From assembly GCA_001941075.1 (NCBI GenBank), contig MSHH01000073.1, positions 1-44,832 on the forward strand: a DNA stretch of 44,832 nucleotides. Reading direction: 5' to 3'. Below the pieces are notes generated by a model. It made no database searches and was not told the DNA's origin. It saw only the letters and a program-made list of their open reading frames with translations. The stretch comes from Oscillospiraceae bacterium Zagget6. Lineage in GTDB: Bacteria; Bacillota; Clostridia; Oscillospirales; Oscillospiraceae. Below, one piece after another: positions 1 through 44,832 of the stretch (positions within the stretch are counted from its first letter, which is position 1; each line of letters begins with the position of its first letter). Both the position numbers and the translations under genes were made by a program.

Positions 1-50
1 TAAATAGAGAAAGCCAGAGTTTCCCCTGACTTCACTATTTTTGCGGGTTA

Positions 51-108
51 TTTTTCTCTACCCCAACTCTTGACATAGAACCATTTTTCTCTGCCCCAAC
101 TCTTGACA
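51..108. repeat. 25-bp direct repeat, two copies
   Basis: Positions 51-75 and 84-108 carry the same 25-base unit (TTTTTCTCT-N-CCCCAACTCTTGACA) with one mismatch and a 33-base period. The unit contains TTGACA but no convincing -10 follows either copy. It lies in a gene-free stretch (1-210) downstream of the first carboxypeptidase gene. It could be the edge of a repeat or mobile remnant that continues left of the window. Confidence 0.6.
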
Positions 109-175
109 GGGAATCTCCTTTTCCTCTGCTCCGTGAGCATCTTATGAGGCAGCAGCTTTCCCGTTTGCAGCACCT

Positions 176-210
176 GGCTAACAGCTAACAGCTAATAGCC
201 AACAGCTCAT
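176..210. repeat. Heptad array, 5 units
   Basis: Five consecutive 7-base units (ggctaac, agctaac, agctaat, agccaac, agctcat) end exactly at the stop codon of the neighbouring carboxypeptidase gene. Two related arrays flank the second carboxypeptidase gene and a looser one lies between the two genes, so this is a local intergenic repeat family and not a one-off. Confidence 0.75.
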
Positions 211-1599
211 TTACCTTCTCCGCCGCCGACTGCCCCGGTAGCCGCCGCCGCTGCGCCGTCCGCCGGAGTAGCTGCCGTAGCGGTTGCGCCGGACCTTGCG
301 GAACAGGGTCAGCCGCAGAATCAGCGCCAGGATCGCCACCGCCACCAGCACCAGCAGCGCCTTGATATACCAGCGGGAGAGCAGGTCCAGCACCATGGCT
401 CTGCGCTTGAGGAACACGGAGGCTTCCACGTCGTTGACGGCGATCAGGTTCACCGCTGCGTACTCCTCCCCGTCCAGGTACAGCACCAGTGTCCCCAGCA
501 CGTCGCCCTTCTGCACCGGGGCCTCCACCGAGCTGCGCAGGGTGGGGACGACGGTGAAGCTGTCGGCGGTGATGTCGTTGGGCAGCTCCGCCTCGATGCT
601 CTCCTCCGGGGCCACGCTGACTGAGTCCGCGTCGGTGGACAGGGTAACGGGGACCGAGCCGTAGGTGTCCTTTTTGTCCACGATGGTGATGGTGGAGAAG
701 TTGTCAAAGCCCCATTGGAGCAGCCGGGAGCTTTCGGAGAAGTGGGTGTAGTTGACCGTGCCGTCGGATGCGGTGGTGGTCTCGCAGCCGATGACCACGG
801 AGATCAGCGTCTTGTCGCTCTGCTCCGCTGCGGCCAGCAGGTTGTAACCTCCCTCGTCGGTGGTGCCGGTCTTGATGCCGATGCAGGAGCTGTACACATA
901 GCCGCTGTAACGCAGGTTAGAAAGCAGACCGTTGGTGTTGAAGAAGTGCCTCCTCTCTGAGAGGTTGGTGGCGTCCACGTAATATTCCGTGGTGGAGACA
1001 ATCTCCCGGAACGTGCTGTAGCCCATGGCGGCCTTGGCGATCAGGTAGAGGTCGCTACAAGAGCTGTAGTGGTCGTCATCGGGCATCCCGTGGGTGTTGA
1101 CGAAGTTGGTGTTGGTGCAGCCCAGCGCTTTGGCGCGGGTGTTCATCTCCTCCACGAAGCTGTCGGTGGAGCCGCTGACCGTCTCGGCCAGGATGTTGGC
1201 CGCCTCGTTTGCGGAGGCCACCAGCATACAGTAGAGCAGGTCCTCCACCGTCATGACCTCGCCGGGCTGGATGTTCTGGTTGCTGGAGGTGGAGTCCAGG
1301 TCGAACCAGCAGTCGTCGTAAGCAGTGACCTTATCGTCCAGGGACAGGTCCCCCGCCTCGATGTGCTCAAAGACCAGCAGGGCGGTCATCACCTTGGTCA
1401 GGCTGGCAGGGCAGATGGCCTCGTCCGCGTTGTCGGAGTAGAGCACCACGTCGGTGTCCATGTCCACCAGCAGGGCGGCTTGGGCGTCGATTTCCATGTC
1501 GTCCAATATCGCAGACGAGGACGCGGCGGCTGTGGGGACCAGCATGGAGACCATCAGGACAAAAACCAGAAACAGGGAGAAAAAGGAACGTTTTTTCAT
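211..1599 (-). CDS. D-alanyl-D-alanine carboxypeptidase (penicillin-binding protein, DacF/DacA type)
   Basis: Serine-type DD-carboxypeptidase (peptidase S11) that trims the terminal D-Ala from peptidoglycan stem peptides outside the membrane. All three catalytic motifs are visible: SxxK (Ser66-Leu-Thr-Lys69), SxN (Ser129-Ala-Asn131) and KTG (243-245). An N-terminal signal peptide (about residues 1-27) precedes the domain. A beta-rich PBP5 C-terminal domain follows, then a membrane segment near residues 420-440 and a very basic Arg/Gly/Ser tail of about 30 residues. I chose the start at 1599 (Met-Lys-Lys-Arg) because GAGAGG sits upstream and a signal peptide begins there; an in-frame ATG at 1632 adds 11 residues with no signal-like character. 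The length (462 aa) is usual for DacF plus the tail. The paralogue at 1857-3224 is on the same strand. Confidence 0.93.
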   Translation of the reverse strand: MKKRSFFSLFLVFVLMVSMLVPTAAASSSAILDDMEIDAQAALLVDMDTDVVLYSDNADEAICPASLTKVMTALLVFEHIEAGDLSLDDKVTAYDDCWFDLDSTSSNQNIQPGEVMTVEDLLYCMLVASANEAANILAETVSGSTDSFVEEMNTRAKALGCTNTNFVNTHGMPDDDHYSSCSDLYLIAKAAMGYSTFREIVSTTEYYVDATNLSERRHFFNTNGLLSNLRYSGYVYSSCIGIKTGTTDEGGYNLLAAAEQSDKTLISVVIGCETTTASDGTVNYTHFSESSRLLQWGFDNFSTITIVDKKDTYGSVPVTLSTDADSVSVAPEESIEAELPNDITADSFTVVPTLRSSVEAPVQKGDVLGTLVLYLDGEEYAAVNLIAVNDVEASVFLKRRAMVLDLLSRWYIKALLVLVAVAILALILRLTLFRKVRRNRYGSYSGGRRSGGGYRGSRRRRR

Positions 1600-1675
1600 T
1601 GGAAAAATCCTCTCATGGAGCAATGGATGCAATTTTTATGATGAGCGATTTCCTTTGTTCAGCCTTGCGTATAAA

Positions 1676-1790
1676 CCCCTCCGCCACCGCCTGCGGCGGC
1701 GGCCCTCCTCCCCTTTCAGGGCAGGGAGCGAAGCGGAAGTGCCGCTTGACGGCGGAGGCAAGAGGGGTGGTCAGCTGCAAGACGGCAGTT
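1676..1790. repeat. GC-rich intergenic inverted repeats
   Basis: The gap between the two carboxypeptidase genes has a GC-rich palindrome (CCGCCACCGC facing GCGGCGGCGG, about 1680-1702). About 30 bases on there is a second short stem (AGCGG facing CCGCT, about 1733-1749), followed by a G-rich run. There is no reading frame with a ribosome site. It looks like a transcribed or repetitive palindromic unit; I cannot tell whether it acts as a terminator because no T-run follows on the minus strand. Confidence 0.45.
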
Positions 1791-1795
1791 TTTTA

Positions 1796-1823
1796 ACTGT
1801 CCACTAACCACTAGCCACTAAAG
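1796..1823. repeat. Heptad array, 4 units
   Basis: Four 7-base units (actgtcc, actaacc, actagcc, actaaag) with the same period and similar composition as the arrays at 176-210, 3282-3316 and 3424-3458. It lies just downstream of the stop codon of the second carboxypeptidase gene. Confidence 0.6.
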
Positions 1824-1856
1824 ATACAGCTGAATCAAGAGGATACCTATATTTCG

Positions 1857-3224
1857 TTACTTAGGGGAACGTTTCCGCTTCTGCCAGCGGTGATACCGCC
1901 GCCGGAGGGCCTGCACCAGGAAGAACAGCAGCACCAGCCCCACAAGGCTCCCCGCGACCACAGCGGCTGTGGGGAACGGCTCGGCGGTCTCGCTGAGGGA
2001 CCGGAGATGGGTCAAAATGGGGGGCAGCCGCTCCACCTCCTCGGCGGCCAGCAGCTCCACGGCGCCGTAGGTGACGCCGTCCAGCGAGACGGTCAGCGTC
2101 CCCACCGTCTCCCCGGCGGTGACGGGGGCCTGGATGGAATCGGGCGGCTCGGTCTCATAGGTCAGGTCGGCGGCGTCTACGTCGTTGGGCAGGTAGGTGG
2201 TCAGGCTGTCGGAGGCCAGCAGCTCCACGGAATCCGCGTCCTTGCCGTCCTCCACCGGAACCGTGGCCTGTGTGGAGCCTTCCTCCACCAGCGTCACCGG
2301 GCTGAAATTCTCAAAACCCCACTCGTAGAGCCGGACGCTCTCGGAGAATTGCAGCCGGTCCCGGCTGCCGTCCAGGTTGATGAGCCAGTTGCAGCCCATC
2401 ATCACGCAGCACAGGGTCTCGCCGTCCTTCTCCGCGAAGGAGAGCAGACAGTACCCCGCCAGATAGGTGGAACCGGTCTTGCCGCCCACGCAGTAGTCGT
2501 AGAGGTAGTTGGAATAGGAGTGGTCGCAGATCAGGGCGTTGGTGTTGTACAGCTTCCGCGCAGAGGAGACGTTGGTGGCAGGGACGGTGTATGACGTGGT
2601 GCCAATGATCTTTCGGAAGGTTTTGAACTGGTAGGCGGCCTTGGCGATGCGGTACAGGTCGTCGCAGGTGGTGTAGTGGTTTTTGTTGTGCAGACCGCTG
2701 GGGTTGACGAAGTTGGAGCCGGTGCAGCCCAGGTCGGCGGCGGTCTCGTTCATCTCCTCCGCGAAGTCCTCGATGGACCCGCTGACCGCCTCGGCCAGCA
2801 CATTGGCCGCGTCGCAGTGGGAGGAGAGCAACAGCATATACAGCAGGCTCCGCACCGTCAGCTGCTCCCCGGTGGCGATGTTGCCCAGCGCCGCCTGAGA
2901 GGTCAGCCCCTGCTTGAAAGTGTCGCTGGCGGTGACAACGGTGTCCATCTCCAAATCCCCCGCCTTGACGTGCTGAAGCACCACCAGCGCGGTGAGGATT
3001 TTCGTGACGCTGGCCGGGTAGATCTGTTCGCTGTTGTCCTGGCCGTAGAGGACGGCGTCGGTGTTCATCTCCACCAGCAGGCAGGAGCCGCAGTTGACTT
3101 CCATGTCGCTGACCAGCTCGGATGAGGTGACGGGGATATACTCCGCTGCCTGGGCGGGAACTGCCAGTAGGCCGCAGCAGAAAAGGGTCAAAACCAACAG
3201 AACGCTAAAACGTATTTTTCTCAT
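1857..3224 (-). CDS. D-alanyl-D-alanine carboxypeptidase paralogue with altered SxN motif
   Basis: Second S11-family DD-carboxypeptidase, 455 aa. A clear signal peptide ends at Ala-Gln-Ala26. The SxxK motif (Ser72-Val-Thr-Lys75) and the KTG motif (Lys249-Thr-Gly251) are intact. The second motif reads Ser135-His136-Cys137 where the neighbouring paralogue has Ser-Ala-Asn, so the usual Asn of SxN is Cys here. A C-terminal membrane helix (about residues 420-442) and a basic tail of Arg/Lys follow. The two genes are in the same order and orientation, share architecture over their whole length and probably arose by tandem duplication. The Cys change may lower or redirect activity or reflect a specialised (for example sporulation-stage) role; that is inference. 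The start is the only Met before the signal peptide; its ribosome site (GTGAG) is weak. Confidence 0.9.
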   Translation of the reverse strand: MRKIRFSVLLVLTLFCCGLLAVPAQAAEYIPVTSSELVSDMEVNCGSCLLVEMNTDAVLYGQDNSEQIYPASVTKILTALVVLQHVKAGDLEMDTVVTASDTFKQGLTSQAALGNIATGEQLTVRSLLYMLLLSSHCDAANVLAEAVSGSIEDFAEEMNETAADLGCTGSNFVNPSGLHNKNHYTTCDDLYRIAKAAYQFKTFRKIIGTTSYTVPATNVSSARKLYNTNALICDHSYSNYLYDYCVGGKTGSTYLAGYCLLSFAEKDGETLCCVMMGCNWLINLDGSRDRLQFSESVRLYEWGFENFSPVTLVEEGSTQATVPVEDGKDADSVELLASDSLTTYLPNDVDAADLTYETEPPDSIQAPVTAGETVGTLTVSLDGVTYGAVELLAAEEVERLPPILTHLRSLSETAEPFPTAAVVAGSLVGLVLLFFLVQALRRRYHRWQKRKRSPK

Positions 3225-3281
3225 AAACTCACGTCAAAATGTCTTATTTAGTTATCCCCTTTACTCAGCCTTGTGAGCATT

Positions 3282-3316
3282 TTAGCTCTTAGCTTTTAGC
3301 CATTAGCTATTAGCTT
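3282..3316. repeat. Heptad array, 5 units (inverted orientation)
   Basis: Five units of 7 bases (ttagctc, ttagctt, ttagcca, ttagcta, ttagctt). Read on the other strand they match the AGCTAAC/T units at 3424-3458 and 176-210. With the array at 3424-3458 it forms an imperfect long inverted repeat enclosing about 107 bases. Confidence 0.7.
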
Positions 3317-3423
3317 TGCGGTTCCTGGCATAACGTGCTACGCTTATCGTTTGTATTCCTTTACAAACGGGTGGTTTCGCTCTCCGTTTCCTTTTTGCTG
3401 TTCGCTTTAGACTGGTATTACCT

Positions 3424-3458
3424 GACTAACAGCTAACAGCTAGCGGCTAATAGCTCAT
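3424..3458. repeat. Heptad array, 5 units
   Basis: Units gactaac, agctaac, agctagc, ggctaat, agctcat. The length (35 bases), unit number and final unit agctcat are the same as in the array at 176-210, over 3 kb away. This suggests a dispersed element with a defined end and not random drift. Confidence 0.7.
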
Positions 3459-3763
3459 CACAACGCGGCTGATTCAAAAAGATAGCCATAAAATGTTATT
3501 TGGGACTGTGCAGCCGGAACTCCGCCGCTTCCTTGCGGTGGCCGGTGGCTCGCCGCGTTTTCCGTGGAACACGTGTCGAACGGAAACGCTCTCTGCACAG
3601 GGGAAGGTTTGTGTGTAAATTGCCTGTCAAGGGACAACCAGAAATCATTATAACAGGTGAAACGGCAGACTGCAATGGGAAAGTAGGAGAAAATTTGTGA
3701 AAAAGCAGAAATAAATGGGGAAGGGGCCGGAGACGCGTTTCTTTTCTTCCGGCGGGAACTACG
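3459..3763. other. Intergenic, no gene recognised
   Basis: No reading frame here has both a ribosome site and recognisable protein character. The stretch separates the heptad arrays from the tRNA-Ser terminator and probably holds the promoter region of the carboxypeptidase gene at 1857-3224, but I cannot point to a convincing -35/-10 pair. Confidence 0.4.
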
Positions 3764-3803
3764 AAAAAAGGACTGAAACCTGTTACAGTTCCAGTCCTTT
3801 TTC
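3764..3803 (-). terminator. Rho-independent terminator of tRNA-Ser
   Basis: On the minus strand GGACTGGAACTG pairs with CAGGTTTCAGTCC across a short loop and is followed by six T. It begins one base after the encoded CCA of tRNA-Ser, so the tRNA is a single-gene transcript. Confidence 0.85.
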
Positions 3804-3804
3804 T

Positions 3805-3895
3805 TGGCGCAGAAGAAGGGATTTGAACCCTTGAGACGCTATCAACGCCTACACGATTTCCAATCGTGCGCCTTCGACCACTCAGCCACTTCTGC
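3805..3895 (-). tRNA. tRNA-Ser (GGA)
   Basis: The minus strand folds into a class II tRNA of 91 bases with a long variable arm. The acceptor stem is GCAGAAG/CTTCTGC with G73 and an encoded CCA. The anticodon stem CACGA/TCGTG encloses loop TTGGAAA, giving anticodon GGA for UCC/UCU serine codons. The T-loop GGTTCAAATCC is standard. Confidence 0.97.
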
Positions 3896-3938
3896 ACCTG
3901 GCGATTGCTCGATTGCCGCTTTCCCAACGGCAAGAATT

Positions 3939-3966
3939 ATTATACCAGCCAAACGGAAAAAGTCAA
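3939..3966 (-). promoter_or_regulatory. Sigma-A promoter of tRNA-Ser
   Basis: On the minus strand TTGACT and TATAAT are 16 bases apart. The -10 ends 43 bases upstream of the tRNA 5' end. No CDS intervenes, so it most likely serves tRNA-Ser alone. Confidence 0.8.
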
Positions 3967-4024
3967 GCACTTTTTTCGCCCGTCGCAAAGTTTTTTTGAG
4001 CAGTCGCCAGAAGAAACCAATGAT

Positions 4025-6172
4025 TTACACCTGTGGCTCCGGCTCAAAGGCAAAGATGCGGGCCATCACCGGGGCGGGGAACTCCACGGTCAGCGTTCCC
4101 GCCGCCTCGTCCCACCGGAAGGCGCAGGCCCCGGCGGGATAGGCACAGGAGACTTGCGCGGCCCGTCCCGCCCAGCGTGGGAGGGGTACGGTCAAACGGC
4201 TCTCGTCCCCGCCCCGCCGCCAGAGGGCCAGATAGCCCACCGTTTCATCCTCCAGAGCCAGGGCGGACCAAACGTCCCGGTAGTCGGACAGGCCCAGAGG
4301 CCAGAAGGGGACGGCATTTTTCAAATGGGAACGGATGGACTTGTACCAGGCGATGCCCTGGTGGACGCAGGCCAGCCGCTCCGGGGACAGCTCCGCCAGG
4401 TGGCCGCTCTGGTGGACCCGCAGCAGCAGGGCGTTCACCATATTGAAAACGGTCTCCTCCACGTCCCCGTCCCGCATGGGGTAGGACCACACCGCCGCCT
4501 GTTCCGGGGTGACGGCGGCGGGGGCGTTGGCGGCGATGGTGGCGTACATCCGGTAGTCCTCGGTGTCGCTGGTGGACTGGATGGAGTACCGGGAGAGCAT
4601 GGCGTAGTCCATGCGCAGACCGCCGGAGCTGCAATTCTCAATCACCAGGCCGGGGTAGCGGACAAACACCCCCTCCAGCCAACGGAGGTACGCCCGCTCG
4701 TGCTGCAACAGGCCGTCCCCCACGCTGTCGGCGCGGACCTCGGTGCCGATGCCCGGCTCGATGTTGTAGTCCATTTTGATGTAGCCCACGCCGTAGTCCT
4801 CCACCACCCGGCGCACCACCTCGTTGACGTGGTCGATGACCTGGGGATTGCGGAAATCCAGCTGGTAACGGCTGCGGTCATAGACCTTTTTGCCGTGGCG
4901 CAGGAAGAACCAGTCGTCCGGTACTTGCTCCGCCAGCGGGCAGTGGATGCCCATGCTCTCCAGCTCCAGCCACACGCCGGGGACCATCCCCTTGCTGCGG
5001 ATGTAGTTGGTCAGCTGGCGCAGCCCGTCAGGAAAGCGCTCCCGGCTCTCCTGCCACTCCCCTACGCTGTCCCACCAGAAGCCGGGGGAGTACCACCCCG
5101 CGTCGATGACATAGTATTCGCACCCGGCCTCTGCCGCCGCGTCGATGAGGGGCAGCTCCTTCTCGGTGGTGGGGTCCCCAAAGAGGCAGTTCATGTAGTC
5201 GTTGAAGATGACGGGCAGGTCCTCGTCGTCGGCGTTGGGGCGGCGGATCAGCCGCCGGTAGCGGGTCAGGGCGGCCATGGCCGTGTCGAAGGAGTTTTCC
5301 ACAGCCCCCACCGCCACGGGGACGGTGGTAAAGCTCTCCCCCGGCTGCAAATCCACGCTCCAGTGGGATTGCAGCTCCGTGGGACCGCTCAGCCCCAGGC
5401 AGAAGTGGCCGTTGTAGTCGCTCAGCTCCGCCAGCCAGGAGCCGTTGTGCTCGATTTGCCAGAACAGGGCGGAATCAGCCCCGCTGTTGGCCAGATAGCC
5501 CATGGGCAGGAACTCCTTGGTGGACCAGTGGCCGGTGTTCTGGACGCAGAAGGACTTGGAGGTGCGGGGCGTGGGCATGGTGGGCTGACTGCATTGTATC
5601 CCCAGGTCAGGGAAGGTGTAACGCTTCCAGTTCATCTCCTTCATCCAGCTGTTGTGGGGAATAAGCAGGGACATCTTCTCGTCGGTGGGCACTGGGGATT
5701 CCTTCTCCACCCCCTGATAGAAAAAGGAGGAAACATATTCCAGCGTCTGCACCTCTGTCCCCCGGTTTTCCACCCGGCTGGAGCAGCGCACCACCGGCAG
5801 GTCGCCGTAAAACTGCATCCAGGAGGTGACAAGCAGCCCGGTCTCGTCGTCCTCCTGCACAAAGGTCAGCAGGCGGCCCGTCTCGTTTTCCTCGTCCCGG
5901 TGGGAGACGTACCGCAGGGCGTAGCCGGGGGCGGTGACCAGGTGCTTGTTCCCCTGCCGCTCATAGGGCCGGTTGTAGCCGGAGACCTGCACCTGCACCA
6001 GGGGCCAGCCCTGGGTCAGGTAGTCCGGCCCCCAGGGATCCGGCTCCTTTTGGGTGATGAGGTCGGATTCCTCCAGCGGGTTGGGGGAAAAGTGGAAAAA
6101 TTTCAGCTGCCCCGCCTGGGTGACGCAAAATTCCAGGTGGACGCCGTTGTGGAAAATGGAAATTCGGTTCAT
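4025..6172 (-). CDS. Alpha-galactosidase, glycoside hydrolase family 36
   Basis: Predicted retaining alpha-galactosidase that releases terminal alpha-1,6-galactose from raffinose-type oligosaccharides. The (beta/alpha)8 domain has the GH36 nucleophile in Lys-Met-Asp468-Tyr-Asn. The acid/base motif Ser-Asp536-Thr-Glu-Asp539 lies about 70 residues later, after Asn-Cys-Ser-Ser-Gly-Gly. An N-terminal beta-sandwich and a short C-terminal beta domain complete the usual layout. The 715 aa length is normal. There is no signal peptide, so it is cytoplasmic. The start at 6172 has a strong AAGGAG site; an upstream ATG at 6328 would overlap the preceding gene with an Arg/Pro-rich, non-homologous extension. 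It begins 16 bases after the stop of the GTPase/NYN gene and is probably co-transcribed with it. I see no sugar transporter or regulator beside it. Confidence 0.92.
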   Translation of the reverse strand: MNRISIFHNGVHLEFCVTQAGQLKFFHFSPNPLEESDLITQKEPDPWGPDYLTQGWPLVQVQVSGYNRPYERQGNKHLVTAPGYALRYVSHRDEENETGRLLTFVQEDDETGLLVTSWMQFYGDLPVVRCSSRVENRGTEVQTLEYVSSFFYQGVEKESPVPTDEKMSLLIPHNSWMKEMNWKRYTFPDLGIQCSQPTMPTPRTSKSFCVQNTGHWSTKEFLPMGYLANSGADSALFWQIEHNGSWLAELSDYNGHFCLGLSGPTELQSHWSVDLQPGESFTTVPVAVGAVENSFDTAMAALTRYRRLIRRPNADDEDLPVIFNDYMNCLFGDPTTEKELPLIDAAAEAGCEYYVIDAGWYSPGFWWDSVGEWQESRERFPDGLRQLTNYIRSKGMVPGVWLELESMGIHCPLAEQVPDDWFFLRHGKKVYDRSRYQLDFRNPQVIDHVNEVVRRVVEDYGVGYIKMDYNIEPGIGTEVRADSVGDGLLQHERAYLRWLEGVFVRYPGLVIENCSSGGLRMDYAMLSRYSIQSTSDTEDYRMYATIAANAPAAVTPEQAAVWSYPMRDGDVEETVFNMVNALLLRVHQSGHLAELSPERLACVHQGIAWYKSIRSHLKNAVPFWPLGLSDYRDVWSALALEDETVGYLALWRRGGDESRLTVPLPRWAGRAAQVSCAYPAGACAFRWDEAAGTLTVEFPAPVMARIFAFEPEPQV

Positions 6173-6188
6173 AAGCGTCTCCTTCCTC

Positions 6189-8810
6189 TTAGCTCTGGTT
6201 GTGTTCTTCAATTCTCCGCCGCAGATCGTCCTCCGCCTGCCGCACCTCCTCCCGGAACATCCGGGCGGAGACCCGCGTGGCCCCGTGGCCCAGTATGATG
6301 ACCTGCTCCAGCGCGTCGGAGGTGGCAACCCGCACCCGGTAACGCCGCCCGATTTCGTAAGTCACCTTTTCGATGTACATGTCGGCGGTCTCGGCGTGTT
6401 TGGTGTAGACCACATAAATGTTATCCAGCTTCTCCACTGAGCCGGGGTTGTGGGGCACCCGGTAGGCGTCGAACACCAGAATCAGGCCGCAGCCCCGACA
6501 GCCCTGATAGTTGCGGAGCGTCTCGATGAGGGACTGCCGGGCGGCGGACAGGTCCTCCTTCGCCAGGGCTTTCAGCTCGTCCCAGGCGAAGATGATGTTG
6601 TAGCCGTCCACCAGCAAAAATTCTTGAACTGGTTCGTTTTCCCATTGGGGAGCGCGTTTTTTCTCTCCGCCGCCTGTGGGTCGGTTGACCTCTCTCTGGG
6701 GACGGAAGTCCCGCCGCTTCACCGGGCCGTAGGTGCGCTCAAAAATGGCCTGTAATTCCTTGTCCCCCGCCGTAATGCCGCCGCTCTGCCGGGGCGCGGA
6801 CGGGGTCGGTTCCGGTTCCTCGGCTGCTTCGGTTTCAAAGGAAACGCCGCTGTCCAGGTGCAGATGGTCCTTCACCTGGTCCCATTTGACAATCGTTCCT
6901 ACCCCGTGGGAGCAGAACACCGAGTCGGGGGTGTTTTCCACGTCCGCCTCTGGGTCGTAGCCGATTTGCGCCACCACCTCGTCCTGGTTGTGACAGGGGC
7001 GGTAGCCCTGGAGGGCGCAGGAGAGCCGTCCCCGGCCTCTGGTGTAAGCGGCCACCTGGGTCTGGTAGTCCCCCATGGTCGCCACCGGCGCGCTGCCAGT
7101 CAGCACCGCCCGGTCGTCCTCCAGCTCCGGCGGGTCGAAGCTGCCCGCCATCAGCTGGATGTCCGCCATGGCCCGGCCCAGATTCTCCTGGGGCAGCTCC
7201 AGCCGAAAGGCATACCACGGCTCCAGTAGCACCGACTTGGCCTGCATCAGCCCCTGCCGCACCGCCCGATAGGTGGCCTGGCGGAAGTCGCCGCCCTCGG
7301 TGTGCTTCTCGTGTGCCCTGCCGGTGAGCAGGGTGAGTTTCATGTCGGTGATGGGAGAGCCGGTCAGCACCCCCAGGTGGGTTTTCTCCTCCAAATGGGT
7401 CAAAATCAGCCGCTGCCAGTTCCGGTCCAGCACGTCCTCGCTGCAAAGGCTGTCGAACACCAGCCCGGACCCCGGCTCCCCCGGCTCCAGCAGCAGGTGG
7501 ACCTCCGCATAGTGGCGCAGCGGCTCGAAGTGGCCCGCCCCCACCACCGGGGCCTGAATGGTCTCCTTGTAGACGATGGCGCCGGGGCCGAAGCGCACCC
7601 CCAGCCCAAAGCGGCTGGCCACCATGCTTTTCAGCACCTCCAGCTGCACCTGGCCCATCAGCTGAATGTGGAGGCTCCGCTGCCGGGGGTCCCAGAGGAT
7701 GTGCAGCTGAGGGTCCTCCTCCTCCAGCTCTTTCAGTTTCAGACAGGCGGCGTTGGGGTCGCAGTCCGGGGGCAGGAGGATTTGGTAGGTCAGCACCGGC
7801 TCCAGCAGGGGCAGGGCGGCGTCCCCTTCCCTGCCCAACCCCTGTCCTGGCCGGGTGTGGGTCAGACCGGTGACGGCGCAGACCGTCCCCGCCTCAGCCA
7901 GCGGAGTGGTGGTGTATTTGGCCCCGGAGTAGATGCGGATCTGGTCCACCTTCTCCGTCCAGGGGGCCTCCTCCGTCCCGCCGGAGAGGGCGGTTTTCAC
8001 CGGCAGGCTGCCGCCGGTGACTTTCAGGTAGGTCAGCCGGTTGCTCTGGCTGTCCCTGGCGATTTTATAGACCTGTGCGCCAAATTCCGCCGGGTAAACG
8101 GGAGAGACGGTGTACCGCTCCAGCCCGTCCAGCAGGGCCTCCACCCCCTCCAGCTTCAGCGCCGCGCCGAAGTAGCAGGGGTATACCTGGCGGCGGGCGA
8201 TGGCCTGGGCTATCGTCTCGTCCTCCATCGCGCCGGCGTCCAGATACTGCTCCATCAGCGCCTCGTCGCAGAGGGCCAGCTCCTCCCAGAGGGCTTCGCC
8301 CTCTACCGTCAAGCGGTACTTCCGCTGCGCTCCCTGCCCGCCGCCGAAGGGGACGCAATTCTCATCCAGGCGGCGTTTCAGGTCGGCGGTCAGCGCCTCC
8401 CGGTCCGTCCCCGCCAGGTCCATTTTGTTGACGAACAGGAAGGTGGGGACCTCGTACCGTTGCAGCAGCCGCCACAGAGTCTCCGTGTGGCTCTGCACCC
8501 CGTCAGTGCCGCTGATGACCAGCACGGCGTAGTCCAGCACCTGGAGGGTGCGCTCCATCTCGGCGGAGAAGTCCACGTGGCCCGGCGTGTCCAGCAGCGT
8601 CACCTCCGCCTTCTCCAACGGGAGCATGGCCTGCTTAGAGAAGATGGTGATGCCCCGCTCCCGCTCCAGGGCGAAGGTATCCAAAAAGGCGTCGCCGTGG
8701 TCCACCCGGCCCAGCTTTTTGATGCTGCCGCTCAGGTAGAGCATGGCCTCGGAGAGGGTGGTTTTGCCTGAGTCCACGTGGGCCAGGATGCCGATTGTCA
8801 GTTTTTTCAT
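6189..8810 (-). CDS. Tet(M)-like translational GTPase fused to a Rae1/YacP-type NYN domain
   Basis: 873 aa. The N-terminal 650 or so residues are an EF-G-like ribosome-binding GTPase of the Tet(M)/Tet(O) protection family. G1 is HVDSGKTT (11-18), the switch is RGITI (52-56), G3 is DTPGH (74-78) and G4 is NKMD (128-131), followed by domains II to V. After a low-complexity linker with Pro, Glu and Arg (about 650-728) comes a NYN/PIN-like domain (730-873). Its spaced acidic residues are Asp735 (in Val-Asp-Gly-Tyr-Asn), Asp781, Glu807/Asp810 and Asp832, as in the YacP/Rae1 family of ribosome-associated endoribonucleases. The fusion suggests A-site binding coupled to mRNA cleavage, an inference from both families. 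Whether it gives tetracycline resistance is unknown. The first Met precedes the G domain directly, with GGGAGC upstream. Confidence 0.88.
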   Translation of the reverse strand: MKKLTIGILAHVDSGKTTLSEAMLYLSGSIKKLGRVDHGDAFLDTFALERERGITIFSKQAMLPLEKAEVTLLDTPGHVDFSAEMERTLQVLDYAVLVISGTDGVQSHTETLWRLLQRYEVPTFLFVNKMDLAGTDREALTADLKRRLDENCVPFGGGQGAQRKYRLTVEGEALWEELALCDEALMEQYLDAGAMEDETIAQAIARRQVYPCYFGAALKLEGVEALLDGLERYTVSPVYPAEFGAQVYKIARDSQSNRLTYLKVTGGSLPVKTALSGGTEEAPWTEKVDQIRIYSGAKYTTTPLAEAGTVCAVTGLTHTRPGQGLGREGDAALPLLEPVLTYQILLPPDCDPNAACLKLKELEEEDPQLHILWDPRQRSLHIQLMGQVQLEVLKSMVASRFGLGVRFGPGAIVYKETIQAPVVGAGHFEPLRHYAEVHLLLEPGEPGSGLVFDSLCSEDVLDRNWQRLILTHLEEKTHLGVLTGSPITDMKLTLLTGRAHEKHTEGGDFRQATYRAVRQGLMQAKSVLLEPWYAFRLELPQENLGRAMADIQLMAGSFDPPELEDDRAVLTGSAPVATMGDYQTQVAAYTRGRGRLSCALQGYRPCHNQDEVVAQIGYDPEADVENTPDSVFCSHGVGTIVKWDQVKDHLHLDSGVSFETEAAEEPEPTPSAPRQSGGITAGDKELQAIFERTYGPVKRRDFRPQREVNRPTGGGEKKRAPQWENEPVQEFLLVDGYNIIFAWDELKALAKEDLSAARQSLIETLRNYQGCRGCGLILVFDAYRVPHNPGSVEKLDNIYVVYTKHAETADMYIEKVTYEIGRRYRVRVATSDALEQVIILGHGATRVSARMFREEVRQAEDDLRRRIEEHNQS

Positions 8811-8845
8811 GGTGGTTCGCTCCCATTCGCGTCTGCTGTATGTTC

Positions 8846-8874
8846 AGCATGACACACCCCAGCCGCTTTGTCAA
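8846..8874 (-). promoter_or_regulatory. Possible promoter of the GTPase/NYN gene
   Basis: On the minus strand a perfect TTGACA is followed after 17 bases by CATGCT, a weak -10. It lies 36 bases upstream of the start codon. The perfect -35 and spacing support it; the poor -10 keeps confidence moderate. Confidence 0.45.
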
Positions 8875-8890
8875 CCATCAAAATGGGCGC

Positions 8891-8930
8891 AAAAGCCCCC
8901 TGATGCAGGTATTCTTCTACATCAGGGGGC
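8891..8930 (-). terminator. Terminator at the end of the polysaccharide/acid operon
   Basis: An 11-bp perfect stem (GCCCCCTGATG with CATCAGGGGGC) is followed on the minus strand by TTTT. It lies 48 bases after the stop codon of the fumarase-like alpha subunit and is the first strong terminator I see in about 20 kb of leftward genes. Confidence 0.88.
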
Positions 8931-8978
8931 AGATGGTCAAAAAAGTCATTTCAAGAGTGCGAAGCATCCTTGTTCTTT

Positions 8979-9833
8979 TTACAATTCACAACTCGATATT
9001 CTTGGCTCAAAACAGCAGCACGGTCTCATACACACGATTCTCACTCCGCTGGCTCTCTGCGGTCCAACTTTCATAAACGTTGCAAGCACCGTCGTATCGC
9101 CGCCAAGACCAAGCGCACCCACATGGGACTCATTCACTCTGTTTGTGATTTCCTGCTCCATCTCCGACTGTTTCTCATATCTCCCATCGACGAGCGCCTG
9201 TAGCATCAAAGACGCGGCTTCATAATGTGAGCGGCCAACCCCGATTGCCAGCGTGCAGGGAGAACATCCAAGCTGCGCTGTGGATTCTACGGCCCACTCT
9301 ACGATCTGGTCCATGACCGGCTCAACCTTGTGCTTGTGGAAAACGCGATGCGTATGTGCCCTGATTGCGGGGCCTCCGCCAAACATAAGGATATGCACCC
9401 GAAGCACCTCTTCATCCGTGCTGCGAATCAAAATCGGCGCAGCATCCAGCATCCCTGAATCCTCGTACATCCCTTCCGACTGGGCGATCCGCTGCGCGTC
9501 ATTTCCTTTAACCGCCATTGGCCTGCCCGGGAGCGTTCTCAGCCCTTGCCGGATTCCTTCCCGGATGGATTCCAGCACAGTTCCGGTCACCGCCGCATTT
9601 GGTCCGGCCTCGACAACTACATGCGGAATACCTGTATCATCACAGAGCGGGCTGTGGTTTTTCTCCGCTACCTCTGCATTTTCAAGGACCGTTTCAAGTA
9701 CCCACCGCGCCTTGTCATCCGTTTCCTTCTGAATGGCTTTTTTGTATGCTTCTTTTTTATCCGGCGTAAAAGTGGAACCAGCTCGCACAAGCGCATCGCA
9801 GACCTTATCAACAATCTCCTGATTATAATTCAT
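8979..9833 (-). CDS. Class-I fumarase/tartrate dehydratase-type hydro-lyase, alpha subunit
   Basis: 284 aa Fe-S hydro-lyase alpha subunit (FumA N-terminal/TtdA family), which adds or removes water across a dicarboxylic acid using a 4Fe-4S cluster. Candidate cluster cysteines are in Pro-Leu-Cys-Asp-Asp-Thr-Gly, in Gly-Cys-Ser-Pro-Cys and in Arg-Pro-Cys-Cys-Cys near the C-terminus. The Gly-Leu-Gly-Gly segment near residue 255 is family-typical. The middle is divergent: where FumA/TtdA usually have a Gly-Gly-Gly-Ser-Glu stretch, this protein has a His-rich one (Ala-His-Thr-His-Arg-Val-Phe-His-Lys-His), so the substrate may not be fumarate or tartrate. Start at 9833 chosen for its AAGGAGG site; the ATG at 9863 lies in the end of the beta gene. 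It is the last gene of the operon. Confidence 0.85.
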   Translation of the reverse strand: MNYNQEIVDKVCDALVRAGSTFTPDKKEAYKKAIQKETDDKARWVLETVLENAEVAEKNHSPLCDDTGIPHVVVEAGPNAAVTGTVLESIREGIRQGLRTLPGRPMAVKGNDAQRIAQSEGMYEDSGMLDAAPILIRSTDEEVLRVHILMFGGGPAIRAHTHRVFHKHKVEPVMDQIVEWAVESTAQLGCSPCTLAIGVGRSHYEAASLMLQALVDGRYEKQSEMEQEITNRVNESHVGALGLGGDTTVLATFMKVGPQRASGVRIVCMRPCCCFEPRISSCEL

Positions 9834-9846
9834 CCGTGACGCCTCC

Positions 9847-10350
9847 TTAATAAATGCTCTCATTGTGTGCGGCTGCGATGATGGCAGGATAGTCTTTTAC
9901 CTTCAATTCATACAAGGCTTCCATACCAAGTTCAGGGAACGCCACAAGGCGCTGCTCCATCGTATTGTTCCCAAGCAGCGCCGTAACCGGCGGCATGACA
10001 GCGTAAACGGCATTCTGCTCATCCAACATCTGAATCGTGGCTTTCCCGATCTCACCCTTTCCGAGGTGGACCTTTACTCCGGCTTTGGAGAGCGTTTCAA
10101 AACTCCCTTCGATCTCAAGCTTGTTGCTGGACGTCGGACCGACTCCGGCAGGGCTTACAGCCGTGTGGAAAATCACGCTGCCCCGCAGATGAATATCCGT
10201 GTTTTCGATTTCTCCCGAATCAATTAGTTCACAAATTTTAGGCAAAACCGCATCTCTGCCACAATAGATAGAACCGGATATAAGAACTTGATCTCCAACC
10301 TGTAGATTTCTGACGTCCTCTTCACTGATCGGTGTTGTTAAAACCTTCAC
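9847..10350 (-). CDS. Class-I fumarase/tartrate dehydratase-type hydro-lyase, beta subunit
   Basis: About 167 aa. The swivelling-domain subunit (FumA C-terminal/TtdB family) pairs with the alpha subunit encoded 13 bases downstream. Family features include Val-Leu-Ile-Ser-Gly-Ser-Ile-Tyr-Cys-Gly-Arg-Asp near the N-terminus and the Pro-Ala-Gly-Val-Gly-Pro-Thr-Ser-Ser motif that binds substrate in this fold. I prefer GTG at 10350 because AGGAG lies 8 bases upstream; an in-frame GTG at 10359 is also possible. The stop of the upstream gene (TAG) overlaps this ribosome site, indicating translational coupling. Confidence 0.85.
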   Translation of the reverse strand: MKVLTTPISEEDVRNLQVGDQVLISGSIYCGRDAVLPKICELIDSGEIENTDIHLRGSVIFHTAVSPAGVGPTSSNKLEIEGSFETLSKAGVKVHLGKGEIGKATIQMLDEQNAVYAVMPPVTALLGNNTMEQRLVAFPELGMEALYELKVKDYPAIIAAAHNESIY

Positions 10351-10361
10351 TTCAGACACTC

Positions 10362-11501
10362 CTAACCCACCACGCCAAACAAATCCAGATAACTGGCATC
10401 ATTTTCGATCACACCATACGCTTGCGATCTTTGATAAATCTTCTCGGCCCATGCCTTATGAGGCCCGATCTCATTCATTCCTTTGGAACCCTTGATAACG
10501 CCGCCAGACGTGTGAAGGATTTGATAGGCGTCCTCATATTCTTCCTTCGTAACAGCGAGCATACCGTTTATATAGTTCAGATGCGTCGGATGAATACACG
10601 TCTTTCCCATGAACCCATTCGCCTGGTCGAGAATCAATTCCCTCATTAAGCCATCTACGGCTTCATTCACGATTGGACGTCTCTGGAGCAGCGTATCCTG
10701 TAAGCTGTAGCCTGGCAGCTTTTTAAACTTCATGGATTTATTTACACGGAAATACTCCCAAACAGGACCTGAAACCGTATACTCATTGTCTCTGGTAAAC
10801 ACATTCAGGATGTCCAACAGGCAGTCGCGCACCGTCATAATGTCGTAAATGGTATAATTGATGCCTCGTCTCACTCCGAAGCAGGATGAGAAATCGGTGC
10901 CGCCGGTACGGATATTCAGCACAAGATTTCTGTGCGCGTCAAGAATTTTCTTGATGCCAATCAGCTCTTGCAGCCTTGATTCCTTAAACGCAACGCTTCT
11001 GTCCTCAATGATGGGCATACCATAGAGGATTTCGCCAAACTTGTCGTTCAATTCTTCCAAATGCGCAAAATATGCTTCCCCATTCTCCGCGTTAAACTTC
11101 GGGAAATTGAATCCTGTAATCAGCTTGATTTGCTCCGGCTTGAGCATACTGCTAAAATGCTTGAACTGCTCTACCGTTCTAACGCGAAAGAAAATCAGTG
11201 GAAGATCCTCATATTTGAAGGTCCCATCGTCAAGGGCTGCGAGCAGTGCATCCATAAGCGCAATGCAGTTTACCTCTGCCGCCGGTACGTCCTCTTCCTT
11301 GCAAGCATCCTCAAAGCACATTACCATAGATGTCAGGCCAGCATATTTCTTATGAATAATTGCCTCCGCAAAATCCTTTGTCCCCGGCATGTACATGGTC
11401 GCCCCAAGGCAGTATTGAAGCAGACTTCGGTCAGTGTACTTGTTGAAGTCAATCGGCTCCTTTACAAACGCATAATCAGGATTATACTGATGGTGTCTCA
11501 T
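10362..11501 (-). CDS. HpcH/HpaI aldolase / citrate lyase beta-like C-C lyase
   Basis: 379 aa TIM-barrel protein of the citrate-lyase-beta/HpcH superfamily, which cleaves or forms C-C bonds in acyl-CoA or 2-oxo/hydroxy acid substrates with a divalent metal. Met-Cys-Phe-Glu-Asp-Ala fits a metal/substrate acidic site, Phe-Phe-Arg-Val-Arg the usual substrate Arg, and Gly-Lys-Thr-Cys-Ile-His-Pro the C-terminal loop typical of citrate lyase beta. It is longer than CitE (about 290 aa), closer to the uncharacterised C-C-lyase branch that often accompanies ATP-grasp enzymes. The start has a good GGAGGA site. It overlaps the ATP-grasp gene by 20 bases, a strong sign of joint function. The substrate is unknown. 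Confidence 0.75.
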   Translation of the reverse strand: MRHHQYNPDYAFVKEPIDFNKYTDRSLLQYCLGATMYMPGTKDFAEAIIHKKYAGLTSMVMCFEDACKEEDVPAAEVNCIALMDALLAALDDGTFKYEDLPLIFFRVRTVEQFKHFSSMLKPEQIKLITGFNFPKFNAENGEAYFAHLEELNDKFGEILYGMPIIEDRSVAFKESRLQELIGIKKILDAHRNLVLNIRTGGTDFSSCFGVRRGINYTIYDIMTVRDCLLDILNVFTRDNEYTVSGPVWEYFRVNKSMKFKKLPGYSLQDTLLQRRPIVNEAVDGLMRELILDQANGFMGKTCIHPTHLNYINGMLAVTKEEYEDAYQILHTSGGVIKGSKGMNEIGPHKAWAEKIYQRSQAYGVIENDASYLDLFGVVG

Positions 11502-12756
11502 CTATACGGTTCCTCCACATATCTCTGTTTAACATTTTATTTCCATGGTTATCCTTTATCTCAATACGGGAATACGCAATTTCGGCTCTCCGAAACAGGT
11601 CCTGGTAAGAATCCGCCTCGATCACGAACGCCCCCACACGATTACCGCTGCGCATATCGTCATCGATCACATCGCCCTTATTCTTCATAACAAACCAATT
11701 TTGAATCAGTGAATCAGCTTTGAGCTGCTCCAATCCCTCAATATGGTCAAACGTTCCCGGGTGCATATACAAAAGGTTCGTAGAATAGCATCGATCCTTC
11801 GGCTTTTTTACATCGTCCACCGGTTCGCCCAGGAAAGACTTGATTGCGGCTTCGATCGGGTCAAACCCCGTTACCAGCTTAATGAGATAATAGCTGAGTC
11901 CGCCGCCAATTCTTGGCGCAAACTCCAGCACCTGAATCCCCTCATTCGTTACGATTGCCTGATAAAAGAAAGGGGTATTCTTCAACTGAAACGCCTTTGC
12001 GATTTTGCGCGCAATATCACGGGCCTGAGCCGTCAGCTCAGGTGTGAGAGGCGCGGGGACGATAGAGCCGAAAGACTGCAACACCATTGTATTTTCGCCG
12101 GACGCTTTCTGTTTCTGCCTCGTCATGATAACATCTGCGTCATCCTCTGTGGCAAGACAATCGACCTGAATCTCAGCTCCGGCGTTAAATCCCTCGATGA
12201 TCGCGGCTTTTGTTCGGCTCAACTGAATTGCCTGCTTTAAATAATGGTATGCTTCCTCAGGACCATCCACTCGATGAACGCCCTTGGAACTGTTGCAATC
12301 TACAGGTTTCACGACGGCAGGGAACGGAACGTCTGCGCAGGCGTCCTCCTCAACATCCTCGCGCATGATTTGAAACCATGAAGTAGGGATTTGATTCTCA
12401 ACGAATATCCGCTTCATGCGCGCCTTATCCGTAACATCCAGGGACGTTTGGTAACTATATGGGTGAGGAAGGTCCAGTTTTTCGGCAACATAGCAGCAAG
12501 TACTATTCGCCTGGTCGATGCAGGTGCTGATGACCAAACCGGCTTTTTTCTCCCGTGCGATCCTTTCAACCGCTTCTAAATCCAAAGTGCTCTCCTGAAT
12601 ATGCTCATCTGCCACCGCAGCTCCCGGAGGATTCTTCAGATAATCGATCAGGCAAACATAGAATCCGCGTTCTTTCAGCTTCTCGATCAGGCGTACATGG
12701 GGGCTTGTCCCACCCAGCACAACAGCGACTGATTTATTTTTCCCTCTGTCTGTCAT
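11482..12756 (-). CDS. ATP-grasp carboxylate-amine/thiol ligase
   Basis: 424 aa. An N-terminal Rossmann-like pre-ATP-grasp domain (Val-Val-Leu-Gly-Gly-Thr-Ser) precedes the ATP-grasp fold. Visible are the nucleotide-binding Pro-Ala-Val-Val-Lys-Pro strand, the Ser-Ser-Lys-Gly-Val loop, the Ile-Ile-Glu-Gly-Phe hinge, and Glu-Phe-Ala-Pro-Arg-Ile-Gly-Gly-Gly near the metal site. Such enzymes activate a carboxylate as an acyl-phosphate and join it to an amine or thiol. Next to an aminotransferase and RmlB, an amino-sugar acceptor is plausible, but this is inference; an amino acid or a peptide is equally allowed by the family. Its start overlaps the stop of the U32-like gene (TAAATGA). Confidence 0.82.
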   Translation of the reverse strand: MTDRGKNKSVAVVLGGTSPHVRLIEKLKERGFYVCLIDYLKNPPGAAVADEHIQESTLDLEAVERIAREKKAGLVISTCIDQANSTCCYVAEKLDLPHPYSYQTSLDVTDKARMKRIFVENQIPTSWFQIMREDVEEDACADVPFPAVVKPVDCNSSKGVHRVDGPEEAYHYLKQAIQLSRTKAAIIEGFNAGAEIQVDCLATEDDADVIMTRQKQKASGENTMVLQSFGSIVPAPLTPELTAQARDIARKIAKAFQLKNTPFFYQAIVTNEGIQVLEFAPRIGGGLSYYLIKLVTGFDPIEAAIKSFLGEPVDDVKKPKDRCYSTNLLYMHPGTFDHIEGLEQLKADSLIQNWFVMKNKGDVIDDDMRSGNRVGAFVIEADSYQDLFRRAEIAYSRIEIKDNHGNKMLNRDMWRNRIDETPSV

Positions 12757-13646
12757 TTAATGGACCCTTTCGGCGACTGAATGGCTTCCGGATAATAGCA
12801 GTCGATCATACGCTTGACCAGGCTGACCTGTTTTGCCCGCTTTTTGGCGTCGCTCTCTGTGCTGTCCCAGCTATGAGTCGCAGCGACAGAGCCGCCAGTC
12901 TTTAAATAAATCGGAGCCGCAACGCGGATCATCTCCGGGACCTCATAATGGCGAATGAACCCACCTGTTGACTTCGGGTTTTCCGTGTGAATGTCGATTG
13001 GAATGTCGATTGCCTGCCGCATCGCCGCCAGCATCTGAAGCTGGATGTCCCGCACCGGATTGACAGAGTTCGCTCCCAGCATCTCCAACACGTGAGCCGA
13101 GCAGGGGTTGCCATGCCCCGCATGGGCGGAGACCTTGAAATGACAGTCCGCCGGAATCTCTCCGGCCTTTCTCATTTCACCGAGTGCCCACAGACAGCCC
13201 TCATCATAGACAAGGAACGTGCGGCAGCCCAAGGCCACAGCGCGTTTTACATCCTCGATTGCCCGAACGATCTGCTCCTGACCGCGGAGCCGGTATCCCA
13301 TGCGCACGCCTTCTTCCGTATGGACGGATGCGCTGGTATCCGTGGTCGCTCTCGGCCCAACCGCCAAAATCAGGTCGGTTTCCGCCGCCTTCGCAAGCTT
13401 CACCATTTCCATGATCTCGTTGTCTGTCAGCATCATGATGCCCTTGGTTTGGGTCACTCTATGCAGATAGATCCCGTATTTATCCATGGTTTCCAGCAGG
13501 ACCTCCATCACCTTTGGCCCCTGGATCCCCGGAACCTCAAAGCGATACTGGCCGCCATCCCTGAACCTTTTCTCAGAGGTAGGGAGCGTATACAAATCCC
13601 CCTCCGGCATACCGATGGACTTCAAAAAAGCTCTGGTTTCCTTCAT
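12753..13646 (-). CDS. U32-peptidase-like TIM-barrel protein of unknown function
   Basis: 297 aa, predicted TIM barrel. I recognise similarity to a branch annotated as U32 family peptidase: the N-terminal Leu-Pro-Thr-Ser-Glu-Lys-Arg-Phe, the central Gly-Gln-Glu-Gln-Ile-Val and the Arg-His-Tyr-Glu-Val-Pro-Glu-Met-Ile-Arg-Val-Ala segment are shared. Peptidase activity in this branch is unproven to my knowledge and an enolase- or aldolase-like reaction is possible. Start at 13646 is favoured by GGAGG 7-8 bases upstream; an ATG at 13661 overlaps the preceding stop (TAATG). It sits between MmgE/PrpD and ATP-grasp genes with overlapping ends. Confidence 0.6.
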   Translation of the reverse strand: MKETRAFLKSIGMPEGDLYTLPTSEKRFRDGGQYRFEVPGIQGPKVMEVLLETMDKYGIYLHRVTQTKGIMMLTDNEIMEMVKLAKAAETDLILAVGPRATTDTSASVHTEEGVRMGYRLRGQEQIVRAIEDVKRAVALGCRTFLVYDEGCLWALGEMRKAGEIPADCHFKVSAHAGHGNPCSAHVLEMLGANSVNPVRDIQLQMLAAMRQAIDIPIDIHTENPKSTGGFIRHYEVPEMIRVAAPIYLKTGGSVAATHSWDSTESDAKKRAKQVSLVKRMIDCYYPEAIQSPKGSIK

Positions 13647-13660
13647 GTTTTTTTCCTCCA

Positions 13661-14977
13661 TTAAATATGATAAAATAGATCCTCCACATTCATCTCATTC
13701 GATTCAAATGCAGCAAGGATTTTGTTTCCTGTCTCTTCCTTTCCAGCCCACATCATGAGCCGAAGGAACTTGTTCCTGATTTCTTCCTCTGTCATCGGAT
13801 TCTCAGGATCCCCTTTTGCGTAATCCACCCGTCTGACATATTCCTCGCCCTGGGCAAATATATGAACCTCAGATACGCGCTTTCCCGGAGAAAGCTCCGT
13901 AAATTCCTCACGGGCAGTCACAGACACTTTTTTTGTCAAATCCAAAATTTGCTTATCGCTCAGCTTTGCCTCTGAAAAAGCGTCTAACCCGCCATCCTGC
14001 GTGATATAAGCGGTCGCCACACTGAAAGGCATACTCAATTTGGCGGACTGCACGCCCTGTATGTCCGTGTGGTCATGTCCTCTTACCGCAAGCTCGTATG
14101 TATCTATTTCGATACGTTCGATCTCCTCCGGTGAAAGAGCGTACTCCTTCCGCAGCGCGATGGCCGCCTCCATGGAAGGATGACAATGGCGGCAGGCGGC
14201 ATAGGGCTTCACATAAATTCTCTCGATTTCCAAAAAATCAGTCTTTTCAAGCAACTTTTCCTGGGAAAAGGTAGCGGAGAGTTTCCGCAGCATCCCTCTG
14301 GCGCCCCCCAGCATGTCATCCGGCGGCGTGGGCGCCATCCGCCCGACTCTTGACGCCATGACCGCAGACATCGCCGCATGGCCCAGATTGTAGGGTTTCA
14401 TCTGTGAGGAATCCTCCTGGATTTCCAACAGTCCCGCCGCGCTTGTCGCTGCTCCGGAAATCGTGCTTTTCAGTTGTTCCCTGTTGTAATGGAGCATAAA
14501 AGCGATTCCAACCGCCGCCCCAACGGTCCCGCATGTGCCGGATGTATGAAATCCATGCTTCTTATGGCCCGGCTGCATTGCAAATCCACAGCGTACCGCC
14601 GCTTCGTACCCGATCACGATTCCGCGGAGCATATCCTCCGCAGTGCAGTCCCATTCCTGTCCCGCTGCCAGGATCGCTGAAACGATGGATGCGCCAAGGT
14701 GGATCGCGCCAAACCTGTGCCCGTCGTCCAACTCGACCGTATGGGCATTGTAGGCATTCACAAAAGCGGCTGTGAGTGCATCCGTTTTTCGCGTGGTTCC
14801 GAAAACAGTACACCTGCCGCCGCAGAGGTCCATGCCAAGATCGCCGTTCTCTTTCGCCCCGGCATAGACAACGCCAAGATAATCCAGCAGACACTCTTTT
14901 GCCTTTTTTCGATGCTTGCTTTCTATCCGCGCTTCACAGTCAAATAAGTAGTCGATGAATGCGTCTGTTATGTTCAC
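13661..14977 (-). CDS. MmgE/PrpD family protein (dehydratase/epimerase fold)
   Basis: 438 aa. The all-helical N-terminal domain and C-terminal alpha/beta domain of the MmgE/PrpD family are recognisable from Leu-Asp-Asp-Gly-His-Arg-Phe-Gly-Ala-Ile-His-Leu-Gly-Ala, the Gly-Phe-His-Thr-Ser-Gly-Thr-Cys-Gly-Thr-Val-Gly-Ala motif and Lys-Pro-Tyr-Ala-Ala-Cys-Arg-His. Known members are 2-methylcitrate dehydratase, cis-aconitate decarboxylase and iminodisuccinate epimerase, so it acts on a small di- or tricarboxylate. It starts with GTG, overlapping the preceding dehydrogenase stop (GTGA). Which carboxylate it uses cannot be told from sequence. Confidence 0.88.
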   Translation of the reverse strand: MNITDAFIDYLFDCEARIESKHRKKAKECLLDYLGVVYAGAKENGDLGMDLCGGRCTVFGTTRKTDALTAAFVNAYNAHTVELDDGHRFGAIHLGASIVSAILAAGQEWDCTAEDMLRGIVIGYEAAVRCGFAMQPGHKKHGFHTSGTCGTVGAAVGIAFMLHYNREQLKSTISGAATSAAGLLEIQEDSSQMKPYNLGHAAMSAVMASRVGRMAPTPPDDMLGGARGMLRKLSATFSQEKLLEKTDFLEIERIYVKPYAACRHCHPSMEAAIALRKEYALSPEEIERIEIDTYELAVRGHDHTDIQGVQSAKLSMPFSVATAYITQDGGLDAFSEAKLSDKQILDLTKKVSVTAREEFTELSPGKRVSEVHIFAQGEEYVRRVDYAKGDPENPMTEEEIRNKFLRLMMWAGKEETGNKILAAFESNEMNVEDLFYHI

Positions 14978-15954
14978 TTCTGTTCACCGATCCGCAGTCG
15001 ATACGGTTCGATCTCCTGCAGCCTTCCCTCATCAAATAACTTGATATTTCTCATCGCATCGTGCATCATTTGATAAAATGCGTCATAGGTCACCCCGGCA
15101 ATGTGAGGCGTTGTGATCACATTGGGCAATGTCGTCAGCTCCGAACGGTTCAGCGGCTCATGCTCATATACATCCAGCGCCGCAAATCCGACCTTTCCCG
15201 TATGAATGGCTTGAATCAGGTCCTCTTCACAAATCAGCTGGCCCCTTGCAGTGTTGACCAAAATGACGCCGTTCACCATCCCGCTCAAAGCCCGCTCATT
15301 GATGATATGTCTTGTCTCATCTGTCAGCGCACAATGCAGCGTAAGGATCTCCGCATTTGCAAACAGCTCCGGCAGCTCGACATACCGAAGCGCGAGAGCG
15401 CGTTCCGTGGCGGCGTCAGCGCGATACTGGTCGTAATACATCACCTCAGCGCCAAACGGAACAAGCAGTTTCGCCACCGCCCGGCCAATATGCCCCATTC
15501 CGATGATGCCAACCTTCCGCCCGCGCAGCGTATGGGTGCGCGTTCCCTGTATCTGCTTCTTCCAGACGCCTTGTTTCGTTTCCGCATCAATAATCGTTAA
15601 TCGGCGCAGTCCGGCCAGCATAAGCAAGACCGTATGCTCCGCCACGCTATTTGCGTTCACGCCCTGATTTACGTATAATGGGATACTTCGCGCTTTGATC
15701 CCGTTCAGATCCAGTGAGTCCAAGCCTACGCCGGTTCTTTGAATCATTTTCAGGTTTTCCGCCCGAGACAGAAGCGCATCATTAATTTTTAGTCTGCCGC
15801 TTACAAGAAGGTAATCTGCCAAATTCGCTTTTCCGAGCAAATCTTCCTGTGTAACCTGATCTAACATCACAAGTCTGAACCCGTCAGGAACCACAGACTG
15901 AATAATTTCAAGGGGCGTATCCGAATACCTGTTCGTCAGTAAGATTGTTTTCAT
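14974..15954 (-). CDS. D-isomer-specific 2-hydroxyacid dehydrogenase
   Basis: 326 aa NAD(P)-dependent dehydrogenase interconverting a 2-oxo acid and a D-2-hydroxy acid. The Rossmann motif Gly-Ile-Ile-Gly-Met-Gly-His-Ile-Gly-Arg is near residue 150. The catalytic triad is present: Arg in Asn-Thr-Ala-Arg-Gly, Glu in Asp-Val-Tyr-Glu-His-Glu-Pro, and His in Thr-Pro-His-Ile-Ala-Gly. Length and layout fit PGDH/glyoxylate-reductase-like members without an ACT domain. It lies directly after the DegT aminotransferase (41-base gap) and before MmgE/PrpD, linking amino-sugar and acid genes. Confidence 0.9.
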   Translation of the reverse strand: MKTILLTNRYSDTPLEIIQSVVPDGFRLVMLDQVTQEDLLGKANLADYLLVSGRLKINDALLSRAENLKMIQRTGVGLDSLDLNGIKARSIPLYVNQGVNANSVAEHTVLLMLAGLRRLTIIDAETKQGVWKKQIQGTRTHTLRGRKVGIIGMGHIGRAVAKLLVPFGAEVMYYDQYRADAATERALALRYVELPELFANAEILTLHCALTDETRHIINERALSGMVNGVILVNTARGQLICEEDLIQAIHTGKVGFAALDVYEHEPLNRSELTTLPNVITTPHIAGVTYDAFYQMMHDAMRNIKLFDEGRLQEIEPYRLRIGEQK

Positions 15955-15995
15955 GTAAAGTCACCCGTTTTGTATGTGGAACTGATCTGAACTTG

Positions 15996-17105
15996 TCACC
16001 GTTTGCATGACAAAACGATGTCGCAGATTCTATCTACCTCTTCCATTGAAAGATCCGAATACAATGGCAATGTCAGCACGCGCCTGCTTATGGAAAGCGC
16101 AACAGGGGTCAGCTGCACATCGTAACGGCCATGAAAGCACTCAAAGGTATTCGTCAACGGATAGAAATACTTTCTCGCTCCGATTTTTTCCGCAGCCAGC
16201 GCCTCGAACACGTCGTTTCTTGTCGCGCCAAACTTTTTCTCATCAAACACGACTGGGAAATAAGCGTAGTTCGGTTCCACGTCCGGCTGTTCCGGATTCA
16301 GCTGTATGCCATCAACACCGCTCAGCCGCTCACGATACCGCTCCGTTACCCGCTTTCTCTTCACAAGCTCCTCATCCAAGTGGCGAAGATTGCAAATCCC
16401 CATAGCGGCGCAAAATTCATTCATTTTGGCGTTTGCCCCAACGCCATCGACGACCTCCGGTCCTCGGATGCCAAAATTCTTCAGGCGGGCGATGGATTCC
16501 CCAACTTCCTTGTCCTTGTAACAAACGGCGCCGCCTTCAATGCTGTTAAATACCTTCGTCGCGTGAAAGCTATAACAGGCGACGTCCCCGTAGCTCCCCA
16601 TGCTGCGGCCTTTATACCTTACACCGAAGGTATGAGCCGCGTCATAAATGACCTTTAACCCATATTTATTTGCAATGCGCTGGATTTCCTCCACATTGCA
16701 AACATTTCCGTACACGTGGACAGGTAGGATCGCAGAGGTTTTATCAGTGATCAAGCTCTCGATTTTCGATACATCCATCGTGTAATCATCGGCGTTGATG
16801 TCACAAAATACCGGCGTGCAGCCATTGCGAACAATCGCATGGGTCGTTGACGCAAACGTAAAAGGCGTCGTAATGACCTCGCCTTTCACCTCCAGGGCCT
16901 GAATGGACAACTCCAATGCCATATGTCCGTTCGTCAAAAGATCGATATTGTCAACCGACAAGTACTCGCGGAGCATTTCCCGGAATTTCTCATGCTTGAC
17001 CCCCATATTCGTCAGCCAATGAGACTCCCACATGGGCTTGATTTCTTCTACATATTCTTCAATGCTCGGCATTGAGGAACGTGTCACCAAAATTTTATTT
17101 TTCAT
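15996..17105 (-). CDS. DegT/DnrJ/EryC1/StrS sugar aminotransferase
   Basis: 369 aa PLP enzyme. The Schiff-base Lys184 is in Phe-His-Ala-Thr-Lys-Val-Phe-Asn, and Asp155 (Tyr-Asp-Ala-Ala-His) binds the pyridine nitrogen. Family members transaminate a nucleotide-linked keto-sugar with glutamate. With RmlB in the same operon the likely substrate is dTDP-4-keto-6-deoxyglucose or its 3-keto isomer. No isomerase is seen, which favours the 4-amino product; this is inference. Start at 17105 is chosen for GGAAGGA at good spacing; an ATG at 17123 would add six residues. Confidence 0.9.
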   Translation of the reverse strand: MKNKILVTRSSMPSIEEYVEEIKPMWESHWLTNMGVKHEKFREMLREYLSVDNIDLLTNGHMALELSIQALEVKGEVITTPFTFASTTHAIVRNGCTPVFCDINADDYTMDVSKIESLITDKTSAILPVHVYGNVCNVEEIQRIANKYGLKVIYDAAHTFGVRYKGRSMGSYGDVACYSFHATKVFNSIEGGAVCYKDKEVGESIARLKNFGIRGPEVVDGVGANAKMNEFCAAMGICNLRHLDEELVKRKRVTERYRERLSGVDGIQLNPEQPDVEPNYAYFPVVFDEKKFGATRNDVFEALAAEKIGARKYFYPLTNTFECFHGRYDVQLTPVALSISRRVLTLPLYSDLSMEEVDRICDIVLSCKR

Positions 17106-17185
17106 AACAAAAATTCCTTCCATAGGTTGCGTATAACGTTCGTTTTCAAACGGATATTTCCGCAGCAGGCGCCAGCATAATCGTC

Positions 17186-18409
17186 TTATTTCTTAGAAAT
17201 GACCTCCGTTTTAGGCAATATATACGCTAAAAACAGTACAATATAAAACCCGTAGCTCCATAACTCTCCCACAATACCTGCCAACAAAAAAGCGCCTAAA
17301 ACGGTTCCCAGCAGAATTGTTATCGGATTCTTCTTCAGCCGAATGATACTGACGCATGACAATACGTACATCACACAGGTTGACGCAAATCCAAATATGC
17401 CATTTTTATAAAAAACATCCAAAAGCGCATTATGCGCATGGCTGGCGAAAAAGTATTTTCCCACGTTCAATCCTGTGTGTTCCAGGGTTTGGATTCCCGT
17501 TCCCCACAGCGGCGATTTCAAAATCCCTTTCACTGCCGCATCCCATATATAGATACGACTGGTAAAGGTTAAATCTTTTCCCAGGATCGTTGTCACAAAA
17601 TAAGAAACAAACATAAAGTTTCTGGCTAGCACGACCGTGATGCTGACGAACAGAAAAATAATGATTATTTTTTTCAGATCCAAAATCGTGTTCTTAAAGA
17701 ATATCTGCCAAAAATTCAAGCCCAGGATCATCAGGCATAAGACGACCGAAGTCGTTGACTCTGCCAAAATAAGAGAGAATAAGCTCAGAACGGAGACCAA
17801 AACAGTGCTGACTGTAATTGCTTTGTTCCTGTTAATGCGATCATTCAGGAACGCGAGCAAAATCGTTGGAAAAATAATGTTGCGCATCGCATTTTTCTGG
17901 CCGAACAGCCAATAATCTCCCGCGCTCCGAAATCCATGACGCGAATAAAGCGCTAATAATACAATCAGATTGAGTGCAAATGCAACTAAAAAAAGGACAT
18001 ATAACGTTTGAATCCCGGCTTTTGGTTTTCTTCTGACCAAATCCGCCACAACCACATAAGCCGTCAATAAAATGCAGCATCGCAAGATAGCCGTTGACAT
18101 ATCCCCATCACTGATTCTGGTTGTAAGCCACTGAACTGCACATAAAACGACAACGCTAATCGTCATCAAATCGAGATGCTTTATGGATATTCTTTTCTGA
18201 AGCAGAAATTTCAAAAAATACAAAAGGATAATAAACAGACAAACAAATTTTTGCGCATTTCTGAACATTGTCAGAATGACGCCAAAGCTTGTATAGGTAA
18301 GTCCTTCTGGCGTGAAGAAAGGAATGCTGAACAAAACGATCAATATCTCTGTCAGATTTATTTTCCGGCCAGAAGCGTCCTCCCCTCTGTGTATATATAA
18401 ACTTATCAT
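17186..18409 (-). CDS. O-antigen ligase-like polysaccharide polymerase (Wzy-type)
   Basis: 407 aa, about ten to twelve hydrophobic helices. The large extracellular loop near residues 265-315 has Ser-Arg-Ile-Tyr-Ile-Trp, then Ser-Pro-Leu-Trp-Gly-Thr-Gly and Ala-His-Asn-Ala-Leu-Leu, which are the O-antigen ligase/Wzy (Wzy_C) signature. It would polymerise lipid-linked repeat units on the outer face of the membrane. Neighbouring genes are the flippase upstream and aminotransferase downstream, the normal Wzx/Wzy set. GGGAAG precedes the start. Confidence 0.85.
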   Translation of the reverse strand: MISLYIHRGEDASGRKINLTEILIVLFSIPFFTPEGLTYTSFGVILTMFRNAQKFVCLFIILLYFLKFLLQKRISIKHLDLMTISVVVLCAVQWLTTRISDGDMSTAILRCCILLTAYVVVADLVRRKPKAGIQTLYVLFLVAFALNLIVLLALYSRHGFRSAGDYWLFGQKNAMRNIIFPTILLAFLNDRINRNKAITVSTVLVSVLSLFSLILAESTTSVVLCLMILGLNFWQIFFKNTILDLKKIIIIFLFVSITVVLARNFMFVSYFVTTILGKDLTFTSRIYIWDAAVKGILKSPLWGTGIQTLEHTGLNVGKYFFASHAHNALLDVFYKNGIFGFASTCVMYVLSCVSIIRLKKNPITILLGTVLGAFLLAGIVGELWSYGFYIVLFLAYILPKTEVISKK

Positions 18410-18468
18410 TTTTATCTTCCCTTTTTAGAAAAAACCAGTCTGGACGCAGTTTCAGGCAGTCTCCCCGC

Positions 18469-19923
18469 TTATTTAGTCCCCTTTTTAAACTTTTGCAGAT
18501 ATGGCTTCAAAATACCAAGCAAATACGTAAATCCTTCTAACTTCAACAAATAAGAGCCAGCTGTATAAATGATCACTCCTGCCATCACCTGTAGGATGAG
18601 GATCAGCCAAAGCGAGAGATTGAGATAGGAAATCAGATAAACACACACGCCCATAAACAGCGCCAGGAAAACGCTTGGCATAATATCCTTCAGCTGCTCA
18701 AGGTATCCATACTTTAAGAGCGTTCTGTTTGGCCACGAGTTGATGATCTGACTGGTAACACTGCTGATAAGAAGACTATATGCCATGGCCATCACGCCGA
18801 AATTCATGCTGACCAACAGAAGAACCATTCCAACTGCTTTCTTTGCAATTTCCAATTTTAAATAAAGATCGCTGCGTCCCATCGCTTTGATCGCGTTCAA
18901 ATTTGCCGTATGAATCGGATAAAACATATACGTAATGCAGAAAATCCTCAAATAAGGCACACACTCGTTCCATTTCTCCGTCAGCAAAAGCGTGACGAGC
19001 GGTCTTGCTGTCGCAGCCAATCCCATCATCAGGGGCGCCATGATATAGGTGCTGACCTTGATCGACAGCCGGGTCATATTGCAAACCTTTTCCCGCTTAT
19101 CCTGCACATTGGACATCACAGGGAAAAGTACGCTGTCGATTGATGTGTTAATATTTGTCACAATCAGATGTGGAAACTGCTTTCCGCGATTGTAATATGC
19201 CAGATCGGAAGCCGAATACAGCTTTCCAATAATCAGTTGTCTCAGGTCTGAATAAATCGTATTGAGCAAACTGGCGGCCAACAGTTTCCAGCCATAGGAA
19301 AACAGCTTCTTTAAGCGCTGGAAGGAGAACATTCTTTTCGGGCGCCAGGGTACGGTGATCCACAAAACCAGCGTGTCAACGGCGGCATTGAATACCTGCT
19401 GAACGACCAACGCCCAAACGCCAAATCCGAAATACGCCAATGCAATGCCAATTATGGCTGCGCCAATGGTGCCCGCCAACGTGGAGAAAAAGAATTTTTT
19501 AAACATCAGATGACGGGAAACATACGCCTGCTGAACGTTTTTGATACCAGATATAACCAGCGTCAGGCTGAGGACCCTTACGACAGGCGTCAGTTCAGGC
19601 ATCTCATAAAAAGCTGCAATAAACGGCGCCGCCAGGAACATGATAAGATACAGGCAAAGGCAAAGGACAATATTGAAGTAGAAAATGGTGGAGAAATCTA
19701 AATCATCAGCATCTTTCTTTTGAATCAGAGCATTTCCGATCCCATTGTCAATAAAAACCTGCAAAATCGTCGTAAATACTGTGACAAGTGCAACTGTTCC
19801 GTAGACATCCGGCGCCAGCAGTCTTGCCAGCACAATGGACACCACGAAAGAAACTCCTTGTGCCCCACAGCGCTCCGCAAATCTCCATACTAAATTTGAC
19901 AGGGTTTGCTTTTTTGTATCCAT
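18469..19923 (-). CDS. Polysaccharide flippase (Wzx-type, MOP superfamily)
   Basis: 484 aa with about 14 predicted membrane helices. The N-terminus (Arg-Phe-Ala-Glu-Arg-Cys-Gly-Ala-Gln-Gly, then Ala-Arg-Leu-Leu-Ala-Pro-Asp-Val-Tyr-Gly-Thr-Val-Ala) is typical of the lipopolysaccharide/teichuronic-acid exporter branch of the MOP family. It would move the lipid-linked repeat across the membrane. TTAGGAG lies upstream at slightly long spacing. Genomic partner of the polymerase at 17186-18409. Confidence 0.88.
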   Translation of the reverse strand: MDTKKQTLSNLVWRFAERCGAQGVSFVVSIVLARLLAPDVYGTVALVTVFTTILQVFIDNGIGNALIQKKDADDLDFSTIFYFNIVLCLCLYLIMFLAAPFIAAFYEMPELTPVVRVLSLTLVISGIKNVQQAYVSRHLMFKKFFFSTLAGTIGAAIIGIALAYFGFGVWALVVQQVFNAAVDTLVLWITVPWRPKRMFSFQRLKKLFSYGWKLLAASLLNTIYSDLRQLIIGKLYSASDLAYYNRGKQFPHLIVTNINTSIDSVLFPVMSNVQDKREKVCNMTRLSIKVSTYIMAPLMMGLAATARPLVTLLLTEKWNECVPYLRIFCITYMFYPIHTANLNAIKAMGRSDLYLKLEIAKKAVGMVLLLVSMNFGVMAMAYSLLISSVTSQIINSWPNRTLLKYGYLEQLKDIMPSVFLALFMGVCVYLISYLNLSLWLILILQVMAGVIIYTAGSYLLKLEGFTYLLGILKPYLQKFKKGTK

Positions 19924-19978
19924 ATTAAGCTAATACTCCTAACTGATTCAATTCCTGCTGCATTTTAGGAAGGCATCC

Positions 19979-21202
19979 TCAGCTTTTCTTGAAGGTTGAA
20001 AGCAGTTTATAACACTTTGCCGCCATTAAGTCTCTCTTTGTCATGGAGGTTCGTGTGGCAGCTCTGTCCTGTGAAAAAACATATTCCGGGTCATATTTTT
20101 TCCTTGAAAGAGCTACCCTCTGTACTTCCAGTGAATGTTCTACATATTCATCGTCATTCATCAATATAACATTTTCTATATAGGAATCGATTGGCTTCCC
20201 CGGTTGATCGTCCAGGCTTCTATTGGCGTGATCCTTATAAAACCCATACGTTTCACAATGATAGTCATAATGCCTCACGACCAGGGATGGCACACCACAC
20301 CTGGCTCCATCCGCCAGAGAACCTGCGACGCCGACGTTTAAATGCGCTTTTTGAAACTCCAGCAAAAACTGATCGTAGGGCAGCATCCCCTTTTGTACAA
20401 TATCACGTTTTGCTTCTTCGTCCAGCGACTGTATTTTTTGATCGACTTCCTCTGCGCCATCCCCATACCCAACGATAACGAGACGCAATTCAGGAAACTT
20501 GCTTTTCAAACGCGCATAAGCATCTATCAGCCCCAAAATATAACCCTTGTGAGGAAACTCAAACCTTGCGCCCGTAATGATCGTAAAACACGTTTTCCGT
20601 TCCTGCGCTTTTTTGAAAAGCACCTCACGGTTTAATTTAGGCGTAGGCTTAATGCGCGGAAAAACGCAGGACTTTTTATCCTGAAGCGGTACGGAGTAAT
20701 AGTCCTCATAGGCGTCCAGGTGCTTCAACGCAAACGCATAGAGCGATCCCTCTTTCTCCCATGCAGATACCCATTTCTGAATCTTGTTAAACCAATACTT
20801 TTTCAGCCATTTTGTTTGAAACAAACGATCCGGATAGCAATTAATGCCCGTAAAATTAGGCAGTACCAGCAAATGTTGAAACGGATTTGCAGGAAATTTC
20901 ATTCTCAAACATTCGCTTAACGCATAGTCTATTGGCGCGCACGAAAGCATAACTGCACTCTCATCTTCAGACAAATGAATCGCAGGCGCGGAAAACAATT
21001 TATTCCATTTACTCCAATAACATTTTTCTATCCTGGAATCACTGAGAATTTCTTGAAAGGATGCCGCTTCATAGTCCTTTTCTGTCGTTATCCATATGAC
21101 CCTATGATCATTTTCCATCGCGTATTGCATTAGGTAAGCAAAAACCACCTCGATGCCGCCTGGTCTCATATTGCTGTAATCAATAATTAAAACCTGATTC
21201 AT
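19979..21202 (-). CDS. Glycosyltransferase (GT-B fold, family 4-like)
   Basis: 407 aa. The N-terminal Rossmann domain carries a Gly-Gly-Ile-Glu-Val-Val loop, and the C-terminal domain contains Thr-Gly-Ala-Arg-Phe-Glu-Phe-Pro-His-Lys-Gly and Val-Ala-Gly-Ser-Leu-Ala-Asp-Gly-Ala-Arg-Cys-Gly-Val-Pro-Ser-Leu near the nucleotide site. The usual E-x7-E motif is not obvious, so it is a divergent member. Retaining transfer of a sugar onto the growing repeat is expected; donor and acceptor are not predictable. The ribosome site is weak. Confidence 0.75.
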   Translation of the reverse strand: MNQVLIIDYSNMRPGGIEVVFAYLMQYAMENDHRVIWITTEKDYEAASFQEILSDSRIEKCYWSKWNKLFSAPAIHLSEDESAVMLSCAPIDYALSECLRMKFPANPFQHLLVLPNFTGINCYPDRLFQTKWLKKYWFNKIQKWVSAWEKEGSLYAFALKHLDAYEDYYSVPLQDKKSCVFPRIKPTPKLNREVLFKKAQERKTCFTIITGARFEFPHKGYILGLIDAYARLKSKFPELRLVIVGYGDGAEEVDQKIQSLDEEAKRDIVQKGMLPYDQFLLEFQKAHLNVGVAGSLADGARCGVPSLVVRHYDYHCETYGFYKDHANRSLDDQPGKPIDSYIENVILMNDDEYVEHSLEVQRVALSRKKYDPEYVFSQDRAATRTSMTKRDLMAAKCYKLLSTFKKS

Positions 21203-21302
21203 TTTTTAGAACACCGCCCAATACTTATATTGTCAGCTTCTTCCTTTGCGTGTGTATTTGCAACCAAATCAATACAGCGATCCTTCTTTATCTCCATCAG
21301 CT

Positions 21303-22322
21303 TTATCTGTTTTTATACATCTTCTCATAATAATTCCTGTACTCGCCTGAGATGATCACTTCCCACCACTCACGGTTGTCGAGATACCACTGGATCGTTT
21401 TCTTAATGCCATCCTCGAACTTTGTTTCCGGCAGCCAGCCCAGCTCATTATAAATTTTAGTGGGATCAATCGCGTAACGCATATCATGCCCTTTGCGGTC
21501 AGTGACGTGGGTAATGAGGCTCTCCGGCTTGCCAAGCTCACGGCAGATGATCTTCACGATGTCGATATTCTTCATCTCGTTGTGACCGCCAACATTGTAG
21601 ACCTCGCCGACTCTGCCCTTATGAATGATCAGGTCAATGGCGCGGCAATGATCCTCTACATAGAGCCAGTCACGAACGTTGAGCCCTTCGCCGTAAACCG
21701 GAAGCGGCTTGTCGTTCAGCGCATTCGCAATCATGAGCGGAATCAGCTTCTCCGGGAAGTGATACGGACCATAGTTATTGGAGCAACGGCTAATGCTTAC
21801 CGGCAGGCCATAGGTCCTGTGGTAGGCAAGGACAAGCAGGTCAGCACTTGCTTTGCTCGCACTATAAGGGCTGCTCGTGTGAATTGGCGTCTCCTCGGTA
21901 AAGAACAAATCAGGTCTGTCAAGCGGCAAATCGCCGTAAACTTCATCGGTAGAAACCTGGTGGTAACGGGTGATGCCGTACTTCCGGCAAGCGTCCATAA
22001 GCACACTGGTGCCGATGATATTGGTTTGCAGGAAAATTCCCGGGTCTTCGATGGAACGGTCAACGTGGCTCTCCGCCGCAAAGTTGACAACAATGTCAGG
22101 ATGTTCTTCCTCAAAGAGCTTGTAAACCGCTTCCCTGTCGCAAATGTCCGCTTTCACGAATCTGAAATTGGGGTTGTCCATTACAGGTGCAAGGGTGGAC
22201 AAATTCCCCGCATATGTCAGTTTATCCAGGCAGATAATGCGGTAGTCGGGATAGGTATCAAGCATATGGAACACAAAGTTGCTTCCAATGAATCCGGCGC
22301 CGCCGGTCACTATTATTGTCAT
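21303..22322 (-). CDS. rfbB: dTDP-glucose 4,6-dehydratase
   Basis: 339 aa extended SDR enzyme that turns dTDP-glucose into dTDP-4-keto-6-deoxyglucose. It has the NAD motif Thr-Gly-Gly-Ala-Gly-Phe-Ile-Gly (6-13), the dehydratase triad Thr125-Asp126-Glu127, and Tyr153-xxx-Lys157. Length and motifs are those of RmlB/RfbB. RmlA, RmlC and RmlD are absent from the window, so dTDP-glucose must come from elsewhere and the product need not be rhamnose. With the DegT aminotransferase a dTDP-amino-deoxy sugar is likely. GAGGGG precedes the start. Confidence 0.96.
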
Positions 22323-22377
22323 ATCTGTTATTCCCCTCTAACGATTACGGAAAACGTTTTATGGCTTCCCTGTATCC

Positions 22378-23553
22378 TTACTCTTTCATCTGTGCCGCAA
22401 TATCTGCATCCACGATTTCTTCTCCAGTCCTATTCTTCAGCTGCTCCTTCGACGCATCGCTCAAACCGTCGTTCACAACCGCTGTTAAATCACAGGTGCT
22501 GCACCGATCCAGTTGCTCCTTCGTAACCTTACCGTCCCGATAATCACAGCAGATCTTATTCTCGTACATCGAGTACGGATGCTTGGTGAACAGCGCCTTT
22601 GCCTTGTGCTTCACGACCCACCACGCCGGTTTCCAAATATACTTATGCATCGCCGGGGAAACCGAGCCGATCATCCAGCACTGGCGATCACAGCAGCGCA
22701 CCTTCTTGCGGACTTCTTCCGCTTCCGGGCTGTTCCACAGCTCGTCCCAGGTCTGCGTATTCAGATTTCCCATCACTTCCTTGTCCTTTGTGCCATTGCA
22801 GGGCATAACATCCCCATAAGGATCAATGAAGAATGTATCAAAGCTCATGTCACAGGGCAGAAGTCTCGGTTGTCCATAGATATAGTTGATAAGGCCGTGG
22901 TTGAAGTAGGCTCTGAACCATTTCTTCGGGCTGTTTGACCGGAGCAGTTCATTCACCAGATCCTCAAAGTTTTTTGCCACCATCGGGCGGTCATGGATGA
23001 TGTTCTTCGCTTCAACAAAGTAAAAGCTGTTGTGCAAAGACGCTGTGGCAAATTCCATCCCCATCTCATCCGAGATTTTATAGAGCGGAACAAGGTCAGG
23101 CGCATTCTTATCCTGAACCGTCATACCAAAGCCAACGTCCTTAATGCCCATCTCTACGAGTTTCTTGAGGGTGCCATAGCCGCGCTGGTATCCATTCTGA
23201 AGGCCGCGAATCTCGTTGTTGGTCTGCTCCAGACCTTCAATGGAAATGCGGATGCCGACATCCGGGAACTCTTTGCACAGGGCAACAATACGGTCTGTGA
23301 AGAAACCATTGGTGGATATGACAATACGGTCGCTCTTCTTCCGCAGTTCCGCGACGATCTCTCTTATGTCAGTGCGGATGAACGGCTCGCCGCCGGTGAT
23401 GTTGGTGAAATACATCGGAGGCAGCTTTCTGATCGTCTCAATGCTGATTTCCTCCTCCGGCTTGGAGGGAGCCTTATATCTGTTGCACATCGAACAACGG
23501 GCGTTGCACCTGTATGTAACAATGACGGTTCCGTTTAACTTTTTCTCTGCCAT
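22378..23553 (-). CDS. Radical SAM protein with SPASM-like domain
   Basis: 391 aa. The 4Fe-4S/SAM motif is Cys16-xxx-Cys20-xx-Cys23, followed by the Gly-Gly-Glu-Pro SAM-binding loop in Thr-Gly-Gly-Glu-Pro. A C-terminal Cys-rich part begins at Met-Pro-Cys-Asn-Gly and includes Arg-Cys-Cys-Asp-Arg-Gln-Cys, Cys-Cys and a final Cys-Ser-Thr-Cys, like the auxiliary-cluster SPASM region. Related proteins modify peptides or sugars or carry out epimerisation. Inside this polysaccharide operon a sugar or lipid-carrier modification is more likely than peptide maturation because no precursor peptide is visible. AAAGGAG precedes the start. Confidence 0.85.
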   Translation of the reverse strand: MAEKKLNGTVIVTYRCNARCSMCNRYKAPSKPEEEISIETIRKLPPMYFTNITGGEPFIRTDIREIVAELRKKSDRIVISTNGFFTDRIVALCKEFPDVGIRISIEGLEQTNNEIRGLQNGYQRGYGTLKKLVEMGIKDVGFGMTVQDKNAPDLVPLYKISDEMGMEFATASLHNSFYFVEAKNIIHDRPMVAKNFEDLVNELLRSNSPKKWFRAYFNHGLINYIYGQPRLLPCDMSFDTFFIDPYGDVMPCNGTKDKEVMGNLNTQTWDELWNSPEAEEVRKKVRCCDRQCWMIGSVSPAMHKYIWKPAWWVVKHKAKALFTKHPYSMYENKICCDYRDGKVTKEQLDRCSTCDLTAVVNDGLSDASKEQLKNRTGEEIVDADIAAQMKE

Positions 23554-23559
23554 GATCTT

Positions 23560-24810
23560 TTAACTCCTTTTAGAGGTCAATGATTCAAACAACTCCATCA
23601 GAGCCTGATAGTGCTTCTCCGGTGCAAATCTATCTTCTAATTTGCTTCTGCTGTTGACTCCCATCACTTTTACTTTCCTGTCATCATCGAGCAGCTTTAT
23701 TTTCTCCGCTAACTGCTCCGCATTTCCGGCCTCGAACAGATACCCATTCACCCCATCCTCGACAAGCTCCGGGAGACTGCCGATATTGCTTGCAATGACA
23801 GGCTTGGAATACTGGAAGGATTCGAGGGCTGTGTTCGGGAGGTTGTCATACCAGATCGACGGGATCAGGGTAAACCTCGCGCCTTTTATAACCTCTTCCA
23901 GTTCAGCGCCGGACTTATATCCAAGAAACTCAATGTTCTTGAGCTCATGCTCTTTTACATAGGACTTCAGCTTTTTGCCCTCGTCTGTGTCGTCATTTCC
24001 CATGATTTTCAGGACTTTGTCCGGCAGCTTCTCATAGGCTTTTACGGCGGTTTCCACGCCCTTTTCTTCGTCTATCCGACCGAAGTACAATCCATAGGTC
24101 CCTACAACAGGTTCCCCAACCTCCGTCTTGCTTGTCGTGAATGTGGGAATGCAGTGAATCTTTTCCGCGTCGTAACCGTTCTCTGCCAGCTTCTGTTTCA
24201 GGAAGTTAGACGGCGTGACAAAAGCATCCACATTGTCGTACACGTGCATCCAGCCATGTACCTTCATGGAGAACACGCGAACCAGTGACGTAGGCAGCGA
24301 GCCTTTCACACAGCGGTATTTGATGCAGGACTTATATCCACAGGTCAAACAATCTTCACAGATTTTCTGATCACGAAGGAAATCAAACCGTGGACAGAGC
24401 ATGAAATAATCCGACAGTCTGGATACGACCGGCACCCCCATCTCTTTTGCGCCTTTCAGAACACTTGGAGACAGCTTATTCACAAAATGAATGGTGTAAA
24501 CAATATCCGGCTTGACATCAGCAATTTCTTTTTTAATCGCTTTCTTCACTTCCAGCGAATAAACGCTTCTTGTGATCATCTGCCAGATCGTTTTGGGCGT
24601 CTTTTTATACTCATCAAAGTATGTAGCGTCGCGGCTTCCGATTGGCTCCACGAAATACTTAGCGTACTCCGTCTCTACATTCTTGTTGGAATGAATAGAG
24701 AACGGAATGACCTCATGTCCATGTTCTTCCAACACTCTCTTAATGTTGAACATATATTTCTCCGGCCCGCCGGAAACGAAATATCTATAATTTACTAATA
24801 GGATTCGCAT
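23560..24810 (-). CDS. Glycosyltransferase family 4
   Basis: 416 aa GT-B enzyme. The N-terminus has the Gly-Gly-Pro-Glu-Lys-Tyr acceptor-side loop. The C-terminal half has Tyr-Phe-Gly-Arg-Ile-Asp-Glu-Glu-Lys-Gly and Asn-Leu-Pro-Asn-Thr-Ala-Leu-Glu-Ser, matching the donor-binding region of GT4. A Cys-rich insert (about residues 130-160: Cys-Pro-Arg, Cys-Glu-Asp-Cys, Cys-Gly, Cys-Ile, Cys-Val) is seen in a subset of GT4 enzymes and may bind metal. It ends 6 bases before the radical SAM start. Confidence 0.88.
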   Translation of the reverse strand: MRILLVNYRYFVSGGPEKYMFNIKRVLEEHGHEVIPFSIHSNKNVETEYAKYFVEPIGSRDATYFDEYKKTPKTIWQMITRSVYSLEVKKAIKKEIADVKPDIVYTIHFVNKLSPSVLKGAKEMGVPVVSRLSDYFMLCPRFDFLRDQKICEDCLTCGYKSCIKYRCVKGSLPTSLVRVFSMKVHGWMHVYDNVDAFVTPSNFLKQKLAENGYDAEKIHCIPTFTTSKTEVGEPVVGTYGLYFGRIDEEKGVETAVKAYEKLPDKVLKIMGNDDTDEGKKLKSYVKEHELKNIEFLGYKSGAELEEVIKGARFTLIPSIWYDNLPNTALESFQYSKPVIASNIGSLPELVEDGVNGYLFEAGNAEQLAEKIKLLDDDRKVKVMGVNSRSKLEDRFAPEKHYQALMELFESLTSKRS

Positions 24811-24839
24811 TCTCTTCCATCCTTATGTCAGCGTTATGG

Positions 24840-26081
24840 TCAATCACGTCTGAAAAGATCACGCGTATACACTTTATCCTTCACATCATCCAGTTCTGGA
24901 TTATATCTGTTGGCAATAATGGCCAGTGACTGCTCTTTGAACGCTGCTAAATCATTCACGACCTTACTTCCGAAGAACGTGGAGCCATCTTCGAGCGTCG
25001 GTTCGTAAACAATTACCGTGGCGCCCTTCGCCTTGATCCGCTTCATTACGCCCTGGATAGAGGACTGCCGGAAGTTATCAGAATTGCTCTTCATCGTCAG
25101 CCGATACACGCCAACGATCACTTCTTTTTCCTTCTCAGCGTTCCATCCCTCATTTGCTTCATATGCTCCTGCGATCTCCAACACCCGGTCTGCAATGAAA
25201 TCTTTTCTGGTACGATTGGATTCCACTATCGCCTGGATAAGGTTCTCCGGCACATCCTCATAATTGGCTAAGAGCTGCTTGGTGTCTTTTGGCAGGCAGT
25301 ATCCGCCATAACCAAACGATGGATTGTTATAATGCGATCCTATCCGTGGATCAAGACAGACGCCCTCAATGATCTGCTGCGTGTTCAGTCCTTTCATCTC
25401 AGCGTAGGTGTCAAGCTCGTTGAAATAGGAAACGCGCAATGCCAAATACGTATTCGCAAACAGCTTCACAGCCTCTGCCTCGGTAAAGCCCATGATGAGC
25501 GTATCTATATTCTCTTTGATCGCTCCCTCTTGCAGGAGACCCGCAAAGGTGTTTGCCGCCTTCACCAGCCTTGCGTTCTCTACATCTGTGCCGACAATAA
25601 TGCGGGACGGATATAAATTGTCGTAGAGTGCCTTCGACTCACGAAGAAACTCCGGGCTAAATATGATATTATCGCAGTGGAATTTTTCTCTGATGCTTGC
25701 CGTGTACCCCACAGGTATCGTGGACTTAATGACCATAATTGCGTCCGGGTTATTCTCTATGACGAGCCGGATCACAGTCTCCACAGCACTCGTGTCAAAG
25801 AAATTCTTCCTGCTGTCGTAGTTGGTCGGTGCGGCTATAACAACAAAGTCAGCGGTTTTATACGCTTCCGACGCATCCAGTGTAGCGGTCAGGTCTAATT
25901 CTTTCTCCGCCAAATATTTCTCGATATATTCATCCTGAATCGGGCTTTTTCTTTGGTTGATCAGTTCAACCTTCTCAGGAACAATATCGACAGCCATCAC
26001 CTTATTGTGCTGGGCAAGAAGTGTGGCAATCGAAAGTCCAACATATCCGGTTCCTGCGACAGCTATATTTAATCCACTCAT
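24840..26081 (-). CDS. ugd: UDP-glucose 6-dehydrogenase
   Basis: 413 aa NAD-dependent oxidase converting UDP-glucose to UDP-glucuronate. It has Gly10-x-Gly12-xx-Gly15, the Phe-Ser-Pro-Glu-Phe-Leu-Arg-Glu motif and the catalytic Cys in [10 protein letters not shown]. Start at 26081 has AGGAGA and overlaps the epimerase stop (ATGA); the upstream ATG at 26120 is inside that gene. Its product is the substrate of the epimerase encoded just upstream, so this pair makes UDP-galacturonate. Confidence 0.95.
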
Positions 26082-27139
26082 ACGTTGTTGTCTCCTGTCA
26101 TATAAAACTCTTTGTACCACTCAGCAAACTTCCTCAAGCCATCCCTGAGACTTGTGCTCGGCTTATACCCGAAGTCCCTCTCCAGAGCGGAAGTATCGGC
26201 ATAAGTCACAGGTACATCCCCTGGCTGCATCGGAACCAGCTCCTTGTGGCTCTCGAAATCATAGTCTGCATCCAGGACCCCAGCACGAATCAACTCCTGC
26301 TGAAGAATATCTACAAAGTCCAGAAGATTCTCCGGGCTGTTGTTTCCTATATTATAAAGCGCATATGGCGGGACCGGCAGACCGTCCTCACCTGTGGCTC
26401 TGTCCGGTGCTTTCTGCATCACCCGAATAACACCCTCAACAATGTCATCCACATATGTGAAGTCACGCTTACAATTCCCATAGTTAAAGATTTGAATTTT
26501 CTTCCCTGCCCGCAGCTTATCTGTAAATCCAAAGTAGGCCATGTCCGGTCTTCCCGCCGGTCCATAAACCGTGAAGAAACGCAAGCCTGTGGACGGGATG
26601 TCATATAGCTTGGAATAGGCGTGGGCCATCAGCTCATTGCTCTTCTTCGTTGCAGCATAAAGGCTGACCGGATGATCTACCTTGTCATCTGTGCTATATG
26701 GAACCTTCTTATTACTCCCATAAACACTGGATGAAGAAGCATAAACCAAATGCTCCACAGGATACTTTCGACATGCCTCCAGAACGTTAAAAAAGCCGAT
26801 CAAGTTCGATTCCACATACGCATCAGGATTGGTGATGGAATATCTCACACCAGCCTGTGCTGCAAGGTTTACAACTACCTGCGGTTTGTATCGCTCAAAT
26901 ACTGATGCGATCAGCGCCTTGTCAGCAATGTTGCCTTTCCTAAAGTGAAATGCAGAATACTCGGTCAGCTTCGCAAGTCTATATTCCTTGATTGACACGT
27001 CATAGTAATCATTCATATTGTCGATTCCTATGACCTTCACACCTTCTATTTCATTTAACAATCGTTCCGACAGGAATGCCCCAATGAATCCTGCGGCGCC
27101 AGTCACGAGGACTGTTTTGTTTCTCAAATCGACCTTCAT
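26078..27139 (-). CDS. UDP-glucuronate 4-epimerase-like NAD-dependent epimerase
   Basis: 353 aa extended SDR. The NAD motif is Thr-Gly-Ala-Ala-Gly-Phe-Ile-Gly. Asn-Asp-Tyr-Tyr-Asp after the second strand, Ala-Ala-Gln-Ala-Gly-Val-Arg-Tyr-Ser and the catalytic Tyr-xxx-Lys (Tyr-Ala-Ala-Thr-Lys-Lys) are typical of UDP-GlcA 4-epimerases (LspL/CapI). Product UDP-GalA would give the polymer acidic residues. It overlaps the dehydrogenase gene by four bases. Confidence 0.92.
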
Positions 27140-27159
27140 TTCATTTGCTCCAATCTATG

Positions 27160-28169
27160 TCAGTTGACAGCTTTTCTCCCCAGTATCCACGGAAGCCATC
27201 TGTTGATGATTATTGCCGGGACAATCAAAATCAATGACATCGCCACTGTAATAACGATAGCTACAACCGATGAGGTAAACGCATTATCAAGCAAAGCTCC
27301 GTAAAGCGAAAATTTCCCAAGCACAGTCTCAATGACAGCGTACAGCTTCCCGTGCAGCCCAAAGTACGTCAACGTGTTAGCACCAATAAAGCTTATATAT
27401 CGGTTGGTCCTCATTACCTTGCATATTGATAGGATTGCGAATATTCCAAGAATACCTCTGATGTATGAAAGCGGTATTGACCAGTAAACCCCCCCCCGAT
27501 GGTTTCGGGGATATAAGCTGCAATCAGATAAACTGCCCACAGAACTGCTCTATTTCGTACTGTGTTTAACTTATCAAATACAGCTTCGCCATACACCTTA
27601 AAATAATACCCAAGCACCATCCAGAGCATTGCTTTGAACATGTAGTCTAAATGCCAGGGAAGTGCTGTGCTTCCCCACGGAAAGAATGCTGGATTCATCA
27701 AATTGCTATAAAGCACACTGGCAAGCGAGAGAACAGCTGCAACCACACAAGCCCACGCTGGTTTATTCCATTTGATAATGAAATAAAACGGAATGAAGGC
27801 CACAAACAGAGCCGCAACAAACCAAACTCCGTCTCCTGATCCACGAATCTGTAGGGCGTTCCATGCCAGCTCGGAAAGCGTATTTCTCTCACCATGTAAA
27901 GAAATAATCGCCGACAGAAAAATATTAAAATTGCTGAATATCAACCATGGTACGAAGAGGCCCTTTACCTTCTTTACGAAATGCTCTCGAAACGTGGCCG
28001 GCTGTTTATGCACATACCCGGAAAGGAAAAAGAACACTCTCAGAATAAAGGGTGAATAAAATGCACTCAATATATCCGAGCCGCTTTCCAAATGCGAGAG
28101 CATGACGAACATAATACAAATGAACTTGCCTGTATCGACCCATTCTAATCTCTTCCCTGTTGTCATCAT
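27160..28169 (-). pseudogene. Acyltransferase family 3 gene split by a frameshift at a G9 tract
   Basis: An integral-membrane acyltransferase (Acyl_transf_3) that would O-acylate (commonly O-acetylate) sugar residues. The N-terminal frame (27414-28169) begins Met-Met-Thr-Thr and holds about seven helices, with Trp-Val-Asp-Thr-Gly and Leu-Ser-His near the active His. The C-terminal frame (27160 to about 27490) holds the last helices. They join at nine G (plus strand C at 27489-27497). Ten or seven G would restore one frame of 336 or 335 aa, the usual size. All other neighbours are intact. It may be phase-variable, recently inactivated, or a base-call error. AGGAGA precedes the start, which overlaps the glycosyltransferase stop. 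Confidence 0.82.
27489..27497 (-). repeat. G9 homopolymer, candidate slippage tract
   Basis: Nine consecutive G on the coding strand, inside codons for Ile-Gly-Gly-Gly of the acyltransferase, exactly where the reading frame breaks. Tracts of this kind are classic slipped-strand switches. I noticed no comparable G or C run inside the other genes of the cluster. Confidence 0.8.
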
Positions 28170-29305
28170 CGGTTCTCCTTATCAATCGCTCTTCTATACA
28201 GCTTTATCGTTTTCCTGCTTACCTCATCCCAGCTGTGCTTTGAACAGATAAAATCCGCAGCGCCGTCTTTATACTTCTGAACCAAGGCTTCATCGTCGCA
28301 AAGCCCCTGCAACTTCTCTCTCAAGTCGCCCACATCGCTTTTCCGAAACATCACCGCTTTATCTTCCACAACCTCAGCGCACTCTTTTATATCAGAAGTG
28401 ACACAGCAGTTCCCATAACTCATTGCTTCCAACAGACTCAGCGGCATTCCCTCAAGATCGCTGGGAAGAACATACACATAGGCGTTGCTATACAACTCCT
28501 CCCGTAATCTTCCGGAAACAAAGCCTGTGAAAATCACGTTCTCACCAGCCATTTTCTTAAGTTCCACAGCAAATTCATCCGTATCGGAGGAGCCGCCGGC
28601 AATCACAAGCTTCTTGTCCGTATTCAGCTCTTTATATGCCTCCACAAGATAGCGCAGGCCCTTCTCTGGAACAATGCGCCCCAGGAACAGGATGTAACTG
28701 TCCTTTTCTAATCCAAATTTTTCTTTGATCTCTTTCGCTTCTCTGATCTCAGGCCGATTCACACCATTCGGAATGTAGACCGTCTCCCTGTGATAAGTCT
28801 CCCGGAAATATTCCTGAACGCCTTCACTCAAAACAATGATTTCATCCGCATATTTTACGGCGATCTTCTCACCGAATCTTATGTACTTCGACCCGATTCC
28901 TTTTCCCCACTTTTCGCGCTGCCAGTCAAGGCCATGGATCGTTGCCACGCATTTTTTCCCAAGGAGCTTGGGCAGCCACAGCATCGCGCACGGTCCCTCC
29001 GCATGGAAATGCACCACATCATACTTCCCAAAAGCGGCGTGAAACGCAGCGAATATCGACGAAGACATCGCTGCCAAACCTTTTTTGTGTATTGTAAGAA
29101 CTGATTTCAGTTTTACCCCTTTGTACTCATCCAGACCACCATTGTCGCAGCCAGTACGGTTATAGCAAACAACCTCGTGTCCTTGCGCCGCCATACGGGT
29201 TGACAGTTCTTCCACGACCACCTCAATGCCACCACGGGAGGAATCTCTTGCAGGTATGGTCTTATGACCGAGCATGGCAATTTTTAATTTTTTATTGTCA
29301 CTCAT
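28166..29305 (-). CDS. Glycosyltransferase family 4
   Basis: 379 aa GT-B retaining glycosyltransferase. Gly-Gly-Ile-Glu-Val-Val-Val-Glu-Glu-Leu near the N-terminus is the acceptor loop. Phe-Leu-Gly-Arg-Ile-Val-Pro-Glu-Lys-Gly and the E-x7-E motif (Glu-Gly-Met-Pro-Leu-Ser-Leu-Leu-Glu) form the nucleotide-sugar site. The start at 29305 is supported by AAGGGAG; an ATG at 29338 has none. It is the first large gene of the leftward operon. It lacks the hydrophobic helices of a phosphoglycosyl transferase, so it is not the priming enzyme. Confidence 0.9.
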   Translation of the reverse strand: MSDNKKLKIAMLGHKTIPARDSSRGGIEVVVEELSTRMAAQGHEVVCYNRTGCDNGGLDEYKGVKLKSVLTIHKKGLAAMSSSIFAAFHAAFGKYDVVHFHAEGPCAMLWLPKLLGKKCVATIHGLDWQREKWGKGIGSKYIRFGEKIAVKYADEIIVLSEGVQEYFRETYHRETVYIPNGVNRPEIREAKEIKEKFGLEKDSYILFLGRIVPEKGLRYLVEAYKELNTDKKLVIAGGSSDTDEFAVELKKMAGENVIFTGFVSGRLREELYSNAYVYVLPSDLEGMPLSLLEAMSYGNCCVTSDIKECAEVVEDKAVMFRKSDVGDLREKLQGLCDDEALVQKYKDGAADFICSKHSWDEVSRKTIKLYRRAIDKENR

Positions 29306-29327
29306 AAAAACTCTCCCTTGTGATTGC

Positions 29328-29459
29328 TTACCCTCCATTTAAAACGGCACATATTTCATCTGGCGCCTTCCAAGTAGACGATGCCCCAATCAGCTCATTC
29401 CACGACAACAAGCCCATGATGAACATCCCTTCGAGCATCCATTCACAGGCTTGATCCAT
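29328..29459 (-). CDS. Possible 43-aa small ORF ahead of the polysaccharide operon
   Basis: An open frame starting Met-Asp-Gln-Ala-Cys-Glu-Trp and ending Asn-Gly-Gly, 22 bases before the first glycosyltransferase start. It is acidic and has three Trp and two Cys. The ribosome site is poor (GAGG sits only one base from the ATG), and an internal ATG could be used. It may be a real small protein, a leader peptide or the tail of a lost gene. I do not recognise it. Confidence 0.35.
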   Translation of the reverse strand: MDQACEWMLEGMFIMGLLSWNELIGASSTWKAPDEICAVLNGG

Positions 29460-29589
29460 ACCTCGCTTTTCCTCTGCATATCACTCTTCAATCTATTCAA
29501 GACCTGTGGAACTTATATAACTTAAACTCCCGCCCAGTTCCGCCAATTCTGATTTGCGTAAAAATAAGGCTGCCGTGGGGATCATCTAT

Positions 29590-29745
29590 TTAAATGAGCG
29601 GCGCCACGAGCAGCAGAAGGGGAAACAGGACAATGAAAAGCAGCCATAGAGAAGGGTACATCCTGCATTCTGCAGGCAACCAAGAATATCTTCGCATTCT
29701 GCCAAAGGACGTCCACACGCGCTCATCCGGCTTTGCCCTCAGCAA
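29590..29745 (-). CDS. Possible 51-aa tail-anchored small protein, TTG start
   Basis: A frame starting at TTG, with AAGGAG 11 bases upstream, encodes a basic N-terminal half (several Arg) and one strongly hydrophobic C-terminal helix ending Ala-Pro-Leu-Ile. It is the first frame after the consensus promoter at 29838-29866. An 8-codon frame starting at a TTG behind an AGGAG ends inside its start (TTGCTGA), so translation could be coupled. The composition (20-residue Leu/Phe/Val helix) looks like a real membrane peptide. No family is recognised. It could regulate export or simply be a chance frame. Confidence 0.45.
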   Translation of the reverse strand: MLRAKPDERVWTSFGRMRRYSWLPAECRMYPSLWLLFIVLFPLLLLVAPLI

Positions 29746-29837
29746 TTCTCAAAACGCTCCTTCAATATTCTCCTATAAGAACACACCGTACAGGGAAAAA
29801 AGACGAAACTAACCCTCATATTCCTGTACATTTTCAT

Positions 29838-29866
29838 ATTGTACTCCCCAGTACTTCTAGTGTCAA
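29838..29866 (-). promoter_or_regulatory. Consensus promoter of the polysaccharide operon
   Basis: On the minus strand TTGACA, a 17-base spacer and TACAAT. The start point would be near 29831, leaving over 500 bases before the first glycosyltransferase. It is the only strong leftward promoter I find between 17 and 30 kb. Confidence 0.85.
29841..29854. promoter_or_regulatory. Palindrome in the promoter spacer, possible operator
   Basis: GTACT and AGTAC flank four C, giving a perfect 5-bp inverted repeat that overlaps the -10 and the spacer of the operon promoter. A repressor bound there would block polymerase. No cognate regulator is encoded next to it. Confidence 0.45.
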
Positions 29867-30039
29867 TCGGTATTTTCACCATTTTCACGCGCCCACAAAG
29901 GGAATATTAAGGGACAACAGACGATAGAAGAACCGGAGGATTCAAAAGTGGAGCGTTCAAAAAAATGGTCGGAAATCTGACCACTTGTCAGTTTCTTTAT
30001 TCCACTACTGCAAGTCAAGCAACTTTTCGTTCGCAGTAC

Positions 30040-30115
30040 ACGCCGTCATCCTGGACATTTACGGCCATGCCAGCGACGAAGCGGAAAGCCACCGCTGTTT
30101 TCCGGGCAGCTATAG
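30040..30115 (+). pseudogene. Remnant of a tyrosine integrase C-terminus
   Basis: Translation gives Leu-Asp-Ile-Tyr-Gly-His-Ala-Ser-Asp-Glu-Ala in one frame and Ala-Val-Phe-Arg-Ala-Ala after a frameshift. These match the tyrosine-bearing end of the intact integrase at 42747-43931 (Leu-Asp-Val-Tyr-Gly-His-Ala-Ser-Asp-Glu-Ala). It has the same orientation and the same position relative to the 90-bp att repeat as the intact gene. The rest of the gene is gone. It marks a former element at this tRNA site. Confidence 0.85.
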
Positions 30116-30215
30116 GCGAAAAACAAGCTTGCTGGTCGGTGACGGTTTATGCGACGGTTCCAGCAAAAAGCGCTGGTTTCACCGCAGCGGCAAAGCCGTC
30201 ACAAAAGTTGAAAAG

Positions 30216-30305
30216 CAAAAAGAAAAGCACCTGAAACGCATTGTTTCAAGTGCTTTTTGTTGGAGCTGCTAGGCAGATTCGGACTGCCGACCTCATCCTT
30301 ACCAA
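30216..30305. repeat. Left attachment repeat (att, tRNA-Thr 3' half)
   Basis: Ninety bases identical to 44026-44115. It contains a tRNA terminator hairpin and bases 30261-30305, the 3' half of tRNA-Thr including CCA, acceptor 3' strand, T-arm, variable loop and anticodon. Identity stops just after the anticodon loop, the usual crossover place for tRNA-targeting tyrosine recombinases. Confidence 0.95.
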
Positions 30306-30318
30306 TTATCAACCGTTT

Positions 30319-30411
30319 GTTGTAACTTGTTGTTTGGTTCATTTTTGCGTTGTCTTTTTTCGTTGGTATTTCAGTCAAAATTAGAATCCGCTCGTTGTAG
30401 CTTGTTGTTTG
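30319..30411. repeat. 18-bp direct repeats near the left end
   Basis: GTTGTARCTTGTTGTTTG occurs at 30319-30336 and 30394-30411 (17 of 18 identical). They lie 14 and 89 bases inside the left att repeat in gene-free DNA, where integrase arm sites or excisionase sites are expected. Confidence 0.6.
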
Positions 30412-30447
30412 TTGCTGTATGGTTTGGTGGTGGAATTTTTGGTGGTG

Positions 30448-30474
30448 GTGGTGGAAAATGTGGTGGAAAATCAG
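30448..30474. repeat. Left copy of 27-bp end repeat (two GTGGTGGAAAA units)
   Basis: Contains GTGGTGGAAAA twice in tandem. The same 27 bases with one change occur at 43938-43964 just inside the right att repeat. The paired position at both ends suggests integrase arm-type binding sites; the two copies are direct repeats. Confidence 0.65.
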
Positions 30475-30593
30475 GCGGCGGCAAAAATGCCCGCTCGCGC
30501 AAAATGCCGAAAAAGTTCACAGCGGCAAACAGGGGGGCTTTCCCCTCTGGAGCGGCACCCGCTCCACCGCAAAATAAAAAATCCGCTCCCCAC

Positions 30594-30623
30594 AAAATAA
30601 CCAACTAAACCAACTAAAACCCC
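30594..30623 (-). repeat. Left copy of 30-bp inverted repeat (TTTAGTTGG units)
   Basis: On the minus strand this is GGGG-TT followed by two TTTAGTTGG units and TTATTTT. It is identical to plus-strand 42674-42703. The copies face each other across the element. It may be an arm-type site or a shared 3' transcription-end segment, since both follow a GC-rich stretch. Confidence 0.65.
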
Positions 30624-30680
30624 GGAGCGGGCCGCTCACCGTCTGGCCAGACACTCCCACTCTCGCAGGGCAGCCACGCA

Positions 30681-30717
30681 AAAAGAGGCTCCCCGCCCAT
30701 TGGGGAACCTCTCTTTT
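30681..30717. terminator. Bidirectional terminator-like hairpin
   Basis: AAAAGAGGCTCCCC pairs with GGGGAACCTCTCTTTT with a short loop, so either strand has a stem and a T-run. It ends the leftward operon that includes 30939-34871, or blocks outside transcription from entering the element. Confidence 0.7.
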
Positions 30718-30822
30718 CTATGCGCGTGTAACGACGTCCGAAAACTGCCCTCCCCTCCCCTACCGCTCCAGGTGGTGGGCCTCTCGTTTTCGCGCTGGAG
30801 CGGGTCTGTGTGGCCCTGGAAT

Positions 30823-30937
30823 CGTTCCGTTTCGTTCCGGTGATTCTACCCACGGAACGGCTACGGAACGCCACAGGAACGCTCACGGAACGGGGAGGGA
30901 ACGGCTACGGAACGGGGGACGGAACGCCCACGGAACG
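30823..30937. repeat. Phased iteron array, eight GGAACG plus two inverted CGTTCC
   Basis: GGAACG starts at 30854, 30865, 30876, 30887, 30898, 30909, 30921 and 30932: spacing 11,11,11,11,11,12,11. Two copies of the reverse complement start at 30823 and 30833. Near one helical turn per unit, the sites would lie along one face of the DNA. The array ends one base before the stop codon of the HTH gene at 30939-31910. It is a likely replication iteron, centromere or operator array. Confidence 0.9.
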
Positions 30938-30938
30938 G

Positions 30939-31910
30939 TTATTGTCCGCCCTCTCCGTTGATAATCCGGTACACTTGTGTCTTGCTCAGGCCGAATTTAT
31001 CAGCCGTTTTCTGGTAGCTGTTCCCCGCCTCGATGTAAGCCCGAATAGCATCATCGCGGCTCTCCGGCTCAACCTCCGGCCTCCAGGCGGACAGCTCCGC
31101 CTCCGCATCCTGGGCGCGGCGTTCGGCGTCCTGGGCGCGTTGTATGGCCTCCTGAAGCTCCTGCTTCATCCGGTCTAGGGTATTGCCCGTGTCCTGGTTG
31201 TACCTCGCCACGGACTTCCAGTTGATAGCCTCAGAGTGCCACTGGTCGGCATTGGCCTCAGCCTCGGCCAGCTCCTTTTTCAGCCGCTCCACCTCTGCCT
31301 CTCTGCCCTCCATGCCGGAGAGGTAGGCCAGCATATAAACGGCCTTGTGCAGCCGTTCAAGTTCGTTCTCGTCGCACTCGACATTGAGGGCTTGGTGGAG
31401 CATGGCGCGGGTTTGGCGGCATCCATCCTGTTCCCACGCCGTACCCGCCGCCCACTCCCCGCCGTGGGTCAGGTGGGCCAGCACAGTGTCAACCTCCGGG
31501 GCCTGTTGCACCCACCAGGCCAGCAGCCACGCCTTGCGCCGCCACAGGGCCACAGCCACGCACCCAACGGCCAGAACAACCAGCAGCACCGCCACCACCG
31601 GCGCGTCCATGACGGCCATCACAGCAGCCAGGGCCACAAGCAGGATGGACAGCAGCAGCAGCGTCCGGGACAGCGGGGCAAGGCAGCGGTTCAGGCAGCC
31701 CCACGGGTTGAACCAAATTACACAGGCCAGCTCCCCCACCAAACAGGCGGCCACGATAGCGGGGTGAATGGCCTCCGGCTGGCACCCGGCCACTACCAGG
31801 GCCAGCAGGGGAACCCCACAGGCGATAATATCAGAGCGGGCGTGGAGCATCCCGGCCAGATACTCCACCCGCCGGTCGAAGTCCTCTTGCGTGTTGATAG
31901 GCCCTCTCAT
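30939..31910 (-). CDS. Membrane protein with coiled coil and C-terminal resolvase-like HTH
   Basis: 323 aa, no family recognised. Order seen: a short polar N-terminus, about four hydrophobic helices (residues 28-44, 50-68, 82-104, 108-125), a polar linker, a long Glu/Arg/Ala-rich coiled coil (about 195-275, with Leu-Lys-Lys-Glu-Leu-Ala-Glu-Ala-Glu and Ala-Gln-Asp-Ala-Glu-Arg-Arg repeats), and an HTH of the Hin/resolvase type (about 285-318). The last helix is Ser-Lys-Thr-Gln-Val-Tyr-Arg-Ile-Ile-Asn. Such a layout could tie DNA to the membrane; the iteron array touching its 3' end is the natural target. The role is inference. It is the last gene of the leftward module. Confidence 0.75.
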   Translation of the reverse strand: MRGPINTQEDFDRRVEYLAGMLHARSDIIACGVPLLALVVAGCQPEAIHPAIVAACLVGELACVIWFNPWGCLNRCLAPLSRTLLLLSILLVALAAVMAVMDAPVVAVLLVVLAVGCVAVALWRRKAWLLAWWVQQAPEVDTVLAHLTHGGEWAAGTAWEQDGCRQTRAMLHQALNVECDENELERLHKAVYMLAYLSGMEGREAEVERLKKELAEAEANADQWHSEAINWKSVARYNQDTGNTLDRMKQELQEAIQRAQDAERRAQDAEAELSAWRPEVEPESRDDAIRAYIEAGNSYQKTADKFGLSKTQVYRIINGEGGQ

Positions 31911-31914
31911 GGCC

Positions 31915-32097
31915 TCACCACGTCCCGAAGGCCAACCCCAAACAGCCCATTGCCAGGGCCAGCACTCCCACGCCGATCATGGCGGGGCCGTCATGGAGGG
32001 CCAGGGCAGCCGCGCCCACGGCCAGGGCTACCAGGGACAGCACCCTGTCAACGGGCAAGGGGCTATCGAAAGGCCCACGTTCCTTGTTGTTTTTCAT
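31915..32097 (-). CDS. Small membrane protein (60 aa)
   Basis: A hydrophilic start (Met-Lys-Asn-Asn-Lys-Glu-Arg) and two short Ala/Leu/Val/Gly helices separated by Asp-Gly-Pro. It ends two bases before the next start codon, so translation is coupled. No family is recognised; a role with the two neighbouring membrane proteins is likely. Confidence 0.6.
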   Translation of the reverse strand: MKNNKERGPFDSPLPVDRVLSLVALAVGAAALALHDGPAMIGVGVLALAMGCLGLAFGTW

Positions 32098-32112
32098 CGT
32101 TAAAACCTCCTA

Positions 32113-32532
32113 TCAGACTGAAATGGGAACGAAAATAGGCAACAGCGTTATCAGCACAGACAAAATGACGATGTAGAACACGCACTGGAGTTTACCCACT
32201 CCCCAGCCGCTCCGCATGGCGTAAGGCTCCGGCATAGAAACCAGAGGGCAGAACAGGCACAGCAGGACAACTCCCAGCGCAAGGGAATCGTTGTCGTACT
32301 CGCCATAAACCAGGTTGTCCCATGCGCCACAATAGACCATAACAACCCCCACAAGGACAACTAAGCCCGTCATAAACACAACCGCGCCAATGCCGCCGGA
32401 GTTGTAGAAATACCTCACCGCTGCAACCAGGGACAGAATGAACATCCACTCGAAGCAAATCAGCAAGGCAAGCTGTTGGTGGGCGTTAATCCAGGGCGAA
32501 ACGGCGTTCACCAAGAGGGTAAAAGGTTTCAT
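32113..32532 (-). CDS. Membrane protein (139 aa), unknown function
   Basis: Four predicted helices (about residues 18-38, 48-68, 82-97, 114-136) with few charged residues between them. The start overlaps the upstream stop (ATGA). No family is recognised. It belongs to a run of four consecutive genes encoding membrane proteins (30939-32732). Confidence 0.65.
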   Translation of the reverse strand: MKPFTLLVNAVSPWINAHQQLALLICFEWMFILSLVAAVRYFYNSGGIGAVVFMTGLVVLVGVVMVYCGAWDNLVYGEYDNDSLALGVVLLCLFCPLVSMPEPYAMRSGWGVGKLQCVFYIVILSVLITLLPIFVPISV

Positions 32533-32732
32533 TTCGCTACCTCCACAGCCCCCTCCGGGGCTTTCCTCGTGGCCTTGACCGCCAGCCGCCAGTGCCGAAA
32601 GGTCAGGATACAGACAATACCCAGCAGCACGAGGAACAGCGGGGCAAAGTCGTGAGTACCCGGTAAACAGTACAACACCAGGGTAGAGAGCAGCGTCCCG
32701 GCGATACAGAGCGCGTTATAAATGCCGTTCAC
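32529..32732 (-). CDS. Small membrane protein (67 aa), GTG start
   Basis: Two hydrophobic helices and a basic C-terminal tail (Arg-His-Trp-Arg-Leu, Lys-Ala-Thr-Arg-Lys). The GTG at 32732 overlaps the stop of the DnaD-like gene (GTGA) and has GGGAGG upstream. An ATG at 32798 would lie deep in the neighbour. Function unknown. Confidence 0.6.
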   Translation of the reverse strand: MNGIYNALCIAGTLLSTLVLYCLPGTHDFAPLFLVLLGIVCILTFRHWRLAVKATRKAPEGAVEVAK

Positions 32733-33424
32733 GCTATCGCCTCCCCTTCCAGGTGGTTTGTCACCGCCTCGACATCGTGGAGGCCCAAAGAGCGCCATTC
32801 CTCCAGGATGGTAAAGACATACCCCGCCGTCTTTGCCCCGTGAATCATGGCGCGGTCAACGGCCATCACCACCACGTCGAAGCCCACTTCCCGCACCCAA
32901 CGGGCCAAAATGCGCCGGTTTCCCCGGCTCAGGGAGAGGCCGCACTTGTCGAAGTAGGCCACAGAATCCAAAAAATCCCGTGTGTTTTCGCCGTCCTGCG
33001 TCCCCGTCTCGGTCTGCGTCCCCCCTGAAACCCCCATAGACTGGGTGACAGGGACAGGGACACTTTCAGGAACAGGTTCAGGATCAGGTTCAGGGACAGG
33101 GACACTATCAGGGTTTTCGGAAAACCTTTTGCTTTCCGGGTTAAAAAAATCGGCCTCAACAGAAACCTTTTGCTTTTTGGGCCGTCCGCCCTTTGCTCCA
33201 GCGGCCTTGCGCTTCTCGCAGGTGGCCTCATACTTTGCCCGGTCCCGCTCCATGCTGTCACGCACGAAGGAAAAGGCCAGGGACACCAACGGGTCAGACA
33301 GGGCCGGTTCCGCGCCCCGGTTGAACTGAAGCATGGCCCGGAACAACTGGCCCATTTGGGTGTCGCTCAGCATGGCCGTTTGCTTCTCTATCTCGTTTCG
33401 CACGACAAAGCTATCTTTCTTCAT
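32729..33424 (-). CDS. DnaD-like replication protein
   Basis: 231 aa. The N-terminal half (Ser-Phe-Val-Val-Arg, Met-Leu-Ser-Asp-Thr-Gln-Met-Gly-Gln-Leu-Phe) resembles the N-terminal domain common in phage and mobile-element replisome proteins. A Pro/Glu/Val-rich low-complexity linker (about 108-135) follows, then a DnaD-type C-terminal helical domain with Gly-Tyr-Val-Phe-Thr-Ile-Leu-Glu-Glu-Trp. Such proteins load helicase or remodel DNA at origins. Start at 33424 overlaps the upstream stop (ATGA) and has GGAGG. Assignment to DnaD is by pattern only. Confidence 0.65.
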   Translation of the reverse strand: MKKDSFVVRNEIEKQTAMLSDTQMGQLFRAMLQFNRGAEPALSDPLVSLAFSFVRDSMERDRAKYEATCEKRKAAGAKGGRPKKQKVSVEADFFNPESKRFSENPDSVPVPEPDPEPVPESVPVPVTQSMGVSGGTQTETGTQDGENTRDFLDSVAYFDKCGLSLSRGNRRILARWVREVGFDVVVMAVDRAMIHGAKTAGYVFTILEEWRSLGLHDVEAVTNHLEGEAIA

Positions 33425-33693
33425 GGGTGGTTCCTCCATCTCGATAACGGGACGATGTTCCCGTCTGGTTGCTTCTGGCCGGGTTTCGCACCCGGCGGGT
33501 CAATGTCAAGGCCCATGTACCGGGTGGCGGCCAGCTCCAGGGCAAGGCATTGTTGCACCAATTCCCGCCCGGCGGCGCGCTTGCTCTCCGTGGTTGGCCA
33601 CGCGCCGCGTTCCTCGCGCCACTGAATCTCCCAACACAGGGACGTTATAGAGGCCAGAATCTTCCCTATGGCGCTGCACTCTGCCCGGCTCAT
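33421..33693 (-). CDS. Small protein (90 aa), unknown function
   Basis: Starts Met-Ser-Arg-Ala-Glu-Cys-Ser with an AGGA site and ATGA overlap with its upstream neighbour. It is mainly helical and polar with a central Trp-Glu-Ile-Gln-Trp-Arg-Glu-Glu and a basic end. Longer upstream starts overlap the neighbour and look non-homologous. Not recognised. Confidence 0.55.
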   Translation of the reverse strand: MSRAECSAIGKILASITSLCWEIQWREERGAWPTTESKRAAGRELVQQCLALELAATRYMGLDIDPPGAKPGQKQPDGNIVPLSRWRNHP

Positions 33694-33962
33694 TCCTGTA
33701 CCCCCTTGCAAAGGTTCTCGGCGTGGAGTTTCAGCGCGTCCACAAGCACGTTTCCCCGGTCTACCGTGGCCTCCCACGTCTCAGCGTTGCAGCCATCCAG
33801 GGCGTATCTCAGCAGGTCAGCCAACGTCTGAATGGCAAAAGCCTCTTTCTCCAGGTCGAATTGCATGTTGACGGCCTCTGTGTCGGGCGGGGGAGAAAAC
33901 GTCATGCCGTCCATGTCATCCCGCTGGGACCACTTCGGCCTGTTGCCTCCGGCCCGGCTCAT
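33690..33962 (-). CDS. Small protein (90 aa), unknown function
   Basis: Shares the start pattern TACAGGAATGAGC and the first residues Met-Ser-Arg-Ala with the next gene downstream, suggesting duplication of the translation-start segment. The body is an acidic helical domain (Leu-Ala-Asp-Leu-Leu-Arg-Tyr-Ala-Leu-Asp, then Val-Leu-Val-Asp-Ala-Leu-Lys-Leu-His). Not recognised. It overlaps both neighbours by four bases. Confidence 0.55.
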   Translation of the reverse strand: MSRAGGNRPKWSQRDDMDGMTFSPPPDTEAVNMQFDLEKEAFAIQTLADLLRYALDGCNAETWEATVDRGNVLVDALKLHAENLCKGVQE

Positions 33963-34195
33963 TCCTGTACCTCACGCTTTGCCGCTTGAATGCTGAAAAT
34001 CTTCCCTTCTGTATCAGTGCAGAAGGGGACGCCGCTCATATCGGCGGCAAATTCAACCAGCTTTTTCAGGCCGTAGCGGTTCAACTGTGAAACATACCGG
34101 CTCAGCTCTTCCATGGCCTGGGCGCGGGCCTCTTCCCCGCTGTCGGCGGCCGGAGCGGTGATCCGCTCGGAGCGGTCAGCTCTCATGACCTCCAC
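33959..34195 (-). CDS. Small protein (78 aa), unknown function
   Basis: Probable GTG start at 34195 behind AGAGGAAGAGG, with an alternative ATG at 34186. It has a helical N-terminal part (Met-Glu-Glu-Leu-Ser-Arg-Tyr-Val-Ser-Gln-Leu-Asn) and a short beta-like end. It overlaps the upstream gene by 20 bases. Not recognised. Confidence 0.55.
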   Translation of the reverse strand: MEVMRADRSERITAPAADSGEEARAQAMEELSRYVSQLNRYGLKKLVEFAADMSGVPFCTDTEGKIFSIQAAKREVQE

Positions 34196-34532
34196 CCTCT
34201 TCCTCTGTCTCTGTGGAGCGGGTTTCCCGCTTAGTCAGAACCACGGTGAAGATGTCGCCCACGCAGCGGGTCACACTTCCACCCACGACACCAAAGCGGC
34301 GGTTTGCGCCAAACATCTGCAAGACCTTATCCTCGAACGCCTCCATTTTGGCCGCTTGCCGCTTGTAATAGGCCAGGAACTGGTCGGACGTCTGAAAATC
34401 GTACTCATCCTCTCGGAACTGAGCGGCGTTCCATTCCTCCATCGCGTCCCGGTTCAACCGGACAACCCGCGTCTCCATTCTGTATCCGTTATCCAGGAAG
34501 GACCCGGAACAGACAAGCTCCATTTTGAACAT
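34176..34532 (-). CDS. Small protein (118 aa), unknown function
   Basis: Start at 34532 (Met-Phe-Lys-Met-Glu-Leu) has AAAGGA nine bases upstream; longer starts run into the hairpin region. The middle is charged and helical (Gln-Phe-Leu-Ala-Tyr-Tyr-Lys-Arg-Gln-Ala-Ala-Lys-Met-Glu) and the end has Glu/Gly repeats. It follows the excisionase-like gene in the leftward operon. Not recognised. Confidence 0.55.
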   Translation of the reverse strand: MFKMELVCSGSFLDNGYRMETRVVRLNRDAMEEWNAAQFREDEYDFQTSDQFLAYYKRQAAKMEAFEDKVLQMFGANRRFGVVGGSVTRCVGDIFTVVLTKRETRSTETEEEGGGHES

Positions 34533-34610
34533 GTGCAAAAATCCTTTCTTGACGAGCGGGGAGAACGGCGGTAAAATAACCGTGTCCTCCCCTTTGTGGG
34601 TAGGGTCGTG

Positions 34611-34656
34611 GCCTCTTGTGCTTGGTTTGGCCGCCGTGTAGCACAAGGGGCTTTTT
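34611..34656. terminator. Hairpin after the left excisionase-like gene
   Basis: GCCTCTTGTGCT pairs with AGCACAAGGGGC and is followed by five T on the plus strand. The surrounding genes run leftward, so on the transcribed strand the stem has no T-run. It may stop plus-strand readthrough or act as an mRNA structure between the excisionase-like gene and the rest of the operon. Confidence 0.55.
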
Positions 34657-34871
34657 CATCCCGTGGGGAATCCGGGGAGGGCGGTCTGCCCGTTCAGCAG
34701 CTCCAGCAGGGCGGGAACGTTGATGTAGACCACCCGCCCGGAGCGTACATAGGGGATGGTCCCGGCCTTCACGCCTTGCCGGAGGTAATACTGAGAAAGG
34801 CCGGTGATCCTCGCCGTGTCAGCGATTTTCTGGAGCGGGGCCGACGGGTTGGGGGTTGGGGACTTGTTCAT
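34656..34871 (-). CDS. Excisionase-like HTH protein (left module)
   Basis: 71 aa winged-helix/MerR-like DNA-binding protein of the type that works as excisionase or activator in integrative elements. The core reads Gly-Leu-Ser-Gln-Tyr-Tyr-Leu-Arg-Gln-Gly-Val-Lys-Ala-Gly, then Ser-Gly-Arg-Val-Val-Tyr-Ile. It is a paralogue of the protein at 41699-41902. Divergent from the XRE repressor at 35040, with TTGACA/TATAAT 65 bases upstream. Confidence 0.75.
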   Translation of the reverse strand: MNKSPTPNPSAPLQKIADTARITGLSQYYLRQGVKAGTIPYVRSGRVVYINVPALLELLNGQTALPGFPTG

Positions 34872-34908
34872 GGTTGCACCTTCTTTCTTTGTGTGGTGGT
34901 GTAGTTTA

Positions 34909-34928
34909 AAATAGATGTTCGTCTATTT
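34909..34928. promoter_or_regulatory. Inverted repeat, likely operator of the left switch
   Basis: AAATAGA and TCTATTT flank six bases. It lies between the leftward -10 and the excisionase-like start codon, where repressor binding would block the leftward promoter. Candidate binder is the XRE protein at 35040-35408. Confidence 0.55.
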
Positions 34929-34935
34929 ATTTATC

Positions 34936-34963
34936 ATTATACATAACCCAACGGTTTTGTCAA
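34936..34963 (-). promoter_or_regulatory. Leftward promoter of the left module
   Basis: TTGACA, 16 bases, TATAAT on the minus strand. It drives the excisionase-like gene and, by overlap, the whole run down to 30939. Confidence 0.85.
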
Positions 34964-34984
34964 GCCCAAAATATAAACTTTTGG

Positions 34985-35013
34985 TTTACTCAAAAAAACT
35001 TTTGTGGTATACT
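34985..35013 (+). promoter_or_regulatory. Rightward promoter of the left XRE repressor
   Basis: TTTACT, 17 bases, TATACT on the plus strand, followed by GGAGGTG and the XRE start. AAACTTTTG is repeated at about 34976 and 34996 next to the -35, and may be repressor contacts. Confidence 0.75.
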
Positions 35014-35039
35014 CCCTATAGCTGGAGGTGAGAACCGAT

Positions 35040-35408
35040 ATGACTACAGGCGAAAGAATTGTAAAACGCAGAAAAGAGCTGGGTTTGCAGCAGAAAGACC
35101 TTGCGGAACGCATGGGAGTAACCGCCCCCACCGTATCGGCATATGAGCGAGATGTAAAAACGCCAAAACTGACCACCCTCCAGCGGTTCGCCGCCGCTTT
35201 ACATTGCAGCGTTTCCGACCTGGTTGACGTGGAGGCCGACACCCCCACAGAGGAACAGCCCCCGGCGGCCTCCCCGGTGGAACGGGTGGGCGCTGCCATG
35301 AACCAACTCAACGCCACCGGCCAGGCCGTGGCCGCTGATTTCGTGGAGGGGCTGGCAGAGGTGCCAAAGTATCAGGCCCAAAGAGAAAAGCCCCCAGAGG
35401 GGACTTGA
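35040..35408 (+). CDS. XRE-family transcriptional repressor (left module)
   Basis: 122 aa. The N-terminal HTH_3 domain is clear (Arg-Ile-Val-Lys-Arg-Arg-Lys-Glu-Leu-Gly-Leu-Gln-Gln-Lys-Asp-Leu-Ala, then Val-Thr-Ala-Pro-Thr-Val-Ser-Ala-Tyr-Glu). The C-terminal half is Pro/Ala-rich and has no peptidase site, so it is not a LexA-type self-cleaving repressor. ATG at 35040 follows GGAGGTG; a GTG 12 bases earlier is inside that site. It probably represses the divergent excisionase-like operon. Its stop codon overlaps the -35 of the antisense RNA promoter. Confidence 0.88.
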   Translation: MTTGERIVKRRKELGLQQKDLAERMGVTAPTVSAYERDVKTPKLTTLQRFAAALHCSVSDLVDVEADTPTEEQPPAASPVERVGAAMNQLNATGQAVAADFVEGLAEVPKYQAQREKPPEGT

Positions 35409-35434
35409 CAGAAAGACACCCAGGGGGCTATAAT
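35405..35434 (+). promoter_or_regulatory. Strong promoter of the antisense RNA
   Basis: TTGACA and TATAAT separated by 18 bases; both hexamers are perfect. Transcription would start near 35441, and no ribosome site or long frame follows before a strong terminator about 85 bases on, so it makes a short RNA. Confidence 0.85.
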
Positions 35435-35440
35435 AAGCAT

Positions 35441-35530
35441 AGAAACAGGCGCTGTCCGACAACGGTTAGCCCCCTGCTATGTTACCGAAGTAACCGCCGC
35501 GTTTGGAGCTGGGGCGGTTACTTCTTTTTG
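35441..35530 (+). ncRNA. Predicted antisense RNA of a type I toxin-antitoxin locus
   Basis: About 90 nt from the promoter at 35405 to a terminator with a perfect 12-bp stem (35487-35498 with 35513-35524) and five T. Its 3' end overlaps the toxin stop codon at 35518-35520 on the other strand, so the transcripts converge and share a terminator, as in TxpA/RatA- and Fst-type systems. Bases 35469-35475 (GCCCCCT) are complementary to the toxin ribosome site. It also shares GGCGCTGTCC with the toxin mRNA leader. The function is inferred from layout. Confidence 0.75.
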
Positions 35531-35598
35531 TTCTGCGTAAGCAGGTTACAAACGCCGATAATAACGAGACAGAGAGTTAAAACTTCCATCGTGGTCAT
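35518..35598 (-). CDS. Type I toxin-like small hydrophobic peptide (26 aa)
   Basis: Starts Met-Thr-Thr-Met-Glu, continues with a single hydrophobic helix (Val-Leu-Thr-Leu-Cys-Leu-Val-Ile-Ile-Gly-Val) and ends Gln-Asn-Lys-Lys-Lys, the pattern of holin-like type I toxins of Firmicutes. AAGGGGGC is a good ribosome site 7 bases upstream. The leader contains GCCCCCT (35650-35656), which can pair with that site and hide it. Too short for ordinary gene calling. It lies between the left repressor and a small-gene cassette, convergent with the antisense RNA. Confidence 0.75.
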   Translation of the reverse strand: MTTMEVLTLCLVIIGVCNLLTQNKKK

Positions 35599-35708
35599 AA
35601 GGCAGGCCCCCTTTCCTTTCAGATCAGGGGCAAGAAGCTGCCCCTGTTGAGGGGGCAAACCGCCGCCGTATTGGACAGCGCCCTGGTTCTCCAAAGAGAA
35701 CCACCCAC

Positions 35709-35737
35709 AGGATAACACAGGAAACGACAAAAAGCAA
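35709..35737 (-). promoter_or_regulatory. Probable toxin promoter
   Basis: TTGCTT, 17 bases, TATCCT on the minus strand, with a start point near 35702 and a structured leader of about 100 bases, including the stem GGTTCTC/GAGAACC. The -35 is imperfect and overlaps the terminator-type repeat at 35732-35791. Confidence 0.5.
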
Positions 35738-35791
35738 GCACCCTCGGAAATATCATCCGGGGGTGCTTTTTTTCATGCAGCCAACAGGCCG
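35732..35791 (+). repeat. Terminator-containing 60-bp repeat, copy 1
   Basis: AGCACCCTCGG pairs with CCGGGGGTGCT and is followed by seven T, then CATGC-GCCAACAGGCCG. Nearly the same block occurs at 37485-37542. The two copies bracket the four plus-strand genes at 35948-37452. Confidence 0.75.
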
Positions 35792-35885
35792 CCCGCTCCA
35801 AAGAGGTACAGCAAACAAAAGCAGACAAGAAGAAGCGAAAAGAGACGAAAAAAGTAATTGAGTTTGAGGCAAAAGCGCTGTTTCC

Positions 35886-35914
35886 TTTACTTTTCCTGTT
35901 CTTTGTGGTATAGT
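35886..35914 (+). promoter_or_regulatory. Promoter of the plus-strand small-gene cassette
   Basis: TTTACT, 17 bases, TATAGT, followed by GGGGAGG and the start at 35948. It would transcribe the four plus-strand genes up to the terminator repeat at 37485. Confidence 0.7.
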
Positions 35915-35947
35915 ATGTATATAAGCAAAAGGCGGGGAGGTGGAAAT

Positions 35948-36100
35948 ATGACGGAAGCGGCAAAGGCGGCGCGGCGGGCATATCAGCGAGAATGGGCGCG
36001 GAAAAATCCCGAAAAAATCAAGGCTCAACAGGAAAGGTATTGGGCGCGGAAAGCTGCACAGCAGCAGACGCAGCAGAACAGGGAACCCCAGAAGGAGTGA
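35948..36100 (+). CDS. Small basic helical protein (50 aa) of mobile-element type
   Basis: Met-Thr-Glu-Ala-Ala-Lys-Ala-Ala-Arg-Arg-Ala-Tyr then Arg-Glu-Trp-Ala-Arg-Lys-Asn-Pro-Glu-Lys-Ile and Gln-Glu-Arg-Tyr-Trp-Ala-Arg-Lys. I know this pattern as a frequent small protein of clostridial phages and islands, without assigned function. GGGGAGG gives a strong start; the longer ATG at 35858 covers the promoter and is not used. Confidence 0.65.
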   Translation: MTEAAKAARRAYQREWARKNPEKIKAQQERYWARKAAQQQTQQNREPQKE

Positions 36101-36107
36101 TTTATTT

Positions 36108-36356
36108 ATGACAGACAAACAGGTGGAACACATGCCCATGTGTCCGTTTCGGTTCAATGACAGCGAAAACTCTCACTGTGTTGGCGATGAGTGTATGCTC
36201 TGGAGCGATGACGCAGGGGGAAGCTGCGGCTTTAACAGGTCTCCTGGGAAAGAACCCCGTCAAAAAGTCATGAAAGCGCGGGCCATGGTGTCTGAACCCG
36301 GTATTAACCCCATGACGGGCCTGCGTACAACCAAAGGGCCGTTTCCCAGGCGGTGA
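36108..36356 (+). CDS. Small Cys-rich protein (82 aa), possible zinc binder
   Basis: Cys at residues 12, 24, 29 and 40 with Trp and Phe between them (Met-Cys-Pro-Phe, His-Cys-Val-Gly-Asp-Glu-Cys-Met-Leu-Trp, Ser-Cys-Gly-Phe). This spacing suggests a zinc knuckle. AAGGAG lies ten bases upstream. It follows the preceding gene by seven bases. Not assigned to a known family. Confidence 0.6.
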   Translation: MTDKQVEHMPMCPFRFNDSENSHCVGDECMLWSDDAGGSCGFNRSPGKEPRQKVMKARAMVSEPGINPMTGLRTTKGPFPRR

Positions 36357-36406
36357 TTTTATTCCACGCTGGAAAATGGTCAAAATAAATTTAGGAGCTG
36401 ATTTTT

Positions 36407-37027
36407 ATGTACATTTTTTGCACCAATGGGCGGGCCTTTCAGGTGGAACGCTGCGCCCTGTTGCGTTATCCGTCCGCCCCGGAGCGCAGCGCAGTTATCG
36501 CCGCCGCCTTCAAGCCCCATAGTGTGGGCTACGTCAAAAATGACCAGTGTGTTCCTCTGCGCACCTGCTACGAAAGCGAACAGGCAGCAGAACGCCAGGA
36601 AAGCTGTCTGACCCTGACCCGCGCTGAGGAACTGCCTTGGGCGGCGGTGTATGACGCCTCAGAACCGAGCGAAGCTGTCCGCCCTATGAGGGAATCGCAG
36701 CGCAAAGCGGACGAAAAGGAAAAAGAGGAAGTCGCACGTCTTAACCGGCGGGCTGGCATCCGGCCCCCAAAGGTCGAAGAGCCGGAGGGCATGATCCGGG
36801 AACGCCGGAAGGCGCGCATGGTCCGTGTCTGGGAACGGTTCAAGCGCGCTGGCCTGGACCGGTTCCCTGATGTGTATACGGAATACCCGCCACGCTATAC
36901 CCTGAGGGATAACATCAGCGGTGAACCGGAGTATGACGAAAACGAGCGGAAAAAGACGTATACCATTGAGGAACTGGAGGCCCTGGCCGACCATCTGGAG
37001 GCCGCACAGCGCAAGGCGGTGAACTGA
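36407..37027 (+). CDS. Protein of unknown function (206 aa)
   Basis: A compact N-terminal part with Cys and aromatic residues (Tyr-Ile-Phe-Cys-Thr-Asn-Gly-Arg-Ala-Phe) is followed by a long charged helical region (Lys-Ala-Asp-Glu-Lys-Glu-Lys-Glu-Glu) and a C-terminal helix (Tyr-Thr-Ile-Glu-Glu-Leu-Glu-Ala-Leu-Ala-Asp-His-Leu-Glu). TAGGAG precedes the start. Its stop and the next start share one base (TGATG). Not recognised. Confidence 0.6.
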   Translation: MYIFCTNGRAFQVERCALLRYPSAPERSAVIAAAFKPHSVGYVKNDQCVPLRTCYESEQAAERQESCLTLTRAEELPWAAVYDASEPSEAVRPMRESQRKADEKEKEEVARLNRRAGIRPPKVEEPEGMIRERRKARMVRVWERFKRAGLDRFPDVYTEYPPRYTLRDNISGEPEYDENERKKTYTIEELEALADHLEAAQRKAVN

Positions 37028-37452
37028 TGGGCCGTTATTTCAATGCGTCAATAGATTTGACGGGTATGGAGCATCTTCAGGAAAAGATGGATACATACGG
37101 AACAGAAGCGCAGCTCTTGGCGATGAAATACCTGGCAATGGAGGCGCTGGAGCAGGTAGGCCCGGCCATTACCCGCCTGTTGCCGGTATCGGGCCGCACC
37201 TTTTCCGGGCATCCGCTGGGCGCAAAAGCGGCGGGCTATCAGGCGGTATTTATGGCCAGAAGCGCAACTGTGGACAGCGTGGTTTTCACCACGACCCCGG
37301 CGTGGCACTATCTGTACTTCCCGGACGATGGTAAAAACAGCAAACGGCACCGGGGTAATCAACGGTTCATGGTCCGCGGGGGACAGGAGGCCGCGCCCAA
37401 AATCGCCGATGAAATTTGCACCAGACTGGCAAAGAAGTTTGAAGAGGAATAA
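37027..37452 (+). CDS. HK97 gp10-like phage morphogenesis protein (tentative)
   Basis: 141 aa. Ile-Asp-Leu-Thr-Gly-Met-Glu-His-Leu-Gln-Glu-Lys at the N-terminus, an Arg/Ser/Gly-rich middle with a Tyr-Leu-Tyr-Phe-Pro-Asp-Asp-Gly segment, and an amphipathic C-terminal helix are the layout of gp10-like head-tail or tail-completion proteins. No other virion gene is visible in the element, so this could be a captured phage gene that acts on a helper phage. Assignment is by pattern, not by search. Confidence 0.45.
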   Translation: MGRYFNASIDLTGMEHLQEKMDTYGTEAQLLAMKYLAMEALEQVGPAITRLLPVSGRTFSGHPLGAKAAGYQAVFMARSATVDSVVFTTTPAWHYLYFPDDGKNSKRHRGNQRFMVRGGQEAAPKIADEICTRLAKKFEEE

Positions 37453-37484
37453 CGGCGAATACCGTTTTAAGACACAGCAACCAT

Positions 37485-37542
37485 AAGCAAGCACCCTCGG
37501 AGAATGTTCCGGGGGTGCTTTTCTCATGCCGCCAACAGGCCG
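37485..37542 (+). repeat. Terminator-containing repeat, copy 2
   Basis: AGCACCCTCGG pairs with CCGGGGGTGCT and is followed by TTTT, then CATGC-GCCAACAGGCCG. Matches 35732-35791 almost throughout. It ends the cassette transcript 33 bases after the gp10-like stop codon. Confidence 0.75.
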
Positions 37543-37703
37543 TCGGTATCTTTCCCACCTGGAGCGGGACAGGCTCAGCGGCGCGTTAAACGCCCTCAGA
37601 ATCGTTTTAGCCTCTGGACGTGAAAGAATACGCCTGAACCCTCCAAACGCTCACAGCGCGGCCAGAACGAAGCGGCAGGGCTTTTTCCTCTTCCCTTCCC
37701 CGC

Positions 37704-37943
37704 TCAGATGTGCAGGAACAGCTCCGGGTCTATCCTGATACCCTCGAACCACTCACCGGCATAGAAGCCGCTGGCCTGGAGCGCGGCAAAGAGCTGTTCC
37801 CCGGCCACGCGATACTCTTTCCACAGCCGGGTCTCCGGGTAGGTCTCAGACAGCACCTTCCCGGAGCGGTGCAGCGCAAGAGAAAGATTGTCCAGCGTCT
37901 CCGGTTCGGCGGTGATCTCTCCAAGTATGGTCTGTACTGTCAT
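37704..37943 (-). CDS. Small acidic protein (79 aa), unknown function
   Basis: Met-Thr-Val-Gln-Thr-Ile-Leu-Gly-Glu-Ile then Leu-Asn/Asp-rich helices and a C-terminal Tyr-Ala-Gly-Glu-Trp-Phe-Glu-Gly-Ile-Arg-Ile-Asp-Pro-Glu. GGGAGG lies upstream. Codon and residue use look protein-like. Not recognised; it is alone between two gene-free stretches. Confidence 0.5.
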   Translation of the reverse strand: MTVQTILGEITAEPETLDNLSLALHRSGKVLSETYPETRLWKEYRVAGEQLFAALQASGFYAGEWFEGIRIDPELFLHI

Positions 37944-38660
37944 AGCTTGCGCGCCTCCCTTGCGCTGTGGGTGGCGGGATGGTTATTCTTTCCAGCAAAT
38001 TGCCGGTGTGAAACAACAAACCGCCGCATTTGAACAACTACCCCCCACCCCCCTATCGGGGGCAAAGCGGGGGCGCTGGCAACGAATCCGGGGCACTAGC
38101 TTTCTGCGCCGCGCAGAACAATGAAAATATTCTAAAACGACAACGTGCCGAAAAACCGGGGAAGTTAATCGTTTAACCTCCCCAACTGGCCGAAAAAGTT
38201 CAAAAAACGGGGTTTTACTCTTTGGAACCCCCTCAAATTTGCCCTGTTTTTCGCCGGTTTTTGCAGGTTTTTGAGGTTTTCTTGCATAATTTTTATACGT
38301 GCTGTAGAATCTCAGAGCGGGCCGCTCAAACGCCCCACTGTCTGCGTCCCCCCTCCGGGTGGTGCTGGGATACCCCCCCCACGGCCAGAAAAGCCCATAG
38401 CGCGGCCAGAGCGCCGCCGCATGGCCTCCATGAAGCCGCTCCAGGGGGAAAGAGAACCCGGCGGGGTGGTCATTTCCAAAATGGAAACCCCCTCCCCTTT
38501 TTGTTGACCTCAACAAAATGCTCTCCCCCCTCCCCTGCTCCCTGAACCGCGCCGGGAAATTGCCAAACGTTTGGCGATTTGCCCCGCTCGTTGAACTTTT
38601 TCCAAACCGGAAAAGGTTCATCCCCGCTCGGTGAATCTTGTCCACCAAACGGTGAAAGGC
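37944..38660. other. Gene-free 0.7-kb stretch with palindromes and direct repeats
   Basis: No convincing gene. It has a GGGGAAGTTAA/TTTAACCTCCCC hairpin (about 38159-38185), the perfect palindrome GCCAAACGTTTGGC near 38560-38573, an inverted repeat GAACTTTTTCC/GGAAAAGGTTC (about 38594-38620), and a 23-bp direct repeat (19 of 23) at 38583-38605 and 38625-38647 starting CCCCGCTCG. Such density fits a replication or transfer origin or a regulatory zone. A frame at 37983-38648 lacks a ribosome site and protein-like make-up. Confidence 0.55.
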
Positions 38661-39380
38661 TCACGGCTTTAGCTGCTCCCTCATCCGCTCCCGATAGAGG
38701 GCCACTTCCTCCACGGCGTGGACGCCCCGCGCCCCGTAGAAGTTCGTCCTCTCATCCAGGAACTGAGACAGTTCCCTTGTAACGGCGGGTTTTGACAGGT
38801 CCCGGAGGGCGTGGCGCTCCCAGCGGCGCACCGCCGCATTGTCTGCCCCCATCCGCTGGGCGGTCTGTTCCACGGTCAGGCCCTCCCCGTGTCGGAGGCG
38901 CATTGCCTCCCCCTCTTCCAGGGGAAGGCCGGACAGCGCCCGCTCCAGGGTGTCGCGCAGCTGCTCCAGGTACACCCGCCGCTCCGTATCGGCTATCAGA
39001 TCAGGCCCGGCCACCGTGTCCCCTATGGTTGCCCCCTCCGGGTCGTCGTCTGATAGGGGTATGTCCAAACTAACCGCCTTTTGGAGCGGGTCCCGCCGCT
39101 GCCTCTCCGTGTGACCGCCCACAGCCTCGGAAAAGGCCGTTTTCAGGTACAGGCCGTACCAGGTAAGGAACTTCCCCCGCTCTGGTTGGTAGGTCTCACA
39201 GGCCCCGTACAGGGCCAGGAACCCGGCCTGTGATAAATCCTCTGCCTCTGCCTTTGGCCACGCTCCGGCCCACCGTTTGGCCTGCTTCCAGACAAACCGC
39301 TCCACCTGTTCCCACAAATCGGCCAGATACTCCACCCGGCCCCGCTGAATTTCCATTGCAAGTTCTTCATTCGTTGACAA
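38661..39380 (-). CDS. Sigma-70-family RNA polymerase sigma factor
   Basis: 239 aa. Region 2 (Leu-Trp-Glu-Gln-Val-Glu-Arg-Phe, then Asp-Leu-Ser-Gln-Ala-Gly-Phe-Leu-Ala-Leu-Tyr-Gly-Ala and Tyr-Gln-Pro-Glu-Arg-Gly-Lys-Phe-Leu-Thr-Trp-Tyr) and region 4 with its HTH (Leu-Thr-Val-Glu-Gln-Thr-Ala-Gln-Arg-Met-Gly, then Ala-Ala-Val-Arg-Arg-Trp-Glu-Arg) are clear. I favour TTG at 39380 behind GGGGTGGGG, since the GTG at 39395 has no ribosome site. It would direct polymerase to element-specific promoters or act as a late switch. It follows a hairpin terminator, so it may be read only by antitermination or from its own promoter. Confidence 0.85.
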   Translation of the reverse strand: MSTNEELAMEIQRGRVEYLADLWEQVERFVWKQAKRWAGAWPKAEAEDLSQAGFLALYGACETYQPERGKFLTWYGLYLKTAFSEAVGGHTERQRRDPLQKAVSLDIPLSDDDPEGATIGDTVAGPDLIADTERRVYLEQLRDTLERALSGLPLEEGEAMRLRHGEGLTVEQTAQRMGADNAAVRRWERHALRDLSKPAVTRELSQFLDERTNFYGARGVHAVEEVALYRERMREQLKP

Positions 39381-39431
39381 AACGCCCCACCCCACGGTAA
39401 AATAAACTGAAAAGGTTCCCGTAGGGATAGG

Positions 39432-39472
39432 GAAAGGCGTCAGCTCTCACGGGTTGACGCCTTTCTTTCTGG
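39432..39472. terminator. Hairpin terminator between helicase and sigma genes
   Basis: GAAAGGCGTCA pairs with TGACGCCTTTC around a 12-base loop, with T-runs possible on both strands. It divides the helicase operon from the sigma gene. Confidence 0.7.
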
Positions 39473-39478
39473 AGCGGG

Positions 39479-39646
39479 TCAGAGGTCCAGCCGCTCCGCC
39501 AGCAGGCGGCAAAGGGTCCCCCGCTCCCCCGGAGGGACCAGGGGAAGCAGCCGCTTCTTTTCCCGCTCGTACTGTTGCCACCGGTCCCGCGTGGACCCCG
39601 TGACCGGTTTCACTTCCTGAATCAAAGCCATGATTTCACGTCCCAT
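39479..39646 (-). CDS. Small protein (55 aa) overlapping the helicase end
   Basis: Begins Met-Gly-Arg-Glu-Ile-Met-Ala-Leu-Ile-Gln-Glu behind GGAAGGGGG and overlaps the helicase stop by 25 bases; an internal ATG at 39631 is possible. It is rich in Arg, Glu and Leu (Gln-Gln-Tyr-Glu-Arg-Glu-Lys-Lys-Arg-Leu-Leu) and helical. Likely translated with the helicase. Function unknown. Confidence 0.55.
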   Translation of the reverse strand: MGREIMALIQEVKPVTGSTRDRWQQYEREKKRLLPLVPPGERGTLCRLLAERLDL

Positions 39647-40914
39647 GTTTGCCCCCTTCCCCGGTATGTGTCCAGGAACCGGTTACAACCGGCGTACCAG
39701 GACAGAATAACCGTGCCCGTGGCCCCGTGGCGGTTTTTTGCTATGTTCACCTCAAAGGGCTGCGCCTCCCCCGCTCCGGCCTTGTTTTCCTCGTAGTAAT
39801 TGGGCCTGTGCAGCAGCATGACGGTATCCGCGTCCTGTTCTATCGCCCCGCTGGAGCGGAGCTGTGAGAGTGTTGGGCGGCGGTCATTGCTGGCCGTACT
39901 TTCCCGGTTGAGCTGGCACAGGCACAGCACCGGGACATCAAAGCGACGGGCCAGCCGTTTCAGGTCATTGGAGGCTTTTGTGGTCCTGTCGTACTCCGTG
40001 GCCCGCGGGTCCTCCGGCTGAATCAGGCCCAAATAGTCAATGACCAGCAGCTCCGGCTTTTCCCGCTGGCAGCTCAGGGCGATTTCAGGGAGGGCGCGGC
40101 TCTTGCAGTCATAGAACAGTTTGCGGCTCGCCATCGTGTGACTGGCCTCCGCAATCTGGCCATATGCCCGCTTATCCAGGTTCCCGAAGGAAAGGCGGTT
40201 GTACGGGATACCGGAGACGGCGGACAGCCGCCGGGCGGTCAGCTCATTGCTCCCCATCTCCAGAGAGGTGAACAGTACCTTGCTCCGTTTGGCGATCATG
40301 TCCGCCACGGCCAGGCCGAAGGCCGTCTTGCCCACGCCGGGCCGCGCTCCGACGACGTTTAAAGAACCGGGCAGAAAACCGCCTATCACGCCATCCACGG
40401 ACCGGAGACCGGTTCGTACCACCCGAACCTTCCCGCTGTCCATCCGCTCTCTGTGGTCCAGGAAGTCCACAACGATGTCAGCCGGGGCCATAACGCCGCC
40501 CCCGCTCCGGGTTGTGATTTCATCTATCCTCCGGGCGGCCCCCGCCGACAGATCCGCTGGATCTGCCCCGCTGGAGAGGGCCTGTTCCTGAAGCTCCCGC
40601 CCCAGCTCCCCCAATGCCCGGAGCTGAGACGCCTGGGCCACCATGCCCGCATAGTCCAGCGCATAGGCGGCGGTTGGCGTGGCCTCTGCCAACTCTATGA
40701 CCGTGTTGTTATCCACCCCCGCCGCCCGGCCAATGGTCACAGCGTCCAGCCGCTCCCCGGCGTCCGCCATCTGACAGGCCGCCCGAAAGATGGTCCTGTA
40801 CCGCTCAAAGTGAAAATCCTCCGGGCTGACCTGTTCCCGGACACCGGGCAGCACAGAGGGGTCAATCAGCAGCGCGCCCACAACCGCCGCTTCCGCTCGC
40901 ATGGAATCCATCAT
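39622..40914 (-). CDS. DnaB-type replicative helicase
   Basis: 430 aa. The N-terminal helical domain (Glu-Ala-Ala-Val-Val-Gly-Ala-Leu-Leu) joins a RecA-like motor with Walker A Gly-Ala-Arg-Pro-Gly-Val-Gly-Lys-Thr (189-197), Walker B Leu-Leu-Val-Ile-Asp-Tyr-Leu and the DnaB Gln-Leu-Asn-Arg-Glu motif. It unwinds DNA ahead of the fork. Slightly shorter than host DnaB (about 440-460). It overlaps the initiator-like gene by four bases, so the pair forms the replication unit of the element. Confidence 0.94.
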   Translation of the reverse strand: MMDSMRAEAAVVGALLIDPSVLPGVREQVSPEDFHFERYRTIFRAACQMADAGERLDAVTIGRAAGVDNNTVIELAEATPTAAYALDYAGMVAQASQLRALGELGRELQEQALSSGADPADLSAGAARRIDEITTRSGGGVMAPADIVVDFLDHRERMDSGKVRVVRTGLRSVDGVIGGFLPGSLNVVGARPGVGKTAFGLAVADMIAKRSKVLFTSLEMGSNELTARRLSAVSGIPYNRLSFGNLDKRAYGQIAEASHTMASRKLFYDCKSRALPEIALSCQREKPELLVIDYLGLIQPEDPRATEYDRTTKASNDLKRLARRFDVPVLCLCQLNRESTASNDRRPTLSQLRSSGAIEQDADTVMLLHRPNYYEENKAGAGEAQPFEVNIAKNRHGATGTVILSWYAGCNRFLDTYRGRGQTWDVKSWL

Positions 40915-41597
40915 AGCAAATCAAGCCCGTTCTTCTCAAGGTCGAACTGTGGCGGCGGGGGTGGTGCGGGGGACTGGTTGGCCTGGCCGTTCTGTCTCCG
41001 TACCCAGGTACGAACACAAGCCTTCCAGTCCCTGATTCTGGTTTTTCCTCTCATCCATCCGCCGGTCTCGTAGAAGTCAACGAACCGCTGCGCGTCTATC
41101 TGGTAGTCGTTTTCTTTGCAATATGCCTCGACTTCCTCCACCGTTGGGGGGATGAATTTCTTTTGCCGCCTGGGTGTGGGCGCGTCAGCGTCCCCTCTAG
41201 TACTTGGTTTAGATAGTACTTTATTACTATAGTATTTAATATTGTCCGGGTTTTCCGTATCCGGTTGAGCCGTATCCGGTTTTACCGTGTCCGGGAAACC
41301 CGGATACGGTGATTCACGAAAGATGTACTCATATCCTCCCAGCTTTCCATTGCTGTCTCGGAGCCGCCGCCGCTCCAGATAACCGGCCCGCTCCAGTTCC
41401 GTCAAGGCCGCGGCAATACCGTCTTTCCCTTCTTTGCAAATTCCGGCCAGCCCGCGAACAGAAAAATCCCAGTCCTCCGGCAAAGATAAAATCTTACTCA
41501 ACAGCCCCACGGCCTTCAAGCTCAGCCTTTCATCTTTCAGGTGGTAGTTCGCCATAACGGTATAATTCTTGCTTTTCTCTACCCGTATTATCGGCAT
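40911..41597 (-). CDS. HTH replication initiator-like protein
   Basis: 228 aa. A winged-helix N-terminal domain (Asn-Tyr-His-Leu-Lys-Asp-Glu-Arg-Leu-Ser-Leu-Lys-Ala-Val-Gly-Leu-Leu-Ser, then Ala-Leu-Thr-Glu-Leu-Glu-Arg-Ala-Gly-Tyr-Leu) is typical of phage and plasmid replisome organisers. The linker is charged. A C-terminal DnaD-like helical segment ends with Trp-Lys-Ala-Cys-Val-Arg-Thr-Trp-Val, and a Pro-rich tail follows. It probably binds the origin and delivers the helicase encoded next. Confidence 0.8.
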   Translation of the reverse strand: MPIIRVEKSKNYTVMANYHLKDERLSLKAVGLLSKILSLPEDWDFSVRGLAGICKEGKDGIAAALTELERAGYLERRRLRDSNGKLGGYEYIFRESPYPGFPDTVKPDTAQPDTENPDNIKYYSNKVLSKPSTRGDADAPTPRRQKKFIPPTVEEVEAYCKENDYQIDAQRFVDFYETGGWMRGKTRIRDWKACVRTWVRRQNGQANQSPAPPPPPQFDLEKNGLDLL

Positions 41598-41698
41598 TTT
41601 GTTTCACCCCTCATTCACCCCCCGGCCCCGCTCCATACAAAGCCGGGGGAATTGGTTTTCTCCCACCCGGCACAGAACCAGGTGGGAGGTTGTTGTTA

Positions 41699-41902
41699 TC
41701 ACCGGGTCAGCGCTGCAAGCGCGCTGTCGAACTTCTCCATGTCCAGATAGACCACCCGCCCGCTCTTGATGTGGGGCAACTGGCCCGCCTTCACCGCGTT
41801 GCGGATGAAGTAAGTAGACAGGCCGGACACCTGCGCCGCCTCGTTGATTCTGAGATACCGTTTCTCTGCCAGTTCGCTTTTGGAAATTTTGTTTGCGTGC
41901 AT
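41699..41902 (-). CDS. Excisionase-like HTH protein (right module)
   Basis: 67 aa. Leu-Arg-Ile-Asn-Glu-Ala-Ala-Gln-Val-Ser-Gly-Leu-Ser-Thr-Tyr-Phe-Ile-Arg-Asn-Ala-Val-Lys-Ala-Gly, then Ser-Gly-Arg-Val-Val-Tyr-Leu. It is a paralogue of 34656-34871 and closest to the excisionase/DNA-binding family. Its strong leftward promoter also reads into the replication genes. Either copy could serve the integrase. Confidence 0.75.
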   Translation of the reverse strand: MHANKISKSELAEKRYLRINEAAQVSGLSTYFIRNAVKAGQLPHIKSGRVVYLDMEKFDSALAALTR

Positions 41903-41955
41903 AAATTTCTACCTCCATTTAACATTTGTGTTGAATTGTCCTATTCGTTAGTTAA

Positions 41956-41984
41956 AGTATATCACTGAGTAATAGAGAGGTCAA
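41956..41984 (-). promoter_or_regulatory. Leftward promoter of the right module
   Basis: TTGACC, 17 bases, TATACT on the minus strand, driving the excisionase-like gene and the replication genes. ACAAATGTT lies between it and the start codon and again in the opposite promoter, a candidate repressor contact. Confidence 0.8.
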
Positions 41985-42023
41985 GCGTAGAATCAAAAAT
42001 CATTCAGGTTTCTTTGTTTACCG

Positions 42024-42052
42024 TTGACAAATGTTCCTCCGTGTTGTAGAAT
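42024..42052 (+). promoter_or_regulatory. Rightward promoter of the right XRE repressor and integrase
   Basis: TTGACA, 17 bases, TAGAAT. The XRE start follows after 30 bases. ACAAATGTT overlaps the -35. Confidence 0.8.
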
Positions 42053-42082
42053 TTAACTATCATTTCAGGGGAGGCGCAACAA

Positions 42083-42655
42083 ATGGCACAATTTCAGTTT
42101 GACGGAAAAAAACTCCGACAACTCCGTGAAGAGCGGGGTTTGTACTTGAAAGACGTTGCCGCCGCTGTGGGGTGTTCCGCCGCCGCTGTGGGCCAGTGGG
42201 AAACGGGGAAAAGAAACCCGTCCACAGCCGCCGCTAAAAAGCTCGCTGAATTTTTTGACGTGGACAGCGCCTCCCTGTGGTTGGGACTTGCTTCCTCCTC
42301 GCAGGACAGCAACAGTTTCCCGCCTCCAAAAACAGAGGGTGACATCATCCGTCATGTGGCCGCGCTCGTTTCCGTTGGATTCACGCTTAAATTTAGCGAA
42401 AATGAAGAAACGGGCAAAAGCACAGCTGTAATGTTTTCCCCCGACATAGATAAAAAAACAGACCTTTGGGGCGCTCTGGTTTCTGTTGGTGCTATTCAGA
42501 ACGCCGTTGCCGCTGGTTTCGGCGTCAATGTCGTTGACGGCTCCACAATCCCGGCGGACTGGCAAAGCATACTAGGCCCCTATTTAGACTTTGCCCTTGC
42601 TGAACTGGACAAAATCCCGCTCGACAAAGAAGAAACCCCCGCTCCAGAGGAATGA
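42083..42655 (+). CDS. XRE-family transcriptional regulator (right module)
   Basis: 190 aa. N-terminal HTH_3 domain (Leu-Arg-Gln-Leu-Arg-Glu-Glu-Arg-Gly-Leu-Tyr-Leu-Lys-Asp-Val-Ala, then Ala-Ala-Val-Gly-Gln-Trp-Glu). The C-terminal domain of about 110 residues is not recognised and has no obvious LexA Ser-Lys pair, so induction may be by a protein partner, as in phage-satellite repressors. GGGGAGG precedes the start. It lies between the divergent promoters and the integrase. Confidence 0.85.
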   Translation: MAQFQFDGKKLRQLREERGLYLKDVAAAVGCSAAAVGQWETGKRNPSTAAAKKLAEFFDVDSASLWLGLASSSQDSNSFPPPKTEGDIIRHVAALVSVGFTLKFSENEETGKSTAVMFSPDIDKKTDLWGALVSVGAIQNAVAAGFGVNVVDGSTIPADWQSILGPYLDFALAELDKIPLDKEETPAPEE

Positions 42656-42680
42656 CTTCCTTTCCGGGGAACGGGGGTTT
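42634..42680 (+). terminator. Terminator-like hairpin between repressor and integrase
   Basis: AACCCCCGCTCC pairs with GGAACGGGGGTTT and is followed by TTTTAG. It begins inside the last codons of the repressor and would limit integrase expression from the repressor promoter. Confidence 0.6.
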
Positions 42681-42703
42681 TAGTTGGTTTAGTTGGTTAT
42701 TTT
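42674..42703 (+). repeat. Right copy of 30-bp inverted repeat (TTTAGTTGG units)
   Basis: Identical to the minus strand of 30594-30623. It lies between the hairpin and the integrase ribosome site and contains two TTTAGTTGG units in tandem. Confidence 0.65.
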
Positions 42704-42746
42704 CAGAGATTTGATTTTTTGATTTTCAGAGGGGAGGGTGTAACCC

Positions 42747-43931
42747 GTGGCAACCGTTTTAGACAAGAGAAACGCCAAAGGGGAACTGTATTTTGAGATT
42801 CGGGTCAGCCGTGGCCGGGGGAGAACCAGGGCTACGACGACCTGGACGCCGCCGCCGGAATGGTCGTTTAATTACAGCAAACGCCAGGCCGATAAAGAAG
42901 CCGCTGAGTTTGAGCGACAGGTGAAGGCCGGGGAGTATCTCACCCGCTCGGAGCGGGTGGCGCTGGAGGCGCAGAGGGCAGCAGAAGAGGCCAAAATATT
43001 GACCGTGAAGCAGTTCGGGGAGCGGGTATTCATGGCCGCCAAAGGCCCGGAGCTAGCCGAAAACAGCCGGGCCAGCTATCAAGGAAACCTTGACAACTGG
43101 GTCTATCCCACGTTGGGAGACGTGAAGCTCATCGACGTTACCCCCGCCATGATCTCCGGCCTGTTGCTCTCCATGCAGAAACAGGGGAAGTCACAGGCCA
43201 CCCGCGTAAAGATTTACAACATCCTCAACGGCCTGTTTGAAATGGCCTTTTTGCAAGACGCCGTTCCGGTCAACCCCATGCTGAAAGTGCCACGGCCAAA
43301 GAAGGGCAAAAACGAAGAAAACGCCGACGGCCCGGAAATGTTGACCGCCGACGAATTGAATACCGTCTTTGAAGCCCTCGAAGGGGAACCCCTTCTCTGG
43401 CAATGCTATGTTCACTTTCTGGCTGACAGCGGTTGCCGCCGTGGGGAGGTTGCCGCTCTATGCTGGACAGACATCGACTGGAACACCGGGGCCGTCAATA
43501 TCAGCAAATCCCTGAACTACACGAAGGACAAAGGGGTTTATATCTCCAGCCCAAAGAACGGCCACAGCAGGACGGTTTTTGTTGGAGCGGATACCCTGCA
43601 CCTGTTGACGAAGCTCCGCACCGCTCAGGCCAGCAGTTGTGTCTCTAAATACTGCTTCACGCAGCGCAACAGCCCGGAACCGCTTCACCCTCAGTCCCCC
43701 ACCCGGTACTTGCAGAAGCTCTCAGCCCGTACCGGCCTAAACCTTCACCCGCACATTTTCCGTCACACTTTTGCCAGCCTTGCCATTCAATCCGGGGCCG
43801 ATGTACTCAGCGTCTCCCAGGTGTTGGGCCACAGCTCCACCTCCGTCACCCTGGACGTTTACGGCCATGCCAGCGATGAAGCAGCCCGGAAAGCCGCCGC
43901 TGTTTTCCGTGAAGCCGTGGGGCTGAAATAA
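42747..43931 (+). CDS. int: Tyrosine-type site-specific integrase
   Basis: 394 aa. The N-terminal arm-binding domain (Ile-Arg-Val-Ser-Arg-Gly-Arg-Gly), SAM-like core-binding domain (about 85-180) and catalytic domain are present. The active-site set is complete: Arg231, Lys270, His336-xx-Arg339, His362 and Tyr372 (Val-Tyr-Gly-His). GTG start at 42747 behind AGGGGAGGG. It ends 94 bases before the right att repeat, the standard place for tRNA-targeting elements. A broken copy of its C-terminus lies at 30040-30115. Confidence 0.96.
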   Translation: MATVLDKRNAKGELYFEIRVSRGRGRTRATTTWTPPPEWSFNYSKRQADKEAAEFERQVKAGEYLTRSERVALEAQRAAEEAKILTVKQFGERVFMAAKGPELAENSRASYQGNLDNWVYPTLGDVKLIDVTPAMISGLLLSMQKQGKSQATRVKIYNILNGLFEMAFLQDAVPVNPMLKVPRPKKGKNEENADGPEMLTADELNTVFEALEGEPLLWQCYVHFLADSGCRRGEVAALCWTDIDWNTGAVNISKSLNYTKDKGVYISSPKNGHSRTVFVGADTLHLLTKLRTAQASSCVSKYCFTQRNSPEPLHPQSPTRYLQKLSARTGLNLHPHIFRHTFASLAIQSGADVLSVSQVLGHSSTSVTLDVYGHASDEAARKAAAVFREAVGLK

Positions 43932-43937
43932 AGGGCC

Positions 43938-43964
43938 GTGGTGGAAAACGTGGTGGAAAATCAG
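43938..43964. repeat. Right copy of 27-bp end repeat (two GTGGTGGAAAA units)
   Basis: 26 of 27 bases match 30448-30474. It lies 61 bases inside the right att repeat, directly after the integrase stop. Candidate integrase arm site. Confidence 0.65.
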
Positions 43965-44025
43965 AAAAGCCGCTCGTTCGTCAAACTGACAAATTGGGTC
44001 AACCATGCTCTAAAAGTTCGCAAAT

Positions 44026-44146
<121 letters not shown>

Positions 44147-44149
44147 ATA

Positions 44150-44226
44150 TGGCGACCCGGAACGGGCTCGAACCGTCGACCTCCAGCGTGACAGGCTGGC
44201 GTTCTAACCAACTGAACTACCGGGCC
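44150..44226 (-). tRNA. tRNA-Asp (GTC)
   Basis: 77 bases, acceptor GGCCCGG/CCGGGTC, G73 and encoded CCA. Anticodon loop CTGTCAC gives GTC. T-loop GGTTCGAGCC. Confidence 0.97.
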
Positions 44227-44266
44227 ATTTGCAATTTTTATTTGAACAGCAATGCTGTTTCTATCG

Positions 44267-44342
44267 TGGCAGGGGCAGAAGGAATCGAACCCTCGGCACG
44301 CGGTTTTGGAGACCGCTGCTCTACCAGCTGAGCTATACCCCT
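44267..44342 (-). tRNA. tRNA-Trp (CCA)
   Basis: 76 bases, acceptor AGGGGTA/TGCCCCT, G73 and encoded CCA. Anticodon loop CTCCAAA gives CCA. Confidence 0.96.
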
Positions 44343-44382
44343 ATAAAAGAGGGACGGTCACATCGCTACCCTGAATCAACTC

Positions 44383-44459
44383 TGGTGGGCCTTCAGGGGC
44401 TCGAACCCGGGACCATCCGGTTATGAGCCGGAGGCTCTAACCAACTGAGCTAAAGGCCC
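44383..44459 (-). tRNA. tRNA-Met (CAT), probably elongator
   Basis: 77 bases, acceptor GGGCCTT/AAGGCCC, A73 and encoded CCA. Loop CTCATAA gives CAT. A paired first base (G1-C72) rules out initiator. tRNA-Ile2 with lysidine also has CAT, but the body resembles elongator Met. Confidence 0.92.
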
Positions 44460-44475
44460 AAATTTTCAGAAGAAT

Positions 44476-44509
44476 TGCCGCCACACGATCGCGTTGCCGC
44501 GTGGCGGCA
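44476..44509. other. GC-rich hairpin between tRNA-Met and tRNA-Asn
   Basis: TGCCGCCAC pairs with GTGGCGGCA around a 16-base loop. With no proper T-run it is more likely a processing stem than a terminator. Confidence 0.5.
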
Positions 44510-44515
44510 TCTTCA

Positions 44516-44591
44516 TGGCTCCCCAAGTAGGACTCGAACCTACGACAGCGCGGTTAACAGCCGCGTGCTCTACCGACTGAGCTATTGAGGA
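44516..44591 (-). tRNA. tRNA-Asn (GTT)
   Basis: 76 bases, acceptor TCCTCAA/TTGGGGA, G73 and encoded CCA. Loop CTGTTAA gives GTT. First tRNA after 5S; the stem TCCAGAAGG/CCTTCTCCA (about 44594-44624) lies between them. Confidence 0.97.
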
Positions 44592-44625
44592 ATGTGGAGA
44601 AGGCCAAGGGTTTGACCTTCTGGAT

Positions 44626-44740
<115 letters not shown>

Positions 44741-44774
44741 TTTGTCTCGCGGCTCTCACCGCTCAACAGATGGT

Positions 44775-44803
44775 ATTGTAGCACTTCTTTCCCGGTTTGT
44801 CAA
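44775..44803 (-). promoter_or_regulatory. Promoter of the 5S-tRNA operon
   Basis: TTGACA, 17 bases, TACAAT on the minus strand, preceded by A/T-rich bases. The start would be near 44768, about 28 bases before 5S. Confidence 0.88.
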
Positions 44804-44832
44804 CCGGTTTTTGAAGTTTTTTCGTGGTGACC

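Follow-up and report, generated by a model that had tools for sequence, protein, structure and literature searches.

N-acylated amino sugars occur in O-polysaccharides, examples being Qui4N carrying hydroxy acids, amide-linked R-malic acid and R-2-hydroxyglutaric acid; R-malic, R-2-hydroxyglutaric and D-malyl residues are known in bacterial polysaccharides, as is N-acylated Qui4N itself (PMC3210612, accessible part). In Campylobacter jejuni, the HS:2 capsule locus encodes an amide-forming ATP-grasp enzyme, the amidoligase Cj1438, and the capsule amidoligase of this species uses serinol-P or ethanolamine-P (PMC11800379, accessible part). A branched C5-dicarboxylate network, comprising an itaconate/methylsuccinate cluster, mesaconase and citramalyl-CoA lyase, employs MmgE/PrpD, class I fumarase and CitE-type lyase enzymes; mesaconate is a substrate of class I fumarases, and the substrates of MmgE/PrpD enzymes have a common four-carbon-dicarboxylate core (PMC12290011, accessible part).

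Here we analyse a locus that recalls the first of these in its predicted pairing of an amino sugar with a small hydroxy acid, the second in placing an ATP-grasp enzyme among polysaccharide genes and the third in its enzyme families, which act on related acids. Our preferred reading, to which we give slightly better than even chances, is that its eight genes represent one form of a module, spread by horizontal transfer, whose product would be a small non-sugar acid linked as an amide to a dTDP-4-amino sugar destined for a surface polysaccharide. The most likely acid is an (R)-2-hydroxy (di)carboxylic acid.

The eight genes and their operon

The window (the whole 44,832-nucleotide stretch analysed, contig MSHH01000073.1 of Oscillospiraceae bacterium Zagget6) carries all eight genes as ORFs, according to its ORF list, on the minus strand, where every feature described below is also found. 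They close a polysaccharide operon of ~21 kb. Upstream on the same strand are RmlB, a dTDP-glucose 4,6-dehydratase (21303..22322; TIGR01181, 506.3 bits against a cut-off of 365.1), a Wzx-type flippase (18469..19923; PF13440) and a Wzy_C polymerase/ligase-like protein (17186..18409; PF04932). The remainder of the operon (19979..29338, RmlB excepted) encodes glycosyltransferases, a radical SAM/SPASM protein, a UDP-glucose-dehydrogenase-like protein, an epimerase and acyltransferase fragments, and a candidate promoter, TTGACA-17-TACAAT (29838..29866), is assigned by consensus match only, at 11 of 12 positions. A gap of 62 bases separates Wzy from DegT and one of 41 bases DegT from the dehydrogenase HADH, after which HADH and PrpD overlap by 4 bases, PrpD and the TIM barrel by 1, the TIM barrel and the ATP-grasp gene by 4 and the ATP-grasp and lyase genes by 20; a 2-base gap then precedes FumB, which overlaps FumA by 17 bases. 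The operon ends at an intrinsic terminator (8895..8930), recognised by its folding energy relative to shuffled sequences and its T run: the region 8886-8935 has a folding energy of -29.2 kcal/mol, with z = -7.5 relative to 200 shuffles, and TTTT follows.

The original observation, that a same-strand block of eight genes runs on from the Wzx/Wzy/RmlB cluster to a strong terminator, is thus confirmed by ORFs, spacing and fold. A separate promoter and terminator between 15954 and 17105 would have spoken against the decoration pathway originally proposed for it. On the minus strand between 15954 and 17123 we found no promoter-like site and a single weak terminator-like site (5 pairs, 16281-16265), which lies within DegT; four weak promoter-like sites (9/12) fall within later genes, at 14776, 12820, 10262 and 9313.

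Seven of the eight products match families above Pfam cut-offs, and these matches bear out the family names first given to the DegT, 2-hydroxyacid dehydrogenase, MmgE/PrpD, ATP-grasp and fumarase-like alpha and beta proteins. Equivalog cut-offs are missed by DegT, the lyase and both fumarase-like subunits, a point against our preferred reading. The first gene (15996..17123; PF01041, 326.5 bits) encodes a DesI-like aminotransferase of the DegT/DnrJ type, for which starts at 17123 and at 17105, the one originally chosen, are both possible. Its best solved structure is 2po3, listed as a '4-dehydrase' (207 bits, against 171 for the runner-up), which we take to be DesI, maker of a dTDP-4-amino sugar; its best NCBIfam model is the DesI equivalog TIGR04427, at 295.4 bits below the cut-off of 650. 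A role in dTDP-4-amino-4,6-dideoxyglucose synthesis is therefore predicted. RmlA gave two weak matches in the window's 76%-complete genome, both below cut-off.

The D-isomer-specific 2-hydroxyacid dehydrogenase HADH (14974..15954; PF02826 and PF00389 above cut-off) is assigned, like the PrpD and lyase proteins, to what we call back end II. In the MmgE/PrpD family enzyme (13661..14977) both the N- and C-terminal domains are present above cut-off (PF03972, PF19305) and the nearest solved structure is iminodisuccinate epimerase. By spacing only, no reference sequence being used, H79, E82, H93 and K257 fit the published His88, Glu91, His102 and Lys266; shifting by one residue brings H144 and K194 into register with His152 and Lys202, and Tyr148 is unmatched. 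The ATP-grasp ligase (11482..12756) has the ATP-grasp domain expected of an amide ligase, with GARS_A, ATP-grasp_4 and the L-amino-acid-ligase C-terminal domain LAL_C2 all above cut-off, and its solved relatives are 4dim and 3vot.

The lyase, a C–C bond lyase of CitE/CLYBL type (10362..11501), was originally called HpcH/CitE-like, a name that we refine: its Pfam family is PF15617, and its structural model has the expected fold and lies nearest the CitE/CLYBL/malyl-CoA-lyase branch, but it falls below the citE (19.7 against 443.4 bits) and RipC (23.9 against 375) equivalog cut-offs. Most characterised CitE/CLYBL relatives act on CoA or ACP thioesters, and there is no CoA-transferase or CoA ligase among the eight genes, which counts against our preferred reading.

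The front end common to the related loci consists of the TIM barrel and the fumarase-like pair. FumB (9847..10359; PF05683, 89.1 bits) and FumA (8979..9863; PF05681, 181 bits) belong to the class-I-fumarase-like beta and alpha families, FumA exceeding the TIGR00722 cut-off (122 against 100.65 bits), whilst the pair fall short of the fumarate hydratase and tartrate dehydratase equivalogs (NF004885, 120.6 against 276; NF006084, 65.7 against 365) and of the beta-subfamily model TIGR00723 (85.1 against 145.15). C74, C200 and C278 of FumA align with cysteines of the solved fumarate hydratase 7xky and are presumably cluster-binding. The TIM barrel (12753..13661) was modelled by AlphaFold2 (pLDDT 84.7) and fold searches with the model return TIM barrels; no function was found for its family. 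The label 'U32-like' holds for the fold and for two relatives that pass the Pfam U32 cut-off (L158, 44% identity, 23.0 bits; L159, 34%, 25.3 bits), but not for the window protein's own score of 12.8 against 22.4 bits.

Related loci and the link to polysaccharide genes

The genome contigs searched contain 253 relatives of the TIM barrel, the best 80 of which define the loci surveyed here; 49 of these are wide, with at least 8 kb upstream and at least 6 kb downstream. Among these best 80 of 253, the TIM barrel is accompanied by PrpD in 70 loci, the lyase in 75, FumB in 72 and FumA in 71. The window's back end is not the usual one: 57 of the 80 have a Ppd-like decarboxylase as back end, 17 the window-like HADH and 6 neither (HADH matches number 18, of which 17 lack Ppd). 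Homologues of all eight genes lie on one strand in 10 of these best 80 loci (labelled Bacillota in 7, Fibrobacterota in 2 and Bacteroidota in 1), although with weak members in some (DegT at 23-25% identity in L065 and L079, HADH at 33% in L011), and a Wzx match is present in 8 of the 10. The expected co-occurrence is borne out to that extent, but the supposed tie to RmlB/DegT is not, RmlB being matched in only 3 of 13 wide loci that have HADH or ATP-grasp and lack Ppd. The best 80 loci, mostly from metagenome bins, carry the labels Bacillota, Bacteroidota, Fibrobacterota, Lentisphaerota, Spirochaetota and Kiritimatiellota; searches of two further genomes from the window's genus turned up no TIM barrel in either, so the module is not a genus trait.

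All ten wide HADH-type loci have ATP-grasp, and 8/10 have DegT; ATP-grasp is found in 13/35 wide Ppd-type loci, and Wzx in 8/10 HADH-type as against 3/35 Ppd-type. Taking the ten together with three ATP-grasp-defined loci gives Fisher p values of 6e-5 for ATP-grasp and 4e-4 for Wzx, which are only rough because the loci are related.

At least two other polysaccharide-type genes accompany the module in 34 of 49 wide loci, compared with 1 of 29 control stretches, after matches of a query to its own locus were dropped; since the queries were drawn from the window and 11 of the surveyed loci, some enrichment is built in even so. With window-derived queries alone the figures are 23/49 and 0/29. The controls came from 10 genomes at unmatched positions: of 34 fetched, L122, L123 and L132 were dropped as short and L154 and L155 because they share a contig with a relative's module, whilst L152 and L153 were kept though on the module contig of L107, both with zero matches. 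Polysaccharide-gene matches lie on the TIM strand in 146 of 148 cases, and five of the 35 wide Ppd-type loci have none (L068, L080, L033, L087, L088), which tells against our preferred reading.

This association bears on an alternative that we consider unlikely, in which the acid genes are an organic-acid catabolic operon that simply lies behind a polysaccharide cluster. Acid genes without polysaccharide genes, the case named at the outset as refuting, do exist: more distant relatives (TIM identity 50-75%) belong to operons of catabolic appearance that include citrate-lyase or transporter genes and lack polysaccharide matches. In L106 (53%) the genes after TIM encode fumarase-family proteins, malic enzyme, PrpD, an Ldh_2 dehydrogenase and TctCBA-like transporters (malic enzyme and TctCBA were named by eye, as were other flanking genes for which no family is cited), and in L116 (74%) CitD and CitF exceed their cut-offs whilst a CitE-like subunit falls short of its own. 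Genes for LysR and a DctM-type permease also lie upstream in some close relatives. Against this alternative stand the polysaccharide genes of the close relatives, nearly all on the same strand, and the DctM genes themselves, which match in 0/10 wide HADH-type loci and in several loci adjoin polysaccharide genes, as in L060 and in L085 (NeuB, NeuC, NeuA, Wzx). Because the distant relatives sit in catabolic-looking operons, the acid chemistry is probably older than the polysaccharide link. The original interpretation is thus partly supported: the set recurs in a polysaccharide setting, but the acid genes are not tied to RmlB/DegT, most relatives carry another back end and catabolic-looking operons exist among distant relatives.

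Quick trees were built from the window plus 80 of 80 loci for TIM, 71 for FumA, 72 for FumB, 72 for the lyase and 74 for PrpD, short or stop-holding rows being left out. Back-end labels, which for five rows without an HADH match were set to II solely through the presence of ATP-grasp, switch once on the lyase tree, 3 times for PrpD, 13 for TIM, 10 for FumA and 9 for FumB. Trees constrained to keep type II as one clade are rejected for TIM (p-AU 2e-7) and FumA (1e-5), FumB being left out of this clade test; one further tree, without L113, lacks support at 41 of its 84 inner branches. The trees suggest a common front end (TIM, FumA, FumB) with two alternative back ends (lyase, PrpD), and the eight genes seem to resemble a mobile kit whose parts are exchanged among gut bacteria. 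Gene content, modularity, polysaccharide-locus association and predicted folds are established here.

A proposed route to the acid and its sugar

On our preferred reading, RmlB and the DesI-like DegT would provide a dTDP-4-amino-4,6-dideoxyhexose, a step that their families support. The front end (TIM, FumA/FumB) and back end (lyase, PrpD) would process branched C4–C6 di- or tricarboxylates, converging on a 2-oxo acid. In the window this may be reduced to an (R)-2-hydroxy acid by the D-specific dehydrogenase; most relatives would instead pass it to a Ppd-like decarboxylase and an aldo-keto reductase. The ATP-grasp enzyme would couple the acid's carboxyl to the amino group of the sugar, and the acid-bearing unit could then be exported and polymerised by Wzx/Wzy.

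The amide could be placed differently. It is distinctly unlikely, in our estimate, that the ATP-grasp enzyme amidates a uronic acid of the chain with an amine, the acid genes supplying the amine precursor or something unrelated. ATP-grasp amidation of capsule glucuronic acid is established (PMC11800379, accessible part) and the window operon has its UDP-glucose-dehydrogenase-like gene (24840-26120), but such a gene is matched in 1/10 wide HADH-type loci, against 8/10 for DegT, the known enzyme is described as a TupA-like ATP-grasp domain fused to GT2, whereas the window protein stands alone and has LAL_C2, and the 2-hydroxyacid dehydrogenase and dicarboxylate-type enzymes are left without an account.

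The 2-oxo acid could also be phosphonopyruvate or a similar 3-substituted pyruvate, with the TIM barrel a non-homologous replacement for PEP mutase, or another new route to such a pyruvate, and gut polysaccharides carrying phosphonolactate (window) or hydroxyethylphosphonate (relatives) without a known phosphonate-forming gene. We regard this as highly improbable. The decarboxylase of L112, the one relative scored, reaches 389.8 bits against a phosphonopyruvate decarboxylase cut-off of 312.5, and PEP mutase exceeds its cut-off in just 2 of 21 genomes (17 of them without stated completeness), both among 13 of Ppd type; the window's genome, 76% complete, yielded none. This reading, however, assigns no role to the fumarase-like, PrpD and CitE-type enzymes, the catabolic-looking relatives bear citrate-lyase or tricarboxylate-type transporter genes, and the U32-like barrel resembles PEP-mutase-family folds only as TIM barrels generically do. 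The module also carries a warning: in gut genomes that lack PEP mutase, a phosphonopyruvate decarboxylase score may mark a protein of this acid pathway.

Comparison with known systems

U32 peptidases resemble the TIM barrel in fold and, weakly, in sequence, and two of its relatives are annotated 'U32 family peptidase', but the window protein is a single barrel of 302 residues below the Pfam cut-off. The biosynthetic genes of Ter operons, which we take to include an ATP-grasp enzyme and a C–C bond lyase, have PF15617 and, more weakly, PF15632 in common with the module; the partners differ, and no TerC/TerD-type family was found among the 30 window proteins scanned.

Compared with the branched C5-dicarboxylate network, the eight genes lack a CoA transferase, itaconyl-CoA hydratase and acyl-CoA dehydrogenase and add the TIM barrel, the dehydrogenase and the polysaccharide setting (PMC12290011, accessible part). 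Cj1438 attaches an amine to a uronic acid and forms one protein with a glycosyltransferase, whereas the window enzyme is separate, has LAL_C2 and is encoded among acid-metabolising genes (PMC11800379, accessible part). The literature searched contained no description of the eight-gene set, in agreement with the original remark that no described pathway with this set was known to its author, and in its accessible parts we saw no gene set for acid-decorated amino sugars. The N-acyl sugars of O-polysaccharides are known as polymer structures (PMC3210612, accessible part), whereas the module is known here from genes alone. RmlB and the DegT aminotransferase would make an amino sugar of this kind, and the module offers a testable gene set for its decoration with acid.

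Layout of the operon and its upstream neighbour

Read from the gene layout, the minus strand from ~29.8 kb to 8.9 kb forms a single long polysaccharide operon. Its head encodes glycosyltransferases, acyltransferase fragments, an epimerase, a UDP-glucose-dehydrogenase-like protein, a radical SAM/SPASM protein, RmlB, Wzx and Wzy_C. After the Wzx/Wzy_C part, at the operon tail, come the eight genes of interest here, encoding a DegT aminotransferase, a D-2-hydroxyacid dehydrogenase (HADH), an MmgE/PrpD protein (PrpD), a U32-like TIM barrel (TIM), an ATP-grasp enzyme, a CitE/CLYBL-type lyase and class-I-fumarase-like FumB and FumA. A candidate promoter for the operon lies at 29866-29838 on the minus strand, identified by consensus match only (11/12 positions), and the operon ends in a hairpin (−29.2 kcal/mol, z −7.5) with TTTT behind it. 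On the minus strand, the interval 15954-17123 holds no promoter-like site. Weak ones, four in all, occur on this strand within later genes of the operon. Within the operon head, an Acyltransferase_3 domain at 27160-28169 is divided between two overlapping reading frames, reflecting either a broken frame or a misassembly. Directly past the terminator, 6189-8810 encodes a protein that resembles EF-G/ribosome-protection proteins and carries a YacP-like NYN domain at its C-terminus.

Upstream of the operon, a 103-base direct repeat covering the 3′ end of a tRNA-Thr gene is present in two copies (30203-30305 and 44013-44115) that are 95% alike. Between them lie genes for an integrase (42747-43931), a DnaB-like helicase, an HTH_36 protein and a sigma factor. 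Judged from its sequence, the region bounded by the repeats is an integrative element of ~13.8 kb immediately upstream of the polysaccharide operon. A 20-base stretch of the repeat, sought as an exact match in the available host genome sequence, is confined to the two repeat copies. Just left of the inner copy, at 30043-30082, is a 40-base repeat (93%) of the 3′ part of the integrase gene, suggesting that the polysaccharide side retains part of a further integrase; a Pfam scan of the short frame there recognised no integrase.

Distribution and association with polysaccharide genes

A scan of GTDB contigs identified 253 TIM relatives, the best 80 of which (82-95% identity) were retained; the genome titles of these 80 name several phyla, although single phylum labels may be wrong since most of the records are metagenome bins. 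Within the window's family, TIM is present in six of 150 genomes, including the window's own, and is absent from both of the other genomes of its genus that were searched. At class level, 18 of 391 genomes, again including the window's own, match TIM at E ≤ 0.01, seven of these being weak partial matches of 16-31 bits. This patchy distribution fits horizontal transfer.

To count polysaccharide-type genes, we searched 49 loci with wide flanks (at least 8 kb upstream and 6 kb downstream) using 33 query proteins, dropping matches between a query and the locus it came from, with 29 stretches from 10 host genomes as controls. Two or more such genes were found in 34/49 loci versus 1/29 controls or, with window-derived queries alone, in 23/49 versus 0/29, and 146 of 148 matches lay on the same strand as TIM. 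All eight homologues occur together in 10 of the best 80 of 253 loci, on one strand every time and with a Wzx match in eight; among these ten, the DegT match is weak in two (L065 and L079, 23-25%) and the HADH match in L011 is 33%.

The original prediction asked whether RmlB/DegT and Wzx/Wzy invariably accompany these genes, and across the module in general they do not. In wide loci of the HADH type, ATP-grasp is present in 10/10 and DegT and Wzx in 8/10 each, so that constant company is nearly achieved for these two but not for RmlB (1/10), which frequently goes undetected in the examined stretches of relatives' loci. RmlA was not found over cut-off in the window's genome, which is 76% complete.

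A probable shared front end with two back ends

Among the best 80 of 253 loci, some on short contigs, PrpD is present in 70, the lyase in 75, FumB in 72 and FumA in 71. A phosphonopyruvate-decarboxylase-like gene (Ppd) is found in 57, one of which (L027) carries Ppd and HADH together, whereas 17 have HADH without Ppd and six have neither of the two; 53 loci carry an aldo-keto reductase (AKR). A recurrent order in relatives is PrpD-AKR-Ppd-TIM-lyase-FumB-FumA. Two pairs of loci, L077/L079 and L054/L056, have similar surrounding genes with different back ends.

Per-gene trees show at least 13 switches of back-end label for TIM, at least 10 for FumA and at least nine for FumB, with three for PrpD and one (support 100) for the lyase. 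The HADH-type label took in five rows with ATP-grasp and no HADH match. A single HADH-type clade was rejected for both genes given this test, TIM (p-AU 2e-7) and FumA (p-AU 1e-5). On this evidence TIM, FumA and FumB act like a front end common to both types, with the lyase and PrpD accompanying HADH in one type and Ppd/AKR in the other. PEP mutase was over cut-off in two of the 13 Ppd-type genomes searched. At 8520-9647 of a relative's locus, L112, lies a protein that reaches 389.8 bits for phosphonopyruvate decarboxylase, against a cut-off of 312.5; that genome gave no PEP mutase match.

In L042, L044 and L055, genes for a DctM-type permease and a small membrane protein (~100 residues) lie directly ahead of PrpD, with a LysR gene upstream.

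Distant relatives and proposed chemistry

The module chemistry probably predates its polysaccharide use, because distant TIM kin sit in catabolic-looking operons; the tree behind this ordering was rooted by hand on the distant locus L109. Fumarase-family and PrpD genes adjoin TIM in L106, L107 and L108 (TIM 50-53%), and L106, followed along its full length, continues with genes interpreted as encoding malic enzyme, an Ldh_2 dehydrogenase and a TctCBA-like transporter. In L116 (TIM 74%), CitD and CitF over cut-off and a CitE-like subunit below it precede TIM, FumB and FumA, and the next genes encode a glycerol-dehydrogenase-like protein, PrpD and a GlcD-like oxidase; by eye, the beginnings of L114 (which runs to its contig end) and L117 resemble L116. 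Polysaccharide genes sought in L106-L109, L114, L116 and L117 gave no match, and L113 has one, on the opposite strand.

Enzymes of 2-oxo and 2-hydroxy acids recur beside TIM, judging from the neighbours of distant kin such as a 34% relative on an Enterobacter chuandaensis plasmid. The biosynthetic-looking operon there includes phosphotransferase, D-2-hydroxyacid-dehydrogenase-family, aminotransferase, iron-containing redox enzyme, MFS and nucleotidyltransferase genes. On a Thermomicrobium roseum plasmid, a 44% relative has mandelate-racemase-family and sugar ABC transporter genes nearby, and the L109 relative (37%) lies, by eye, beside PanB-, FolD-, FTCD- and glutamate-dehydrogenase-like genes.

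CitE/CLYBL-type lyases form or cleave a bond adjacent to a 2-oxo acid, and 2-oxo acids are substrates of both the HADH and Ppd families. In the simplest story common to both types, a pathway of branched di- or tricarboxylates converges on one 2-oxo acid. PMC12290011 describes conversion of mesaconate to citramalate by class I fumarases and a four-carbon-dicarboxylate core common to MmgE/PrpD substrates. The window's HADH would reduce the common 2-oxo acid to an (R)-2-hydroxy acid, of which the ATP-grasp enzyme would form an amide. Alternatively, the ATP-grasp enzyme might amidate a uronic acid, a reaction with proven precedent (PMC11800379), and the window contains a candidate uronic acid gene. 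Bacterial polysaccharides are described with amide-linked R-malic acid and with R-2-hydroxyglutaric acid, and a Shewanella polymer contains N-acylated Qui4N (PMC3210612).
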